The notes beneath the pieces were generated by a model. The model saw only the letters and a program-made list of their open reading frames with translations. It did not search any database and was not told the DNA's origin. The position numbers and the translations under genes were made by a program. A stretch of 64,000 bases of DNA from a virus, in IMG/VR virus record IMGVR_UViG_3300042502_001710, positions 1 through 64,000 of that record; one strand, 5' to 3'. Each line of letters opens with the position of its first letter. Within the stretch, counting starts at the first letter, position 1. Below are positions 1-64,000 of this stretch, in pieces.

Positions 1-3000
1 CTGTATCCATCCAACGATCTGCCGATAGACAATGGTTTTGGAACGTTTGCTGGACCGTCATTAGAATCAACAAACCTATGGTCCAATATCGATGAAGGCA
101 TTTATGAAGGTGTCTTGAAGGATCGTGGAGATTCCAATTTATTATCTGATGACAAAAACTCATACATTGAGCCAAACACTTTTCATACAGAGGGTCTTTT
201 TCAGTACAAGTGTGAACTTACTGACATGTATGTCAGACCCGAACACTCTTCTTTTAGAATAAGAGTAGCAACACCTCTGTATAATTATGAGTCTAAACTT
301 CCACCCCTGTATACATTGTATAATATCAAATTATCTGACCCATCAGGCAATTTAATAATCAAGTACAATGACATTCAGATGAGAGGCGATTCTACAGAAG
401 AATACGCTAATTTTACCACGTATTCATCTCTGCCTCAGACGAACGCAATAAATGAAAAATATGACTGGCAGCGAACCATTCCTCATATGTATCAGACGAC
501 TGGATATCAATTATCATTCAGTGTCAGAGCTGTGTCATTGGACGATTCGTTCAACAAGGGTTTCGACGAAGGCTTTGAAGAAAATTATATTATTCCAGAG
601 ATACTGAGCTATAGTGGCAATAATTATTTGGCAATTGACGGTCAACCTTTATCAAGCCTTGAAACAAGATTTATCAATCCTACCAGAGGGTTCAGAATAT
701 CGGCAGTAGAAATTTGCAACAGCGGCGGCTATGGTCCAAAACTAGAAAATTATTTACCGTTCCGTATACCTGTCAGAGAAATTGGACGAAGGCTAGAAAG
801 AAGCATCAATCCAACATTCATGGCTATCAGTACATACAACACGAGTATTTACCCATCAGTCAACAATAACGTATGGCAAGACGACACGACGATAACCGCT
901 GGATATCCAATAGGAGCAACAAATCAAGATGTTTGTGGCTCTAAAGAATTAATAAACATATTGAATGTTAAAAATGCCGATAGATTCATAAAATTACAAT
1001 CAACCAGCGGTGGAAATGTAGCAGATTCTGGAAAGTTGATTTTAAAGTTTCAAACTGGATACAATAAAGTAGATGAAATTACAAACGGTGATTTCAACTT
1101 CTCTTTTGATCAAGGCACCAACACGACATGGTGGAAACCAAGTGGAGCATTCAGTGTAGAAAAACGTATTGAAAATATTCAAGAAGATATTTGTTTTTAT
1201 AACGTTGAATCCCTAACACTAAAAGTTCTTGCTAAAAAACAGGTTGGTAGCCGAGATTATATCTTAGACGTTGTGGGGTACAGCAACGATGGTTTGTTGG
1301 CTGTAACACCTCCGTCTGGCGGATTTATTCAAGATCCATCTGGAGTTTTCTTGAATGACGCTTTTGTTTCCAACGTTGGCAACCATCCCGTGCTATCTGG
1401 ATTTCACAGAGGTGATTCAGACAGAACAATCGGTGGAGGTTCATTGTCTGAAAATGACACTTACTTTGAATCAAGCGGAAACGATCATTATCGATTGGCT
1501 CAATACCCAGTTGTCTCCAGTACAGGTTTTCAACTTTATGAAATACCGTTGGTTATACTGGATGATAATGTAAAGTTGGGTTTGTCTAGAGATTACAGTC
1601 TTAGTTCTTTCCTAGAAAATGTGTACCTTGATATATTCCCATTGCCAAGCGGTGCAGCTATTGGATACGCAGAATTGTGCGTTAGATATGCTCCTGCCAA
1701 TGCCGTGAATTTATACGCTCAAGGTGGAGAGAAGTTTGGTAAAACACAGGATGGAAGATCTGAAGCGGCACTGTATCCTTCTGGTATGCAATCTTATGAT
1801 AGCGTACTCAATGCTGGATCTGGATATGGGCCAATATCTAGAATACAAAACATTCCCCATGCTTATGGTTCGCCAAATACAATAAGAACCAACTACGCTC
1901 GAAGATGGAAAGGAATGGAAGGTCTGACAGAAGGGGATTTTCATCCCAATATGTTTGATTTTTCATTCTATAATCCATTGTTAGATTCTCCATTTAATTT
2001 TGGTTTTTATGATTTTGATGATAATGATGGTCATGCAATAAATCCACACAATAACACCGGAAATGGCGGTGTTTTACACACAACTTATGGTAATGGTAAA
2101 TATAGATACAAGAATATTGGATGGAGATTCAACAATCACACATTATTTAACGATCAGCTATCTGGATATACCGGCTTGTATCAAACAACAGACTGGACAT
2201 CTTTGAGCAATGGAGCGGCTAATTTCACAAGTGATCAGCTATACGGTCAGATCGCAGATGCTTTTAACAGTATAGTAAGAATTAGCGGACAAAACTCTTA
2301 TATTGATTTTAATCATTCTTTAGATACTTCCGATGGATTTGTTTCTTATATTAAATTTACACCAGACGTAAATGTCAGCGGTGTTGGTTATAATTTATTT
2401 AATAGCGGAGTACTTGTGTCTAAATGGGGTCGCCACAATACTCATGGAGGAAGAGAATTAGAGTTTGCTGTATCTTACGAAAACGGTTATCTCTGCGGTT
2501 TAGCTCGCAGCACAACTGGAAATATTATTAAAATAACTGACACTGCTCATTATTCAGAATATCAATATCCACTTGCGGTTATTCTTACTTATAACGATAA
2601 GGGTTTGAGTGGATTAAAATTATATACAGACAACGAATTTGCTTATCCTTGGAATACATTGCGTGCTAGTTCTACTCCATTTGATATCTATGTCGGAGAC
2701 AGCGATGTTATAGTAGGGTTTTCTACTGGTTCTGGCGTTGGTATGAATATGTTTGTTAGTGAGTTTGGCCTTGCATCTGGTTGTAAAATAGTTCAATCAG
2801 ATCCAGATTTACAACTCAAAGAGACTAGCGCAGATGTATTTTTAGCAAATCAAAGAGTTAAACTATGGAATCCTTCTGAATCACACACAAATGATAGATT
2901 CACATTGTGGCAAAACGTTGACGAAGATACGTACAATGATTGGCACGTAGGTGACTTTAAGTATTGCCAATTTGACGCTTCGTTTGACTTCTTGACAAAA

Positions 3001-6000
3001 CGCACAGGTCGTGATCTGATTTCCTTCAATTTGAAGAGCGACGGCGTTGGTTATTCCAACAAGACAAATATAACGCTTCCAACATCTATTGATAACACTG
3101 TCGCTTACCACACTCAGATAGAAAATGACTTTTTAAGATTTCATTTATCTGACGTTGTGGATAATTTTTACGCAGTCAACAGAAGAATAACCAAGAGCAT
3201 ACCAGTTGGATATAAATTTTCTGAACGAGCCCTCGTTGTAGAAACCATTGTTGAGCATAAATTTGGAGATGGAATAAAGTGGCCATCTTGCGAAACAATC
3301 GCTCCATCTGGTCCAAAGTTTATCGTTAGCTTGTACACAAAGAAACAAGACCCATATTGGACAACAGAAGAACCAAACTGGGGATTGGTAAACAGAAAAA
3401 TCCATTACATCGAACCGTCTAGCTGTTTTGTTAAGTTAGAATCTACGTTTGATTATGAAGATCTGATTGATGAAACAGAGCCTTGGGCTGTATTCCCAAA
3501 AGAACCAAGGTTAAAAGATTTTTCAGAAAGATACTTCAAAGACGATGTAAATCAAATGTTCGTTCAATACGATCTGGTTTATCCTTCTGGACCAGCGTTT
3601 GAATCCAGAATAGATATGCACTCTTCTCATGTGAGAATGGTAGATGCTAATATTTTGGCACTGGGTTCTTCCGGTATATTCAATCTGAATGTTAGTGGAG
3701 CTTTTCCAGCTTCTAGCCAAATCAATCTTAGTATTGGCGGTTTCCCAAGAGAAACCAGCGGAATATTACCGTTGATAGTTCAGGTTCCTATACCTTATAA
3801 TATATTCAACGAAGTGGATCATCCTTCTGGATTTTGCTTGAATGTAAGTGGAGCTTTTACTGAATTTAATTCATTAAATCTATTTATACCTCCTCAATCT
3901 GGATACAGCTATTTTAATTTAAATATCAGCGGAGAATTACCAACGTCGCTGAGTAGCGGCTTGTCTTTATCTATGCCTAAAGTTTTAGGTATGCTTGATA
4001 CATCAGATGATGGAAACCCAAGCACATCTGTTGGTAGTTTCTTTGGTATGCCATTGACTCTGGTCAACATAGAGTTGGCAGGTAAACCAGAAGGTCCAGT
4101 ATTAAATCTTAATCTATTCGCTTCTTCTGGAAACGTGGGCGTTTTATCTTCATTGCCATTGTTTTTACATAACCAGCAATTGAACAGACAAAAAGGCAGT
4201 GCCAGTGGAGTAATCGGATTGACCATAGTTGGTCATAATCAAGGGGTGTCTACACGACGTTCACACTCTATGCCTTTGTACATAAATGCTCCAAATGTTA
4301 TAAATCAATCGATGCCTTTGTATGTTCATAGCCCTTTGGTAAGATCCTTGTTGAATGGATCTCTAAATTTTGTAACAGCAAACTATAGCTCTAACTTTGG
4401 ATCTTCTTTGGCTGTATGGAACAGCAGTAGCTATGGATCTCCAATAGAACTTGCAGACAATCATGTTGCGTTTCTGCCTGCAAACAATGAAATCAGAGGT
4501 GTAGATTTAATAGGTTATGGATCATGCACAGGCGACAGCCCAAGCAAAGCTATAGATAAAGCCTTAGTGACTGACGGCGTTACGTGGAGACAAGAAACAT
4601 GCAATGATGGAGGCATATTCAGAGCAAAGAATACGTACACAAACTCTGGAGCAATTAATTTTGAGGGTGGATTTGGATATAGCGGAAATTACTATGGAAT
4701 AAGAAAGTTTGATCAGCTATTGCCATCGCTTGCTTACAAGACCACCGTGGTTATTAAAACTGGGTCTAATGAAGCTATTCCTGTTCCAAGAACATTCGAA
4801 GAATGGGAATACGGAATGTGTGGACCAGCTTGGTATCCAGACAATAGCGGTTGCTGCACTGAAGATTGTGATCAAAACATAGTATTCTCAGGAGTGAAGT
4901 TGATATCTGATTCTGGCAGAAACGTAAATGATAATTATGGGCAACAGGTGCGTGTCAGCAATGATCTGATGGCTATCTCTGCTCCCAACATTACAATCTC
5001 AGATTATTCACCTTACGACGCAGCCACAGTGAACGTATCTGGAGCTGGATCTGTATTCTTGTACAGAAGAGGTTCTGATCAAGCTGGCAAAAAGGCTGGA
5101 TGGTCTTACTCTGAACAGTTGATGTTGCCATCTGGTTTTAGAAAAGATTACATACAAAGAACAGCACAAAATCTACTTACATTTGATCAATTCTCTATAT
5201 CTGGAAACAAATGGCAGATTGGACAAGAGGGCAGAAAATTCGGAGAATCCTTAGATATTTGTTCCAGTGGTGAACGTGAGATTGTGGTTGTGGGTGCTCC
5301 AAGAGCCAAGTGGTCAAGAAGCTTCTCTGACATTGCTGTATCTGGCATTCCAACGGCAGGAATAATATTCACAGACTTGTTTGAATACGAAAAAGAAAAG
5401 CTGCAAAGTGTAGCTGCAACAGCTCAAAAATTTAATACACTATGGAAATATTTCTCTGCACCTTGGAACAGCGGACCAAACGAATGGTACGCTCAAATCA
5501 AACCTAAATTGATAGTGCTACAATTAACTTTTTCAAATAGAAATTATCCTGTTATACCAACCGATGAGTCTTCATGGTTTGTACACAAATATATTCCTAG
5601 ATTGGATGATACAGAATTACTGTTTAATGTTGGATCAGGACTTTTAGGTGGATCAGGAGATTCTGTCAAATTCAGAGCTTCTGGAATACCAGTTGTATTC
5701 AACCAAATGCTCAGCGGAGTAAAGTCCGCTTTCTTCGAAGCGTTTCCTAGCGGTTCTACTGAATTCTCAGTGTATAGCGGTATACCAGCTATCATTGGTC
5801 TTTTCAAAGAGCAAACAGGATCTACTGCACGGGCGCTAAAATATAACGGCAACAATGGCGTAGTAGACATTTATGATGAGTTTGAAAAGTTTTATTTAGC
5901 TCACTCTTACGCGAGTGGAGTCAAAGATCTTGTTCAAAATATTGCGCAAAGTGGTCATCTGAACAAGATCGCTGGCAAGTCTGAAACATGGGATACCACT

Positions 6001-9000
6001 TGCAAGCAGTTGTTTGAAAATACATTCGATAGCGGAAGATTGTCCTCAGGATACACGAACACTACTTTAAACAGAAACTTTATAGCAAGTGGGGTTGGTC
6101 AAGAATGGGGCTCTACTCACGGATCTGTTGTCACAGAATTTCAAGTACCACCAGCTTCTGGCGGAAGAGTTTATATATTTGAAAAAGAAAGAAACACTTT
6201 CAATTGTATACAAGTCATTGTGTCTCCAAACGATAAGCTAGAATTTAATCTTTCCACGATGGATAGCTTGGGTTCGATATACGGAAAGACATACAACGAT
6301 AGGTTTGGACACGCCGTTTCTATAAGTAAAAATGGAGAAGTTGTAGCAGTCGGTTCTCCGTGGAACGATAAAGCTTGTAATGTTTTTGAACGAAATGAAC
6401 AAGAAGCCAAGAAGGTTTACGACAATGTTCGTAGCTGGTGTGTTTCTACGAACAAGCCACAAGCTGTCAGTCATTACGATTCTATAGCGTCTCAATCTGG
6501 ACAAACTATAGCAAAAGTATCTACGTACGACTTTATGCAATCCTCAGAAAGATTTGAATATAGAAATGATATCAATTTCTGGGGAACTCTGCCAACTCCT
6601 TACAAAATGACATATCAGTATGGGCACAATGATATTCAATACCTAGGAACCAGACAGTTCTTGCCATCTACGTTCGCTTCAATGTCGAGGCTCGGATGGA
6701 GCTGTGCTGTAGACCAAGACGGAGAAACCGTAGCGTTCGGAGCACCCACAGACTGCTTCAATGAGTTTGAAGACACTAATGTTTGGGGTGATAATATTCT
6801 TTCTTGGGCTTCATACACAAACGCTGGAGCGGTGAGAGTATTCCAAAACAGAAAATATTATCCTCATGACAAAGTTGTTGAGTTTGGAAGGTTTGGCAAT
6901 CTTGACAGATCTTCTCATCCTGAAGAAAGAGCTTTGGGTTATTATGATAATTCCAATTGGCCTTTGATCTTTGCTTCTGGGTCAAATGGCACGACTGGAT
7001 ATCAAGGTAAATCTTGGAGAAGAACTGGTTTCTCTGAAATAGAAATCCCCAGAGACGCTGGTCTTGCGTTTATTGTCACTCCAGAATTAGATGCCGCAAG
7101 TGATGAAATTATTCAAAACATCAAAGATTGGTTGTCTTTGGGTGATAGAAATCTTGTTGTTGTTGGCAACGACCCTGTGTGGGAAGAAGATGGATTGTAT
7201 GAAGATTCAAATAAAATTGTAAACAAAATTCTGGAAAAATTAGGCTCCAGAATGAGAATACATCCTGCACGTAACGTTGAATATTCTGCTCAAGGATGCA
7301 TTTCTCAACAAGATGTTTCTAACAATAAATACAATGCTACTCAATCTTTCTTGCCAGATAGATCAGCAGGAAGAACCATTGAGCATCATGGAGAATATTA
7401 TATCAAGGGTGTTGGCGATATTCGAATAGATTTGTCTAGAGATAATCTTGATGAATTTTTTGAAAATCTCAATTGCCCAGAAGGAGCTACTTGTGGCGAC
7501 GGTCCTGCTCCAATTATAAATTCAAAATGTGAATTTCCATTAAAAGGAATCTTAGGCGATTTACGAACCCAATGGAAAGAACAGTGCGTAAAAACAACTC
7601 CAAAGACTTGCAGCGTAGTGTCGTATTATAAAAACTGGCCTTTACAGTTTGAGAACTTTACTATAGATTGTGATAGCCCTCCTCAGCCATTGTTCAAAAA
7701 ACGCAATGAAGAGCCTGTGCCAGTCTTGACGACCGCTGAACACTTGCCTCCAACTTCTTGGTACAATCCAGCTACATCTGGATTGATATGGGATACTTTT
7801 CAACCACAGGTTTATAAGGTAGACAAGCAGTTTGAAGAAAAGATATCTTTTGCGGCAAATAATATAAATGAACTTGCGTTCCATATAACAGAAAATGGAC
7901 CCTCTGTTGTTAGTGGAAACTTTAACACATTTTATTATAACGGAGATATGTTCGACCCTGCTCTTGAAAATGGTCGTGACGGCTTGATGCAATCTGCTGG
8001 TAAAATTTTATCTGAAGCTGTAGATGTAACAGAAACGGTTTACCCAGATCAGATAGTAGCTCTCGTAGAGTCTGGAAGAAAACCAGATGGATCATTTAAT
8101 AATTCTCGTATTTATGTCTTGGCTACGCAGTGGAGTGAAGATGATGCTAGTCGTGGCATTGGTAGTAGAATTAGTGACGCCACGTTGAATGACGATAAGA
8201 ATACAGAGTTTTATATAAATATGATTCGTAAAGATTGCCTGTATGCTCCAAAGGGTCTGCAGATCAATGGCTTTACAGGAAGAACATCTCTCAGCAACGC
8301 ATATTACTTGTCTGGTGATTCCATCGTTAATTATAAATTAGGGGTTGACTTAGACGCTACGTTTAGTCCTAATGGATTTTTCACAGAAAACAGTGAGATG
8401 AGAGATGTCAACGAATCTATAGACTTTGTGTGGTTGGCGTTTCCATCTGGAAAACCTTCCAGTGAAGATTTAACGACACTAAACAACTGGCTTGACTTTG
8501 GCAACAAGAAGATAATTCTAACTTACAGCGCTGTAAAAGATAGCACCGCCCAAGAAATATCTGACAATATCACATATCTTTGCAGTGGTCTGAGAATGAC
8601 AAGCAAGCCAATGTACTTACCAAAACTTGGCAAGTATTACTTGTCAGACAAGTTGAGCGGATACACGCCAATCGACAACAAGCAATTGATAAACTATGCA
8701 ACAGACAGCATCAGCGGTTGTGACGATGGGTATGCCTTCACACATCCTAATTACCAAGATTCTACAAGTCTTAGTGGAATAGATTTCAATACAAACACAG
8801 CTACGATCAGCGTTGCGTCTCAAAGTGAAGAGTTTTCATACGCAAGCAGAACAAACTTTGTGCCATTATCAGGAGGCCAAAATTTTGAAAGAATACTATC
8901 TTTCTTGCCTGAGATAAAGCAAACCTATAAAGTATATGGAGCTAAAAACACTTGGCAGATTAACGGTGCTGGCGCTGTTACTTTCCCTATTTTACCCGGA

Positions 9001-11796
9001 TCTGGATACAGAGTATGGATAAATTGGGTGTCTGAGTCTCCAGATGAAAAATTTGGAATATGCGCGAATCACAGTGGAAATCTAATATTAGATAGACCAA
9101 TAGGTTTGTTTTCTTCTGCTTGTGGAAACGTTGGAGAGCTAACCAAAACAACGACATATATTCCTCAGGAAACTATTTTTGAATTTAGAACAGAACCGAA
9201 TAGCAATACTGATGAGTTTGGAATAACTTTTCAAACCAGTAAATGGTCTAGTTTTATCGATGTCAAAGAATTAGAAGGCATTGCATTGCCACCTAAAACC
9301 CCTAGGCTGATGTCGATATCCGGAGCGTTGCTTCCAATCATCACTGAGATCAACGCAATAACAACCAGCGGTTTGATAAACGATGGACCTCCAGTTCAAT
9401 CCAACTTCCGGTACGTTGTGAATCCAGCCGCTAGCGGAGTAATTCCGGGTGTTTCTAGACCAGTCAAACACAAGAGTTCTATTTACTGTGATGAAAATAA
9501 TTTCACAACAGATGAGTGTATTTCTGCGTCTGAAAACTGGGCTGAAGAATTGATAGAAGATGGACCAGTGATTGTGGCCGAAGAGTTTGAAAACTTCTCG
9601 TCATTCCAGAATGGCAAAAGAAGATCAAAAATTATCTTGATAGCAGACTCAACTTTGCTTCAAGGTCAATGCCCTCATTATAGATCCACGACTATAACTG
9701 GAAACCAAAGCTTTGTTAGAAATCTATATCCTCCGAGTCCAAACGATACTGGCGAAACCATTAATATTGGTAACGGTGCAGGCAGACTACAGTCAGGAGG
9801 GGTTTACGATGCTGCCCTTATAAAAGAAGGCAGAAACTGGGAACTTTCTCAGAAATTACGCGCTCCTGAACGAGGTTCTCCGGCTAAATACGCTGCGGTT
9901 AGTGGTCAGGCCATTGGAGCCACTTTGATTCCTTCTAGACTTTGGGGAGCAAATGGTGTCGCTGGTAATTTAAACAACTATTCTGACAACGAGGATACGT
10001 ACGATCCCACAACTCTGTCTAGACCAGCAGAACTTAAAACTTCTGAAGAAATGGCACAAAGATCCAAAAGCTTCTTTAACGATGAAGTTATGACTAAATA
10101 TGGAATGTACCCTAGATTCAGTGGAGACTTTTTGGATATTGTAAATTACAATGGAGGTATTTATACTGATTATGATATCCTGTTAGGATTAGATAAAAAT
10201 TCAAACAGAAGCTTTATAGTTGATGCCGGTATAGGTGGTGGATTGAATGAGCTTATGAAGATAGCGAACGCAGACTATCTTGACTATGACTTATTCAATT
10301 CTGGATGTCCGGGAGATTTATTCGGATACTCTGTCGCTATAGACAATGGAAAAATTATAGTTGGAACACCATACAACGCATTTCATTCAGAAGGAGCTAT
10401 AAGCGGTGTCAGTGGAATTGTTCAGTGGCATGAAATCAAAAACGATGCAACTAGATCTGGAATAAGAATAGGCGCAGATGGAGGCGCTGGAGCTGCATTT
10501 ATATTCGAGAAAACAAACAATGGTAAAAATGTCATAGAAGAGTTTCTGCCTTGGGAGTTCAAACAAAAGGTAAAACCAAACAGCATAAATGTTGGTATAT
10601 ACGATTTCTCTCCAACTGCATCTCAGAAATTAACCAGTTTGAGAGGTCCACATCAAATAAACGACTCTTCATTTATATCAGAATACGCTCGCCGTGGAGA
10701 TAGATTTGGATTTTCAGTTGATATAGCTTACGACATGGCCGTTGTGGGCGCTCCAAATCATTCGTTTGAAACTTTACACCACCATATTTACAGCGGCTCT
10801 ACAGCCTTCCAGAGAAAGAGTTTTGACGCCAAGTTTGATATTCCAAAACATTCATTCTATGATTTAGCCGATTCAGGAATCAGGGTAAATACATTTGGCA
10901 ACAACAGCGGAACAATGACCCTAAACAATGGGGCTGTTTATAACTATAGAAACGAAATGGTCAACTTCAATGAAAGAATACAAAGATGGACATTTGCTGA
11001 AAAGATGCTTGCAGTAGGTTACAAGTCTAGAGTTCAAACCGCATTAACAGCCGGAATATTGGCTGCTAGCGGTTCAGACAATGACAACTTTGGAGCCTCT
11101 GTTTGTATAGATAGGCCACTTAGAGGAGATAGTGATTATACATTGATTGCTGGTTCTCCAAATCACGATTGGCCTACAAGTGGAGATCATCCAACGAAAG
11201 GTTTAAACAATGCTGGAGCTGCTTATACCTTCGACTGCGTTTTAAGACAACAAATTCCTTCTATACAAAATAGCGGAGGTTGGATAGACGCTCATGTGTT
11301 TGGAAACAAACAAGAGTCTGGATCAACAGACAGAGTTGGAGTAAGGGTATACCAGAATTCATCTGGAAATTCATTAGAATATGTAGTTTCAGGCATAGTG
11401 TTCAGCAATAAAAATGGAGACATTTTCTTAGAAGCTTCTGGTTTTGACCCATCAACAAAGGGTTTTGTTGCTCATAGACCGTACATTGATAACATAAAGT
11501 TTGAACTGTTTCCGGGCACAGAAATCAACAATTCCTTCAACCTGATAACCTCCGGAAGACCAGTCTCTATGTCTGGAGACATGAACCTATCGTTGTTGGG
11601 GTCAGATCAAGCAAATGTGTATAATACATTAGGATTGTATAACTTTGGTGTTTCAGGGATCGCTAGCGGAGAGAACCCTTCTGGACTATCTCTGTTTATC
11701 TCTGCTCCAAGTGGGCAGAGTTCAGAATCCTTGAATTTATCACTGACGAGCACTCAGACAACGAATGCTCTTAATTTAAGAATAAGAGGATATTAA
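1..11796 (+). CDS. Giant FG-GAP/LamG virion protein, 5' end outside window
   Basis: The frame is open from base 1, so the gene starts upstream; a TTG near 115 is not a convincing start. At least 3931 residues are visible. Seven motifs of the form (D/N)x(F/Y/L)Gxx(V/L) followed by (V/I)xGxP lie near 4927, 5230, 6295, 6685, 10312, 10696 and 11080. They match FG-GAP (integrin-alpha beta-propeller) repeats. A LamG/concanavalin-like stretch lies at about 2260-2790. Two blocks of LNLxxxG beta-strand repeats lie at about 3660-4380 and 11525-11793. Two related alpha/beta segments (about 7040-7260 and 8410-8610) resemble the GATase-like fold of GldG/DUF4350 proteins. No signal peptide can be judged. 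The size, the SG-rich composition and the neighbours suggest a tail, baseplate or fibre component, possibly a receptor or glycan binder. The exact role is not recognised. Confidence 0.85.
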   Translation: MYPSNDLPIDNGFGTFAGPSLESTNLWSNIDEGIYEGVLKDRGDSNLLSDDKNSYIEPNTFHTEGLFQYKCELTDMYVRPEHSSFRIRVATPLYNYESKLPPLYTLYNIKLSDPSGNLIIKYNDIQMRGDSTEEYANFTTYSSLPQTNAINEKYDWQRTIPHMYQTTGYQLSFSVRAVSLDDSFNKGFDEGFEENYIIPEILSYSGNNYLAIDGQPLSSLETRFINPTRGFRISAVEICNSGGYGPKLENYLPFRIPVREIGRRLERSINPTFMAISTYNTSIYPSVNNNVWQDDTTITAGYPIGATNQDVCGSKELINILNVKNADRFIKLQSTSGGNVADSGKLILKFQTGYNKVDEITNGDFNFSFDQGTNTTWWKPSGAFSVEKRIENIQEDICFYNVESLTLKVLAKKQVGSRDYILDVVGYSNDGLLAVTPPSGGFIQDPSGVFLNDAFVSNVGNHPVLSGFHRGDSDRTIGGGSLSENDTYFESSGNDHYRLAQYPVVSSTGFQLYEIPLVILDDNVKLGLSRDYSLSSFLENVYLDIFPLPSGAAIGYAELCVRYAPANAVNLYAQGGEKFGKTQDGRSEAALYPSGMQSYDSVLNAGSGYGPISRIQNIPHAYGSPNTIRTNYARRWKGMEGLTEGDFHPNMFDFSFYNPLLDSPFNFGFYDFDDNDGHAINPHNNTGNGGVLHTTYGNGKYRYKNIGWRFNNHTLFNDQLSGYTGLYQTTDWTSLSNGAANFTSDQLYGQIADAFNSIVRISGQNSYIDFNHSLDTSDGFVSYIKFTPDVNVSGVGYNLFNSGVLVSKWGRHNTHGGRELEFAVSYENGYLCGLARSTTGNIIKITDTAHYSEYQYPLAVILTYNDKGLSGLKLYTDNEFAYPWNTLRASSTPFDIYVGDSDVIVGFSTGSGVGMNMFVSEFGLASGCKIVQSDPDLQLKETSADVFLANQRVKLWNPSESHTNDRFTLWQNVDEDTYNDWHVGDFKYCQFDASFDFLTKRTGRDLISFNLKSDGVGYSNKTNITLPTSIDNTVAYHTQIENDFLRFHLSDVVDNFYAVNRRITKSIPVGYKFSERALVVETIVEHKFGDGIKWPSCETIAPSGPKFIVSLYTKKQDPYWTTEEPNWGLVNRKIHYIEPSSCFVKLESTFDYEDLIDETEPWAVFPKEPRLKDFSERYFKDDVNQMFVQYDLVYPSGPAFESRIDMHSSHVRMVDANILALGSSGIFNLNVSGAFPASSQINLSIGGFPRETSGILPLIVQVPIPYNIFNEVDHPSGFCLNVSGAFTEFNSLNLFIPPQSGYSYFNLNISGELPTSLSSGLSLSMPKVLGMLDTSDDGNPSTSVGSFFGMPLTLVNIELAGKPEGPVLNLNLFASSGNVGVLSSLPLFLHNQQLNRQKGSASGVIGLTIVGHNQGVSTRRSHSMPLYINAPNVINQSMPLYVHSPLVRSLLNGSLNFVTANYSSNFGSSLAVWNSSSYGSPIELADNHVAFLPANNEIRGVDLIGYGSCTGDSPSKAIDKALVTDGVTWRQETCNDGGIFRAKNTYTNSGAINFEGGFGYSGNYYGIRKFDQLLPSLAYKTTVVIKTGSNEAIPVPRTFEEWEYGMCGPAWYPDNSGCCTEDCDQNIVFSGVKLISDSGRNVNDNYGQQVRVSNDLMAISAPNITISDYSPYDAATVNVSGAGSVFLYRRGSDQAGKKAGWSYSEQLMLPSGFRKDYIQRTAQNLLTFDQFSISGNKWQIGQEGRKFGESLDICSSGEREIVVVGAPRAKWSRSFSDIAVSGIPTAGIIFTDLFEYEKEKLQSVAATAQKFNTLWKYFSAPWNSGPNEWYAQIKPKLIVLQLTFSNRNYPVIPTDESSWFVHKYIPRLDDTELLFNVGSGLLGGSGDSVKFRASGIPVVFNQMLSGVKSAFFEAFPSGSTEFSVYSGIPAIIGLFKEQTGSTARALKYNGNNGVVDIYDEFEKFYLAHSYASGVKDLVQNIAQSGHLNKIAGKSETWDTTCKQLFENTFDSGRLSSGYTNTTLNRNFIASGVGQEWGSTHGSVVTEFQVPPASGGRVYIFEKERNTFNCIQVIVSPNDKLEFNLSTMDSLGSIYGKTYNDRFGHAVSISKNGEVVAVGSPWNDKACNVFERNEQEAKKVYDNVRSWCVSTNKPQAVSHYDSIASQSGQTIAKVSTYDFMQSSERFEYRNDINFWGTLPTPYKMTYQYGHNDIQYLGTRQFLPSTFASMSRLGWSCAVDQDGETVAFGAPTDCFNEFEDTNVWGDNILSWASYTNAGAVRVFQNRKYYPHDKVVEFGRFGNLDRSSHPEERALGYYDNSNWPLIFASGSNGTTGYQGKSWRRTGFSEIEIPRDAGLAFIVTPELDAASDEIIQNIKDWLSLGDRNLVVVGNDPVWEEDGLYEDSNKIVNKILEKLGSRMRIHPARNVEYSAQGCISQQDVSNNKYNATQSFLPDRSAGRTIEHHGEYYIKGVGDIRIDLSRDNLDEFFENLNCPEGATCGDGPAPIINSKCEFPLKGILGDLRTQWKEQCVKTTPKTCSVVSYYKNWPLQFENFTIDCDSPPQPLFKKRNEEPVPVLTTAEHLPPTSWYNPATSGLIWDTFQPQVYKVDKQFEEKISFAANNINELAFHITENGPSVVSGNFNTFYYNGDMFDPALENGRDGLMQSAGKILSEAVDVTETVYPDQIVALVESGRKPDGSFNNSRIYVLATQWSEDDASRGIGSRISDATLNDDKNTEFYINMIRKDCLYAPKGLQINGFTGRTSLSNAYYLSGDSIVNYKLGVDLDATFSPNGFFTENSEMRDVNESIDFVWLAFPSGKPSSEDLTTLNNWLDFGNKKIILTYSAVKDSTAQEISDNITYLCSGLRMTSKPMYLPKLGKYYLSDKLSGYTPIDNKQLINYATDSISGCDDGYAFTHPNYQDSTSLSGIDFNTNTATISVASQSEEFSYASRTNFVPLSGGQNFERILSFLPEIKQTYKVYGAKNTWQINGAGAVTFPILPGSGYRVWINWVSESPDEKFGICANHSGNLILDRPIGLFSSACGNVGELTKTTTYIPQETIFEFRTEPNSNTDEFGITFQTSKWSSFIDVKELEGIALPPKTPRLMSISGALLPIITEINAITTSGLINDGPPVQSNFRYVVNPAASGVIPGVSRPVKHKSSIYCDENNFTTDECISASENWAEELIEDGPVIVAEEFENFSSFQNGKRRSKIILIADSTLLQGQCPHYRSTTITGNQSFVRNLYPPSPNDTGETINIGNGAGRLQSGGVYDAALIKEGRNWELSQKLRAPERGSPAKYAAVSGQAIGATLIPSRLWGANGVAGNLNNYSDNEDTYDPTTLSRPAELKTSEEMAQRSKSFFNDEVMTKYGMYPRFSGDFLDIVNYNGGIYTDYDILLGLDKNSNRSFIVDAGIGGGLNELMKIANADYLDYDLFNSGCPGDLFGYSVAIDNGKIIVGTPYNAFHSEGAISGVSGIVQWHEIKNDATRSGIRIGADGGAGAAFIFEKTNNGKNVIEEFLPWEFKQKVKPNSINVGIYDFSPTASQKLTSLRGPHQINDSSFISEYARRGDRFGFSVDIAYDMAVVGAPNHSFETLHHHIYSGSTAFQRKSFDAKFDIPKHSFYDLADSGIRVNTFGNNSGTMTLNNGAVYNYRNEMVNFNERIQRWTFAEKMLAVGYKSRVQTALTAGILAASGSDNDNFGASVCIDRPLRGDSDYTLIAGSPNHDWPTSGDHPTKGLNNAGAAYTFDCVLRQQIPSIQNSGGWIDAHVFGNKQESGSTDRVGVRVYQNSSGNSLEYVVSGIVFSNKNGDIFLEASGFDPSTKGFVAHRPYIDNIKFELFPGTEINNSFNLITSGRPVSMSGDMNLSLLGSDQANVYNTLGLYNFGVSGIASGENPSGLSLFISAPSGQSSESLNLSLTSTQTTNALNLRIRGY

Positions 11797-13550
11797 TGCT
11801 AAAAGTTTACTACAGAAATGACATAAATCAAATTTGCACTGTACGTCCAACACCGTTGGTTCAAATCTCTGAGTCTATTCTAAAAAATAAAGAGGGAAAT
11901 TTTGGGGTTACATATACTATTACCCTTACTGGTAGTTTACTTCCAAACGAAGGAACACCGTACGCATTAAATCCAGCTACAAATAGTCTGTTTGATTTTT
12001 TTACAAATCCTGCTCCTACAGGTATTGGTCCGTATGGACAGTTTGATATGGTTGGTACATTTGAACGATCACGACCACCCAAACAAAAAGTTAATAGACC
12101 AGAGTCTGCTATTTTCAGTAAACAGCGAGCTTTACGAGCTTTGTTTGCCCAAGATGGACAACAAGTACAGATAACAGATATTCTAGATGACGCAGCGGCT
12201 ACAATAACTTGTTTTCCCAGAACTATTAGTGTTGACTTTACTGAAGGTCAATATATCACTAAGTGTGAGTATACGATAGTTTTAGAAGCTGATTATCTAC
12301 TTAGAGGGGACGATCCAGACCAGTATGTAGACTATGAAGGCACATTTGTTAATGGAGATCTTCGAGCCACAGACACTAACATCTCTACCTTGCTCAGCAG
12401 TCAAGATACTGCGTTTATCGAAACTTACAGTGAAGACTGGGGTATCGAAGCAGACGATCAAACTGGTGAGTCTGTTGATAATCCCATAACTTATAGAATA
12501 TCGCATTCATTAAGTGCTACAGGAAAAACTGTTTATGGGCCCGCTTCCACTGGCATAGATTACAATTATAATACATCTCCAACCGAAGCTCTTAATATTC
12601 CAGCTTGGGAACAAGCTAAAAGGTTTGTCCAGAAAAAACTAAGCGGTGGCGGAACTGGCATACAATATCCTAATATCATTGGTCAAATAGGCTCTGGTAC
12701 TATCAATTTAGTAAATTCTTACGGTGGTTACAATCACGTAAGAACTGAGCAAATAAATGTCACTGAAGGTACATACTCAGTGTCAGAAAACTGGATATTG
12801 AGCAGTGGAAAAGCAAATGAAGTTTATAATTTATCTACATCCACATCCAACAGCGATCCTTTCATCACGGTCCAAATAGATGGAGCGATAAAGGGTTTGC
12901 GTAATTTTTCACCAGTTTATGGATCTGGACTTGGAAGTGCAAATTTTAACGCTGTCAGCGGAGCGTATGCAAACGCCCTGTCGAAATATAACGAAATATC
13001 AAACAGCGGAAGGTTTGGATTGATCAGTCCAATATACAAGCGTGCTAATAATTTAGTTGCAGTTGCCCTTAATTCTCAGCCAGTTTCCATGAGCTTGAGT
13101 TCAAATCAATACACTGGAGATATATCTTATAATCTTAGCTTCAACAACAGACCAACAAATATAATATCAGGGGTTATCGCTGAAAGCATTCAGGTTAATG
13201 ATACTTATCCCGGAGATATTTTTGCAATTATTCCAGTTCTTGGCAGAGCCACTGGTCCAGTGCTACAATACATAGGCGGAAGAACAGAGTATAAAAGAGA
13301 TGTTTCCATAAGCTTGACTATGGACTATACAAAAATAGCATATGGAGACAAAAGAAATACATTGATATTGAAAAAACCCAGTCTTGTTGAACCGACCGCT
13401 AGTCAAATAGCTGGATTAATAAACGAACTTAGTCCAAAGAATGAACCCGGAGTCAGAAAGTATTTCATATCTCCTCCTAGCGAAAGTTGGAATCCTAAAG
13501 AAGGCACTTATTCATTCAATATCTCTTGGACATATGAGTTGGATCGTTAA
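11796..13550 (+). CDS. Structural-type protein, probable tail/baseplate component
   Basis: This 584-residue protein starts at an ATG that overlaps the stop of the giant gene by one base (TAATG). AGAGGA at 11785-11790 is a ribosome binding site, so the two genes are probably translationally coupled. The sequence is rich in Ser, Thr, Asn and Gly and in predicted beta strands. Two segments share a GTYSxxxxW pattern: EGTYSVSENWIL near residue 329 and EGTYSFNISWTY at the C-terminus. This suggests a repeated beta-sandwich. There is no transmembrane or signal segment. I recognise no named family. Position between giant virion-type genes is the only reason for the tail or baseplate label. Confidence 0.8.
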   Translation: MLKVYYRNDINQICTVRPTPLVQISESILKNKEGNFGVTYTITLTGSLLPNEGTPYALNPATNSLFDFFTNPAPTGIGPYGQFDMVGTFERSRPPKQKVNRPESAIFSKQRALRALFAQDGQQVQITDILDDAAATITCFPRTISVDFTEGQYITKCEYTIVLEADYLLRGDDPDQYVDYEGTFVNGDLRATDTNISTLLSSQDTAFIETYSEDWGIEADDQTGESVDNPITYRISHSLSATGKTVYGPASTGIDYNYNTSPTEALNIPAWEQAKRFVQKKLSGGGTGIQYPNIIGQIGSGTINLVNSYGGYNHVRTEQINVTEGTYSVSENWILSSGKANEVYNLSTSTSNSDPFITVQIDGAIKGLRNFSPVYGSGLGSANFNAVSGAYANALSKYNEISNSGRFGLISPIYKRANNLVAVALNSQPVSMSLSSNQYTGDISYNLSFNNRPTNIISGVIAESIQVNDTYPGDIFAIIPVLGRATGPVLQYIGGRTEYKRDVSISLTMDYTKIAYGDKRNTLILKKPSLVEPTASQIAGLINELSPKNEPGVRKYFISPPSESWNPKEGTYSFNISWTYELDR

Positions 13551-13552
13551 TC

Positions 13553-14089
13553 ATGACACATGCTTATAAACCTAAATGGTCAGATTTTTTTGACGCAGGG
13601 TTAGGGCCAAACCTTCCTTTGTCTTCACAGCAACAAACAACTCCAGTGTCTGGACTGTTGCCTTCTGGAGAATCAAACGGTTTTGACTTTACTCAATCCC
13701 ACGGAATGAGATCAGAGGCACCGTATTTCAGAGGCTATGGGATAAATGTACCGTTTCCATATCCCAACGAACAAACAGAAGCGAAATATAAAGCCAGCGA
13801 TATAAACAACTATTACAGTGACGCTTGGTGGGATGCTTCAGGAATATTAAAAACATATCCATCAGAAGATGGTGTTTTATTCGATCAGAATAGGCAAAAT
13901 GGCATTTTTCATTATAGTCTTGAAAGAAGTAGATTTTCTAATGGCCAAGATGCAAGGTCTAATCAAATAGAGGATTTTACTATATTCAACGACTACATTC
14001 ATCATGAACTAGTTCTTCCAGTGGGAGTAATATCAATACCATATATTTCTACCTTTAGAACTTCAGTCAATTGGAACCCATACGGATAA
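13553..14089 (+). CDS. Hypothetical structural-region protein
   Basis: This 178-residue protein starts two bases after the previous stop. The ribosome binding site is weak (GGAT). The protein is rich in aromatic residues, Pro and Ser, has no membrane segment and ends in a hydrophobic beta-like stretch (VLPVGVISIPYIS). The family is not recognised. It is probably a small tail or baseplate accessory protein, inferred only from its place in a contiguous run of virion-type genes. Confidence 0.7.
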   Translation: MTHAYKPKWSDFFDAGLGPNLPLSSQQQTTPVSGLLPSGESNGFDFTQSHGMRSEAPYFRGYGINVPFPYPNEQTEAKYKASDINNYYSDAWWDASGILKTYPSEDGVLFDQNRQNGIFHYSLERSRFSNGQDARSNQIEDFTIFNDYIHHELVLPVGVISIPYISTFRTSVNWNPYG

Positions 14090-14103
14090 TTTGGAGAGGA
14101 TAA

Positions 14104-17100
14104 ATGTCAAATTTAGATAATGCATATGGAATAATTCCACCTTCAGGTGAATACGGAAAAGATTGGCCCGTTCATTTTAATCTACCTCAAGGAGCCAGAG
14201 GAGGTATATCCACTGGAGGTTGGACCGCAGATAATCTCACTATTGGAAACTTTGGCAATGAAGGGTTTGTACAACAAACATTTCTTGGAGCTTCTATCAT
14301 TGACTTTGATTTAAGCGCAGGGTTTGGATCTTCATCATCTACAATGAGCGTCAATTTAATAAATGACGAATTCAATAAATCAGACTCAACGACGTTGGGT
14401 TACGGAGACGATCCATACCATAACGGAGAATATGATACTTTCAGACCTCCCGTTGTTGGCACGCCAGTATTTTTTAAGTTTGGAAAAAACCCAGCAACAA
14501 TAGATCAGGCTTTCCGTCAAACGTACGATGATCTGTATGGCATAGAAACCCTTCCTCCAAAAATAGCCAATAATGCTTGGGGCGTTCCATTTCCTACGTC
14601 GAATTGGAATCCAGATGATTTCTACGAATTGGAACCATACCATTTTGTTGACCGTCAAGCGAGACTCATTCAAAACAGAAGTGCTTTATGGGACATAAAC
14701 ACATACTGGCGAGGACGTTCTCACTTTAATTTTGGTGGGATACTGCAAAGCTACACTCAAAATAAAGGCAACGGTGGCAAGCCAACGTATGCGGTTCAAC
14801 TCACAGATCCTAGGGAAATTCTATCCAATGTAGCGGTTCTATTAAACGACTACCAAGGAACAACGTTCAACAATAAAAACCTTATAAATGTCTATGGGTT
14901 TTTAGAATATGACCCATCAGTTCAATTGCTGACAAGATTTTCAAGAGAAGGCGAAGCTGGAATTATCACTAAGATTGTTGATAATTCTGGAAGAGTAGAT
15001 TATGTTGGGGTTTTATCTAATTGGAATGATGTTACTGGTTGGGAAAAGATTAACAGTTCTGGTAACATATCTCAAGTTACACCTTCACAGAGACAATGGG
15101 TTTCATCTGATGGATCGTTGACAACTGAGATAAACTCTAAGCCAGTTCTCTTGAAGGATGAATACTTTTTTGAAGTAAACAATTCTATTGTCGACCCAGA
15201 AAATCTACCTAGATTTTTCCCAATCACTGGTCAAGGTTTCTCAAGAAGAAGCGACAAAGGAATGCCATTTTATCGCATTTCTCAAGCGTTGTCGGCACTG
15301 TTTCAATACAATGGGTTCATGCCACAAGAATATGTTCAAGCTGGTTTTGGAGGATCAATAAATTTTAGAGGATTTAATTATGTGGTTGATTTTGGTGGAA
15401 TACCCACAGAAAAAATCCCACTATTGTATTACATGGATTTTAGTCAAATAGACTTGCTGAGCCTAGCTCAAGAGTTATGCGATATCATTAGTCATGAGCT
15501 ATACGTAACATTGCTTCCGGTTATAGATCATCCATCATGTGAATTTTTATATAATTATAACAAGAACCAGATATCTCAAGGAAAATCCGCAAATATTATA
15601 ACAGGAATAATAAGACTAGATGCTATAGACAAAACAAAGCAGCCAAAATATGGCGCTATAAAATCATACTTAGATAATTTAGAGTCAAGAGGCATCAACG
15701 TCGAAAACCAAGATGTTGGTTATGAATTGTCCAACGTTGTTACCGACAAGTTTGTTGTTGGTGCCCAAGAGGTCGAAACATATTTCTTTTCCACTGAACG
15801 TGACAGAGACACTCTTTGGACTTCAAATCAAGCGAATAATACCGCCAATATAACTTGGCTTCAACAATTCCAATGGGATCTCAGAGTCCAAGAACAACAG
15901 CAACTTTTGCCGTATTATGGTATGATTGGAAACAAAGCTATATCAATACCAAGAGGCTTTGGTTCTTACCAACAGATTTTACTGGACGCCACATCTCTAA
16001 ATGCTCATGGGGTTGGAAGCTATTACGTGGCGACAGAGATGGAGCTACGAGCAGCTTTAATCTCATATGAAAAATGGAAAGATTTTTTATTATCATACAA
16101 CGATACTTATATTGAAGATATTTCAGAGCACCGAGCTTTTTTAAGCACTCTGTCTGCTGGATCAGAAGCGATTCAAGCTCAATCGTTTGCAAAAATTACT
16201 GAAGCTGTCGGAAATTTACAAAATGGTGTATCAAAAGATGAAATCAGCATTGCTATAGATGCTTTGAAAGGCAGGCAATATGCAGTCACAGTTCCAAGAT
16301 GCGTTTGGCATTCTGACAAACCTGTCGTTACTGAAGATGGATATCCAGCTAGTCCGTGCTCTCCTCCTTTTGGTTATCCTCTTTATTACAGAAGAGCCAC
16401 CAGCATTGGAATACTTGAAGCTGGAATCAGTAGCCTTGTGAATGCAAAAACTAGATTGATAAAAGATACAGAACATCTACAAAAAGGACTTGAAAGTGTT
16501 GAAGCTCCGATGCTGCAATTGCCGAGAGCTATAGATCATGTAGCTTATTTAAAATCTGCTTTAGATAAACTTGGTCCTGCTGATGACAAAGAAAGGAAAG
16601 CATTAACAGAAGAAATTTCAAAGGCTGAACAAACCATACAGAACTATAAGCTATTACAATATAGATTAAAAGCGGCTGGAGAAACAGTAGCTTATGTTCA
16701 AAATATAGGAAATGGCCCTTTGGGAAAATTCTTATTTAATATCGAAAAAACAGCCAAGAAACATGAAGAAAACGCGAAAAAAGTATATGAATTTGTAAAA
16801 GCGATAGCAGATGAATGTCTTGGTAAAAAGTTTTTGGTTAGACTTCCAAAGTCATGCAACCTTGGCTATTCATCAACGATCTCTACTTTCACTGGAACAA
16901 CTACGTTCAATGTTAAAAACGGCCCTTTTGGATTTCCTCCGAAACCCATTTCTTCAGACCCCGCTGCTATCGGAGGAGTTTATTATGATATCAATAGACT
17001 TTCTGGCAATATAGGATCTAGACTGATGGAATTGAACGAACTGTTAAACAGCGATCCCTCAAACTTGTGGTATCCTTATTTACAGGATTATGTTTCAGAT

Positions 17101-19203
17101 GAAGATCTATCTCAAAGACGTGGAGCTTCTGCTTCTTATAATTTTGGAGCCTTGAAAGGTAATTTTAATCCATTCAGTGAAGCTTGGGAATGGAATTATA
17201 AACCAGAATCACAAGGCGGTTTTTTTGGATTCAATGTATTTGGAGTCAATATATCTGCATTGCAAGCCCTGAAAAACGGCGTTCCTTGGAGTGCTCTGCC
17301 TCCGGCTATTCAGCAAGGTTTGTGTCCAGTTGATACTACGAATCTACTCAGCGAAACTAGTCGTGTTCAACCCTATGTGAGGTTTAATCACAGTGAATTG
17401 TTAGACTTTACTGGGGTTAGCAGTGACAGCATTGTTCAGCAGGTTGTTGCTCAAGGTGGTCAATTTATTGCAGATGTTGTACAAGAATTGCCAAACCACA
17501 ATATAGATCAAAAAACAAGGTTTGAAGGTTTAGCGGCCACAGAAGCAGATCGCAATAAAAAAATACTACAACCGCCATCAATGGCTTTTGTCAAGTGTAG
17601 CCTTGAAGAAAAGCTATACATGCCTCCGAGACTCAAAGATTATTCGTTGACTCAATTCGCAAGAAACTATTCGTTTAACTTGTCTATTCCGGAACCAAAA
17701 TTCGTAGAAAGCGTTGATGCTAACGGATGCAGGGCGTCTAAATATATTTTTGAAGAAATCGTTCCATTGTTTTCCCTTCCTAAAGACGGGGGTGTGGATG
17801 GTACAGCTTCTCCTTGGGTTGATTTTAGCAGAACCTACAATGCAGATTTAGACAGTTGGATCATCGACACAGACACAGCACAATTAGACGACGAGCATGT
17901 GTATGCCTTGATCACTCTTCCCGGAAGAATAAAAAGCTCAGTAGACACAAGATGGAATGATGGTCAAAATCAAACCTATCAAGCAGCGCAGCTTAAACAT
18001 CTGATGACACAAGATACTGTACAAATTCCGGAATTTAATTTCCCAGCAATTCCAGTTCCGGGACCACCAAATTTAAGATGTGGCGCTCCACCATTGTCTA
18101 TACCAACTGGTCTTTCGGACTATTCTGCGAAACAGGCACAAGCAATTGGTAGGGCAAAAGATTATAATTTAGTTAATTTCGACACAGTGACTGGTATATT
18201 TGGATTAGATGAGGGTGAAATAGCATTTATACCCGGAAAAGTATCAGATTGGCTTAATTTATCGTTGGGAGAAATTTCATCAGCAAGATCAATTGCTAAA
18301 AAAATAGTAAAAGGAAGCATAGCAAACAATCCCAGTACTGCTATTAATTATATTCAACCGTCACCAGTTTATCCAGACTTGATAGCTTTACCGTTGATGT
18401 CTATGGAGAGATGTTATGGTCCGTGGATGTCAGCGAGCCAATTAAACCCAGAAGGGGATTCAAGAATTAAATATTCTGATATTGGCGGCAAGGTAGAATT
18501 TATCAAGAATGAAAACTTAGCTCCTTGGAACTATGCTGGTTATCAATTGATGAACGAGGCAGGTTCTTTAGAAGCTCAGTTTTCAAACAGTTTACTTTTG
18601 TTTAGTGAACGAGGAGGTTTTGTTTTTCCTGACGCTCCAACAGGTATAGCGTTAGCAAAAGCCTTACAAGCAGAAGGGCCGTTGATAACGTCTATAGGAA
18701 TAAATGTTTCTCAAGGAGGAGTAAAAACGACCGTCAAGTTGGATTTATACACAGCTCAATGGGGAAAATTAGCGAAACAAAAAGAGATGGCAATAAGTCA
18801 AATGGCCAGAGAAAGACAAAAACTCAGAGATGAACAAAACAGCGCCATAAGAAGAGGCTTAGGAAAACGCGCAACTAGCGCAGATTTGGTGAACACTGTG
18901 ATGAACGGTGGAGGAAAACAAATAATGGACTTGGTAAACAGTGTGACAAATCAAATTGAATCAAATAGGCAGTTTGGTGAAGAAATAAAAGAAGGAGTTG
19001 TAGCAGTTGGAAAAGATACAGGTGTTTCTTATTCTTCAGCGGCAGCGATAGCAAAGATACCCGGCTATGGTACTCAGCAGGTTTTAAATTCAACAGCAGT
19101 ATCATCTATGGGCGATGTACTTCAAGCCTATGCACAGGGACCAAACGCATCTTTGCCGTCAATGGAAATTCAACAAAACTTTTCTGACTTAAATTTTCTA
19201 TAA
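14104..19203 (+). CDS. Large structural protein, possible baseplate hub
   Basis: This 1699-residue protein has a strong ribosome binding site (GGAGAGGA, 14093-14100). The first 350 residues are beta-rich. The stretch FGGILQSYTQ followed by YAVQLTDPREIL resembles the pattern of gpD/gp27-type tail hub proteins, where a surface loop is followed by a recurring D-P-R element; this is a weak comparison from memory. Residues of about 770-900 are helical and coiled-coil-like, with heptad-like Leu and many Glu and Lys. The C-terminal 150 residues hold a second charged helix (ARERQKLRDEQNSAIRRG) and a low-complexity tail. No enzymatic motif is visible. It is most likely a central baseplate or tail-fibre component, but this is inferred. 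Confidence 0.8.
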   Translation: MSNLDNAYGIIPPSGEYGKDWPVHFNLPQGARGGISTGGWTADNLTIGNFGNEGFVQQTFLGASIIDFDLSAGFGSSSSTMSVNLINDEFNKSDSTTLGYGDDPYHNGEYDTFRPPVVGTPVFFKFGKNPATIDQAFRQTYDDLYGIETLPPKIANNAWGVPFPTSNWNPDDFYELEPYHFVDRQARLIQNRSALWDINTYWRGRSHFNFGGILQSYTQNKGNGGKPTYAVQLTDPREILSNVAVLLNDYQGTTFNNKNLINVYGFLEYDPSVQLLTRFSREGEAGIITKIVDNSGRVDYVGVLSNWNDVTGWEKINSSGNISQVTPSQRQWVSSDGSLTTEINSKPVLLKDEYFFEVNNSIVDPENLPRFFPITGQGFSRRSDKGMPFYRISQALSALFQYNGFMPQEYVQAGFGGSINFRGFNYVVDFGGIPTEKIPLLYYMDFSQIDLLSLAQELCDIISHELYVTLLPVIDHPSCEFLYNYNKNQISQGKSANIITGIIRLDAIDKTKQPKYGAIKSYLDNLESRGINVENQDVGYELSNVVTDKFVVGAQEVETYFFSTERDRDTLWTSNQANNTANITWLQQFQWDLRVQEQQQLLPYYGMIGNKAISIPRGFGSYQQILLDATSLNAHGVGSYYVATEMELRAALISYEKWKDFLLSYNDTYIEDISEHRAFLSTLSAGSEAIQAQSFAKITEAVGNLQNGVSKDEISIAIDALKGRQYAVTVPRCVWHSDKPVVTEDGYPASPCSPPFGYPLYYRRATSIGILEAGISSLVNAKTRLIKDTEHLQKGLESVEAPMLQLPRAIDHVAYLKSALDKLGPADDKERKALTEEISKAEQTIQNYKLLQYRLKAAGETVAYVQNIGNGPLGKFLFNIEKTAKKHEENAKKVYEFVKAIADECLGKKFLVRLPKSCNLGYSSTISTFTGTTTFNVKNGPFGFPPKPISSDPAAIGGVYYDINRLSGNIGSRLMELNELLNSDPSNLWYPYLQDYVSDEDLSQRRGASASYNFGALKGNFNPFSEAWEWNYKPESQGGFFGFNVFGVNISALQALKNGVPWSALPPAIQQGLCPVDTTNLLSETSRVQPYVRFNHSELLDFTGVSSDSIVQQVVAQGGQFIADVVQELPNHNIDQKTRFEGLAATEADRNKKILQPPSMAFVKCSLEEKLYMPPRLKDYSLTQFARNYSFNLSIPEPKFVESVDANGCRASKYIFEEIVPLFSLPKDGGVDGTASPWVDFSRTYNADLDSWIIDTDTAQLDDEHVYALITLPGRIKSSVDTRWNDGQNQTYQAAQLKHLMTQDTVQIPEFNFPAIPVPGPPNLRCGAPPLSIPTGLSDYSAKQAQAIGRAKDYNLVNFDTVTGIFGLDEGEIAFIPGKVSDWLNLSLGEISSARSIAKKIVKGSIANNPSTAINYIQPSPVYPDLIALPLMSMERCYGPWMSASQLNPEGDSRIKYSDIGGKVEFIKNENLAPWNYAGYQLMNEAGSLEAQFSNSLLLFSERGGFVFPDAPTGIALAKALQAEGPLITSIGINVSQGGVKTTVKLDLYTAQWGKLAKQKEMAISQMARERQKLRDEQNSAIRRGLGKRATSADLVNTVMNGGGKQIMDLVNSVTNQIESNRQFGEEIKEGVVAVGKDTGVSYSSAAAIAKIPGYGTQQVLNSTAVSSMGDVLQAYAQGPNASLPSMEIQQNFSDLNFL

Positions 19204-19232
19204 TGTAACGATGGACTCAAAAGGAGGAACAT

Positions 19233-22200
19233 ATGATACAGCAAAATAAAGGTGATATTCATTTATTTACTACAAATCACCCTTGGTTTTTAGAAATAGG
19301 ACTCAGTAGTTTCACAACGGGCACGCTCATCGATTGGTGGAATCAAAAAACCGCTGATGGTAGATATCTCAACAGAAGACATATAAACCAACCAGCAACC
19401 TTGTCGGACCCTTTAGATAATCCAGCCAACGGCTTAGATAAACTTTTAGGTATAACTATAGGTACTGAATTTTTCTGGGATGGATGGAAACCAAACAGAG
19501 AAATACCAAATGCTGGAAGATTTAAAAAACAGAATTTAAGAGGAGCTTCAGGTAACGATGGAGGACTACCTGCCGATAAATGGGAATATAAAGGAAAAAA
19601 TATAAATAATGCATTGAAAATGACTGAATTAAAAGATGAAGATATATTGTATGCGATGGATTTAAGTGGAAACACTTTAGTGCCGCATGTCAAAGTTTCG
19701 GACGGCAGCGATAATGACCCATCTACACTTTTAAAAGTCATAAATCCGTTATATGGTTTGATTCAATTAAACAAATGGATGGTTATGTATCAGAATTATT
19801 TTCCAAGAAAACTATGGGACAATAGTTTTATAAATCTCATTCCAGACTGGGCACTGCTCACTGAAATAAAATGTAGCAAGGCAGGTCCATACCTTCAATG
19901 GAGCGGACCTGTAACCTTTTATGTTGACAATGGCGTTTTCGATAAATGCAGCATAACGGAAAATGTATTTTTCAAGCTTTATCTTGGCAATGAGTCAATG
20001 ATGAAATCTGGAAACAACGCTATTACCATTAAAAATTTAACTATCGTCGGTCCAAAGGTTAATGCAATTGGAGTTACTCCAGACGGCAATGGTGACAGGT
20101 CCATTCCAAACCCAAACGACACCAGCTCTCAGACCGCTGCTCCCCTAGACGTTCAAATCAATCCAGTCACAGGAAAATGGCAAAGTGGAAATAAAAACAT
20201 TTTAGCTAGATTAACAACACGTTTAGATAAAGCTCCCAATGGACCATCTAATGCGCATCTAGCAGTCAATGACATTGCTGGAGATTTTGCAGATGAAAAA
20301 AATACGTATTCATTTACACCTTCCAGTGGTCTTGCGATGCCTATTACCTCTCAAAACTTGGGGGGATTACAATTGGCTCCTACTTACGAAATGACAAGAG
20401 AAGCTAGATGCTCATCAACGGCAGCTACAGAGGAGAAAAACAAAAAAATAACAGTAACAGTATACAATTTCAATCCTGTAAGAGAATATAAGGATGGAGA
20501 AACGGTTCTGCTTACAGAAATGGATGGGAGATGGTATGTTAGTTCATTGGGTGAAGCAAACGCCGCGACAACAGATGTGGCGAAAACTTCTGTTGGAAAA
20601 TGGGGTGCTTTTACATACATGGCAACATCCAGTGAGTTTTTCTTTAAAGCAAAAAAAGCTGATGCTACTCCGGTAAGTGTAACGCCAAGAAGTGCAGAAT
20701 TAAATTTTCATAAATTGTATTATAAAAGCAGGCTCTCCCCTGATTACGGTCTTAACTATAATATAGACTATGGAGCCTCTGGAGGGTATGATTCTGCACC
20801 TTTCAATACCTTAACTCATGAACAGTGGTTCGACGATCCGGGATGGTTTCAAACAACATCTTTTGATTATCTAGATAGTCAAATTTTTGGAATCAGAAAT
20901 AAAAATGGCAGTCTAGGTCCAAACGGAGATAAATGTTCTATTTCAAGCACTTCTGCGACCATAAATGCTGCTGGCAACTCTATTTTCAACAGTGATCCTG
21001 CAAGTAGAAATTCTGCTCATACTGGTACATTTTTTGGATGCGTATTTCCAGCAGGATATAATGGAACCGAAGTTTATGACCAAGCGGAAGGAGTTAGAGC
21101 TTGGACAGTTGGTTCTCAAGTCAAAGGATCATTAGATGCAGCTAATTATTTTACAACCAAGAACATCAATATAAACCCATTTGATCCTAATCCAGCTAGA
21201 AACAATTCTAATGCGAAATGTCAAGCCACAGAAGGAGGAAACTTTAGAAATCCTCCTACAGACGGCGACGGAGGCGGTAACAAATGGGCAAGAGGAACCT
21301 CGACACCTGACGCTAGCTTGTTTTTCTTGGGTGTTAATGAAGGAAGAAAAACAATACCAGCAGATGTTATGTTGAATGCATCACCAAATGGGGTATATGG
21401 TAGCCCAATAAAGCCAATTGGTCTTTTTAATTTCATGAATAAGAAAGTTGATCATACAACAGTGAATATTGTCAACTTGGTTACTGGAGGAGTTTGGTTA
21501 AATAAAGCTCCAACCACAGACACACCACCGGCAAATCCAAATGATAGTGCGTTTGATTTTCCTCCAAAGCAAAATGATAATTTAATGTTTAGACCCTTGA
21601 AACTGGAAGCATATCTTCAGTTTGGGTTGCCCCAAACGTTTATTACATATGGAAGTGAAATCGGCTTTGCCGCAAATCTATATATGGGTAGTGTTCAAAG
21701 AGAAGTGGGTGGTTTTTATGCCGAAGCAGCCAGAACTCAAGTAGATAAAACCTTTCCTATATCATATTTTGCCGCAGAGCGTGAAAAAGATAATTGTCTT
21801 TCTAATCGTGTGGCCCCAGAAGTTGGCGCAGCTTTAAAATGGGGTGGTTGGGTTCCAAATCCACCAACTTCGCGTAAAACAAGCTATGGTAGTAGACTTC
21901 ACAAAGCAGGATATTGGAATACATCGCTTGGTGGTGGAGGAATGAATTGGACAACCAAACTGAGAGGTGCTTATCAGACAGATCCAGAATCCAATTGGGA
22001 GGGTGCTGCAGCATTTGGAGTTATAACAACAAGCACTAAAGTTAAAGCAAACGAATCGATAAAATTTACAACCTCAAATTTATACGGAATGTCTGCCGCA
22101 GGCGGACCCGGTCCAATCCAGACTTCTTTTGGATTATTACCACAAGATCAAGAAAAGACTTGGGGGGTTAGTAATTTCGTGGACAGTTACAAGCAGGCTC

Positions 22201-23369
22201 ATATCATAGATTTGAGTGTGAGGATCTATCAAGGTCACGACTCTTCGTCCACTGTGTATGACCCAAGATACTTTGCTGTTCACCATTTTAATCCGGGTGT
22301 AGAATCTCTTGACAATGAGGACAGAAATCCGTTATCAGTAAATTTTAACAATTTAAAAACAAATTTTGGAGCAAACGGCGTAGATTTAGATAGTGTAACC
22401 TATACTTATGAAGAAGCTAGCGGTGTGGACATTAAAATTCCTTCTAGATATCAAGATGCTCATACAGAGGGATCTACAAAAGAACCAGTAACATTGCTTA
22501 CTGGAACTTTTGTTTTTGAAGATGCAACGTATGATTATGATTCAAAAAAACCACCAATCATGTCATCGCAATACTGGAATTTAGAAAAACAAAGAACAGG
22601 GAAATTATTACCTTACCGTTATGAATTCTTGACAATGACTATTCCAGCGGACATTGGAGAGACTATAGTTATTGATCGCATAGTTGATGAAGTTGTTTCT
22701 GTTGATCTAGTTACTAGAAATGTTCGAGATAAATTAATTGTAACAAATCGTGGTGTCGGTTATAATGCTGGAGATACTGTTGGTATTCAGGCATTAAACA
22801 TAGAGTTAAAAGTACTAACTACTGCCCCAAATGGGTCAATATTAACTTTACTAGTATTAAATAACGGGGAAAATCTTCCATTATCATTTTGTATGCCTAA
22901 TTCGATTACAATCGGAAGTTTAAAACCTAAGCATAAAGTAACAACAATCGCACTGATAGCGGGTTCTACAGGAAAAGATTTTGATGCATATTTTGTATGC
23001 GCTGAGGTGAGAAAAAAAACAAAGTGTGATCCCAAGCCATTTCTCATAAAGCAAGGTGGAAACGAAATTGTTAGAATTGCAGCAAATTTTGCTGGTCCAA
23101 CTCACAAAGAGACGGGTAGGTCAACAGAAGCTGAGGCAGAATCTTATATAAACCAACCCGGCGAAGCTACATTTGATTTAAGTGTTGGAAATGTAAAATC
23201 AGCAGATTCAACCTATGACATATTTTTCCATTTTCATAACGATATCACCATGACTTGGTTGGCTTGTGGGGCAGTACAAGGTGAAAATGGACAGCCCCAT
23301 GGAGACTCTAAGAATCCCGCAGAATCTGAAGAGCAACACGTCACAATAGAAAGTATTAAGTTAACATAA
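19233..23369 (+). CDS. Large structural protein of unknown family
   Basis: This 1378-residue protein is preceded by a near-perfect ribosome binding site, AAGGAGG at 19221-19227, five bases before the ATG. That suggests high expression. The protein is rich in Asn, Gly, Pro and Thr and poor in charged helices, with no signal peptide or membrane segment. It has the composition of an extended beta-rich virion protein. I recognise no domain. Its last codons contain the -35 box of the promoter for the next gene. A fibre, tail-sheath-associated or baseplate role is inferred from position only. Confidence 0.8.
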   Translation: MIQQNKGDIHLFTTNHPWFLEIGLSSFTTGTLIDWWNQKTADGRYLNRRHINQPATLSDPLDNPANGLDKLLGITIGTEFFWDGWKPNREIPNAGRFKKQNLRGASGNDGGLPADKWEYKGKNINNALKMTELKDEDILYAMDLSGNTLVPHVKVSDGSDNDPSTLLKVINPLYGLIQLNKWMVMYQNYFPRKLWDNSFINLIPDWALLTEIKCSKAGPYLQWSGPVTFYVDNGVFDKCSITENVFFKLYLGNESMMKSGNNAITIKNLTIVGPKVNAIGVTPDGNGDRSIPNPNDTSSQTAAPLDVQINPVTGKWQSGNKNILARLTTRLDKAPNGPSNAHLAVNDIAGDFADEKNTYSFTPSSGLAMPITSQNLGGLQLAPTYEMTREARCSSTAATEEKNKKITVTVYNFNPVREYKDGETVLLTEMDGRWYVSSLGEANAATTDVAKTSVGKWGAFTYMATSSEFFFKAKKADATPVSVTPRSAELNFHKLYYKSRLSPDYGLNYNIDYGASGGYDSAPFNTLTHEQWFDDPGWFQTTSFDYLDSQIFGIRNKNGSLGPNGDKCSISSTSATINAAGNSIFNSDPASRNSAHTGTFFGCVFPAGYNGTEVYDQAEGVRAWTVGSQVKGSLDAANYFTTKNININPFDPNPARNNSNAKCQATEGGNFRNPPTDGDGGGNKWARGTSTPDASLFFLGVNEGRKTIPADVMLNASPNGVYGSPIKPIGLFNFMNKKVDHTTVNIVNLVTGGVWLNKAPTTDTPPANPNDSAFDFPPKQNDNLMFRPLKLEAYLQFGLPQTFITYGSEIGFAANLYMGSVQREVGGFYAEAARTQVDKTFPISYFAAEREKDNCLSNRVAPEVGAALKWGGWVPNPPTSRKTSYGSRLHKAGYWNTSLGGGGMNWTTKLRGAYQTDPESNWEGAAAFGVITTSTKVKANESIKFTTSNLYGMSAAGGPGPIQTSFGLLPQDQEKTWGVSNFVDSYKQAHIIDLSVRIYQGHDSSSTVYDPRYFAVHHFNPGVESLDNEDRNPLSVNFNNLKTNFGANGVDLDSVTYTYEEASGVDIKIPSRYQDAHTEGSTKEPVTLLTGTFVFEDATYDYDSKKPPIMSSQYWNLEKQRTGKLLPYRYEFLTMTIPADIGETIVIDRIVDEVVSVDLVTRNVRDKLIVTNRGVGYNAGDTVGIQALNIELKVLTTAPNGSILTLLVLNNGENLPLSFCMPNSITIGSLKPKHKVTTIALIAGSTGKDFDAYFVCAEVRKKTKCDPKPFLIKQGGNEIVRIAANFAGPTHKETGRSTEAEAESYINQPGEATFDLSVGNVKSADSTYDIFFHFHNDITMTWLACGAVQGENGQPHGDSKNPAESEEQHVTIESIKLT

Positions 23370-23389
23370 ACGATATTTTTGTGTATAAT
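23361..23389 (+). promoter_or_regulatory. Sigma-70-like promoter for the 250-residue protein
   Basis: TTAACA (23361-23366), a 17-base spacer and TATAAT (23384-23389) match the bacterial housekeeping consensus at 11 of 12 positions. The -35 box overlaps the last codons of the upstream gene. A predicted start site near 23396 leaves about 29 bases of leader before the ATG at 23425. It is the best promoter I see in the window and gives the next gene its own transcript, ended by the terminator at 24203. Confidence 0.75.
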
Positions 23390-23424
23390 AGTGTATAAAT
23401 CCAATCTTTAAAAGGGAGATTATA

Positions 23425-24177
23425 ATGGCAACAATTACATTTCATGCTAACAATGAGAATATTTACCATGAAGGCACTGGGAATCAGCCAGACTTGATCG
23501 GAAGCACTGGTGGATCTGGTTTGGGCTTTTTTGGTGGTGGTTTTGGTATTTCTGTGCCTGTGGGTCAGTACCAAGACGCTACATACGTCACGAATGCGAA
23601 CGGAACGGCTTCTGGCATCAAGTGTTCCAACGTTAAATACAATACGGATACCACAGCTTATATTCAGGGCGAAGGAGTAACAACTCCCACTTCTGGCATT
23701 CCAAACATAGCTGCTCCGCTCAATATCCGTTTTGAACACACGGAAGGGGTTCGAGTACAAAATTGTAAGCTGAGAATCTTTGACAGACAAGATATCAGCA
23801 AACATGCCAGCGGCGTTGTCACTCAGGTTTACGAAATAAGACACCCAAATCCAGTTATTGGTACTGATGTTGCAAATGGCGTTGCTCCTCTTAAGTTCAG
23901 AGGCGTGGCACTGGACAATGAATGGACACAATTTTCTGCTGGTTTTGCTATGGCAGATCTTCCACTCACTTCTGGTCCCGGTCCTAGTGGTTTGAACACA
24001 AGCTCTGACGACACCATTGCGGCCATAGGGACGAACGGTTATACCAACTGGATCTCTAAGTCTGGAGAGGCTTGCAGGTCAAAAAGACACGACTGGTATC
24101 TTGCTTTGAGCGCTTCTCCGGGAAGCATAGGCAGCAAAACGGATTTTGGTCTTTATTTCACTTTAGAATATTTGTGA
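23425..24177 (+). CDS. Probable abundant structural protein (own promoter and terminator)
   Basis: This 250-residue protein has ribosome binding site GGGAG (23414-23418), six bases before the ATG. It starts MATITFHANNENIYHEGTG and has a Gly-rich stretch (GFFGGGFGISVPVG) near residue 35. The rest looks like beta strands with an FTLEYL C-terminus. There is no signal peptide and no known motif. A consensus promoter directly upstream and a strong terminator directly downstream make it a one-gene transcription unit, which is typical of highly expressed virion proteins such as tail tube or decoration proteins. The function is inferred from this context; the family is not recognised. Confidence 0.8.
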   Translation: MATITFHANNENIYHEGTGNQPDLIGSTGGSGLGFFGGGFGISVPVGQYQDATYVTNANGTASGIKCSNVKYNTDTTAYIQGEGVTTPTSGIPNIAAPLNIRFEHTEGVRVQNCKLRIFDRQDISKHASGVVTQVYEIRHPNPVIGTDVANGVAPLKFRGVALDNEWTQFSAGFAMADLPLTSGPGPSGLNTSSDDTIAAIGTNGYTNWISKSGEACRSKRHDWYLALSASPGSIGSKTDFGLYFTLEYL

Positions 24178-24202
24178 TATAAAACGCTACATATCAAAAA
24201 TT

Positions 24203-24231
24203 AAGGGGTGGCTTTTGGCCACCCCTTTTTA
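24203..24231. terminator. Rho-independent terminator, probably bidirectional
   Basis: A perfect 10-bp stem (AAGGGGTGGC at 24203-24212 pairing with GCCACCCCTT at 24218-24227) closes a five-base loop. T-rich sequence follows on the + strand (24228-24231). Reading the - strand, the stem is followed by AATTTTT. It sits in the only space between the convergent + and - blocks, so it can end both. Confidence 0.88.
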
Positions 24232-24251
24232 TTTAGACGCCAACCAGCGTC

Positions 24252-24584
24252 TTATTCGTTTTGTTCAGTCTTGGGATTCCACTTTACCCAACCTGCATCG
24301 GGAAGCCAGTTTTCCCCTTCCTTGCGCTTTGGAAACAATCCTCCACCCTTCTTGTGAGATCCAAAGGATAGTCGAGAGGCACACTTGTGGCAACGCTTCT
24401 CGTAATAAAGATTGTCGTCAACATTTCTCACCACGTAACGAACATCTGTAGAATGACATTTTCCACATCCAGCTTCTTCAAACACTTCTTGGAATCTGGA
24501 CAATTGCTCGAATAGCTCTCTTTGAGATTCTCCTTCGAGTTCCACGTTTAGTCTACCATCACCAGTTTGATATCTTACCTTCAT
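24252..24584 (-). CDS. Zinc-ribbon protein next to annealing-protein candidate
   Basis: This 110-residue protein has a four-cysteine zinc ribbon: C40-x2-C43 and C65-x2-C68. A conserved-looking tail follows (FGSHKKGGGLFPKR, then LPDAGWVKW). I recall proteins of this design in other phages near single-strand annealing proteins, but the activity is not known to me. Its start overlaps the stop of the upstream gene by one base, so the pair is probably co-translated. It is the last gene of the leftward block. DNA binding through the zinc ribbon is plausible but inferred. Confidence 0.8.
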   Translation of the reverse strand: MKVRYQTGDGRLNVELEGESQRELFEQLSRFQEVFEEAGCGKCHSTDVRYVVRNVDDNLYYEKRCHKCASRLSFGSHKKGGGLFPKRKEGENWLPDAGWVKWNPKTEQNE

Positions 24585-25348
24585 CAGTTCCTCCAGTCGG
24601 ATTCATAAGCAGTTATAGAGCTTGGAATTGAATCCTTGTTTTGTTGAAATTCATTAAGCTTGTTGATTGCAGTGCTTGCCTGCCCCTTGTTTACACTACG
24701 TTTTACGTTGAGATCAAAAACCTCCTTAAAGAATTTAATAACGTTTAAATCCAATTGCTTGCACTTGACATCAACAAAGTTCGCCTGTGAATCAGTCATT
24801 CTTTGTGAGTTGTCGTACTCGCCTTCAGTTGTGACGCTTTTAGTTTGACTAATACTACGAGTGATACCAGCGGTATTCTTCTTTGTCATTTCTTCTGCCG
24901 CTACAATCTTTAGCCTGAGGGCTTTTCTCAAAGCTCTGCCTTCCGCTCGTGTAGCTGCTGTAGCCGTGTTGAAGACGCAGAAGGCATCGTCCGTGTTTCC
25001 TTCCCAGCAATCGGCCACATCGCTAAACAAAGAGCCATCAATAAACACGACCTCCCAAACCACAGTTGCTCTTCCGATTTGATCGCCAGAAGCAGGAGGA
25101 AAAACTTGAGTTGGTCTGCTGCTGACGATTCTTCCGAGCAACAGCTCTGCAACCCTTCTCAATCCAGAGCACAAAGGTCTTCCTTCATACAATTCTGTTG
25201 GATCGAAAAGCTTCATAACATAATCACTCCACTGTGGATCTGTCATTTCTGGTCCATCCATCATAAACCTGTCCTTTACGCTAGTGTCAACATTCTGTGG
25301 TGTTTGTAAAAAAACGTCCTCAAATAAATCTTTTTCTTTGTCCAACAT
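24584..25348 (-). CDS. Putative single-strand annealing/recombination protein (Rad52/ERF-like)
   Basis: This 254-residue protein has a core of beta strands (ATVVWEVVFIDG near residue 90), then TRAEGRALRKALRLK and AAEE at about 130-152. An ERF/Rad52-like annealing protein often ends its DNA-binding core with a similar A-x-T-x-A-x-x-R-A-L-R pattern. The C-terminal 100 residues are charged and helical and could bind partners or SSB. The neighbouring zinc-ribbon gene fits this assignment. It would anneal single strands during replication or repair, alongside the RecA-type protein at 58693. The assignment rests on pattern memory, so it is moderate. Confidence 0.5.
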   Translation of the reverse strand: MLDKEKDLFEDVFLQTPQNVDTSVKDRFMMDGPEMTDPQWSDYVMKLFDPTELYEGRPLCSGLRRVAELLLGRIVSSRPTQVFPPASGDQIGRATVVWEVVFIDGSLFSDVADCWEGNTDDAFCVFNTATAATRAEGRALRKALRLKIVAAEEMTKKNTAGITRSISQTKSVTTEGEYDNSQRMTDSQANFVDVKCKQLDLNVIKFFKEVFDLNVKRSVNKGQASTAINKLNEFQQNKDSIPSSITAYESDWRN

Positions 25349-26112
25349 TATTCAACCTCAATAAAACGTTTAGATCTTGGCGGAAACTGATCCTTGATTT
25401 TTAAAACCTCTTCGAGAAGAGACTTCAATATTTCTTGTCGTTTGGCCAAAGATTCCTGTCCCAGTGATTTTACTCGTATCACTACATATCCTTTGCTCAA
25501 CAGTGCTCCGCTCTTTCGAAGGTCAGCATTCACTTGCTTTTGAAGCTTTTCTTCGCCCCAGATTGGCAAAAAGTGGCTCGGCCCATCCACCTCTATGATA
25601 GTCTTCAATTCCTGAATATACAAATCAATTTCCAAGTTTTCAGCGGGAATAATCATTTGGTGCAATTTAATTGAAAAACCCGCCATCATCAATCTTTCAG
25701 CAATGAACTTCTCAAGCTTAGAGCCTTCTGTGGCTGCATTTCTGATTGCTGCAATACCTTTGGATCGCATATTTTCCTTGGCTTCATCAGACATGTTTTT
25801 CCAATTGTCTTTTGCTTGATTGATTCTCTTTTCCCTTTGGTTTTCACTCATTTCTTCCCAATAATTAACAAGACTTTTACTGATCGCTATTTTCTCGGCT
25901 TCAGTTCTTTTCTTGCCTTCTGTTGGATGAGCACTGCGACCGTTTCCTAAAGCGGTCTTTTGAGCTTCACTTTTATCCTTTAATTGATATCCGTGACGAA
26001 TCAGGGTTCTTCTTATTTTATTTGGATATGTGTTAAGCTGTACGGCTATTTCATAAGTACTTTGATTTGCATTGTTGTACAAATCTATAATTTTTTGATC
26101 AAGATCATTCAT
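25348..26112 (-). CDS. Putative homing endonuclease: HTH, NUMOD-like and PD-(D/E)XK nuclease
   Basis: This 254-residue protein has three parts. Residues 1-45 form a helix-turn-helix (YEIAVQLNTYPNKIRRTLIR). Residues 50-125 are basic helical repeats (RTEAEKIAISKSL, SENQREKRINQAK) like NUMOD3-type DNA-binding modules of homing endonucleases. Residues of about 130-235 form a PD-(D/E)XK nuclease core with EIDLYIQ, then TIIEVDG, as in DUF559/Vsr-like enzymes. The start is supported by GAGG six bases upstream and overlaps the previous stop by eight bases. It is free-standing and likely a selfish mobile gene that cuts a phage lacking it. The target cannot be deduced. Confidence 0.65.
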   Translation of the reverse strand: MNDLDQKIIDLYNNANQSTYEIAVQLNTYPNKIRRTLIRHGYQLKDKSEAQKTALGNGRSAHPTEGKKRTEAEKIAISKSLVNYWEEMSENQREKRINQAKDNWKNMSDEAKENMRSKGIAAIRNAATEGSKLEKFIAERLMMAGFSIKLHQMIIPAENLEIDLYIQELKTIIEVDGPSHFLPIWGEEKLQKQVNADLRKSGALLSKGYVVIRVKSLGQESLAKRQEILKSLLEEVLKIKDQFPPRSKRFIEVE

Positions 26113-26551
26113 TGAAAACCTCGCTCAGTGTAGGCACTGACCATTCTTGCATCAAGATTGGTTTTACTCCTGTTAGTCTATAAAAAGTGTTTTGATCAAC
26201 CTCGTTGTCCACCAAAACTTTATAAGATTTTGATATACTAACAAAGTCGAAGATATTGTTTTCAACAGGATCGCTTGAGCTAAAAAGATATGCGACCTTG
26301 ATAGCGTTGACGATAGAAACCGCTTTTCTTAAATTCTCTACAGACGTGCAGATCAAATTACCCTTGAAGCTCCAGATATCTGCTCCATCAAACATACCAA
26401 ACTTTGGATTCACTGGATTGAAGCCAACGTCATTGAAGAAAACGCTTGCGTCTCGTAAAGCATGATCACCAATAGCTTCATTTAGAAACTTATAGATCTT
26501 GGTGTTTTGTGGAGTTCCGCAATTGTTCTGAATAAAAAAGCCTAAGTTCAT
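26105..26551 (-). CDS. Hypothetical protein at end of glycan island
   Basis: I chose the ATG at 26551 (148 residues) over an in-frame start at 26572. It gives an ATGA overlap with the fucose-synthase stop and has GGGAG suitably upstream. The protein begins MNLGFFIQNNCGTP and looks like a compact alpha/beta fold without membrane segments. It has no recognisable nucleotide-sugar or SAM motif. Coupling to the GDP-fucose synthase gene suggests a role in the same glycan pathway, for example as a divergent glycosyltransferase, but this is not shown by sequence. Confidence 0.65.
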   Translation of the reverse strand: MNLGFFIQNNCGTPQNTKIYKFLNEAIGDHALRDASVFFNDVGFNPVNPKFGMFDGADIWSFKGNLICTSVENLRKAVSIVNAIKVAYLFSSSDPVENNIFDFVSISKSYKVLVDNEVDQNTFYRLTGVKPILMQEWSVPTLSEVFNE

Positions 26552-27477
26552 CTTTGTTCTCCCAAGAACCATTGAATGGTTTGTTTTAATCCGGTTTGAA
26601 AATCAGTTTTAGCTTTAAAGCCCAATAGCTTTTCAGCACGGGTCGTATCTAAGCATCTTCTTGGTTGACCATCGGGTTTCGTAGAATCAAAAATGATCGA
26701 ACCATTAAAATTCATTTGAAGGGCAATTTCTTCGGCAAGGTCCAAGATCCTTATTTCTTTTCCAGTTCCAATATTTATTGGTTCTGGTCCGACATCGCTT
26801 TCGATAGCCAGCTTGATAGCTTCAGCACAATCTGGAGCATATAAAAATTCTCTTGACGCTTTGCCACTTCCCCATACGGTGACATCATGATTGTTTTTTA
26901 TTGCCTCGTGAAATTTGAGTATCAGGGCTGGAATGACATGAGCACTTGTTAGATTAAAATGGTCGTGCGGCCCGTACATGTTCACAGGCACAAGGTTCAC
27001 AACGTCCATATTGTATTGCTGATGGTAAGTTTCGCCAAGCTTCATGAGTGTCTTTTTGGCGATTCCGTAGGGAGCATTTGTTTCTTCAGGATATCCATTC
27101 CACAGTTCTGATTCTTGAAAAGGAACAGGGGTGTATTTTGGGTATGCACAAACCGTTCCAAGCATAACGAACTTTAATGGAGTATGCAACGCTTGGTAAA
27201 CCCTAGCTTGTTCGAGCATGTTCATGCCCATAGCTAGATTATCATACATGAACTTTCCGGGGTTCTGCTGATTCGCCAGAATGCCTCCTACGCTTCCGGC
27301 AGCGTGAATGATGACATTTGGCGCATAATACTCTATAGCTCTTCTGCAAGCCTCTCCGCAACGCAGATCGTACATTTTGCTAGACAGTGCCACAACATCG
27401 TAATGTTTATCGTTTTGAAAATATCTTTGCAGATTTTTTCCTAAGAATCCAGTACCACCAGTCAATAAAACTTTCAT
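26548..27477 (-). CDS. fcl: GDP-L-fucose synthase
   Basis: This 309-residue protein is a full-length SDR-type epimerase/reductase. It has the NADP Rossmann motif GGTGFLG (residues 7-13), the catalytic YxxxK as Y137-GIA-K141, and family landmarks AAGSVGGILAN and LVPVNMYGPHDHF. The enzyme converts GDP-4-keto-6-deoxymannose to GDP-L-fucose in the cytoplasm. The preceding pathway enzyme, GDP-mannose dehydratase, is not in this window, so the substrate must come from the host or from a gene elsewhere in the phage. It overlaps both neighbours by four bases (ATGA), which suggests tight translational coupling. GDP-L-colitose or a related deoxysugar synthase cannot be excluded. Confidence 0.9.
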   Translation of the reverse strand: MKVLLTGGTGFLGKNLQRYFQNDKHYDVVALSSKMYDLRCGEACRRAIEYYAPNVIIHAAGSVGGILANQQNPGKFMYDNLAMGMNMLEQARVYQALHTPLKFVMLGTVCAYPKYTPVPFQESELWNGYPEETNAPYGIAKKTLMKLGETYHQQYNMDVVNLVPVNMYGPHDHFNLTSAHVIPALILKFHEAIKNNHDVTVWGSGKASREFLYAPDCAEAIKLAIESDVGPEPINIGTGKEIRILDLAEEIALQMNFNGSIIFDSTKPDGQPRRCLDTTRAEKLLGFKAKTDFQTGLKQTIQWFLGEQR

Positions 27478-28301
27478 TTAGAGTTCTCCATTATATCTAA
27501 TATCTGCTTTGCTCTATTTTTATACGTATGATTTTTGCTTGCTAGATCATATCCAGCATTTGCTATGCTCTTCAGAAGATCTTCATTCTTTATCAAGATT
27601 TTAGCCTTTTCAATCATTTCGTGCATATTGTTATAAATGACGCAATTAACACAGTCTTTAAAACCCAACTGTTCGTAACCTGAATGTTGAGATGTCAACA
27701 AAGCTGTTTTACACCCCATAGTTTCAAAGTTTCTATAATTTATGTCGAAACTAATATTTGCATTCCAGTGAACTTTGTATGAGTTTATAGCACTTACCAT
27801 AGCATCGCCAATAACAAACTCATCAAAACGAAAATCTTTGAAATTAGCCTTCATGATATCTATTTTACTTTGTCTGTTCGCTACATTTCCGCAAAAACCT
27901 ATTTCATGTTTTTTTTCAACACTCAAAGGTTTAATGATTGTATCGTCATAACAATTTGGAAGCCATACTCCAAGGTTTGGAGATGCGTGAAGCACCATGT
28001 CAAAGTTGTTTCTGTCTGCCAATGCTTCGTATACTTCAGGACTTTTACAGTGAGCATCGATTGCCCATATGAATTTTTTAGCTTTAACACTGCTTAAATC
28101 TGGCATCCAGTCCCAGTTTTCAATAGAGAAGATAAGGTCATAAGACTCCCAATCTGGCTCCGTATCATAGTTATCGTGGCCCTTACCCCAAACATCCGAA
28201 TCGACTCCGTTAGACTTAAAGCCACGCTGTAAACAAAAGCACTCCCGATAGTTACGGTTCTCGTCATGATGACCGTTCTCTTGGATTATTAAAACTCTCA
28301 T
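27474..28301 (-). CDS. CgeB-like GT-B glycosyltransferase
   Basis: I chose the ATG at 28301 (275 residues; MRVLIIQENGHHDENRN) because it overlaps the upstream stop as ATGA and begins with the Rossmann-like first strand. The in-frame start at 28367 would add 22 basic residues inside the upstream gene. The N-terminal half looks like a GT-B acceptor domain. The second half has IGFCGN and NFETMGCKTALLTSQ, the donor-domain pattern seen in CgeB/DUF3880-type glycosyltransferases. It probably transfers a sugar from a nucleotide donor in the cytoplasm; donor and acceptor are unknown. Confidence 0.65.
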   Translation of the reverse strand: MRVLIIQENGHHDENRNYRECFCLQRGFKSNGVDSDVWGKGHDNYDTEPDWESYDLIFSIENWDWMPDLSSVKAKKFIWAIDAHCKSPEVYEALADRNNFDMVLHASPNLGVWLPNCYDDTIIKPLSVEKKHEIGFCGNVANRQSKIDIMKANFKDFRFDEFVIGDAMVSAINSYKVHWNANISFDINYRNFETMGCKTALLTSQHSGYEQLGFKDCVNCVIYNNMHEMIEKAKILIKNEDLLKSIANAGYDLASKNHTYKNRAKQILDIMENSK

Positions 28302-28849
28302 GACCCCTCTTCGTTTTTTAAAACTAGTAGCCCACAATTGTTTGAAAACCGTTCTAGCTCTACCCATTGAGGATTCTTATCTACGAATTCATTGATTGCT
28401 ATATTAATTTCTGGAAACAAGACGACATCGTGGAAGATGATAAATTTATCTACTTTGTTCCCCCAATGATTTAATTCCGCCGCTACCATTTCAGATGTAT
28501 GAATAGTATCTACAAACAACAAGTCGAAACTGTCGCATTCAATTTCGGCAGTTCTAGAATCCCCCTGAATAAACTTATAATCAATTCCTTGATCGTTCGC
28601 CTCTTTTAGGATATTCTCAAAATTTAAATTAGCTTGATTTTCCCACTTGTCCGAGTCTGGTCTCTCTATATCAATGCTCCATAATCTATCTGGCTTTGCG
28701 GCTAGAAAAGCGTATGTTGACACCATCCACCTCGTACCTAACTCTACAATAGAATTAGACATCTCTCCATACTTATAGAGCGTTGGTAGATGCTCATTGA
28801 TGTCAGAACTTATTTCTTTAATTTCATTGAAAGTTCTTAAAAAATTCAT
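28298..28849 (-). CDS. Class I SAM-dependent methyltransferase (Methyltransf_24-like)
   Basis: This 183-residue protein has a SAM-binding Rossmann layout: VELGTRWMVSTYAF as motif I, LWSIDIE as the acidic end of strand 2, FIQGDS, then FDLLFVDTIHT as strand 4 with a metal-like Asp. The Asp-His pattern resembles cation-dependent O-methyltransferases and the cephalosporin-hydroxylase-like group often found in sugar clusters. It lies between two glycosyltransferase genes. It probably methylates a sugar or glycan intermediate; the substrate is not known. Confidence 0.65.
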   Translation of the reverse strand: MNFLRTFNEIKEISSDINEHLPTLYKYGEMSNSIVELGTRWMVSTYAFLAAKPDRLWSIDIERPDSDKWENQANLNFENILKEANDQGIDYKFIQGDSRTAEIECDSFDLLFVDTIHTSEMVAAELNHWGNKVDKFIIFHDVVLFPEINIAINEFVDKNPQWVELERFSNNCGLLVLKNEEGS

Positions 28850-28851
28850 TA

Positions 28852-29550
28852 TTACTTATTCCCTATATCTAAAGACATTTGATGACACTTATAAATAAGT
28901 GCGTGGTTTATGGTGTGACAAAAATAATAGTGATAGCAGTTGGGGTCAAATTCTCTCTCAATGTCTGATTCTGATCTGCAATCCTTGCGGATCGCGTTCT
29001 TGTCTAGCTCAATACCTCTGACATTTATCAAGTGCTGTCCAATTGAAACATCGTCCATCAGCACGTTTCCGTTATACTCTAGCTTACTCTGGTCTTCTAC
29101 CAGAATCTCAACTACATCTCTGCTCATCAAGATGCACGATCCGCTTGCGTACCATATATTCGCATGGTATCCGTTTATCCCTCCGTAATATGCGTGTCGA
29201 GGCTTGTCCTCAAGGAACTCACTCAAGAGTTTCAAGTTGATGTAGCTTCCGCAGTTTGGCCGAAACAGATAATCAAACTCAAAATTATTGAGTAGACACT
29301 CCATTCCCTTGATCGTTTTCTTTAGGAGGTTGTCTCGGGCGTCTGGGGTGTTGACGAAAATAGTCGAGTCTTCTCGCCTCAAGTGGTAGGAGTCAGGTGC
29401 CTCATTTTGTATGTTCATTCTCTTAGAATGTCCATATACACCAAAGACGCTATCATCTGCCCAAGTATCCCTGCACGCTGTTGCCATATCTGAGTAACTT
29501 CTAATACCTTCCTGATTGTCTGACACCAGCATTAAGCCTAAAATTTTCAA
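28852..29550 (-). CDS. Putative glycosyltransferase, fringe/GT31-like
   Basis: This 232-residue protein starts with TTG (residues MKILGLMLVSDN), with GGGAG nine bases upstream; an ATG six codons later is possible but would cut into the first strand. The order FDYLFRPNCGSYI, YASGSCILMSRDVV and LMDDVSIGQHL recalls GT31/fringe-type enzymes, where a D-D-V element follows a conserved A-S-G-(G/S) segment. The classic DxD is not clear. It is likely a GT-A fold enzyme of the glycan island. Specificity is unknown. Confidence 0.55.
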   Translation of the reverse strand: MKILGLMLVSDNQEGIRSYSDMATACRDTWADDSVFGVYGHSKRMNIQNEAPDSYHLRREDSTIFVNTPDARDNLLKKTIKGMECLLNNFEFDYLFRPNCGSYINLKLLSEFLEDKPRHAYYGGINGYHANIWYASGSCILMSRDVVEILVEDQSKLEYNGNVLMDDVSIGQHLINVRGIELDKNAIRKDCRSESDIEREFDPNCYHYYFCHTINHALIYKCHQMSLDIGNK

Positions 29551-29582
29551 AATTAAGGACTCCCATGTTAATTGTGATTGGT

Positions 29583-30095
29583 CTACAAGGTTTTTTCTAA
29601 AAATGCAGATACCAATTTTGCATCAGCAGCATCTCTAAAAAACGCACTAGTCCAAGGATTAAGGGTTTTATAATCTAGCCTAGTCCATGATTTGGGCATA
29701 TCTATATTCTCCCAACCGTATTCGGGCGTTTCCGTGTCGTGAGTTACGACCGCCCTCTTTGCAAGCTGAAAAGACTGGTTGATACATTGAGGTCTACTCT
29801 GTCCGTGTCCGTCCACAAAGATGAGATCGAAGTCTCTACCTAAGCTTTTAAGGCGATCAATAGCGAAATGTGGCCCAATTAGACATTCAAGTGTAAAGTG
29901 CTTGTTCTCTCTCTCTAAACTTTTCACTTTTTCATACCACTCCTCACTCTGCATTTCAATGCTAAAAACTTCTTTGCACTTTTCTAAGAAGTTTGGTGTA
30001 CTTCCAAATCCACACCCAAATTCAAAAACACTATTAATATTTAGTGCCCCAATGATAGCATTTATCAATGGCTTGTGAGTTTCATATACGTTCAT
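29583..30095 (-). CDS. Class I SAM-dependent methyltransferase
   Basis: This 170-residue protein has motif I as VFEFGCGFGSTP (residues 24-35), VFSIEMQ as strand 2 and FDLIFVDGHGQSRP as strand 4, followed by AVVTHDTE. The VDGHG segment is typical of small methyltransferases that act on sugars or on small molecules. The start lies inside the 3' end of the upstream gene (14-base overlap) and has AGGAG upstream. A glycan-modifying role is inferred from the surrounding glycosyltransferase genes. Confidence 0.65.
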   Translation of the reverse strand: MNVYETHKPLINAIIGALNINSVFEFGCGFGSTPNFLEKCKEVFSIEMQSEEWYEKVKSLERENKHFTLECLIGPHFAIDRLKSLGRDFDLIFVDGHGQSRPQCINQSFQLAKRAVVTHDTETPEYGWENIDMPKSWTRLDYKTLNPWTSAFFRDAADAKLVSAFLEKTL

Positions 30096-30885
30096 CTGTT
30101 TCTCCTAAGTATTTTGTGACTGGCTTGTACCAGCTTTCTATAAATGGTCTAGGTCCATGTATCTCAAAGTAATCATCTAGATTTATGTCTTCTAAAGATG
30201 AATGTTTTGCCCTACAGATCCGCCCGTAAACTGTATAACCTCCATCTGGATGTTGCTTAAACTTACCTCCACCAACAAGTCCTCTAGCTATTAGCACTGA
30301 TGACTGAGGGTTTTTATCTAGGAGCATCTTTACGAGGCTTTCGTCGCAGAAGTAACCAGATTGTCTAGGTTGAGATCTTGGGTCGGAAAACTCTGTCTCA
30401 CACCATTCTTCTATAAGTTCCTCGTAAGATAGATCTTTTGGGTTCACGAATCTATTAAAGACTTTGCCAGACGACGCCGTTCCGTGCATGGGCCACTTTC
30501 CGATGTCTGGGGCATTCTGAAATGCTGGGTGATCATAACCAAACTTACATAAATAGGTATCAAGAACGTCATCATACACCCTCAATTGCGTATCATTCAG
30601 GGGTATCATGTCTATATCTGCTATCATTATGATCTTAGAGTTATTCTCTGGGGCGGCAGCGTCTGCAATTCTAGAGAGCTGTGCCTGCGATGAGCTTCTT
30701 ACTCCATCGATAGGCTTTCTATTAATTACTGTAACTCCTCCCCCCGGAAATGAGAACTGTTCATCGCCTATCACGTTTAGCCTGACGTTCACTCCGAGAC
30801 TTGTCCAAGCGTTGCAGATCGGCTTAACGAAAGATGTGTAGTCATGTGAATCGTTAACAGATGTTATAATTGTATCAATCTTCAT
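30082..30885 (-). CDS. Putative GT-A glycosyltransferase
   Basis: This 267-residue protein begins MKIDTIITSVNDS and has KIIMIADIDMIPLN (about residues 84-97), whose DID fits the metal-binding DxD of GT-A enzymes. Around residue 197 an IARGLVGGGKF segment precedes an Asp/His-rich C-terminal region. The start has AGGAG at a good distance. It belongs to a run of glycosyltransferase genes with 8-20 base junctions. I cannot name its GT family, and donor and acceptor are unknown. Confidence 0.55.
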   Translation of the reverse strand: MKIDTIITSVNDSHDYTSFVKPICNAWTSLGVNVRLNVIGDEQFSFPGGGVTVINRKPIDGVRSSSQAQLSRIADAAAPENNSKIIMIADIDMIPLNDTQLRVYDDVLDTYLCKFGYDHPAFQNAPDIGKWPMHGTASSGKVFNRFVNPKDLSYEELIEEWCETEFSDPRSQPRQSGYFCDESLVKMLLDKNPQSSVLIARGLVGGGKFKQHPDGGYTVYGRICRAKHSSLEDINLDDYFEIHGPRPFIESWYKPVTKYLGETDERI

Positions 30886-30893
30886 TAGTGCTC

Positions 30894-31529
30894 CTAAAAA
30901 ACTGGTATGTCACACTCGTCGTACACCTGCCCAACAAAATACGATCCGGTTCGCTTGGTGGCATTAGCTGGAAATGGCTTTAATTCGAAGAATTCATCAT
31001 GCACAATCGATTCATCCTTCACAAGAGGATAAACGACTTCACGCAAGAAGTTTTGATCAACCTGATATTGATTGTCAAACGACCCCTTGTTGTAATCTTG
31101 GATCGCTTCTTCTACACCTCTTAGAATCCCATTTCTGCAACCCCAAGTTCCTCCTAGTATTTCAGTGTTATGATAAGGATGATCACGCATTATATGAAAA
31201 TCTTTGTCGCTAGAAAGCCATTCATCCACAGCGACTCGTTCTCTGAGGTTTAGTCTAGAGTCAGTGTCTCTGCAAATGACGATATCGTAGCTGTCAGCAG
31301 CAAAGAATCTCCAAAACATTCCATTCCAACCCGTGTCACCCATCTCCATTATTTCAACATTTAAATCATCAAGCTGATTTCTTATCTGTTGAGGAACATC
31401 ATTTCCAATATAAAATCTACAAATCCATTCTGGATATATAATCTGAGCCAGCAAAGCATTTTTGATTGCTCCGACTGTATACTTTGGATTATCGCCCCAC
31501 AAGCTAAAGGATATGATTTTTTTAGTCAT
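30894..31529 (-). CDS. Putative glycosyltransferase with RDTDSR motif
   Basis: This 211-residue protein carries MFWRFFAAD followed by VICRDTDSRL and then FHIMRDHPYH and ILGGTWGCRNG. The DTD in RDTDSR is a DxD-type metal site, and this set of motifs recurs in small phage and bacterial glycosyltransferase-like proteins. It is complete, soluble and without membrane segments. It overlaps the next gene by eight bases at its 5' end. A role in building or decorating a glycan is inferred; the substrate is unknown. Confidence 0.6.
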   Translation of the reverse strand: MTKKIISFSLWGDNPKYTVGAIKNALLAQIIYPEWICRFYIGNDVPQQIRNQLDDLNVEIMEMGDTGWNGMFWRFFAADSYDIVICRDTDSRLNLRERVAVDEWLSSDKDFHIMRDHPYHNTEILGGTWGCRNGILRGVEEAIQDYNKGSFDNQYQVDQNFLREVVYPLVKDESIVHDEFFELKPFPANATKRTGSYFVGQVYDECDIPVF

Positions 31530-32232
31530 TTGTTATCCTCTCTTTTGGAAAACCAAGCTCTTTTCTCGTTCTAAAAACGGAACCGTCTCTTCCTGAATAA
31601 TGAAGGGTTTTCTGAACCGCAATGTCTACTTGATTGTGGTTCTCTGTACCCTCGATGCTCCAGTGCTCGTGGCTGACGATGATCTTGTCTATATAAGCCA
31701 CCTTGTTCAAGCGTACGACCTCCTGAGTAAACTCATCGTCGCAATACAAGCTCTTGTAATCTGGATGGTAAATATACCCAAAGTGTTTGTAAAGCTCTTT
31801 TCCAAGTATAGAAAAAGTAATCAATTTACCACTGGTATTGCCGTCATTGAAATGAACGCATCCGTCTAAATTTGGGAAATTATCTTTCATCGCGTTTACG
31901 ATTTCTTGATCCCAAGATTCTACTTTTGGAACCATGTCATCGCTAGCACAGACAACAATGTCAAAATCTTGCTCATCCACATGATCGTTTATAGCACTTA
32001 TTTTAGTGGTGTCATCGTCATAATTTACTTTACCACTTACGTTTTTTCTCTTGCTCAATATATACTTTATTCTTTCGAATACATACGAGTCTGTCATACT
32101 TAAATCAGACCCATCGCAGTTTATATTAAAAAACACCTCATTGAATGAACTACAAGTTTCAACATACTTGTCAAGAACTTTTAGAAATTTAGAGGCTCTA
32201 CCATATGTGGGAAATTGGATTAAAATTTTCAT
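31522..32232 (-). CDS. GT2-like glycosyltransferase
   Basis: This 236-residue protein begins MKILIQFPTYGRASKFLKVL, the N-terminal strand-loop of GT-A enzymes. FDIVVCASDDMVPK near residue 90 gives the SDD in place of DxD. Downstream YCDDEF and VSHEHWS fit acceptor-side residues of GT2 enzymes. Its start codon overlaps the preceding stop (TAATG). It is a typical small single-domain enzyme of this island, presumed cytoplasmic. Confidence 0.65.
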   Translation of the reverse strand: MKILIQFPTYGRASKFLKVLDKYVETCSSFNEVFFNINCDGSDLSMTDSYVFERIKYILSKRKNVSGKVNYDDDTTKISAINDHVDEQDFDIVVCASDDMVPKVESWDQEIVNAMKDNFPNLDGCVHFNDGNTSGKLITFSILGKELYKHFGYIYHPDYKSLYCDDEFTQEVVRLNKVAYIDKIIVSHEHWSIEGTENHNQVDIAVQKTLHYSGRDGSVFRTRKELGFPKERITND

Positions 32233-33122
32233 TACACGGCCTTTAATAGATTTGGAATAGTATTCTTAACATTCATGATTTTATCCATAGCGTTTGTATC
32301 ACCAAGATATTTCATGAATCTCCACGCTCTGTCAAATGGAGTGTGCTTATTTTTAATTTGATTCTTTATTTCAAGTTGAACATCTTCTGTTTGTGTTTCA
32401 GAAAACATTTCTCTTAACATTTTTTGAAAACCCGCAGGATCTGAGCTTCTGACTTCTAGTTTCTTACAGCTTAAGTTCATATCCAAGAACAATTGTGAGC
32501 AACACAGATCATTGTCTCCGACGATAGTAAACTTTGGGTACACTTTGTACAATTGAGATAAACTCTGTACGTTCACCATCATGTCAAAATTACTATCGAG
32601 TTTGTCACCATTTATATGTAATAGGTGGAAAACCTCTTTATTGGCAATATGTTTTTCCAAATTTTCAGTAAATTTATCAGAAACGATTGCTTCAGGTACG
32701 CCAATCTCCTTGAAAGGAGAAGGATCGGCAATAAAAATATCTGCCGCTGGATAAAGCTGAATCAATTTAAGATTGCTTTTTACCTTTACAGTAAAATCAT
32801 TTGTAAAAATAAAGGGTGACTTGACCTTGCATTCTTCAAATACTTGTTCGATTGAAGTGATTTGACTTTGAGTGGCTCCAGTAACATTCATCACAACTTC
32901 AACCTTAGACCTGTTGTTCTTCAAGTAATCCAAGATGTCGTGTGTAAATGTTCGAAAGTGAGTGACAAACACATCTGGTTTGTTTAAATCAAACGTGTCG
33001 TACGCACTTGTTTTACTAGAATTCCAAAAAACACTTTCTATGCCGCATCTTGTGAAAGTGTTGTGCATATACATAGGTTCTGTTGACAGGAAATTGCTAT
33101 AGTTATGATACAAAATTTTCAT
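32232..33122 (-). CDS. Putative glycosyltransferase (GT-B-like), unassigned
   Basis: This 296-residue protein starts MKILYHNYSNFLS. It has alternating strands and helices (DVFVTHFRTF, VEVVMNVTG, DIFIADPSPF, FHLLHINGD, FTIVGDND) like a two-domain GT-B enzyme, but no diagnostic donor-site E-x7-E or G-G-x-P motif. The C-terminal tail AWRFMKYLGD resembles the end of other proteins in the island. A glycosyltransferase role is inferred from fold pattern and context only. Confidence 0.5.
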   Translation of the reverse strand: MKILYHNYSNFLSTEPMYMHNTFTRCGIESVFWNSSKTSAYDTFDLNKPDVFVTHFRTFTHDILDYLKNNRSKVEVVMNVTGATQSQITSIEQVFEECKVKSPFIFTNDFTVKVKSNLKLIQLYPAADIFIADPSPFKEIGVPEAIVSDKFTENLEKHIANKEVFHLLHINGDKLDSNFDMMVNVQSLSQLYKVYPKFTIVGDNDLCCSQLFLDMNLSCKKLEVRSSDPAGFQKMLREMFSETQTEDVQLEIKNQIKNKHTPFDRAWRFMKYLGDTNAMDKIMNVKNTIPNLLKAV

Positions 33123-33864
33123 CTGTTATCCTCTTCAAGGTTTTGATATTGTCGATTTTAAAAATTGGATCTGAAGAATTATCAGATACATACAGTTGTC
33201 TTCTGCCCTTCCAGATATTGAGGGCTTCAAACAAAAACTTATTCTTTAGTTCTGGTTTTGACACCATGTTGTAGAATGACTTGATCAATGCATCGCCTGT
33301 CAAGTAAAGCAATTCTGTCCAAACCTTTTCTTTAACAGCCAGAGACATGGTTTCTAATCTTGAGTCATTCTCTATAACGCCTATTTCAAAGGCACTATCC
33401 TTTACCCCCGATTGAGTTAGTATAGACGATTTTCTTAAATTCAATGACCTTAAATACTCTGTGGTTAAAACTATTCCTCCTCCACACACCAACATTCGGG
33501 TGTTCGTGGTGTTGCTCATGCATAATCTCAAACCCTCGCAGCAATTAGAATGGTAGTATACTTGATTTTCTACAATTCTTATATTTTTGTCGTTTGGGAA
33601 TTTAGATTGAATAAAATGATATACTTTGTAGGTTTCAAACCCAGAGCACAAAATGATCTCAAAATCAATAAAAACAGAACTAATTGCTTTTACTTGTTTT
33701 TCTAATAGTGTCTTATCGTCAACTTGCACCAACGAAATTGGACCGTAAGACTTCATCCTATAGCCATAGTTTTCTGCAAGCAATATTATAGTCATCTTCT
33801 CTTCTCTGAGATTAGAATGACCATTCGACTTGGCTATTGTTGTGAATCTATTAGATTTTTTCAT
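33103..33864 (-). CDS. Sugar nucleotidyltransferase-like protein with altered Gly loop
   Basis: I chose the ATG at 33864 (MKKSNRFTT; 253 residues) because AGGAA lies just upstream. Starts at 33921 and at 33795 (MTIILLAENYG) are alternatives. The core reads TIILLAENYGYRMKSYGPIS, matching the first strand and loop of NTP transferases (LAAGxGxRM). The Gly-rich loop is degraded and the basic residue is shifted. VLCGGG-like CGGGIVL follows near the expected metal-site position. It may be a divergent nucleotidyltransferase that activates a sugar, or a catalytically changed relative. Confidence 0.5.
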   Translation of the reverse strand: MKKSNRFTTIAKSNGHSNLREEKMTIILLAENYGYRMKSYGPISLVQVDDKTLLEKQVKAISSVFIDFEIILCSGFETYKVYHFIQSKFPNDKNIRIVENQVYYHSNCCEGLRLCMSNTTNTRMLVCGGGIVLTTEYLRSLNLRKSSILTQSGVKDSAFEIGVIENDSRLETMSLAVKEKVWTELLYLTGDALIKSFYNMVSKPELKNKFLFEALNIWKGRRQLYVSDNSSDPIFKIDNIKTLKRITDENFVS

Positions 33865-34357
33865 ATTTTTCCTGTTTGATAGATAAATTTCTAATACATT
33901 CAATCGTTGAATCGTAATCATTAAAATTCAAATAATTGTCCCGCACACTATCGTTAGACGCTAAAAAGAAATGGTCTGTCTCAAACAGATCTATTTTTCT
34001 AGAATCTTCGTTTAACATCGTATCTATTTTAGAAAATAAATCTTTATCTACGGTCATTCCAGCTTGCACTTTTACAAAGTATGTAGCTTGTGCCAATTTT
34101 TGAAAGCATTCTGTGTCTCTCAGGGTGAGATTATCATGCAAATGGAACACAGCTTCTGAAGCCAGAAATCTCTCTTGAAGGATGTTTACAAAATGAACTA
34201 TCGTTTGACAATTGCTAGAATGATTTTTTGATATAACAACCTTGACCTTGTTGTTGTCATAGTTTATCTGCTTTAATGAATCGATAGTGTTTTTTAAATT
34301 TTCAATTTCAACATCTTCATTGCAATAAACAGCTAGTCCAAATAAAGTATTTTTCAT
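33851..34357 (-). CDS. Small GT2-like protein
   Basis: This 168-residue protein begins MKNTLFGLAVYCNEDVEIENL and has NNKVKVVISKNHSS as a second strand, like the N-terminal half of a GT2 enzyme. It lacks a clear DxD and is shorter than usual (GT2 domains are about 200-250 residues). FHLHDNLTLRD may be the equivalent site. It overlaps the next gene by 14 bases. It could be a trimmed glycosyltransferase or an accessory subunit. Its function is uncertain. Confidence 0.5.
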   Translation of the reverse strand: MKNTLFGLAVYCNEDVEIENLKNTIDSLKQINYDNNKVKVVISKNHSSNCQTIVHFVNILQERFLASEAVFHLHDNLTLRDTECFQKLAQATYFVKVQAGMTVDKDLFSKIDTMLNEDSRKIDLFETDHFFLASNDSVRDNYLNFNDYDSTIECIRNLSIKQEKYEKI

Positions 34358-34358
34358 G

Positions 34359-34778
34359 TTAAGCCCTCACGGCTTTCACTTCGTAGTGCAAGCCATCCAT
34401 ATGGATTGAAATAACTCTCAAGTTGACGCTTTCCAATTGCTGCCTAACCATGTCTGATGTTGACATAGAGTGTATTGACCTGACTATTTCACAAGCTTCT
34501 TCTGGAGAAAGAATTCCATTCAGAAGATGCTTTGCGAAAAATCTAACGTCTGTACCTCCTAAAACAAGTTGACCATTGAACCTGAGCTTGCTCACCAAAG
34601 CTTTGCATAGCTGCGGAAGGATTTCATTGTTGAATGAGTCCACAAGGTCGGCAGCGAGGATATTTTCACACGAGTTATCAACAAGGTGTGAAATTTCCAA
34701 TGAGTTTGGAGATTCAACCTTGACAACTTCGTATCCAACAATAGCTTCCTGATCTTTTCTTACGATTTGCACTTTCAT
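34359..34778 (-). CDS. Short methyltransferase-like protein, SAM motif I not seen
   Basis: This 139-residue protein has LVDSFNNEILPQLCKALVSKLRFNG and QLVLGGTDVRFF, which resemble the central-to-C-terminal part of class I methyltransferases (the helix before strand 5 and the G-G-x-L/V turn). The expected N-terminal GxGxG motif I is absent. Either it is a truncated relative without SAM binding or it partners another protein. The gene overlaps the upstream glycosyltransferase as ATGA. Methyltransferase activity should not be assumed. Confidence 0.5.
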   Translation of the reverse strand: MKVQIVRKDQEAIVGYEVVKVESPNSLEISHLVDNSCENILAADLVDSFNNEILPQLCKALVSKLRFNGQLVLGGTDVRFFAKHLLNGILSPEEACEIVRSIHSMSTSDMVRQQLESVNLRVISIHMDGLHYEVKAVRA

Positions 34779-35755
34779 TTTACCACCCCGTGTACTTTGT
34801 CAAAGGTATTGTTCCATTGTTTAATAAAACGCTGTTCTGAAAACTTTTCTTCAATTGTTAGTCTTGCTTCGGCTCCCATTGTGGCAGCTAAATCTGGATC
34901 TGCAAGCAATTGCTCTGTGAATTTTCTCAATTCATTTTCGTCGTTGGACATAAATCCGTTGACACCATTCTTAATTATATTTGGTATTTCACACGTTTCA
35001 GTCGTCACGATTGCACATCCACAAGCCATAGCCTCAAGCATAGACGTTGGCACTGGGCTCAACACACTAGGGTTTATATAAACCAAAGCACTTTGATAGG
35101 ATTTGATCAGATCTTCTACAGATTCACTTTGCTTTGAAAGACCCTCTGTTTCACCAACAACGAGGCGTGGCAAACCCTTTGTGATTCTTTCCCATCCAGA
35201 ATAATTCAACGCATAATCACGTTTGATAAAATCGTGAGCTACGGTCAAAACGCCAGATCTTTCAATCTGACTGTCTGGCTTAAAAGCTTCAGTGTCAATA
35301 GAGTGATAAATTACATCTCCTGTCATTCCCCATTGCTTCTTGGAGTACTCTGTGATGAATACGTTGACATCACCCTTCATGGCCTGAAAGTGTTCAAGCT
35401 GCTCATTCGGCCATTGAGGCAAAGGAAGTGTGTGTTCCAAGCATAGGATTGGAATCTGTAAAGTTCTATTGATTTGCGTAGCCGTTTGGAACTGACCAAA
35501 TTTACTGTTCACCAGTATAAAATCAAAAGGCACTCCGGGATACAATGAATTCTTAGGAAGCTGATAATAATTCTTTGGCATAGGGGCATGACCGCTAAAC
35601 CAATCTTTGCCTCCATCATGATTAAAAGCGTAGAAATCATGTCCAGTTTTAGCTAGTTGAGTTTGATATCTTTCGTGAGTATTGAAAGTCAATACATTGT
35701 AAGGTGTTTCTTTTGGCTTGTTGTGTCTGTTAAAAATAGAGTGTAATTTAAGCAT
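34775..35755 (-). CDS. GT4-family glycosyltransferase
   Basis: This 326-residue GT-B enzyme has a classic GT4 donor domain: TSMLEAMACGCAIVTTETC, then EIPNIIKNGVNGFM, which holds the E-x7-E-like element and the G-x-P-region equivalent. RLVVGETEGLS near residue 200 marks the linker strand. The first 150 residues form the acceptor domain. The start overlaps the preceding gene by eight bases. It transfers a sugar from a nucleotide donor with retention of configuration, as is usual for GT4. Donor and acceptor are unknown. Confidence 0.8.
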   Translation of the reverse strand: MLKLHSIFNRHNKPKETPYNVLTFNTHERYQTQLAKTGHDFYAFNHDGGKDWFSGHAPMPKNYYQLPKNSLYPGVPFDFILVNSKFGQFQTATQINRTLQIPILCLEHTLPLPQWPNEQLEHFQAMKGDVNVFITEYSKKQWGMTGDVIYHSIDTEAFKPDSQIERSGVLTVAHDFIKRDYALNYSGWERITKGLPRLVVGETEGLSKQSESVEDLIKSYQSALVYINPSVLSPVPTSMLEAMACGCAIVTTETCEIPNIIKNGVNGFMSNDENELRKFTEQLLADPDLAATMGAEARLTIEEKFSEQRFIKQWNNTFDKVHGVVK

Positions 35756-36860
35756 CTAATGTCTCCTTCATTATCTTCCCAATACTTTTGATTGAAAACG
35801 CTTCTGATTTATCAAAAGCTTCTTTTTTCTTGTTGACTTTATAAACCGCTGGATTCTCTTTCCACTCGTTGTAAAGTCTTCTCATCGTGTCTTTGATTTG
35901 TTTCTCACAAGGTTTGATGATGTAATTCTTACCATTGCTGATGTCAGGCCAAAGTTCAGAGCGAACCGCATTGGTTTCATATACAGTGCTCACAGAGTAT
36001 TTGGCTCCAGTGTAATATTCAGCGTCTGTATCTTGTAACACAATGGGGGTATTTCCAAACGCCATAGCGTGAAACTCTTCACTAAAAAGAGATCGTTGGC
36101 TAAGGCTTGAAATATAACAGTCACAAAAAGCATGAGAATTATCTGAAGACTGAGCAAGATCGCCCTTGCTGACAATCATATCCTTTTTGTAAAAAGTAGG
36201 ATTCTTCTGAAGTCCAAGGTTTGATTTTACTTTAGAAATCCTATCATCAAGACCGTTGGCATTTTCACCATTGATTTGAATCACAAGTACTGCGTCGTCA
36301 GCATGGTCAAATTCAGAATGAAAACATCTGATCACTCTTTCTATTTCTGGATTTTCTAAATTGCTGATGGTATAAAATCTAAATTTACCTTCAGACTCAA
36401 TGCCTCCCTTTAACGCTGGATGATGCTTCTTGTAGACGTCTGTGTCAAAAGCAAAAGGAACCACAACGGTTTTATCTCGAAGAACAGTATTGTCCAACGC
36501 CTGTTTTGCGAAAGGTGAAGAAACCCATATTTGATCCATTGTGTTGAGCTTTTCTACCCAGCAAGAATGATCAATGGTCACAAATTCATTTGCTAGTATT
36601 CCAATATTCTTCTTAAAATTGGAAGATGCCAACATATGATTTGGGAACAAATGCTGAATACAAATGTCGCAATCATTGGTTTGATTTTTTTCCACGTTGA
36701 ATATATCACTTGGCGTTCGATTGTCTTGAAATACAATTGATCGACACGCTACATCCACACCTGCGGACATCAAAGCTTTGATATTATTTACCGCAAACTT
36801 TCCCCAATCGCCATATTCTTTGTAGTATCCTAGGTACAGAACCTTGTTGGTCTTTATCAT
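35748..36860 (-). CDS. GT-B glycosyltransferase (GT4-like)
   Basis: This 370-residue protein begins VLYLGYYKEYGDWGKFAVNN and has FRFYTISNLENPEIERV as the donor-domain strand, HAMAFGNTPIVLQDTDA as the donor-site loop and C-terminal ESFSI-like FSIKSIGKIM. This is the overall layout of GT-B enzymes. AAAGG ten bases upstream is the ribosome binding site. The E-x7-E motif is imperfect (EFHAMAFGN), so family GT4 is probable but not certain. Together with the next gene it makes a GT4 pair in the island. Confidence 0.7.
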   Translation of the reverse strand: MIKTNKVLYLGYYKEYGDWGKFAVNNIKALMSAGVDVACRSIVFQDNRTPSDIFNVEKNQTNDCDICIQHLFPNHMLASSNFKKNIGILANEFVTIDHSCWVEKLNTMDQIWVSSPFAKQALDNTVLRDKTVVVPFAFDTDVYKKHHPALKGGIESEGKFRFYTISNLENPEIERVIRCFHSEFDHADDAVLVIQINGENANGLDDRISKVKSNLGLQKNPTFYKKDMIVSKGDLAQSSDNSHAFCDCYISSLSQRSLFSEEFHAMAFGNTPIVLQDTDAEYYTGAKYSVSTVYETNAVRSELWPDISNGKNYIIKPCEKQIKDTMRRLYNEWKENPAVYKVNKKKEAFDKSEAFSIKSIGKIMKETLDA

Positions 36861-36866
36861 ATCGTA

Positions 36867-37430
36867 TCAACCTTTCTTTATTACAATCATAATATCGTCA
36901 TATCTATCTTTTATGTGTCTTCTGTCAAACACTTCTACTCTATCGTTTGATTTTAATGAAATAATATTCTTCAATAATAAAGATATTAAATCCATATTTT
37001 GAATATCTTCAATAACCATCAATCCACCGCTTTTCAACAGTGGCATATAATAATTTAGAACAAATAACTGGTGTAAAGGAAGATGTGAGCCATCATCAAT
37101 AATAATGTCAAACGGCCCTTTTGACCTAGTTAATTCTAAGGTTTTTTCACAATAGGCATCTACGCCCATAACAATATCGACATTATCATATTGATTATTC
37201 AAATCATGAAGTTCTTTCAAATCGTTTATTTCTAGCCCATGAATATGTGCCGATTTAAAATAATCAATCCACAGCTTTATAGATCCACCTAAGTTGTTGC
37301 CTATTTCAAGTAGATTTATATCGTTGTCTCTGTATGGTGCCAAAACTTCATCATATACCTCAAGATATGAATGCGTTGTATCTTTATCGGTACAATACCT
37401 AGGAGTTGAAGACATTTCTGATAATTTCAT
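36867..37430 (-). CDS. Class I methyltransferase of the MycE/sugar O-methyltransferase type
   Basis: This 187-residue protein has motif I as INLLEIGNNLGGSIKLW, strand 2 ending IHGLEIN and the metal-type motif FDIIIDDGSHLPLH, then GGLMVIEDIQ. The IDDGSH-x-IED pair is typical of Mg-dependent sugar O-methyltransferases such as MycE. The start overlaps the stop of the upstream gene by one base (TAATG). It probably methylates a sugar of the phage glycan; the exact position is unknown. Confidence 0.75.
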   Translation of the reverse strand: MKLSEMSSTPRYCTDKDTTHSYLEVYDEVLAPYRDNDINLLEIGNNLGGSIKLWIDYFKSAHIHGLEINDLKELHDLNNQYDNVDIVMGVDAYCEKTLELTRSKGPFDIIIDDGSHLPLHQLFVLNYYMPLLKSGGLMVIEDIQNMDLISLLLKNIISLKSNDRVEVFDRRHIKDRYDDIMIVIKKG

Positions 37431-38197
37431 TAATCGACTTTCAGGTTATAGTTTTTGATAAAGTTCATGCCTGCGCTGTTAAATTCTCCGTGAAATCCAA
37501 AAGACCCATAACTAAATAAAATTCTTCTGTCAAAATTCTTATAAGGTGTAGGATGTTCCACTGAAAACTTTGCTGCAAGTTCAGGTGGAGCAAAATTTAT
37601 ACCAGCATTCTTCATGGCGTCATAGCTGAAAACACAAGCATTTAAATCTTCATTTTTGTGTTGCCATCCTAGTTTCGCTGATTCTTCCACAAACTTGCGA
37701 GTTCTCAGTGAAAACCCTCCGTTGCCAACAACGTTCGGGATTTTCTCTATGCGACCAGCCACCATATCGCTTGCTTGTATGATATTCATAGGCCAAGGAG
37801 CACCAGTGTAGTCATAGTCAAGATATCTTTGGTCCCATTTGCTGCCGTCGATGATGGTGGAGTCGTGCTGAACATTCAAACAAAAATCATCAACAATGTA
37901 TCGATTCACCTGTTGAATAAACGATTCACAAAAACCTATTCGATTCGTGTCATCATCAAACATGTTTTCGTTCAAGTTGACATTCATGTCATAGACTTCT
38001 ATACCAAAAGAGTCTATCACTTTTGAGAAGATTGTCAAATCAGTTTTTGAACTATCAGTGATTAAAACTGAACGTTTAAAATTTACCTGATCCATACCAA
38101 TCAGCATCGCTCTGAGAGATTTTGTTACATGCTCTGTTCCCCAGCAGAATGTAAAGATTGTAACATCTGGTAGCTGTAGTTTATTTCCAGTATTCAT
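37430..38197 (-). CDS. DUF5672-like glycosyltransferase
   Basis: I chose the ATG at 38197 (MNTGNKLQLP; 255 residues) because AAGGA lies five bases upstream. The in-frame ATG at 38218 has no ribosome binding site. Characteristic DUF5672 motifs are DYTGAPWPMN, VVGNGGFSLRT, HKNEDLNACVF and FGFHGEF. The family is GT-A-like and is found in surface polysaccharide loci. The gene overlaps the end of the upstream epimerase gene. Acceptor unknown. Confidence 0.8.
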   Translation of the reverse strand: MNTGNKLQLPDVTIFTFCWGTEHVTKSLRAMLIGMDQVNFKRSVLITDSSKTDLTIFSKVIDSFGIEVYDMNVNLNENMFDDDTNRIGFCESFIQQVNRYIVDDFCLNVQHDSTIIDGSKWDQRYLDYDYTGAPWPMNIIQASDMVAGRIEKIPNVVGNGGFSLRTRKFVEESAKLGWQHKNEDLNACVFSYDAMKNAGINFAPPELAAKFSVEHPTPYKNFDRRILFSYGSFGFHGEFNSAGMNFIKNYNLKVD

Positions 38198-39197
38198 ACA
38201 TTCCTTTTTGTATTTCATATTTCATGGTTTTTTGTTCACGAACAGGTTGTGTGATTGCCCACTGAAACATTTCATCTACAGTTTGTTCTAAATCTGTATT
38301 GTCGTAAAAACATAAGTTTCTATCATCTTTGATCATCGAGTGGTCACATTCCGCGTGTTTTGCTTCGTGTCTTTCTTGCACATATTTTCTTGAAGCTGTG
38401 CGTGAATACTTGCGTGCCACTTTCTCCACAATGTCTGACAACTCATTCAATGAATAAGACTTGTCGGAACCTATATTGAACGTACAACCATCGCACACAG
38501 TCATCAATTTTTCTAAGGGTTGCATACAATATTTGATGTCTGAAAAAGCCCTAGTTTGATTTCCGTCTCCGTAGATCAACATTGGCTCATCGTTTAAAAC
38601 CTTGCGAATAAAGATTCCCACAACGTTTCTGTATCTGTCCCAGATATTCTGATAAATGCCAATCACATTGTGCGGTCTGAGTATTGTGTATCTTAAACCA
38701 TGTTGCACAGAGGCTATTCTGATATCTTGCTCCACAGCGTATTTGGCGACTCCGTATGGATCGATTGGCCTTGGAGTCATATTTTCTGTAAACGGCGTTT
38801 GTTGGTCTCCGTAGACAGCCATAGAGGACGTGAAAATCAACTTAACATCGTGGTTTACGCAAGCGTTCACAACATTGACACTAGACAATATATTGTTGGT
38901 ATAATTATAGTTACGAATAAACGGGGACAATCCTTCTGCTGCATATGCGGCAAAGTGATAGCAAGCCACTGGTTTTTCTCGATTGAAAATATCGTTTAGT
39001 CTTTGTGGAGCATTTTCTGCCGACAAATTCAAAAGATGAAATTCAATCTGCTCGAACGAGGTGTCTTTGGGCAAGTAGTCAACGTGCCCACCACTAAGAT
39101 CATCTATGCCAATTACCCTATAACCACTTTTCAACAAATGTCTAGTAAAATGAGACCCTATCAATCCAACACATCCCGTGATTATTACAGATTTCAT
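38181..39197 (-). CDS. NAD-dependent sugar epimerase/dehydratase (GalE-like)
   Basis: I chose the ATG at 39197 (MKSVIITGCVGLIGSHF; 338 residues) for its ATGA overlap with the upstream stop. The 16 extra residues from 39245 are poorly supported. The NAD motif is TGCVGLIG, with Cys where Gly/Ala is usual. The active-site set is TSSMAV then PYGVAKYAVE (YxxxK). LRPHNVIGIYQNIWDR matches UDP-glucose/UDP-GlcNAc 4-epimerases. It makes a modified nucleotide sugar in the cytoplasm. The exact substrate cannot be fixed from motifs. Confidence 0.85.
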   Translation of the reverse strand: MKSVIITGCVGLIGSHFTRHLLKSGYRVIGIDDLSGGHVDYLPKDTSFEQIEFHLLNLSAENAPQRLNDIFNREKPVACYHFAAYAAEGLSPFIRNYNYTNNILSSVNVVNACVNHDVKLIFTSSMAVYGDQQTPFTENMTPRPIDPYGVAKYAVEQDIRIASVQHGLRYTILRPHNVIGIYQNIWDRYRNVVGIFIRKVLNDEPMLIYGDGNQTRAFSDIKYCMQPLEKLMTVCDGCTFNIGSDKSYSLNELSDIVEKVARKYSRTASRKYVQERHEAKHAECDHSMIKDDRNLCFYDNTDLEQTVDEMFQWAITQPVREQKTMKYEIQKGMYEYWK

Positions 39198-40882
39198 TGT
39201 ATGGCACCTCTTTGCTGCATAACTTCTACTCTGCGTTTTTCCCACTGATTGATTTTATTTCGTCGCATAACCATTTGGTTGTAAGCTGCGTTAAAATCAA
39301 AATTATGTCTATGATTCATGCCGTCAAAAGCCTGAGAAGATTCATTGAAATACATTCCTCCGGTAGAACCAGTGGTTTGCTTGTATGTCAAGTCTCTTGT
39401 CAATCTAGATTCAAAGAATGAATTCAACATGCTTGGATCTTTCAACACGTTTGCGATCAAAAACCTAGCAAGCTTTGTTGATTCTACTTGAGCGATGGTT
39501 TCTTCGCTTGGCTTAGGGTCTGGTTCTAGAATCCTTGGTGGAGAAGCCCAAGTTTGTTCGATTGGCCTGATGGGCAAAGAGTCAAAAATATTTTCCCACT
39601 TAGATCCACTCAAGTTCCATTGAAAGTATTGTTCGAAATTAGAGCGAGTGCGTTTGCCAATTTCTGCTCGTTCTTCGTCAGTGAACTTTTCAAAGAATTC
39701 TAGAAAATATTCTGCTGCTAGATCATTGTCGGGAACTGCTCGCAAGCATCCAGTTTCCAGTTCTTTGTAGAGTGCTGCTGGTTTGATTGGATAACCTCCC
39801 AGCTTTCTTATTTCACTCTCCATCGCAGAGTAATCTGTTCCGCAAACAGGAACACCGCAAGCTGCCGCTTCAACATAAGGAAGACCAAACCCTTCACAGT
39901 TTGCATACTGAGTGTATAGATCAAATAGATTTTGGATATTTGATAGCTCTTCGTATGAAGCTCCAGTTTTAACATTCGACAATGTTGCGTTCCATCTGCC
40001 GGTGTACGGAGATTGAGCCACAGCACCCCTGAACAATGATGGAAATGGCTTTTTGGTTTCTTGACAGATGTATGTGAACAAAACGTGTGAAGATAAATCG
40101 TTTTGTAAAAGCAATTCTGGAATATCCCATCCCAAGTCAGGATAAGATGTGTGACAATAAAGATAATAATTCTTGCTGTTTGCTTTGTCAAGAAATTTTC
40201 GAAACGCTTCAAATAAGTCTGGGTATAATTTACGACGCTGATTGCGCATCACAGTGCCTATGATTTTATAATCAGGATTGAGACCCATAGAAATCTTGTG
40301 AATCTTTTTGTCTGCCACTGGCTTGTATGCTGGATGAGCAGAAGGTGGAGAAGAACCCCAGTATTTCATCTTGCCGCCAGATTGTTTCAGTAAAACTTCA
40401 CCAGCCCAATCAGAATAGGTCAGAACGCCATTGGCTCCAGAGTATGTGGAAATCCATTGGCGAGCTTGAGGTCTAGCATCAACGGTTGGCATGATCACCC
40501 AATCAAAGAATGGGCGAAAAGGGCTACGTTCTGCAAAGTCTAGCATCCAGAAGTCTCTGATATCGCAGACAACGTCTGGCATAAAATCTAGACAAACGTG
40601 CTCAAATATAAATTCACCGAATTGGTTTGTTCCAACTTCGTGATAAGCATCCATCTCTTGCTTTGAGGCTTTTGGCTCACACTCTGTGTTTGGCTGAACA
40701 CCATAATACTTCCAAGGAATATCGGCAGCTCTTGGGTCATTTCTTTGACCATAACTGGACATTTCAGCCAGCTCATATTTTCCTGTTGAATGTAAGTAAT
40801 TTAAAATTTCACGAGTGTAAGTAGCGTAACCAGTGTTTAGAAAAGTGGCTTCACTACAAAACAATATCCTCTTTTTTCTCAT
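39194..40882 (-). CDS. GT4-family glycosyltransferase with C-terminal extension
   Basis: I chose the ATG at 40882 (MRKKRILFCSEATFLNTGYA; 562 residues) because AAGGA lies upstream; the start at 40924 adds 14 residues without support. Residues 1-400 are GT-B: IGTVMRNQRRKLYPDLFEAF marks the linker and donor start, and EGFGLPYVEAAACGVPVCGT is a textbook GT4 donor site. After about residue 440 comes a 120-residue extension without recognised domain (Pro-rich, then FNESSQAFDGMNHRHNFDF). It might tether the enzyme to a partner or virion protein. Confidence 0.82.
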   Translation of the reverse strand: MRKKRILFCSEATFLNTGYATYTREILNYLHSTGKYELAEMSSYGQRNDPRAADIPWKYYGVQPNTECEPKASKQEMDAYHEVGTNQFGEFIFEHVCLDFMPDVVCDIRDFWMLDFAERSPFRPFFDWVIMPTVDARPQARQWISTYSGANGVLTYSDWAGEVLLKQSGGKMKYWGSSPPSAHPAYKPVADKKIHKISMGLNPDYKIIGTVMRNQRRKLYPDLFEAFRKFLDKANSKNYYLYCHTSYPDLGWDIPELLLQNDLSSHVLFTYICQETKKPFPSLFRGAVAQSPYTGRWNATLSNVKTGASYEELSNIQNLFDLYTQYANCEGFGLPYVEAAACGVPVCGTDYSAMESEIRKLGGYPIKPAALYKELETGCLRAVPDNDLAAEYFLEFFEKFTDEERAEIGKRTRSNFEQYFQWNLSGSKWENIFDSLPIRPIEQTWASPPRILEPDPKPSEETIAQVESTKLARFLIANVLKDPSMLNSFFESRLTRDLTYKQTTGSTGGMYFNESSQAFDGMNHRHNFDFNAAYNQMVMRRNKINQWEKRRVEVMQQRGAIQ

Positions 40883-40952
40883 TTTATTCCTTGCTATCTG
40901 AGCGTCCGAATCAGTAAAAAACACAGCTATCCATCTGTTCCGCTTGTGTACT

Positions 40953-40981
40953 ATAATAGTCTATTGACAATCATAATGCAA
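40953..40981 (-). promoter_or_regulatory. Weak possible promoter for the 562-residue GT4 gene
   Basis: On the - strand, TTGCAT (40981-40976), 17 bases and TATTAT (40958-40953) precede the gene by about 70 bases. This 99-base gap is one of the largest on the - strand. The -35 match is only partial. On the opposite strand the same place reads CTATAATAG, so the site is ambiguous in direction. Confidence 0.3.
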
Positions 40982-42547
40982 TCAAATTTCATGAATTTTC
41001 TCTACAATAAATGAATTATCCTTATCAACTTCTCCGCAAAGCATAAGATTGTTTCCTTCATAAAGAATAAAATGGTATACGTCTCTGACGTCTGGAAATA
41101 CGATCACACTGTCTAAACTGCATGTGGCGTCTTCTATTGTCAGAAAAGACATGACTCTTCCTTTTTGTTTGCTGTTTGCTTTATTTATCTTGTGATTGGA
41201 TACACGCTGAACATTTGCTACAAGACAAATGTTTTTACCCTTTCTTCCATTCACAATGTCCTTGCACGTAGCGTTTGCTACAGACGTATCCACAGCGTCT
41301 ATCTTTGAAAGAGAAATTGGACATCCAAGCATCTTGGTTTCTTGATCGACGATCCACGCTGGATCATCTTTCAGATCATACGGTGGATTTTTCAGCATGT
41401 TCAGTTCATTCAATATGATCTGATTGCGATTCACATTGCTTGCTCCTCCTCCATTTTTCTTGGTTGGAGCCAAATCATTGAAACATTCGTCAAGTTTTTG
41501 CCATTGTCTTTTTGCTTGATTCTCGAAGACCCATTGCACTTCGTTCTTGGTTAGTTCTTTAAAGATCAAATATTCATAAATAGCCTGATTTCTGGTGACA
41601 CCTGTGGATTTTGTCGAAAAGAAACCAATAGCACACAAAGCTTTAAATGCTGTCGAATTAATCTTTGGGGATAAATAAACGAGCACATCCAGCCAAGTGA
41701 ATTCTGATGGTTGCTTTTTGATTTCATCAACTGCTTGAGCGATAGCCTGAATGACTTTGTCGCCAGTCACACCCGTCAAGCTTTTGATGTCTTTTATTCC
41801 AAAACAAATGCCGTCATTTGTAATACAGAATTTAGTGGAAAACCCACTTAGTTTAGGAATCTTTACTTCTATATTGAATAGTTTAGCTTCATTGACCAGC
41901 TCATAGATTTCTTGATGAGGATCTTGCTTTTCATTAGCATAGAACAAGTAAGACAGGAAAAACTCTTTTGTATGATGAGCTTTGTACCAAGCTGACCAAT
42001 AAGAGTCTAAGGCGTATGCTACAGCATGTGATTTATTGAAAGAATATCTGGAAGACTTTTCAATCCATCCAAAAATTTCTTTCGCCGTTTCTTCGTCTAC
42101 AAGTCCTACGTTTTTACATCCAGCAATAAAATCATTTCGAATCGAGGCCATCAAATCAGCCTTCTTTTTGCCAATAGCCTTGCGAAGGTTGTCTGTTTCA
42201 GTTTCGCTGAAACCAGCTAGCTTTACTGCAATCCGCATAGCTTGTTCTTGATAAACTAAAACCCCATAAGTTGGTTTTAAAATATCTTCAAGCGATGGAT
42301 GTAGATATGAAACTTCTTCCCTGTTGTGTTTTCTGTCAACAAACCTTTGTGTCATTGACTTTCCGTCGATGATAGCCTTGGTACACCCCGGTCTCAAAAG
42401 TGCTATCAATGCAGCAAGTTCTTCTATGTTTTCCGGAGCCAATTTTTTAGACCAATTGCGACCATGATTACTTTCTAATTGGAAAATCCCTTTTGTCAAA
42501 CCGTTTTTGTATAGGCTCCAAGCCTCAGGATCATTTCTGTCGATCAT
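40982..42547 (-). CDS. dnaE: DNA polymerase III alpha, C-terminal half (fingers to OB)
   Basis: This 521-residue protein begins where the fingers domain of C-family polymerases begins. GIFQLESNHG (residues 20-29) matches the VFQLES element. LRPG, then KPTYGVLVYQEQAMRIA (91-107), RKAIGKKK and FNKSHAVAYAL (170-180) are typical landmarks. Helix-hairpin-helix-like and OB-type strands (VMSFLTIEDATCSLDSVIVF) follow. The catalytic aspartates are absent here; they lie in the upstream half at 43243. Both halves must associate for activity. The start follows the exonuclease gene after 25 bases. No intein sequence is visible at the split. Confidence 0.92.
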   Translation of the reverse strand: MIDRNDPEAWSLYKNGLTKGIFQLESNHGRNWSKKLAPENIEELAALIALLRPGCTKAIIDGKSMTQRFVDRKHNREEVSYLHPSLEDILKPTYGVLVYQEQAMRIAVKLAGFSETETDNLRKAIGKKKADLMASIRNDFIAGCKNVGLVDEETAKEIFGWIEKSSRYSFNKSHAVAYALDSYWSAWYKAHHTKEFFLSYLFYANEKQDPHQEIYELVNEAKLFNIEVKIPKLSGFSTKFCITNDGICFGIKDIKSLTGVTGDKVIQAIAQAVDEIKKQPSEFTWLDVLVYLSPKINSTAFKALCAIGFFSTKSTGVTRNQAIYEYLIFKELTKNEVQWVFENQAKRQWQKLDECFNDLAPTKKNGGGASNVNRNQIILNELNMLKNPPYDLKDDPAWIVDQETKMLGCPISLSKIDAVDTSVANATCKDIVNGRKGKNICLVANVQRVSNHKINKANSKQKGRVMSFLTIEDATCSLDSVIVFPDVRDVYHFILYEGNNLMLCGEVDKDNSFIVEKIHEI

Positions 42548-42572
42548 TCAAACCTCAACATATAATGGTTAT

Positions 42573-43250
42573 TCACACAATGAACAAATCGCCGTCAACA
42601 AAAGCGTTATCAAATTTCATGTTTCTGTATACTGCACGTCTTGACTTTTGTAATTTTATAAAAATATTGGCTGTATCTTTAACGTCTTGCAATGCATCGT
42701 GAGCGTTTTCAGTAGAAAGACCCATTCTTTTTCTGAGAGCGTCCATGCTGATGGATTTAACCTCTGGATCACTTTCTGTCCATAGCCAAACATCATCCAT
42801 TACATCTATCTTATAGATTTGATGAAATAACTTTTGTTGCAGTCGCACTTCATCCCACGGTCCATATTGTTTGCACAGTCTATTCACAATGTGCATATCA
42901 AACCCATTGATGTTAAAGCCACAAGGAATAGGAGCAAAAAACGGTGTGCCTTTCCAATTGTACTTGTTCACAAAGTTTGTAAACTTTTTCCAAACAGCTT
43001 TTGGCAATGGTGCTTTGGCCAATACCTCTCGTGTCTGTCTGGTGATTTTTAACGCTTCTTCTTCTAGCGGACCCACTCCTGCTGCAATAGCAGCTTCATC
43101 GTCGATGATTGGTCTCATCAAGCTGTTGAAGGTTCCTTTTAGTTTAAAATTTCTACCATCAAGAGCTATAGCAGCTATTTGAGTTGGTTGACATGTGTGC
43201 GGGTTGCGACCACCCGTTTCAAAATCGAACACCAGAACGTCCCTAACCAT
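42573..43250 (-). CDS. dnaQ: DnaQ-like 3'-5' proofreading exonuclease
   Basis: This 225-residue protein has the DEDDh exonuclease motifs: VFDFETGG (D9, E11), GFNINGFDMHI (D118) and HDALQDVKDT (H184, D189). It matches the epsilon subunit/exonuclease family. It lies between the two halves of the alpha polymerase gene and overlaps the upstream half by eight bases, so it probably proofreads that polymerase. The polymerase's own PHP domain looks degraded, which fits a separate proofreader. It lacks an obvious C-terminal clamp-binding motif. Confidence 0.92.
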   Translation of the reverse strand: MVRDVLVFDFETGGRNPHTCQPTQIAAIALDGRNFKLKGTFNSLMRPIIDDEAAIAAGVGPLEEEALKITRQTREVLAKAPLPKAVWKKFTNFVNKYNWKGTPFFAPIPCGFNINGFDMHIVNRLCKQYGPWDEVRLQQKLFHQIYKIDVMDDVWLWTESDPEVKSISMDALRKRMGLSTENAHDALQDVKDTANIFIKLQKSRRAVYRNMKFDNAFVDGDLFIV

Positions 43251-44877
43251 TGATTAGCTCCTTGATTTTCATTATTTTATCCAGTAAAGTGATACCGAGA
43301 ATGTCGAATTTGACGTGTCCTAAAGCTTCTAAATCAGACATTTCTAAACCTGCTATCTTTTCAGATCCGTTTTTTTGATTGACCATTGGGCATACTTTAT
43401 GAAGAGGTTCTGCTGATATAACAACACCAGCAGCATGTTTGCTTTGGGTTTTAAATGTTCCTTCAATATCTATTGCTTGCTGAAAATAAACAGCATAATC
43501 TCCTTTGAGTTCTCCTTCATCTGAAATGTAGCAATAATCTCTCAATTCTTTGGCGTTGTTTATCAAAGACCAACGAATAATAGATCGATCTTCTTCATCC
43601 ATTTCTGCCAATTGATCCGAGATATCGGCTTCATTTGGAATATATCTTGTAATTTCATTCATTTCGCTAAAGCCACAGGCATTGTTTACTCTTAAAACTT
43701 CTTTGATGGCACTTCTGCCTTGAAGTCTTCCAAAGGTTAACATTTGACTAACATTGGTGTTTGTATACTTGTCTTTTAAGTAAGCGATGATTTCGTCACG
43801 TTTTTCTCCCGGAACGTCCATGTCAATATCTGGCAAAGAGATATGATCCGCAGTGTTTCGTCCAGCATTATAAAACCTTTCAAACAAAAGGTCAAATTCA
43901 ATTGGATCAATTTGTGTGATACCAATCAAATAAGATATCAAACAGCCTGCTGCCGACCCTCTGCCGGGACCGACCATCCAACCTTGACTGCGACAATAGT
44001 TTAAAATATCCCAAACTATCAGGAAATATCCAAAGAGATTTGCTTGCTCGATAACTTCATATTCTCTGCGAAACCTGTCACCATAAACGGTACGTTCATC
44101 AACGTTTTTGATTTTGTCGTTCAACAGCTCTTTCCAACCTTGCCTTGCCAATGTTTTTAAAAAGTCTTTTTCAGACTCTCCGCTTGGAGTAGCAAACGTG
44201 GGCAGCATCGGTTGATTGAGAATGTTATAGTTTTCGCATTTATCGAAAATCTCTTGAAAATCATCGACACGAGCGTCATTCACTAAAATGTGTGATATCT
44301 CATTCTTTGCTTTGAGATAGAAATCGTCAGAGGTGAAGAATTGCCAATTCTTGATCGATGGGCATTTATTTGATGCCAGCTCTTTCTTTACCTGAGGAAG
44401 GGTCATTTTGTTTGCTGAGCAAAGAATAATTCTATGCAATTCAGCTTGATCTTTGTTTGCATAAAATGTCTTTGTGAAAGATTCAGACCAAGCGTAGAAA
44501 TCGTCACCATTGATTGGCGATGAAACTTCTTTCGAAGCTACGCAAATCAAGTTTCCGTTTTTACCAAGTTGAATCAGTAAAGAAGGATCGTAATTGCCAT
44601 CTTCATCTATAGAAGATACGATCTGGATCAACTCAAGCCATCCGTTTTTATTCTTAGCGAAAATGGAAAAGTCATCGAATGAACATCCAATGATAGGCTT
44701 GATATCGTTGTCTACACAGGCTTTGTAGAAAGACACGGCTCCGGAAATTGACTTGTAATCAGCTATCCCACACGCTGGATAGGAATTCTCTTTACACTTT
44801 TTAGCAAGTTCTTTGGGTCTTGAGAAACCATACTGCAAAGAATAGTGTGTGTAATTCAGTAACGGAAACCATTTCAT
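43243..44877 (-). CDS. dnaE: DNA polymerase III alpha, N-terminal half (PHP and palm)
   Basis: This 544-residue protein starts with a PHP-like domain (YTHYSLQYG, then CGIADYKSISG), whose metal ligands are incomplete as in E. coli DnaE. Palm landmarks are WMVGPGRGSAAGCLISY (about residues 302-318), SLPDIDMDV, carrying the two catalytic aspartates, and HVKFDILG near 524, carrying the third. The protein ends at KIMKIKELING, just before the fingers, which are encoded by the gene at 40982. AAAGG and an extended -10 promoter precede the start. All three catalytic aspartates are in this half. Confidence 0.92.
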   Translation of the reverse strand: MKWFPLLNYTHYSLQYGFSRPKELAKKCKENSYPACGIADYKSISGAVSFYKACVDNDIKPIIGCSFDDFSIFAKNKNGWLELIQIVSSIDEDGNYDPSLLIQLGKNGNLICVASKEVSSPINGDDFYAWSESFTKTFYANKDQAELHRIILCSANKMTLPQVKKELASNKCPSIKNWQFFTSDDFYLKAKNEISHILVNDARVDDFQEIFDKCENYNILNQPMLPTFATPSGESEKDFLKTLARQGWKELLNDKIKNVDERTVYGDRFRREYEVIEQANLFGYFLIVWDILNYCRSQGWMVGPGRGSAAGCLISYLIGITQIDPIEFDLLFERFYNAGRNTADHISLPDIDMDVPGEKRDEIIAYLKDKYTNTNVSQMLTFGRLQGRSAIKEVLRVNNACGFSEMNEITRYIPNEADISDQLAEMDEEDRSIIRWSLINNAKELRDYCYISDEGELKGDYAVYFQQAIDIEGTFKTQSKHAAGVVISAEPLHKVCPMVNQKNGSEKIAGLEMSDLEALGHVKFDILGITLLDKIMKIKELING

Positions 44878-44921
44878 AAAAACCTTTCAATCTTTTAAAC
44901 TCAAAGACAGTTCGCTATGCT

Positions 44922-44930
44922 ATTATAGCA
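44922..44930 (-). promoter_or_regulatory. Extended -10 promoter for the polymerase genes
   Basis: On the - strand TGCTATAAT (44930-44922) is a perfect extended -10 element in a 73-base gap between genes. No good -35 box is seen, which extended -10 promoters do not need. The leader to the ATG at 44877 would be about 37 bases, with AAAGG as the ribosome binding site. Confidence 0.5.
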
Positions 44931-44950
44931 AGCTATTCGGTTTTTTGCAT

Positions 44951-46366
44951 TCAAATTCTTGTTATTTTCATCAATCTGTCAACATGATTTTCTGGTGAAG
45001 TATCCCCGAAATTTGTTACTTTTTCAAATTTTAACCCATGCTTACGTAAATGATAATCGTAAAATGAATAAGGTCTGCAAACAAATGGGAATTCTAGCCA
45101 TCTTGCATTATCTTCATTTTTATCTGAAGTATTTATGCTAGCTATACAGACGCCATCATCTTTCAGGCTGCTAGATATTTTATCTAATACATCGTCTAAA
45201 ATTTCATCATCTAGGTGAATAAAAACTTGAAAACACAATATAAAATCAAATTTCAAATTTATATCTGACCATTTATTCGTTAATTTAGGGTTTTTAAAAA
45301 GGAGATTATTATCAGAAACTTCCTGTTTAGCCTCAATCAATCTATGTTCTGAAATATCAAACCCATAATAATTGTTTACATCTAAGTATTTAATGATAGG
45401 AAGACCAACTCTCAAAACTCCGCAGCCAAGGTCTAGTACTTTGTATTCTGGTTTCAATAAATCAATAACATATTTTCCAAAATATTTTCTAGCTGAATCA
45501 AAATAACCTGCGGTGCATACGAGATTTTGTCTGTACTCAGGAACGTATTTGAATTCGTCTTTTTGCATCAATGATAAGTAAATGTCTTTGTCTTGTAATA
45601 TTTTTTTTCTTAACCCTTTATGTACTCTTCGAACACAAGCCATCTCATATGCTTCTTCATTGTCAGCATCTCCTATCTTAGTAACTCTAGAAGTTTGAGT
45701 AGAAGTGATCCTATACATAAGCAATATTTCATCTAAATTTCTTATTTGGTAACCAGCTTTAGCTAATATCGAATAGAATATGAAATCAGGAAATTTATTC
45801 TTATGTAAATTGAAACTTTTTTGAAAATGACCGATTATATTGCAATCAAATCTTTGTAAGATTTCTTTCTTCATCATCGTAGTAGGGTTATTGATGCACC
45901 AGTTTGTTGTAAAAATAAAATCGTTCACATTAAAGTGATGATAAATCAAAGATTCTTTTGGATTCACAGCGTGTTTTATGTCGCTTTTAGCACAAAAAAA
46001 TTGTATTTGACATCCTAATATATCCACGTCCTCATTTTTAAGAAGAAAATTAAATTGTTTTTCTAACCTTTCTGGCAACATTATATCGTCAGAATCCATG
46101 AAAGCGATATATTTACAATCAAAATCTAGGGAATCTTTTGCATATATCCTATTAGTTATGTCACCTAAATTTTTAGGTGAGAACAAAACTCTTATTTTTT
46201 CATCTTTAATATTTTTTAGATATTTTATAGTATCAGGATTATTACTTGCGTCATCGACGATTATCAACGTCCAACTTTTTAAAGATTGACTTTTAATGCT
46301 CTCAATTGCTTCTTGCAGGAATGTTACGCAAGTATTATATACTGGCATTATTATATTTACGACCAT
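44951..46366 (-). CDS. GT2 glycosyltransferase-methyltransferase fusion
   Basis: This 471-residue bifunctional protein has an N-terminal GT2 domain: VNIIMPVYNTC, TLIIVDDASNNPDT and YIAFMDSDDIMLPERLEKQ (DSD near residue 91), typical of inverting family 2 enzymes. Residues of about 285-471 are a class I methyltransferase with VLDLGCGVLRVGLP (309-322), YYGFDISEHRL and FDFILCFQVFIHLDD. It probably adds a sugar and methylates it or its neighbour, a coupling known for polysaccharide chain capping. It overlaps the upstream gene by ten bases. Start: ATG at 46366, MVVNIIMPV. Confidence 0.88.
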   Translation of the reverse strand: MVVNIIMPVYNTCVTFLQEAIESIKSQSLKSWTLIIVDDASNNPDTIKYLKNIKDEKIRVLFSPKNLGDITNRIYAKDSLDFDCKYIAFMDSDDIMLPERLEKQFNFLLKNEDVDILGCQIQFFCAKSDIKHAVNPKESLIYHHFNVNDFIFTTNWCINNPTTMMKKEILQRFDCNIIGHFQKSFNLHKNKFPDFIFYSILAKAGYQIRNLDEILLMYRITSTQTSRVTKIGDADNEEAYEMACVRRVHKGLRKKILQDKDIYLSLMQKDEFKYVPEYRQNLVCTAGYFDSARKYFGKYVIDLLKPEYKVLDLGCGVLRVGLPIIKYLDVNNYYGFDISEHRLIEAKQEVSDNNLLFKNPKLTNKWSDINLKFDFILCFQVFIHLDDEILDDVLDKISSSLKDDGVCIASINTSDKNEDNARWLEFPFVCRPYSFYDYHLRKHGLKFEKVTNFGDTSPENHVDRLMKITRI

Positions 46367-48339
46367 AGTACATTATCCCAAGATTGTTTGAAATGATCAG
46401 AAGAGTAGTTATCCTTTATAAAGGATTTATTTTTAGCTTCCTTTATTGATTGGTCACATATTCTTATTTCTTTAACCCACTCAGAATAATGAGCTTCATA
46501 CGGAATAATTTTATCGGAATACTTTCCAACTCCAGCAGAACTTGATACGCTAGGTATGCCATTCGCTATACTTTCAGCTATTGATATACCAAACGACTCG
46601 TCCAAAGATGTCGATAAGGACAAAGAGCACATGCTAAATAAATCAGACATGTCTTCTAAAAGACCGTAAAAGAATACGTTACTAATGTCTGGAGATAGCA
46701 TTCTTGTTTCTACTGAATTTATAATTTCCTGTGTGCATATTGATGGTATCCAGTTTCCAGCGATATGAAAAGTATAATCTGGCATAGCTTCAATTATATC
46801 TAATAAAATACTGAGACCTTTATTTGTCTCTAACCTATGATGCCATAGAACATTTTTTCTTATAGGATTTCTTGTTATATCTTTTTCTTTTATTATAGGA
46901 GGTATATGTATTCCATTGTGTTTTTTCACTACATGTTCATCTACGCATACAAACTTGTCTGGTTTGAAAAACTTTAATATGTCATCTATAACACTGACTC
47001 TTAAGCTTCCATGAGATATAAATATGATTTTTTTGTTTTTAGGATTTAATAACCAAAAGTCTGGTATTGGCATACTGTGAATCCAGTAAATCCAGTAAAT
47101 GATTATGTCAGATTTCTCGTAAAGCTCATGCATGTGATCTATTGTGAATCCTCTTTTCAATCCACATGTGACATCATTATACTCTGGAACATCTTCGACA
47201 GCTACTATTCCAGTTATATCATCTTTATAAAATGAAACAAAGTCATTCAACCAAGTCAATGCTCCTCCGGGCATCAAATTATTAAAAAATATTCCAATCT
47301 TGTTCTTAACGAAGAAATCAGTGTCATAATCTAAATTTTTACTAACAAGATTTACTTTTTTCAAATTTTCAAAATGAAATTTAGTGTTGTTGTACTGCTC
47401 TTCTTTATTTAGAGTAAAGTCTCCAAGACTAAATTGATTTAATACATATTTTCTGTATTCAGGTTTATTATTAAGTCCGTTCAAATGAATAAAATAAGAA
47501 TCATGTGTAAAATACCAAAAATATTTTCCTTCATATTCACAATTAAATTTGTGAGTAAGATTATTAAATTTTTCCTCTGGAAGCTCCAAAGTTAAAAGAT
47601 GTTGATCAAAACACCAAAATTTAGTATATGGACTGCTTGGTTGTTTATAATAATCCGCCAAAGCGTTTGGTACAACAAGAACGCCACCGTTGATCATTGA
47701 TTCTGTTATGAATTCGCCATTTTTTACATACTCTTCTTTTATCTCTTCTGGAAAGGAGTCTAGTGTGGTGAGAAATATAGATTCTTGTTGCTTTCTGATC
47801 CATCCAGTATCATTTCTTTGTTTAAAAATCTCATATTCATCGTATGCAGATATTTTATCATCTGGTGTTAGCTCAAATATATTCGGAGCATCATCCTTTA
47901 CGACAATGTCACAATCTAAATATAATGTTTTGTCATACGCTTTTGCTACCCTGTTTAGTCTATATTTATTTGACATAGGCCAATTTGGGTTTTGATCTCC
48001 AGACAACTCTATGTAATCAGCACCACATTTTTCTGCGTACTTCTTTACGCCAGACCGTGTGATATCAAGCAATTCCATAGCGGAATCATTCGCGGGAATG
48101 ACACACACAGCGTATTTACTTTTTTTCTCTGGTAGAATATCAAAGAAATTTACTATGTCAGCTTTTGTTTCGTCAGGGGCTTTTTTTAAAACCCTCACAG
48201 TACTATCCATTTTATTAAAATAGTCACGACGCTGATCCTCTGACAGTGATTTGCACCACTGCCAGTTTGGAGGATCATACGTCATTTCTTTTTTGAATAA
48301 ATCACACCAACCGGCATTTTCACATTGACATTCAGGCAT
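46357..48339 (-). CDS. Two-domain glycosyltransferase (GT-A plus GT4)
   Basis: This 660-residue protein has a Cys-rich leader (C4, C6, C12, C29), then a GT-A domain at about 70-340 with KTLYLDCDIVVKDDAPNIF, whose DCD (142-144) is a DxD site like that of GT8 enzymes. Residues of about 350-660 form a GT-B donor domain with NVLWHHRLETNKGLSILLDI and SLDESFGISIAESIANGIPS (from about 577), a GT4 signature. One chain may therefore add two sugars. AGGAG lies before the ATG. The leader might bind metal. Specificity unknown. Confidence 0.82.
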   Translation of the reverse strand: MPECQCENAGWCDLFKKEMTYDPPNWQWCKSLSEDQRRDYFNKMDSTVRVLKKAPDETKADIVNFFDILPEKKSKYAVCVIPANDSAMELLDITRSGVKKYAEKCGADYIELSGDQNPNWPMSNKYRLNRVAKAYDKTLYLDCDIVVKDDAPNIFELTPDDKISAYDEYEIFKQRNDTGWIRKQQESIFLTTLDSFPEEIKEEYVKNGEFITESMINGGVLVVPNALADYYKQPSSPYTKFWCFDQHLLTLELPEEKFNNLTHKFNCEYEGKYFWYFTHDSYFIHLNGLNNKPEYRKYVLNQFSLGDFTLNKEEQYNNTKFHFENLKKVNLVSKNLDYDTDFFVKNKIGIFFNNLMPGGALTWLNDFVSFYKDDITGIVAVEDVPEYNDVTCGLKRGFTIDHMHELYEKSDIIIYWIYWIHSMPIPDFWLLNPKNKKIIFISHGSLRVSVIDDILKFFKPDKFVCVDEHVVKKHNGIHIPPIIKEKDITRNPIRKNVLWHHRLETNKGLSILLDIIEAMPDYTFHIAGNWIPSICTQEIINSVETRMLSPDISNVFFYGLLEDMSDLFSMCSLSLSTSLDESFGISIAESIANGIPSVSSSAGVGKYSDKIIPYEAHYSEWVKEIRICDQSIKEAKNKSFIKDNYSSDHFKQSWDNVLWS

Positions 48340-48362
48340 GATCTACTCCTGTTTTATTTGAA

Positions 48363-48371
48363 ATAATAACA
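48363..48371 (-). promoter_or_regulatory. Possible extended -10 element upstream of the two-domain GT gene
   Basis: On the - strand TGTTATTAT (48371-48363) lies in the 47-base gap before the ATG at 48339. It resembles TGnTATAAT with one mismatch. No convincing -35 box is seen. Support is limited to the element and its position. Confidence 0.3.
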
Positions 48372-48386
48372 CAACTGTACATATAC

Positions 48387-49388
48387 TCACCAGTTACGGC
48401 AGCTCCAATATCGTGCTTTAAATTTTGGACCGGGATTGTCACAATTATGACGCGCCCTGAAGCTTTTACGACGCTCTGGGTTATTCTTCTTGATTGTCAT
48501 GTTGGGATCACCGAAATTGACCTTGACAACATTGCCCTTTTCGTTCTTTACGTACACACTGAACTTCTTTGGACCGTCAGGAGTTCTGAAAGGTTTGCCC
48601 AACTGAACCTTGCGACCCTGATATTCAGAGGCGTTTGCCGGGGTCAAAATTCTTCCCTCTTTTCTATAAATACCCTGACGCTTGTACGTATAGATTTCAC
48701 CAGTCTTTGGGTCTTCATATTTAAATTTTGCTTCAGATTCATCTTCAGTGTCATCCTCTTCATCTTCTATTTTATTTGTTTCAATAAAATCATAGATGTT
48801 CTGAATATAAATCTCAGCCTTGGAAATCATATCCTTGGTCCACTCTTCAAAAGTAATACCTTCGAGATATTCTTCAATTTCCATCAATTGTTCATGCATC
48901 TTTTTGAGTTGCTCTCGTTGCATTTGACCTTCATCGTAAGCTGCAAAAGCGATCTTTAGCAATGACTGTGCCTTTTTCCAAGACTTTGGGTCTGGGCGAT
49001 CTGGATCTCCGGGTTTTGCTGGCTTATAATTTTTGCCTTCACGGTCTCTCTTTTTGTTGATATTATCCCACAGTCCCGGCTTTGCTACAGAAACATCCCA
49101 AATTTCAACTTCTGATTCTTCAAAAGATACTTCATCGGTGGTCACGTATTCGTGTGAATGTGGAATATAAAAATTATCTTCATTGATTTCTTCTTCAGAA
49201 CCATAAGCGTCAAAATACATTTGAAAATCTGCTGATGCGATATAATTCATATCTTCGCAAGCTTTGCTCATACAAACAGCAACTCTTTGCTCTTTGTCTG
49301 GATAATCTTTTCCCATATTTGGGTCACTCATGCAACGACTCATAAAATTATTTGAGTCTTCATTTTTTTGCTTCTTTGGAATTGGCAT
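48387..49388 (-). CDS. Phage-conserved protein with DUF5872-type C-terminus
   Basis: This 333-residue protein has a very strong ribosome binding site (AAGGAG before the ATG). The N-terminus has FMSRCMSDPNM then YPDKEQRVAVCMSKACE, a Cys-containing motif I have seen in phage proteins linked to proheads. Residues of about 155-215 are helical and acidic (EDEEDDTEDESEAK). The C-terminus, KVNFGDPNMTIKK, then RKSFRARHNCDNPG and ARYWSCRNW, is a conserved phage module, basic and Cys-bearing. The function is unknown; a head-assembly or DNA-packaging link is only suggested by where this module occurs elsewhere. Confidence 0.8.
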   Translation of the reverse strand: MPIPKKQKNEDSNNFMSRCMSDPNMGKDYPDKEQRVAVCMSKACEDMNYIASADFQMYFDAYGSEEEINEDNFYIPHSHEYVTTDEVSFEESEVEIWDVSVAKPGLWDNINKKRDREGKNYKPAKPGDPDRPDPKSWKKAQSLLKIAFAAYDEGQMQREQLKKMHEQLMEIEEYLEGITFEEWTKDMISKAEIYIQNIYDFIETNKIEDEEDDTEDESEAKFKYEDPKTGEIYTYKRQGIYRKEGRILTPANASEYQGRKVQLGKPFRTPDGPKKFSVYVKNEKGNVVKVNFGDPNMTIKKNNPERRKSFRARHNCDNPGPKFKARYWSCRNW

Positions 49389-49411
49389 TTACATCTCCTT
49401 GTGATTTAAAA

Positions 49412-50644
49412 TTAAACGAGTTCTTTGATTGCGTTTCCGCCATTTGCGATACGCATTGGTCGTCCATTTTTCGACGTATAATCTTTGCTGGTGTCTATAT
49501 CAAGAGCAGAACAAACGGTTGCCATAAGGTCTGAAGCTTGATAGATCGATCCTTGAGGTTGAGTTCCGTCTTCTGAAGTTGATCCAATGACTTGCCCATT
49601 CTTGAACAACCCACCTGAAACAAAAGCGCTCCAACTCATAGCCCAGTGATCTCTGCCAGCATCCCGATTGATTTTGGGCGTTCGACCAAACTCGCCCATC
49701 ATGATGATAGCGGTATTTTCCCACATGTCAAGTCTTTTCAGATCAACTATCAATGCGGAAATTGCTTTGTCTAATTCTGGCAATTTATTGTCTTTTAGCG
49801 TTTCGTGAGTCATTTGATGCAAATCCCAGCCTCCAAATCCAACTTCCACAAAAGGAACTCCGACTTGAATCAAACGGCGTGCCATCAATACGCTTCGGCC
49901 AAAGCTAGTGTTTCCATAAGCGTCTTTCGTTTGTTGAGGTTCTGTGTCAACCTTGAGAGCATCCATCTGTGGAGAAGTATTTAACTTTATGGTTTTTTCA
50001 TACAGCTTTTTATGGTCTCTTGGCAATTCTCCTCGTCTAGAATTGATAAAATTATCTTCGACAAAAGATAAAGCGTCCAAACGATTCAGATTGAGTTTGT
50101 TGCCTAGATTATTTACATTTCCATTGGAATCTACCACAAAGGGATTGTGCGAAGTTCCTAAAAATCCACCGCCTACACTTCCAGTGTTGACAGAAAAAAA
50201 CGATGGAATATCTAGTTCTTTTCTGTTTTTTCCAAGTTCAAAAGATGCCACAGAGCCAATGGATGGATGCTGCACTGTTGGAGAGGGTTTGAATCCAGTG
50301 TGCATATAATATGCTCCACGCTCATGATCTGCTTCTTGAGTGGACATGCTTCTGATCAAAGAAAAGCTATCGCCAAGCTGTGCCAACAAAGGCAGATGTT
50401 CACAAATCTGAAAATCCCCAGTTGTGCTGATAGGCTTGAATGGACCACCGTTCTTGGTGTTTGGTTTCAAGTCCCACATATCGATAGTTGGAGGACCGCC
50501 GCCCAGCCATATTAAAATTGCAGATTTTTCTTGTTTGCGTAATTTAGACGCATTTTCAATGATACTATGACCAAAAGCGTAAGATGTGGAGGCTAAAGCT
50601 GCAAGTCCACCAACATGCTCTAAGAAATGTCTTCTGTTTATCAT
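49412..50644 (-). CDS. Tat-exported DUF1501 protein (first copy)
   Basis: This 410-residue protein starts with a twin-arginine signal: NRRHFLEHVG then a hydrophobic Ala-rich stretch (LAALASTSYAFG, residues 13-24). Conserved DUF1501 features follow: IWLGGGPPTIDMWD, HERGAYYMHTG and EFGRTPKINRDAGRDHW, whose Asp and His residues match metal-site positions of the alkaline-phosphatase/sulfatase superfamily. It is likely exported folded to the periplasm. The enzymatic reaction is not established for the family. It overlaps its paralogue by four bases (ATGA). Gene use is AT-rich like its neighbours, so it is well adapted to this genome. Confidence 0.9.
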   Translation of the reverse strand: MINRRHFLEHVGGLAALASTSYAFGHSIIENASKLRKQEKSAILIWLGGGPPTIDMWDLKPNTKNGGPFKPISTTGDFQICEHLPLLAQLGDSFSLIRSMSTQEADHERGAYYMHTGFKPSPTVQHPSIGSVASFELGKNRKELDIPSFFSVNTGSVGGGFLGTSHNPFVVDSNGNVNNLGNKLNLNRLDALSFVEDNFINSRRGELPRDHKKLYEKTIKLNTSPQMDALKVDTEPQQTKDAYGNTSFGRSVLMARRLIQVGVPFVEVGFGGWDLHQMTHETLKDNKLPELDKAISALIVDLKRLDMWENTAIIMMGEFGRTPKINRDAGRDHWAMSWSAFVSGGLFKNGQVIGSTSEDGTQPQGSIYQASDLMATVCSALDIDTSKDYTSKNGRPMRIANGGNAIKELV

Positions 50645-51918
50645 ATAATAATATCCTTTATAATTTTTCCAAAATCAACAATCTCTATCGGTCTGCCTCC
50701 GGGGGCCATGAGTTCTTTATCAGCATTGATTCCCATTTGATGGTAGATTGTCGTTGCCCAATCATGAATTTCAACCGGATTGTTTTGAGGCTCTGATCCA
50801 GTTGTGTCTGAAGATCCGTAAACAATACCACCCTTGATTCCGCCTCCAGCAAGAACTGAACTGAAAACTCTAGGCCAATGGTCTCGTCCTCCTGTAGAAT
50901 TAATTTTTGGAGTTCTTCCAAATTCAGAAATTACACAAACCAAAGTTGAACTCAAAAGCCCTCTGTCTGATAGATCTTGAATCAATGAAGCAAAACCTTG
51001 ATCAAAAGCTGGAAGTTGAGATTTGATACCATTTTCTATACCGTCATGCATATCCCAACTGCCATATGTCAAGGTGACGAACCTTGCTCCAGCTTCCACA
51101 AGTCTACGAGCCAAAAGCATTCTGGCTCCAGCGGTATTTCTACCGTATCTGTCTCGTGTTTCTGGCGATTCTTTTTCTAGCTTAAATGCTTCTTGAGTCT
51201 CAGAATTTCCTATCAAGTCATAGGCTTTGTCATAAAAGGAGTTCATAGCCATCAAAGTATCTGCCGATTTATTTTGATTGATAAAATCTGAGTTTATCAG
51301 ATCCAAAGCTTTTTTTCTTTTGTCGAATCTTTTGGCGTCGATTTGAAGAGCAAGATCTTTTACCTTAAAATTATCACTAGCAGGATCAGAGTTAAGATCA
51401 AAAGATCCAAAAGAACTGCTCAGATAACCAGTTCCAGCAAATTCATTTGATTGATTTGGAATAGAGATGTACGCAGGTATACTGTTTTTAGATCCAAACT
51501 CATGACTTACAACGGCTCCTATGGATGGGTATTGAATCGCTGGACTTGGTTTATATCCAGTGAATATATTGTGTGTGCCTCGTTCATGAGCAGCTTCACC
51601 ATGAGTCATGGAGCGAAGTATTGTTAACTTGTCTGCAATCGTCGCTGTTTTCACCAAAGACTCATTTAGCTGAATACCATCGACATTGGTGTTGATTGGC
51701 TTCATCGACCCTCGGTACTCTACAGGCACATTGATTTTAGGATCAAATGATTCCTGAGCAGCAATGCCTCCGGGAAGATATATAAAAATCACACTCTTTG
51801 CTGTGCCTTCCACACTGCTGTGACTCTTTATGTCAGCAAGCGTCATATTATGACCGATTGCAGCTAAAACTCCAGCTTGCAAGAAGCCTCTGCGACCAAT
51901 GTGAACATGGTGTAACAT
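50641..51918 (-). CDS. Tat-exported DUF1501 protein (second copy)
   Basis: This 425-residue paralogue has signal GRRGFLQAGVLAAIGHNM (RR at 9-10) and the same motif order: IYLPGGIAAQESFDPK, HERGTHNIFTGYKPSP, EFGRTPKINSTGGRDHW and GRPIEIV near the end. QESFDPK matches the family's D-x-F-D-P-K element more closely than the first copy does. The two differ widely outside the motifs, so the duplication is old or the genes were acquired separately. It is expected in the periplasm or at the cell surface. Its role in infection is unknown; hydrolysis of surface sulfate or phosphate esters is a guess from the superfamily. Confidence 0.9.
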   Translation of the reverse strand: MLHHVHIGRRGFLQAGVLAAIGHNMTLADIKSHSSVEGTAKSVIFIYLPGGIAAQESFDPKINVPVEYRGSMKPINTNVDGIQLNESLVKTATIADKLTILRSMTHGEAAHERGTHNIFTGYKPSPAIQYPSIGAVVSHEFGSKNSIPAYISIPNQSNEFAGTGYLSSSFGSFDLNSDPASDNFKVKDLALQIDAKRFDKRKKALDLINSDFINQNKSADTLMAMNSFYDKAYDLIGNSETQEAFKLEKESPETRDRYGRNTAGARMLLARRLVEAGARFVTLTYGSWDMHDGIENGIKSQLPAFDQGFASLIQDLSDRGLLSSTLVCVISEFGRTPKINSTGGRDHWPRVFSSVLAGGGIKGGIVYGSSDTTGSEPQNNPVEIHDWATTIYHQMGINADKELMAPGGRPIEIVDFGKIIKDIII

Positions 51919-51935
51919 GATAAATCTTTCTTTTT

Positions 51936-52973
51936 TTAGCCCGGTGCTTCATAGAAACCTATGTTGAAACCGGGACGGGTGCAATCTTTGATAGTCTCTT
52001 TCATGCCGTGTTGTTTTAAATGCTTCTCTATGTATATACACATATTCTCATTGGTGTCCTCCCAATTGTTTTTGCAAAAATGACACAGATATTTACATTT
52101 CATATTGTTTCTTGTTGGATCTACAGGCTTTGGATTATTGTTTTGTTGAATCTCTAAAAACCTGTTTTTAAGTTTTTCTAGAAACCTTTGTTCATCTTCT
52201 GGTCCAAAGCAAATGCTGAAAGGTTTTGGATCTGGCTTACCGTCAGGATCTTTATAAAAGAAGATGCTCATTATTCTATTGGGAAAATCTTTATACAATT
52301 TGGAAATAGCGTAAAAATATAAAAGCAACTGAGGGTCATCTTCCAGCTTCTTGTAATCTTTGGCTTGTCCGGTAGCCCAATCCATACGTCTTCCACTTTT
52401 CCAGTCGATAACTTCTATTGTAGAGTCATTCACCAAGGTTGTCAAGTCAATGGTTCCTTTTATTGCCAGTTGACCCTTGACCATTTTGCCGTCTATTTCA
52501 TATTCAAATTTAGCCCATTCTTCTTCTATAAGAATATCAAAATGAGCTTCTGGATGATGAATGTTTCTGTTTCTGGGGTCAAACAGTCCATCTGTATGCG
52601 TTAAAAAAGCAAAAACCGTATTTCGAACATCTGCTTTATCACTTTTAAGAAATTTATGTTTTGAACCATCTGAATATTTTAATATCGATAGATCAATAAT
52701 TTTATCCACAAACCCATCGGTATAAAGCTCATCTTTTGAAACCTTTATCTTGCCGCATTTATCGTCTTGTATTTCAAAAATCTTTTTGCGTGGATTATCT
52801 TGTTGATACTTTTTAAAGGAAGCTAAAATTTCCATAACTTTATGTGACATCGTTCCCATATCTGCCTTTTTGCCACTGTCAGATTGCCATCCCAAGACAT
52901 AAGTCAAAAAATATTGCATTTGGCAAAAGTCATAATTGTTGTAGCTGGAACTTCTTACATATGTTACTAGCAT
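51936..52973 (-). CDS. RecB/Cas4-like PD-(D/E)XK nuclease
   Basis: This 345-residue protein has the RecB-family motifs in order: SSYNNYDFCQMQYFL (Cys17), GTMSHKVME, AIKGTIDL, EVIDWKSG (the D/E-x-K catalytic element) and DPQLLLYFYAI (Q-x-x-x-Y). Near the C-terminus C-x3-C-x2-C and one more Cys could hold an iron-sulfur cluster with Cys17, as in Cas4 and AddB. It probably degrades or trims DNA ends in phage recombination or replication. A separate helicase partner is not visible. It lies beside the dNMP kinase and primase genes. Confidence 0.85.
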   Translation of the reverse strand: MLVTYVRSSSYNNYDFCQMQYFLTYVLGWQSDSGKKADMGTMSHKVMEILASFKKYQQDNPRKKIFEIQDDKCGKIKVSKDELYTDGFVDKIIDLSILKYSDGSKHKFLKSDKADVRNTVFAFLTHTDGLFDPRNRNIHHPEAHFDILIEEEWAKFEYEIDGKMVKGQLAIKGTIDLTTLVNDSTIEVIDWKSGRRMDWATGQAKDYKKLEDDPQLLLYFYAISKLYKDFPNRIMSIFFYKDPDGKPDPKPFSICFGPEDEQRFLEKLKNRFLEIQQNNNPKPVDPTRNNMKCKYLCHFCKNNWEDTNENMCIYIEKHLKQHGMKETIKDCTRPGFNIGFYEAPG

Positions 52974-52982
52974 CAGATTCCT

Positions 52983-53822
52983 TTAATTAAGGTAAGTGGG
53001 TTTTACTAAATTAAGATAAAAAGATTTTACCTTATTCTTTAGTTCATTTATTGATTCATTGCTGTTTTCCATAACATGGACAAATGGGTAATCGTCAAGG
53101 GCTACTTCACTGGAATGATTATCTTTTGAGAAAACTTTCCTTGTTAGTCGCACCAGCGTTCCGCCAGCTTGCTCTATCGCTTTAACTTCACTTGGAAAAC
53201 GAACATCTGCTATTATTGCCAACTGAGATTGTTCGTGTTGTATCTTTTTAAGGCATGCTTTAACCCAAATTGGCTCATACATCTTGCGCATCACATCTGT
53301 GCCCAAGTATTGCATAAACTCGCGAGCGGTCATGAAGCCTGACTTGTGGATGATCAGCCCCATAGACAGAAAGTCTTCTTTAGCTGCTGGTGGACTGAGT
53401 CGGTTGAAGTCATCGATGTGTTTGTCGAAGAATTCCTCCGCGACTTCCGGAGTGACAACTCCGGGCATATTTTCCCAAAGTAAATGTTCTTGAATTTGAT
53501 TTTTTTGATCATTGGTTCCCCAAACGCATTCATTTGGAATATCAAAAAGTTCTGTACACATCCATTTTAGACTGTCCGCGAAACTATAAAGCTTAACGAA
53601 TGGCCACATATTATTATCTGCCCATGCTACAAACGCTTTATCTTTACGTTCAATGCAGAATTCGCCCCAACCATCTACACCAGATGTCTTGATCAATAAT
53701 TGACCAGTATCTCCAATTTCCCAATCTTTAATAAATCCCTGTTCCTTGAGAACAATGCCATGCAAGATGTTTGCAGTAGTGTTTTTGCCAGCTTGCTTGC
53801 GTCCAGAAATTCCTAGAATCAT
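52983..53822 (-). CDS. Deoxynucleoside monophosphate kinase
   Basis: This 279-residue protein has a P-loop GRKQAGKNT (residues 7-15) and the phage dNMP kinase landmarks YSFADSLKWMC and QYLGTDVMRK, with IIADVRFPSEVKAIEQAGG at the second conserved strand. It phosphorylates dNMPs to dNDPs to feed phage DNA synthesis with the ribonucleotide reductase encoded at 62754. It overlaps the primase gene as ATGA. The family is known from T4 gp1 and other phages. Nucleotide specificity cannot be fixed. Confidence 0.85.
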   Translation of the reverse strand: MILGISGRKQAGKNTTANILHGIVLKEQGFIKDWEIGDTGQLLIKTSGVDGWGEFCIERKDKAFVAWADNNMWPFVKLYSFADSLKWMCTELFDIPNECVWGTNDQKNQIQEHLLWENMPGVVTPEVAEEFFDKHIDDFNRLSPPAAKEDFLSMGLIIHKSGFMTAREFMQYLGTDVMRKMYEPIWVKACLKKIQHEQSQLAIIADVRFPSEVKAIEQAGGTLVRLTRKVFSKDNHSSEVALDDYPFVHVMENSNESINELKNKVKSFYLNLVKPTYLN

Positions 53823-54874
53823 TGATAGTATCCTTTTAAGTCTTTTAAGATATTCGTTTTAACGGTTTTACTTTGTATAGAACCAATATCTTTAGCATTG
53901 ATGTTTGGAAAAATTAATTTGAATAATCTGCCTAGGTCTCTGTTTATCTTTATTTTAGATTCTCTTCCAGCCTGATCATTGTCTGTCAACACGACGAGCG
54001 TCGTCACACCTGAATTCAATAACAAGCTTCTTTGTGTTCCGGATATATCTTTTCCAAATAATCCAACACAATTGCGAACTCCACATTCCCACAGTCTCCA
54101 AACATCACCTTGACCTTCCACCAAAAACATTGAATTTGTATCTTGTGCAGAACTTATAGCATTGTCAAAATTGTATAAATAATCTGTTTTTCTTAACCCC
54201 TCGGAGAAGATGTATTTTGGTTGTATCCATTCTTTGGTTGCTCTAGCAATGAATCCAACGGCATGGGATTTGAAACGAATAGGAATGATTGCCCTGTGTC
54301 TAAAAATCCCTTGGCGATCTTTCGTTTCTTTAACCTCAAAGAATTTGAGCGTTTCTTCTTTAAACCCTCTGGATAAGAAATAAGGAGACATGATCCCTGA
54401 GTCTCCCAACAAATCCTTGTTGAGCGACTTGGTGCAGCCCTCAGGGTTATTTTTAGATCTAGAGATAGAACTAACAATTTTATTAAAGTCATTGTAACAG
54501 TCGTCTGCATCATATCCAGAAACAGTGTCGATAGTGATCTTATCGCTTTTTGCGTCGTAAAAATTATACAATTTAGACGTGTATTTTAATACCTCTGAGA
54601 ATGATTCTGTATCCAATAACCCTTTGATCAAACCAAAAATATCTGATTGAAAATGATCATGACAGCCACGGGTCCAACATTTCCACATCTGCTTGTTCAA
54701 AGAAATCGACAGTCCATTTTGATTGTCACTGCCTTCATGAATAGGACACCTCATAAAGATGTTATCTCTATCCTGAGTATATTCCAACTTAAAACTGTCC
54801 AGAAGAATGAAGATATCGTTAAAAATTATATCTTTTACTTTAGAGAGATCAAGACGAGCATTTGTTGTCTTCAT
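53819..54874 (-). CDS. DnaG-type DNA primase
   Basis: This 351-residue protein has an N-terminal zinc finger (C43, H46, C66, C71) as in CHC2 primase domains. A TOPRIM domain follows: MFLVEGQGDVW (about residue 249) and VVLTDNDQAGRES (about 293), giving the conserved Glu and D-x-D. It is shorter than bacterial DnaG and lacks the helicase-binding C-domain, as phage primases often do. It makes RNA primers for lagging-strand synthesis with the helicase at 55969. The start is an ATG with AAGG about ten bases upstream. Confidence 0.9.
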   Translation of the reverse strand: MKTTNARLDLSKVKDIIFNDIFILLDSFKLEYTQDRDNIFMRCPIHEGSDNQNGLSISLNKQMWKCWTRGCHDHFQSDIFGLIKGLLDTESFSEVLKYTSKLYNFYDAKSDKITIDTVSGYDADDCYNDFNKIVSSISRSKNNPEGCTKSLNKDLLGDSGIMSPYFLSRGFKEETLKFFEVKETKDRQGIFRHRAIIPIRFKSHAVGFIARATKEWIQPKYIFSEGLRKTDYLYNFDNAISSAQDTNSMFLVEGQGDVWRLWECGVRNCVGLFGKDISGTQRSLLLNSGVTTLVVLTDNDQAGRESKIKINRDLGRLFKLIFPNINAKDIGSIQSKTVKTNILKDLKGYYQ

Positions 54875-54914
54875 ATAAATCGTGACCTTGTGTTAGCCAT
54901 CAAGATGTAAATGA

Positions 54915-55979
54915 TCATAATTCCTCTACAGATTTATTGTCGTGTATTCTGTTGACCCTTATAAACTTAGCGGTTTTACTAAAATCTTTAAGATTTGTTG
55001 CTCCTGTGTAAGAACAAGCACTGCGAATTCCACCTAAAATATCTCTGAGTGTCAAGAATACTGTGCCTTTATAGTCAACCGTTTTTACCCTGCCTTCACT
55101 AGCTTTGTAATCTTGAAGACCTTCTCCATGTTTTTCTTGAGATTTTTTTGAAGACATTCCATAAAATGACATGCTTTTTCTTTCGCCGTTTTCATCGTAT
55201 GTCCACTCACCGTCGCATTCCCATGTGCCAGCAAGCATTCCTCCCAACATAACAAAATCTGCTCCAGCAGCATAAGCCTTGGCTACATCTGCTGGGTAAC
55301 GACAACCTCCATCAGCACATATCAAACCAAGTCTACCAACCTCGGAGCTTAATCCGTGAGCTACGTGTGAGCATTCTGCAATAGCAGATAGCTGAGGATA
55401 TCCTACTCCAGCTTTTAATCTCGTTGTGCAAGCAGATCCGGGACCAATCCCAACCTTCACAATATCAACTCCACCATGAAGAATAAGCTCTGAAACCATT
55501 TCTGGAGTGCAAATATTTCCAGCCATAATTATAGAGTCATTGAATTTTCTTCTTATCGAGGCACACCGATCAATAAACTTCTCAGTGTATCCATTGGCTA
55601 CATCTACGCAGATATTAGGAGAGTGCCCAAGAATATCTGTTATTTCACTGATTTTATCAGAATCATCTTCCATGCCCACGCTAACCCAAACATTATTTTG
55701 GTTATTACGCATACTGTAGTATGACGCAACGGAAGATGCTTCATGATGTTTACTGAGACATGTTAAGCAATCATAAGCTGATAACGCTGTTCCCATAGCA
55801 AAGGTGCCAGTTGTGTCCATATTGGCAGCGACTATTGGTATTCCATTCCAATCTCTGTTTGAGTGATAGAATTTGAATGTTCTTTTTAAATCAACATCTT
55901 TTCTGCTAGCAGCCTTTGATCTTTGTGGTACGAGTAATACATCATCAAAGTCTAACTTCACGTCATTATCAATCTTCAT
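54915..55979 (-). CDS. guaC: GMP reductase
   Basis: I chose the ATG at 55979 (354 residues; MKIDNDVKLDFDDVLL) because GAGGAAG precedes it and it aligns with the E. coli GuaC start; an upstream in-frame start at 56018 is unlikely. The flavin-free IMPDH/GMPR barrel has GPGSACTTR with catalytic Cys184 and Thr186, and the sequence HSNRDWNGIPIVAANMDT is GuaC-like. No CBS domains are present, which separates it from IMP dehydrogenase. It converts GMP to IMP with NADPH, so it moves guanine into adenine nucleotides. It overlaps the helicase gene by 11 bases. Confidence 0.92.
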   Translation of the reverse strand: MKIDNDVKLDFDDVLLVPQRSKAASRKDVDLKRTFKFYHSNRDWNGIPIVAANMDTTGTFAMGTALSAYDCLTCLSKHHEASSVASYYSMRNNQNNVWVSVGMEDDSDKISEITDILGHSPNICVDVANGYTEKFIDRCASIRRKFNDSIIMAGNICTPEMVSELILHGGVDIVKVGIGPGSACTTRLKAGVGYPQLSAIAECSHVAHGLSSEVGRLGLICADGGCRYPADVAKAYAAGADFVMLGGMLAGTWECDGEWTYDENGERKSMSFYGMSSKKSQEKHGEGLQDYKASEGRVKTVDYKGTVFLTLRDILGGIRSACSYTGATNLKDFSKTAKFIRVNRIHDNKSVEEL

Positions 55980-57420
55980 CTTCTTCCTCTGCGTCAAAAG
56001 GTAGATTCGAACCCTCAATAATACCTCCGTTTGGAGACATTCTCATTTCATTTCTAGTTCTTAGTTCTACAAGTTTGGCATGAGATCCTATCATATTCAT
56101 ATTGATATAATTACCGTCGATCAAACCAGCTCCATGACGAGCTTTTAATGTTACCAACTTACGATTACCTGCATTCGGTCCATCCTCTGCAAGCTCCTCA
56201 ACAGACTTGAGTTTAAATATGGAGAAAGATGTGCATAACCAAATGAGCCTATCAGAACCGCTCACAGCGTCTGTAGACTCTTTTGTGATACCATCTCTGT
56301 TCAACTGAACAAAAGACAAGCATGGAAAATCATATTTGACAGCTAGGTTATGAAGGTCGGTTATCTGAAAACCAAGAGCTTGATATTCTTGTACATTGTT
56401 TTTGATAGATGTTGAAGACATTAACTTTAGGTAGTCACAAACGACCAAACAGTCTTTTGTCTTGCCTTTATCATCTTGACCCACACTTCTCAATATCCAT
56501 CTCTTTATAATGTTCAAGAGTGCGTCAAACGGCATTCCGGCAACACTCGCATAAGTGTATGGAATGCTTTTGATTTCTTCTTTAGCTTTTTTCACACGGA
56601 TAAGCTTTTCATCATCTTCTGAGAATTTTCCTGTTGATATTTCTCCTATGTCAACTCCGCTGATATTAGACAAAATTCTATTGAGATGATCCTCTTTAGA
56701 CATTTCTGTGTCTAGCATCAAAACGGGGATGCCTTTGCGAGCGTTGTGTATAGCTACGTTGTCTGCAAAGACAGACTTACCAACTCCGGGACGAGCGGAG
56801 ACTAAGTCTACGCATTTTCTACGTAGACCTCCTCCAACCACAGAGTCGAATCTCGGAAAACCGCTAGTCAATCCGATTTGGTCACATTTATTCTCTATGA
56901 GAAAATCAAGATATTCATCAATGTCGTCTCCGAGCATCTCGGGTTTTTTACCAGAGTCATCTCCTCGAAGAAAATCCATCAACGGCATTTCCACAAGACT
57001 AATGATTTCATCTATAGTCTCATCGCCATTGATAGATGAGATATCTTTGTCTATCTTGTTGGCTATAAGCCTAGCCTTACGGGCAAATTCAAACTTTTTA
57101 ACTTGAGCCGCAAAAATCAATACATTGGTTTGCTTGACTGGATAATCCATCAAGTCTCTGATGTATTCTAGCTCTTGTTTTGTTTGTATTGCTTCTGATA
57201 GATTGAGTTGCTCTGCCGCAGACAGGATCGACGGGATATCAATAGCATTACTTTTTTCAAGTACTTTTTCGATACACTTGTAAATAACCTGATTGCTGCG
57301 ATGAGCAAAGCTATTGTGTGTAATGAAATCGTTTATCTCGACGTATGAATCTAAACCGTAAGCAAAAAGCCCTGCTAACACAGCGCGTTCTGCTCCAATG
57401 TCAGAAAGTTGTGAATCCAT
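55969..57420 (-). CDS. dnaB: DnaB-like replicative helicase
   Basis: This 483-residue protein has an N-terminal helical domain (SDIGAERAVLAGLFAYG) and a RecA-fold ATPase core: Walker A SARPGVGKS (about residues 208-216), VLMLDTEMSKEDH, Walker B CLVVCDYLKLM and LSFVQLNRDG. This is the DnaB/DnaC-type hexameric helicase family. It should unwind DNA at the phage fork with the primase at 53819 and the split polymerase. The C-terminal 20 residues are very acidic (DAEEEDED), a possible partner tail. Confidence 0.92.
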   Translation of the reverse strand: MDSQLSDIGAERAVLAGLFAYGLDSYVEINDFITHNSFAHRSNQVIYKCIEKVLEKSNAIDIPSILSAAEQLNLSEAIQTKQELEYIRDLMDYPVKQTNVLIFAAQVKKFEFARKARLIANKIDKDISSINGDETIDEIISLVEMPLMDFLRGDDSGKKPEMLGDDIDEYLDFLIENKCDQIGLTSGFPRFDSVVGGGLRRKCVDLVSARPGVGKSVFADNVAIHNARKGIPVLMLDTEMSKEDHLNRILSNISGVDIGEISTGKFSEDDEKLIRVKKAKEEIKSIPYTYASVAGMPFDALLNIIKRWILRSVGQDDKGKTKDCLVVCDYLKLMSSTSIKNNVQEYQALGFQITDLHNLAVKYDFPCLSFVQLNRDGITKESTDAVSGSDRLIWLCTSFSIFKLKSVEELAEDGPNAGNRKLVTLKARHGAGLIDGNYINMNMIGSHAKLVELRTRNEMRMSPNGGIIEGSNLPFDAEEEDED

Positions 57421-57421
57421 T

Positions 57422-57835
57422 CTACTTTCCTGTGCATCTATTACATCGAACGAATTCTCCGTAAACTAGGTTTGAATTTAATTCAATAGACCTTCCGCAA
57501 ACGTGGCAATCAACAGATTGCTTCTTTGTTCTTTCACGGTTTCGAATGGCTTTGCCCATACGTTCAAATTTAGATGCATCAAAACTTGGATCACGATCTT
57601 CACCAGTGTCGCTCCACTGATTGTTCTTTGCTTTCACCTGAGTTTTCCTCTTATCTGAATAATTTTCACCACGAACAACAGTAAAATCCTCGTTCACTTG
57701 CACACGAGGTTTCACAGAAGAAACCACTTCTTCTTTATGAATAATAGGTATTGATTTAGACAACTCGCTTATAAGTTTAGCCTTTTGATCATCTGTCAAA
57801 GAGTCTAAAAACGCTTGCATAGATTCACTACTCAT
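57422..57835 (-). CDS. Small protein with C-terminal zinc ribbon
   Basis: This 137-residue protein has a helical start (SMQAFLDSLTDDQKAKLIS), a charged middle and a C-terminal zinc ribbon with C-x2-C pairs (DCHVCGRS then RCNRCTG). It overlaps the upstream gene as ATGA and is followed two bases later by the helicase gene. It is probably a DNA- or helicase-associated factor; the family is not recognised. Confidence 0.75.
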   Translation of the reverse strand: MSSESMQAFLDSLTDDQKAKLISELSKSIPIIHKEEVVSSVKPRVQVNEDFTVVRGENYSDKRKTQVKAKNNQWSDTGEDRDPSFDASKFERMGKAIRNRERTKKQSVDCHVCGRSIELNSNLVYGEFVRCNRCTGK

Positions 57836-58296
57836 CTTTTCTTTCCTTTTTCGATCAAGATATCTGCCTTGCGACGAATGTTATATTCTCTGTTTTTCAC
57901 ATTTTCAAGACGACCTTCTGCTGTCATTTTCCATTCATGGATTTTAAAAGCGACTTCATTGTCCCTTAGGATAGTGGCCACTTTTGTCTCATGCTTTGCG
58001 TACTGTTCCCATACGCCATTTTTCAAATCTTCTGCTATGATACTTTGCAGATTGTAATCACACCATTTTACAACATTTTCACAATTAGCTCGCTCGTGAG
58101 ATACATGATCAGCATATTGATATAATAAATATGCATAATTAAAACATTCATCTTGAATGAGTTTCTGCATTTGCTCAAGCGTAAAGGTTTCTGCGATAGC
58201 AAACTCTGCGTTGAACGGTGTGGGTGTGATGTTTTTTGCGGTTATATACGCATCTATGCCATCTAAAAAATGCCTTAATCTATCTGCTGCGTTCAA
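57832..58296 (-). CDS. All-helical protein, possible UvsY-like recombination mediator
   Basis: This 154-residue protein is predicted helical throughout, with basic ends (REYNIRRKADILIEKGKKR). Its pattern of small size, NYAYLLYQYADH, charged middle and YAKHETKVATILRDNE resembles UvsY-type recombination mediators of T4-like phages, which load UvsX onto SSB-coated DNA. It lies two genes downstream of the RecA-type gene. I can offer this only from pattern and context; there is no diagnostic motif. Confidence 0.35.
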   Translation of the reverse strand: MNAADRLRHFLDGIDAYITAKNITPTPFNAEFAIAETFTLEQMQKLIQDECFNYAYLLYQYADHVSHERANCENVVKWCDYNLQSIIAEDLKNGVWEQYAKHETKVATILRDNEVAFKIHEWKMTAEGRLENVKNREYNIRRKADILIEKGKKR

Positions 58297-58696
58297 TTTT
58301 TTCTCTCCAATATTCTATGTTATCGTCCCAGCGTAACTCAATCAATTTGAACGAATTTATTTCACACCACTGTATCTTAGCGACATCTCTCGCCTTAGCT
58401 TGTAGATATTGCATTTTAGTTTTATGAAAAAATGGTACAAATTTAAAATGTTGCTCTCCATGAACCTCTACTCCAACCTTACCATTGGGAATGAAGAAGT
58501 CAAGGTATAAAACGGATTTTTTTGAAGGATCTGTCGATCCCGGTAATTTAACCTCTTCATAAATATTGTAGCCAGAAAACATTTCATGAAGCAGGACTCT
58601 GGCCATTTTATGGTAAACAGAACATCGATCTCTTGGTTTGGAGCATTTTTTAAGATCCAGAATATATTCTCTTTCGTTTAACCCAAAAACTTTCAT
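58280..58696 (-). CDS. PD-(D/E)XK-like endonuclease (DUF559/Vsr-like)
   Basis: This 138-residue protein has YLDFFIPNGKVGVEVHGEQH (D66, E77, H79), a variant of the D-x(n)-(E/D)-x-K core seen in DUF559 and Vsr-like nucleases, then ARDVAKIQWCEIN and LIELRWDD. The usual Lys is replaced by His, which may alter activity. It could resolve branched DNA or act in repair beside RecA. ATGA overlap with the RecA gene supports co-expression. Confidence 0.6.
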   Translation of the reverse strand: MKVFGLNEREYILDLKKCSKPRDRCSVYHKMARVLLHEMFSGYNIYEEVKLPGSTDPSKKSVLYLDFFIPNGKVGVEVHGEQHFKFVPFFHKTKMQYLQAKARDVAKIQWCEINSFKLIELRWDDNIEYWREKIERSR

Positions 58697-59811
58697 AGCA
58701 ATACTTCTCTGATGCTTTCATTTAGATAGTTTAATAAAGTTTCATTCTCATTCAAGAACGTTACCACATTTTCTATCCCTTGAAATTTAAAGGCTTTGGT
58801 CACTTCTTCTTCTTTGGTTGAATCAATGCCGTTTGCTGTTAGCCAAGTCTTTATGATTGGATCTTCTGCCTTTTCTACAAACTTATTGATAGTATACCAC
58901 GATCCTTTTAGGCTTATTATAGCGAACTCTGTGGCGATCTGAGCTATCTCTTGGCATTCGTCGATTCCTACTCCATATCTAATCCAACTTTGAGCTGTGC
59001 TCATTGGACGACCACCAGCGGCGGAAGTCTTGATCTGCCAATTCGCCACTTGACCGACATGGTTTCCGGATTCCTTTGGAACTTCCCACTTTCCTCTGTG
59101 AGTAATAACCATATTTGTACCAGCCTGAAACTGAATCATATTTCCACAGTCAGCCATTTTTGCTGGAGCGTATTTAGATCCTCCAGTATTAGCAATATTA
59201 TGAGTAACAAATATAGCTATAGCTTTCATTCTTGCCATGTCGCCACTGATTCTTTTGAAGAACATTGACAGCAATCTAGGCAAAGCGTTGCGTACACCGC
59301 TTCTGATATCTCCGTCAATCTCATCCTGAGGAACCATGTTTGATGTCGAATCCACAATAACAACTAAGTTTTCTTCTTCTTTGATCAGTTGTTCCAAAAT
59401 ATTGAGGTATGTTTCAGCGGAAATAACAGGCTTGTCATCTGTAGCTTGAACTATCTGAATTTCTTCAATGTTCAGACCCTTGATGCCGTGAAAGTTTTCC
59501 TTTGTTAATCTACCCTCGGTATTTAAATAATAGATCCTTTTGCCTTCGGCTTGAGCCTTCGCCGCAAAATAAAGAGCGGTGGTTGTCTTTCCTGTCTTTG
59601 GATCTCCTGTCATGACCACGCACTGACCTTCACGGATTCCGCCACCCAAAGCTATGTCCAACGCTGGACCGATACTTATGGTTTTGTACGATTCTAATCT
59701 CTGTAGAACCTCGGTGCCAGATTGAATAATCTTTCCATATTTCTTGATTAGTGTTGCTACCATCTGATCCGAATCACTATCAGTTATCAATGTCTTCGAC
59801 TTTTTCGCCAT
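58693..59811 (-). CDS. recA: RecA-type recombinase
   Basis: This 372-residue protein has Walker A GDPKTGKT (about residues 69-76), EGRLTKENFHGI as the strand-2 region, VVIVDSTSN as Walker B and IAIFVTHNIANTG, with a core layout like RecA and T4 UvsX. It drives strand exchange and recombination-dependent replication. Neighbours are an endonuclease and a possible mediator. The N- and C-terminal domains are shorter than in bacterial RecA. Whether it is closer to RecA or UvsX needs a tree. Confidence 0.88.
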   Translation of the reverse strand: MAKKSKTLITDSDSDQMVATLIKKYGKIIQSGTEVLQRLESYKTISIGPALDIALGGGIREGQCVVMTGDPKTGKTTTALYFAAKAQAEGKRIYYLNTEGRLTKENFHGIKGLNIEEIQIVQATDDKPVISAETYLNILEQLIKEEENLVVIVDSTSNMVPQDEIDGDIRSGVRNALPRLLSMFFKRISGDMARMKAIAIFVTHNIANTGGSKYAPAKMADCGNMIQFQAGTNMVITHRGKWEVPKESGNHVGQVANWQIKTSAAGGRPMSTAQSWIRYGVGIDECQEIAQIATEFAIISLKGSWYTINKFVEKAEDPIIKTWLTANGIDSTKEEEVTKAFKFQGIENVVTFLNENETLLNYLNESIREVLL

Positions 59812-60250
59812 TCTCGATGTTCCTCAATCTATTTAGAATATTTTTACCACCGTAACTAGATTTTCTTACCTTAGCGTCATTTTTAACTTCTATTTCTTGC
59901 TTCGGTTTAGCTTCCTGTTCATCTAATAGTAGCTGATATTTGTGGATTACCCCATTGACTTTCGGATGATTTAAAGAAAATATTCCATAAAACTCAGATG
60001 AGTTGATAGCTTTGACAACAGCTTCTTCTGAGAATAACTTGATCAAGTTATTTGCAACGTAAAGCTGTTTTCTGAAGGTCCAATCCCACGGTTTTTTGTT
60101 CCAGAATTTATAAGGCAACGATCCTTCGTTTTTATTTTCTGAATTTTTTCGACACATTATTTCAGCAACATAAGCTGCACAAGTACAGTGATCACCTGTA
60201 GACTCGTGCTTATACTTGCTCTTGTCTGTTCTTTTTCTTTTTTCTATCAT
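59780..60250 (-). CDS. Hypothetical basic protein
   Basis: This 156-residue protein starts at the ATG at 60250, MIEKRKRTDKSKYKHES. The ribosome binding site GAGGAGG (60269-60263) is 12 bases upstream, longer than usual, and lies inside a 40-bp tandem duplication. It has Cys-bearing DHCTCAAYVAEIMC, then SLPYKFWNKKPWDW and a basic C-terminus. I have seen proteins with the C-T-C-A-A-Y-V-A-E element in other phages, but no function is known. It overlaps the RecA gene by 32 bases. Confidence 0.75.
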   Translation of the reverse strand: MIEKRKRTDKSKYKHESTGDHCTCAAYVAEIMCRKNSENKNEGSLPYKFWNKKPWDWTFRKQLYVANNLIKLFSEEAVVKAINSSEFYGIFSLNHPKVNGVIHKYQLLLDEQEAKPKQEIEVKNDAKVRKSSYGGKNILNRLRNIENGEKVEDIDN

Positions 60251-60320
60251 CGTAAATCAATGCCTCCTCAAAACATTCTGTTTCTATCATCGTAAATCAA
60301 TGCCTCCTCAAAACATTCTG
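60241..60320. repeat. Perfect 40-bp tandem duplication at a gene junction
   Basis: Bases 60241-60280 and 60281-60320 are identical and adjacent. On the - strand each copy holds GAGGAGG and ATGATAG. The second copy (60281-60320) encodes the C-terminal end of the 142-residue gene, ending at 60268. The first holds the ribosome binding site and start of the next gene. Forty is not a multiple of three, so the frame shifts at the junction and the upstream gene now stops at 60268. Before duplication the upstream gene would have ended at 60210 and overlapped its neighbour by 41 bases. A recent event or an assembly error both fit. Confidence 0.95.
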
Positions 60321-60696
60321 ATAGATCGTCTTCGTACTCTTTGTCTAGGAGAAGCTCTGGGACTACCCACATTTGCTTGTGGACATACCCATCGTCTTTC
60401 AGTAGACCCACAGTATAGAAATCTCTTGTTGGTCTTCCTATGGACCCCCACGCTGATCTAACCAAGTAGACAGCCTCTGGACTTCCAATGTCTATTATGC
60501 ATTTCGTGGACCTGAATTGCAAGTGTAGATCTTTTATGAAGACTTCTTTTTTTTCACAATATTCTTTTACTAAAAACCAATGATCGTAATCTGAAAAGAA
60601 AAAATGCTCACCATCAGATGTCATGACTTTAATGAAAAGCTTATTGACATTCTTCTTGTCTGAAGAATAAAACTTTGCCCATTTTTCATCGTCCAT
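60268..60696 (-). CDS. Hypothetical protein, C-terminus changed by a 40-bp duplication
   Basis: This 142-residue protein is an alpha/beta-looking protein (FIKVMTSDGEHFFFSDYDHW, then YVHKQMWVVPELLLDKEYED). The last residues, DDRNRMF, come from the frame-shifted second repeat copy. Without the duplication it would end KKKKNRQEQV after the same DDR. The start overlaps the upstream gene by 11 bases. The family is not recognised. Confidence 0.75.
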   Translation of the reverse strand: MDDEKWAKFYSSDKKNVNKLFIKVMTSDGEHFFFSDYDHWFLVKEYCEKKEVFIKDLHLQFRSTKCIIDIGSPEAVYLVRSAWGSIGRPTRDFYTVGLLKDDGYVHKQMWVVPELLLDKEYEDDLSECFEEALIYDDRNRMF

Positions 60697-61000
60697 TTTG
60701 TTCCCTAATTTTTGCTACGCAAGAAGCTCTTGAAATTTTCTTTGTTGATTGAGATCTTTTTGAGTCAGATAATTCTGATGCGTTTGGCGTCATCACCGTT
60801 GACCCCTTGTTGTTTCTTGCAAACTGCTGATAAAGCAATGTTTCAGCTTTTGTAGTTTCTTTGATGACTATACTTTTTATATATCCTTCTATTGTAGACT
60901 TTGATCTGTCTAGATCTTTGCACAAAGAATCAATAGACATTTCTAAGTTATTGTCAACATAGAACTTTTCTGCTTTGCCCAACGGTCCTTTTTTAGTCAT
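60686..61000 (-). CDS. Small HTH-like protein
   Basis: This 104-residue protein has a helix-turn-helix-like start: GPLGKAEKFYVDNNLEMS then LCKDLDRSKSTIEGYIKSI, where DLDRSKSTIEGYI fits a recognition helix. The rest is Ser/Thr- and Lys-rich and probably disordered. It could be a small DNA-binding regulator. It overlaps neighbours at both ends in the dense leftward operon. Confidence 0.65.
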   Translation of the reverse strand: MTKKGPLGKAEKFYVDNNLEMSIDSLCKDLDRSKSTIEGYIKSIVIKETTKAETLLYQQFARNNKGSTVMTPNASELSDSKRSQSTKKISRASCVAKIREQNGR

Positions 61001-61334
61001 TTAAAAATCCTCTCTGAGCTTTTGTTAAATAAATAGTATTGTTTGTTTTCAAGTATGTTATGTATAAATCAAAGGTGTTTTTAGAAACCCTTCTCATCAT
61101 TGTGTCAAGCGTTCTTTCTCTTCTGCCGTATGGTCCATATGGATCGAAGAGTGCGCCTTGATGAACTCTGATGAGATAACTTTCTCTTAGTTCTTCTCGG
61201 TCTAAGGTTCGTAGGATTTTTGCATGATGTGTAACTTTATCTGATTCTTTTTCTTCTATGATATTTCCAGTCTTGCTGAAAAGAACTGTAGAAGTTTCTT
61301 TACTTGGAATTGAATGACTGTCGATGTATTTCAA
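60993..61334 (-). CDS. Hypothetical protein
   Basis: This 113-residue protein has no recognised family. It is charged, with ESYLIRVHQGALFDPYGPYG near residue 52, then YGRRERTLDTMMRRVSK. The Pro/Gly/Tyr element may be a binding loop. ATGA overlap with the gene at 61331 and eight bases with the gene at 60686 places it in a tight operon with an FmdB-like and a helix-turn-helix-like gene. Confidence 0.65.
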   Translation of the reverse strand: MKYIDSHSIPSKETSTVLFSKTGNIIEEKESDKVTHHAKILRTLDREELRESYLIRVHQGALFDPYGPYGRRERTLDTMMRRVSKNTFDLYITYLKTNNTIYLTKAQRGFLND

Positions 61335-61705
61335 TTTTTCCCCTCCATTATGTATTTAGTTGTTTGGTCTGTTGACATTTTGTTTATTTCTTTGGGCGTA
61401 GCAGATCCGTACTTACTGTTTTTATACCAAGGTTGTGGCGCTTGAATTGTAGATTCTTTTTGCTTATGCTTTGCTTCACTGATTTTAGTTTTATTTTTCT
61501 TGGCGTTTTTATCCGCCAATTGACCTATGGTATTTACGTTTTTCACAGAACCCTGAACGTTGTCAGCCTTAAAATCTCTGTATACATTCTTTGAATTGCA
61601 GACTGAGCATGAAACCTTTTTTGATTTGGCTTTATACTCTGCGACCCTGCATTCAATTTCAGTTGTTGCAGCACAATCTTCGCAACAAAAACTATATGTT
61701 GGCAT
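61331..61705 (-). CDS. FmdB-like zinc ribbon protein
   Basis: This 124-residue protein begins MPTYSFCCEDC, the FmdB zinc-ribbon start (Y-x-F-x-C-x2-C; C8, C11), and the second pair is C33-x2-C36 (SCSVCNSKN). The rest is basic, Lys-rich and probably disordered. The family name comes from a proposed regulator, but its activity is poorly known. It lies next to the PhoH gene. A nucleic-acid-binding role is plausible. Confidence 0.75.
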   Translation of the reverse strand: MPTYSFCCEDCAATTEIECRVAEYKAKSKKVSCSVCNSKNVYRDFKADNVQGSVKNVNTIGQLADKNAKKNKTKISEAKHKQKESTIQAPQPWYKNSKYGSATPKEINKMSTDQTTKYIMEGKN

Positions 61706-61708
61706 AAA

Positions 61709-62398
61709 TTAATTCTCCAATGCTCTCAAAAATCTTCCTATGATTCCATTCCTTTGTATGTCTTCGTATCCAAGTTTACAGATTGCAATGCTATCGATAT
61801 TTTCAAGCTTGTTGATGCATCTGGCCAAGCCGCTTTTACCCTTTAGGTCGTCTTGATTGATATCTCCATTGATAAGAACCTTAGAGTTTTTACCCATTCT
61901 TGACACGAACATCTTGATTTGATCTTCTGTGCAATTCTGAGCTTCATCCAATATCATGTATGCATCATGAAATGTTGCTCCACGCATAACCTCAAGAGGT
62001 CTATATTGAATTTGTTTTTCATTGAGGTAATAACCATAGTAGGCTTGCCCTAGGAAAAACTTTAGATTCTCTTCCATAGGCAAAAGATATGGTGCTATCT
62101 TTTCACTCATTTCTCCGGGCAATGCCCCTATGTCTTTTCCACTGCAAACAAGAGGTCTTGTTATGATAACCTGCTTGGCCAATCCTGAGTGCAAATGTTC
62201 GGCTGCTATTCCAGCGGCGATAAAAGATTTGCCACAACCAGCAGGTCCAGAGCAAAAGATAATATCATTCTCTACGATAGCTCTGATGTAATCTTTTTGA
62301 TTGTCTGTTTTCGCTTCCAATGGTGTTATCTTGGGAGTTGATTTAGAAGTTACTTTCTTGGTGACTACATTATCTTGTCTTCTTCTTCTTGTTGTCAT
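61709..62398 (-). CDS. phoH: PhoH-like ATPase
   Basis: This 229-residue protein has Walker A SGPAGCGKS (residues 50-58), VIITRPLVCSGKDIGALPG, MILDEAQNCT as Walker B and KVLINGDINQDD, the full PhoH signature. It lacks a KH or PIN domain, as in most phage PhoH proteins, and begins with a basic tail (TTRRRRQD). PhoH is common in marine and large phages; its role is not settled, with RNA helicase/RNase-linked and phosphate-stress hypotheses. Start: ATG at 62398. Confidence 0.92.
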   Translation of the reverse strand: MTTRRRRQDNVVTKKVTSKSTPKITPLEAKTDNQKDYIRAIVENDIIFCSGPAGCGKSFIAAGIAAEHLHSGLAKQVIITRPLVCSGKDIGALPGEMSEKIAPYLLPMEENLKFFLGQAYYGYYLNEKQIQYRPLEVMRGATFHDAYMILDEAQNCTEDQIKMFVSRMGKNSKVLINGDINQDDLKGKSGLARCINKLENIDSIAICKLGYEDIQRNGIIGRFLRALEN

Positions 62399-62421
62399 TT
62401 GATAGCCTTTTATGAAAGATT

Positions 62422-62757
62422 TTAAATTACTTGTAATTCCTCTTTTACGAAAATTCCATCTATCATCTTTCCTTTTCTATCTTTGATATCGTTCCAAGCA
62501 ACGTCCAAGCAATGTGCTACAGAGAGATTGTTCCTTTCTGCTATGTTGATCAGTACGACCATCATATCTCCAATGTCGTCCGCAACACTCTTTCCTTTGC
62601 AAACGCTGTCAGAAAGCTCTCCAAGCTCTTGCAGTAGCTTCAACGTTTGATCTTTGTCTGTACTTCCTTTTATAAGGTTTCGGTCATAATGCCATTGTTT
62701 AATCTTTGAAATATAACATGGGACAGACCAATCTTTATTGTCTTCATCGATAATCAT
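62422..62757 (-). CDS. mazG: MazG-like nucleotide pyrophosphohydrolase
   Basis: This 111-residue protein has the all-helical MazG core: LLQELGELSDSVCKG, then DDIGDMMVVLINIAERNN, where Glu/Asp pairs bind Mg and the nucleotide. It probably hydrolyses NTPs or dNTPs and may lower ppGpp-like alarmones, as proposed for phage MazG. It overlaps the nrdB gene as ATGA and belongs with it in nucleotide supply. Confidence 0.85.
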   Translation of the reverse strand: MIIDEDNKDWSVPCYISKIKQWHYDRNLIKGSTDKDQTLKLLQELGELSDSVCKGKSVADDIGDMMVVLINIAERNNLSVAHCLDVAWNDIKDRKGKMIDGIFVKEELQVI

Positions 62758-63827
62758 AATCCTAAATCTCCAAAATCCATGCTGTCTATATCGTTTTTAC
62801 TTGCACCAATCTTATAAGATGTTATTTCGTGTTCTTGAGGTGCGACCTGAACACTTTCACTTTGCATCCAAGCTTGAGTCCATCCAGCCACTGGGTTTTT
62901 ACCAACATTGTCGTAAGGTAGACCAATAGCCTTTCTTCTTGACATACATAGCCAATCAATGTATTGATGCAGAACGGTTTCATTGAGACCTATGATAGAT
63001 CCATCTTTGAACAAGTAAGACGCCCATTCTTTTTCTTCATTTGCTGCATTTTCAAACATTTTTGTGGCAGCTTCTCGGCATTCATATGCAGTTTGAATAA
63101 AACCCTCTGATTCTTCCGTGTGTAGAATCTTTAGGATTTGCTGTGTGTTCATCAAATGCAGAGCTTCATCTCTCTTTATGAGTTTGATGATGTCAGCGTT
63201 TCCAGCCATCTTTTTGTTTTCAGCAAAAGCAAAACTACAAACAAAACTGACATAGAAACGAATAGCCTCCAAAATATTTATACTGATGATAGTCATGTAT
63301 ATTTGTTTTTTGATATCAGACTTTTTATCTGTACAACACGCCATACCCATCAGATTATTATAGTCTGAGATAGCGGTATTCGCACGTTTAATAATCTCTT
63401 TATCTTCATAAATTCCTTCAAAAACTTCTGAAGAGTCAGAGTATACATTCTGAATAATGTAGCTATAACTTTGAGAGTGAATTTTCTCAAAGAATTGCCA
63501 AGTCATCAAACACGCCTCTAGCTCAGTGTTCGTGACAAACTCAAGAAGGGTTGGAACTCCACGGCAGATCACACTGTCGAGCATTGTTTGATATTTAAGA
63601 TTGGATGTGAAAATGAATTTTTCATTGTCACTCATCTGCTTAAAATCTCCCCTGTCTCTCTTTAGTTCAATTTCTTCTGGTCTCCAGAAGTTCATCATTT
63701 GCTTGCTGTCAAGCTCTTTGAAGATAGGATATTTGATGATGTCATATCTTTGTACGCCAAGATCTTGTCCAAGAAACAATGGCTGAGTCATTGGGTCAAC
63801 GTTTTTGAGATTAAAAATTGTTTTCAT
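62754..63827 (-). CDS. nrdB: Ribonucleotide reductase beta subunit (class Ia)
   Basis: This 357-residue protein has the di-iron and radical residues of E. coli NrdB nearly in register: D84, E114, H117, radical Tyr121 (FEKIHSQSYSY), E187 (NILEAIRFYVSF), E221 and H224 (DEALHLMN). The C-terminal tail DIDSMDFGDLGL is the usual alpha-binding peptide. It makes dNDPs for phage replication together with an alpha subunit, which is not in this window and may lie to the right. The start overlaps the end of an HNH endonuclease gene by 17 bases. Confidence 0.95.
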   Translation of the reverse strand: MKTIFNLKNVDPMTQPLFLGQDLGVQRYDIIKYPIFKELDSKQMMNFWRPEEIELKRDRGDFKQMSDNEKFIFTSNLKYQTMLDSVICRGVPTLLEFVTNTELEACLMTWQFFEKIHSQSYSYIIQNVYSDSSEVFEGIYEDKEIIKRANTAISDYNNLMGMACCTDKKSDIKKQIYMTIISINILEAIRFYVSFVCSFAFAENKKMAGNADIIKLIKRDEALHLMNTQQILKILHTEESEGFIQTAYECREAATKMFENAANEEKEWASYLFKDGSIIGLNETVLHQYIDWLCMSRRKAIGLPYDNVGKNPVAGWTQAWMQSESVQVAPQEHEITSYKIGASKNDIDSMDFGDLGL

Positions 63828-64000
63828 TCAAATCCTTTGCGTTACTAGTTGTTCGTATACCTTTTATAAGGTTATCTTCCGCCCACAATGGTTGAAGATT
63901 GCTGTAATGAAAACACTGTTTTTGCTGCTCTGGATCATACATGTCGAACGAGGCGCAGGGTTTTATATGATCGACATGCCACTTTCCGTAGTTTTCTTTT
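63811..64000 (-). CDS. HNH homing-type endonuclease, C-terminal part only
   Basis: The frame is open from the right edge (first full codon at 63999) to the TAA at 63813-63811, about 62 residues. It reads GKWHVDHIKPCASFD, then CFHYSNLQPLWAEDNLIKG, the C-terminal half of an HNH nuclease: H-x2-D-H-I and N-x2-P-L-W-x-x-x-N. The start is outside the window. Its stop lies inside nrdB, so it is probably inserted just upstream of nrdB, as homing endonucleases often are at nrd genes. Confidence 0.85.
   Translation of the reverse strand, partial: KENYGKWHVDHIKPCASFDMYDPEQQKQCFHYSNLQPLWAEDNLIKGIRTTSNAKDLNENNF

What the first reader, a model, noticed from the sequence alone, without database searches (positions are those of the whole stretch)
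40982..44877. DNA polymerase III alpha split before the fingers, with a DnaQ-type exonuclease gene between the halves
The N-terminal ORF has PHP and palm with all three catalytic aspartates and ends at KELING. The C-terminal ORF starts just before the conserved FQLES element. Between them is a complete DEDDh exonuclease gene. No intein is visible, so the enzyme would have to form from two chains, with the proofreader made between them at matched level. This looks like a three-part polymerase operon. I do not know this exact order in a described phage.
Basis: partly seen in the sequence, partly recalled or inferred. Interest (0 to 1): 0.75.

Follow-up and report, generated by a model that had tools for sequence, protein, structure and literature searches.

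The report
Phage DNA polymerase made as two halves
A large group of mostly uncultured phages encodes its only detectable DNA-copying enzyme as two separate proteins, with the gene for a likely proofreading exonuclease always lying between the two halves, so an enzyme that is one chain in nearly all other phages and bacteria examined apparently works as an assembled set of parts.

Summary
On the minus strand lie the N-half of DNA polymerase III alpha (44877-43243: PHP, palm, thumb, all three catalytic Asp), a DEDDh exonuclease (43250-42573) and the C-half (42547-40982: fingers to OB fold). Neither junction shows an intein, intron or frameshift. The break falls in a loop just after the palm, losing about 12-15 residues. 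It is a stable family trait: of 159 related viral contigs, all 133 holding both halves are split with the exonuclease between; none is fused. Trees give this clade one origin (SH-aLRT 100 and 98) among single-chain phage polymerases. In 18 long records no PolA or PolB was found. dN/dS is 0.04-0.06 for the halves. Most exonuclease starts carry a Shine-Dalgarno, often formed by the N-half's last codons. The PHP metal site persists in basal members and is lost in the derived clade, as expected if the exonuclease took over proofreading. Homing endonuclease-like and other genes invade both junctions in many relatives, so the halves are separate genes. Best reading: an obligate two-chain family C replicase with a dedicated proofreader, born by gene fission. 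Not shown: assembly, activity, exonuclease binding. New variant of a known kind.

The parts
43243..44877 (-). Alpha-N: PHP domain (metal site degenerate), palm with all three catalytic Asp, thumb; 544 aa
   Evidence: Pfam, TIGR00594 203-572, PDB profile match to Taq residue 636, AlphaFold pLDDT 88.5, Foldseek E 8e-36 to Pol III alpha
42573..43250 (-). DEDDh 3'-5' exonuclease, probable proofreader; 225 aa; start overlaps the alpha-N stop by 8 nt
   Evidence: PF00929, PHROG 192 'DNA polymerase exonuclease subunit', invariant D9, E11, D118, H184, D189
40982..42547 (-). Alpha-C: fingers, helix-hairpin-helix/beta-binding region, OB fold; 521 aa
   Evidence: PF17657, TIGR00594 585-1021, match to E. 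coli alpha from residue 589, AlphaFold pLDDT 86.9, Foldseek E 2e-21
43243..43250 (-). ATGGTTAG: exonuclease start overlapping the alpha-N stop
   Evidence: sequence
43258..43263 (-). AAGGAG, Shine-Dalgarno for the exonuclease, formed by the Lys-Glu codons near the end of alpha-N
   Evidence: sequence; such a motif in 114 of 130 relatives, about 13 expected
42548..42572 (-). 25-nt spacer between exonuclease stop and alpha-C start, holding a GAGG Shine-Dalgarno-like motif
   Evidence: sequence

Best explanation
This is the phage's own family C replicase, encoded by two genes: alpha-N (PHP, palm, thumb) and alpha-C (fingers, beta-binding region, OB fold). The chains assemble non-covalently across the palm-fingers boundary into an active polymerase, and the DEDDh exonuclease encoded between them is its dedicated proofreader. 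The arrangement arose once in this clade, by fission of a single-chain phage polymerase gene in the loop after the palm, and has not been reversed in any contig seen. The PHP metal site decayed later, after the exonuclease was in place. Shown from sequence: the split, its universality and single origin in this clade, purifying selection, no other polymerase detected, initiation signals for the exonuclease, PHP decay. Inferred: assembly, activity, exonuclease binding, use of a host clamp.
For: Halves complementary against one profile and solved structures, each predicted to fold confidently with Pol III alpha as best match. 133/133 contigs split with the exonuclease between, 0 fused. One clade in N and C trees, SH-aLRT 100 and 98. 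No PolA or PolB in 18 long records; palm, fingers and exonuclease each at one place, together. dN/dS 0.06 (N) and 0.04 (C) against L035. PDIDxD in 133/133. PHP site kept in 68/76 fused phage polymerases and in basal split members, lost in 96 derived ones, matching the bacterial pattern of PMC3666897. Precedent: separately encoded gp43 fragments of an Aeromonas phage co-purify and polymerise (PMC2988022).
Against: No biochemistry; the complex was not modelled. Inserted genes in 52 (N/exo) and 42 (exo/C) of 133 contigs show close coupling is not required. The exonuclease resembles exonuclease I and PolC exonuclease as much as DnaQ. Records are mostly fragments, so another polymerase could be missed. 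L327 has the same break without the exonuclease.
Confidence: 0.85

Rival explanations
1. The halves are joined after all: by trans-splicing through a split intein, by a spliced intron, or by ribosomal frameshifting, giving one chain.
For: Inteins and split inteins do occur in this polymerase family: in-frame in L017 and L298, split in L047.
Against: All inteins found sit at other, conserved sites (GRG|S, RPG|C, FNK|S), never at the N/C junction. No intein or Rfam match in the window region. N/exonuclease overlaps occur in two different frames, and whole genes lie in the junctions of many relatives.
Confidence: 0.04
2. The two-chain polymerase is real, but the exonuclease is not its proofreader: it serves recombination or DNA end processing, and simply travels in the same operon.
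For: Best PDB profile matches include exonuclease I; a 3'-5' ssDNA exonuclease could serve the phage's UvsX-like recombination. No binding evidence.
Against: Exonuclease present between the halves in 133/133 contigs and the only RNase_T gene in 18 long records; PHP site decay follows its presence; PHROG 192 is annotated as a polymerase exonuclease subunit.
Confidence: 0.15
3. The halves are relics or an assembly artefact.
For: Single-chain homologues exist in other phages.
Against: Same order in 133 contigs from many assemblies, dN/dS 0.04-0.10 against L035, catalytic motifs kept, no other polymerase found.
Confidence: 0.01

Closest known systems
Single-chain DnaE-type polymerases of phages (e.g. 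Geobacillus phage GBK1, Streptomyces phage BillNye, Mycobacterium phage Myrna)
   Same: Same fold and domains; the trees root the split clade among them
   Different: One chain; PHP metal site usually kept; exonuclease gene absent or far away
Split PolIII alpha of group 2.2 jumbo phages (PMC7824862)
   Same: Family C polymerase in two proteins in phages
   Different: There the version is minimal, its genes are distant from each other and a family B polymerase is present; here full domains, adjacent genes, no PolB
Split gp43 (family B) of Aeromonas phages 25 and 44RR, and split NrdA of phage Aeh1 (PMC2988022)
   Same: Essential phage enzyme in pieces; fragments shown to work together; homing endonucleases nearby
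   Different: Different polymerase family; there an endonuclease or untranslated sequence lies in the break, here an exonuclease in every member of the clade
Cyanobacterial DnaE split by an intein, and 'fractured genes' with split inteins and an endonuclease (own knowledge; Dassa 2009 not held)
   Same: Family C polymerase or phage enzyme encoded in two pieces
   Different: There an intein rejoins the chains; none at this junction. L047 shows the fractured type at other sites of this same polymerase
E. coli Pol III core (alpha, epsilon)
   Same: Separate DEDDh proofreader with an alpha whose PHP metal site is degenerate (PMC3666897)
   Different: Alpha is one chain; dnaQ is not placed inside dnaE (own knowledge)

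Membership tests
Family C DNA polymerase, DnaE type | Palm motifs GRGSAAG, PDIDxD and the KxD aspartate; fingers domain; PHP domain | tested here: met
   Pfam and NCBIfam; PDIDxD 133/133, KxD 131/133; fold matches
Family C DNA polymerase, DnaE type | Single polypeptide | tested here: not met
   Two ORFs in window and in 133/133 contigs
Family C DNA polymerase, PolC type | Exonuclease domain inserted in the PHP domain of the same chain | tested here: not met
   Exonuclease is a separate gene; PolC model scores weak
DEDDh (DnaQ-like) exonuclease | Asp, Glu, Asp, His, Asp catalytic set in an RNase_T fold | tested here: met
   PF00929; five residues invariant in 13 homologues
Pol III epsilon (proofreading subunit) | Binding to alpha and clamp, editing of mismatches | not testable with these tools
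   Only co-occurrence and PHP decay support it
Split-intein (fractured) gene | Intein parts at both sides of the break | tested here: not met
   No intein domain in the window proteins; inteins in relatives lie elsewhere
Gene split by a homing endonuclease (gp43, nrdA type) | Endonuclease gene in the break | tested here: inconclusive
   None in the window; endonuclease-like genes at the junctions of many relatives, always with the exonuclease too
Minimal split Pol III alpha of group 2.2 jumbo phages | Minimal catalytic parts only, distant genes, accompanying PolB | tested here: not met
   PHP and OB regions present, genes adjacent, no PolB in 18 records

The most novel reading that the evidence does not exclude
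The exonuclease is a structural third part of the enzyme: it bridges alpha-N and alpha-C so that polymerase assembly depends on the proofreader, making an obligate alphaN-exo-alphaC core in which proofreading and polymerisation cannot be separated.
Probability: 0.15. Interest if true: 0.85.

Novelty: new variant of a known kind. Interest (0 to 1): 0.62.

Why it matters
Family C replicases are single chains in nearly every source examined. A widespread phage clade whose only detected replicase is permanently in two chains, cut between the catalytic palm and the fingers, is a natural test of whether these parts can be supplied separately. It offers a large comparative set (over 130 contigs) for how gene fission is fixed, how interfaces adapt, and how proofreading moves from the PHP domain to a DEDDh exonuclease. 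It may also explain 'partial' polymerase annotations in viromes.

Tried and rejected
Intron or RNA element at the junctions: Rfam, none. Intein at the junction: none. Frameshift fusion: overlap frames vary among relatives. Second polymerase: PF00476 and PF00136 absent in 18 records. Phage beta clamp: PF02767 absent. Fused members inside the family: none in 133 contigs. A cultured phage with this order: best INPHARED matches are about 30% identity, and those opened were fused or split elsewhere; not all of the more than 1,200 records were opened. Exonuclease relatives in Bacteroides phages lie among unannotated genes. L327 as an independent split: unresolved; the C tree puts it sister to the clade, the N tree does not but does not reject it (p-AU 0.386). 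The AU test on the full N tree did not finish. The Shine-Dalgarno count at C-half starts was weak (25/123, about 9 expected), perhaps because starts were placed by profile. Ten paper searches found no description of this arrangement; Dassa 2009 is not held.

Full report
Observation. The three ORFs are on the minus strand, in the order N-half (44877-43243), exonuclease (43250-42573), C-half (42547-40982). Pfam, PHROGs and NCBIfam identify them as the PHP/palm part of DNA polymerase III alpha, a DEDDh exonuclease, and the fingers-to-C-terminal part of the same polymerase. One model, TIGR00594, is matched at 203-572 by the first and 585-1021 by the last, so only about a dozen residues are missing. 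Against solved structures the N-half ends at Taq residue 636 and the C-half starts at 649, or E. coli 589. By the published domain limits of alpha (own knowledge) this is the loop following the first helix after the palm. The cut leaves PHP, palm and thumb in one chain and fingers, beta-binding region and OB fold in the other. Predicted structures of the separate halves are confident (pLDDT 88.5 and 86.9) and match Pol III alpha best.

It is a family trait. Searches of IMG/VR with both halves gave 159 distinct viral contigs after de-duplication by hand. All 133 that hold both halves have them as separate ORFs with the exonuclease between; five more contigs of the same kind came later. Identity of the N-half to the window falls to about 41-45% in the most distant ones aligned. 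No fused member was found. In contrast, a set dominated by a wider search held mostly fused phage polymerases: 79 of 95 loci examined. In maximum-likelihood trees of the N-half and of the C-half the split-with-exonuclease clade is one side of a branch (SH-aLRT 100 and 98). The simplest history is one fission of a single-chain phage gene and no later re-fusion.

The halves are genuine separate genes. The N-half stop and the exonuclease ATG overlap by 8, 11 or 4 nt in most contigs without an insert, in two different frames, which argues against a conserved frameshift. A Shine-Dalgarno-like motif precedes 114 of 130 exonuclease starts (about 13 expected); in the window it is AAGGAG, formed by the N-half's Lys-Glu codons. 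This suggests translational coupling of the exonuclease to the N-half. In 52 contigs more than 150 nt lie between N-half and exonuclease, and in 42 between exonuclease and C-half. The inserts include endonuclease VII-like genes (cluster of 20), HNH-type genes resembling homing endonucleases (cluster of 11), a recurring ORF of about 160 aa with no Pfam match that I read by eye as PD-(D/E)XK-like (cluster of 12), and genes resembling glycosyltransferases, methyltransferases and epimerases. The HNH reading of the cluster of 11 is also by eye: its representative gave only a weak helix-turn-helix match. L002, whose three proteins are 98-100% identical to the window's, has such an ORF between N-half and exonuclease where the window has none. 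So 'made at matched level' cannot be a strict requirement.

Inteins do invade these polymerases, but elsewhere: in frame at RPG|C (L017, L298), and as split inteins at GRG|S and FNK|S with an ORF between (L047) (Pfam; sequences). None sits at the N/C junction. This argues against intein decay as the origin, but it does not prove fission by a homing endonuclease.

Function. The halves are under strong purifying selection (dN/dS against L035: N 0.06, exonuclease 0.10, C 0.04). PDIDxD is found in 133 of 133. In 18 records of 77-174 kb the palm, fingers and RNase_T matches each lie at one place, together (fingers in two pieces in two records), and no PolA or PolB is found. The window also encodes a DnaB-like helicase, primase, UvsX-like recombinase, a phage exonuclease family protein, PhoH and NrdB. 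No phage beta clamp was found, so the enzyme probably uses the host clamp or none (inference).

Proofreading. Fused phage polymerases usually keep the PHP metal site (HxH and DH in 68 of 76), and only 4 of 17 such records have any RNase_T gene, none beside the polymerase. In the split clade every contig has the exonuclease; 18 sequences keep both PHP motifs and 96 have lost both. Parsimony counts two changes within the clade; one is probably L068, whose extracted sequence may start past the motif. Barros et al. (PMC3666897) reported that loss of PHP metal ligands likely coevolved with a separate proofreader in bacteria; the same association is visible here. This supports, but does not prove, that the exonuclease proofreads for this polymerase.

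A possible intermediate. L327 has the break at the same place but RNase HII and two small ORFs between, and no exonuclease. The C tree places it as sister to the clade; the N tree leaves it unresolved and does not reject the grouping (p-AU 0.386). If it is a true sister, the break may have preceded the exonuclease. It rests on one 14.9-kb contig and long branches.

Known or new. Split phage replication enzymes are known: gp43 of Aeromonas phages and NrdA of Aeh1 (PMC2988022), and a minimal split Pol III alpha in group 2.2 jumbo phages with distant genes and an accompanying PolB (PMC7824862). I found no description of a full-length family C replicase permanently in two neighbouring genes with the proofreader gene between. 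I therefore call it a new variant of a known kind.

Limits. Assembly, activity and exonuclease binding are inferred. Most records are fragments and none is rated at least 90% complete in these searches. Trees used a quick search without bootstrap. The contig count depends on de-duplication by contig name done by hand.

Noticed in passing
window 49412-51918, minus strand: Two adjacent DUF1501 genes (PF07394, E 7e-89 and 4e-110). DUF1501 occurs in 1-4 copies in 9 of 18 long records of the family. From own knowledge it is common in Planctomycetes, a possible host hint.
   Followed up: partly
L042:5950-7963 and L043:4271-6264: The N-half is itself broken before SLPDIDMD, with extra sequence on both sides (about 80 aa at the start of the second piece) and no Pfam intein match in L042; a polymerase in three pieces, or a very diverged split intein.
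   Followed up: partly
L047:748-7826: Two split inteins in one polymerase, each with an ORF between its parts, in addition to the N/exonuclease/C split. L192 and L194 show the first of these sites.
   Followed up: partly
L071, L072 (Cbastvirus) and L300 (Bacillus phage Jayan): Pol III alpha of these cultured phages is also in two ORFs, but broken near PDIDxD inside the palm, with no exonuclease between.
   Followed up: partly
L327:7681-8868: Break at the same palm-fingers place, with RNase HII (PF01351, E 1e-35) and two small ORFs between the halves instead of the exonuclease.
   Followed up: partly
L010:7652-8152, L021:8297-8779 and ten relatives: A recurring ORF of about 160 aa without Pfam or NCBIfam match sits in either junction (8 N/exo, 4 exo/C); it contains a YDVKTKR stretch reminiscent of PD-(D/E)XK nucleases.
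   Followed up: partly
window 26548-40924 and 44951-48339, minus strand: Long tracts of genes that look by eye like glycosyltransferases, sugar epimerases and methyltransferases surround the polymerase genes; only a few were checked against families.
   Followed up: no
window 115-11796, plus strand: A 3893-aa ORF with FG-GAP repeats (PF14312).
   Followed up: no
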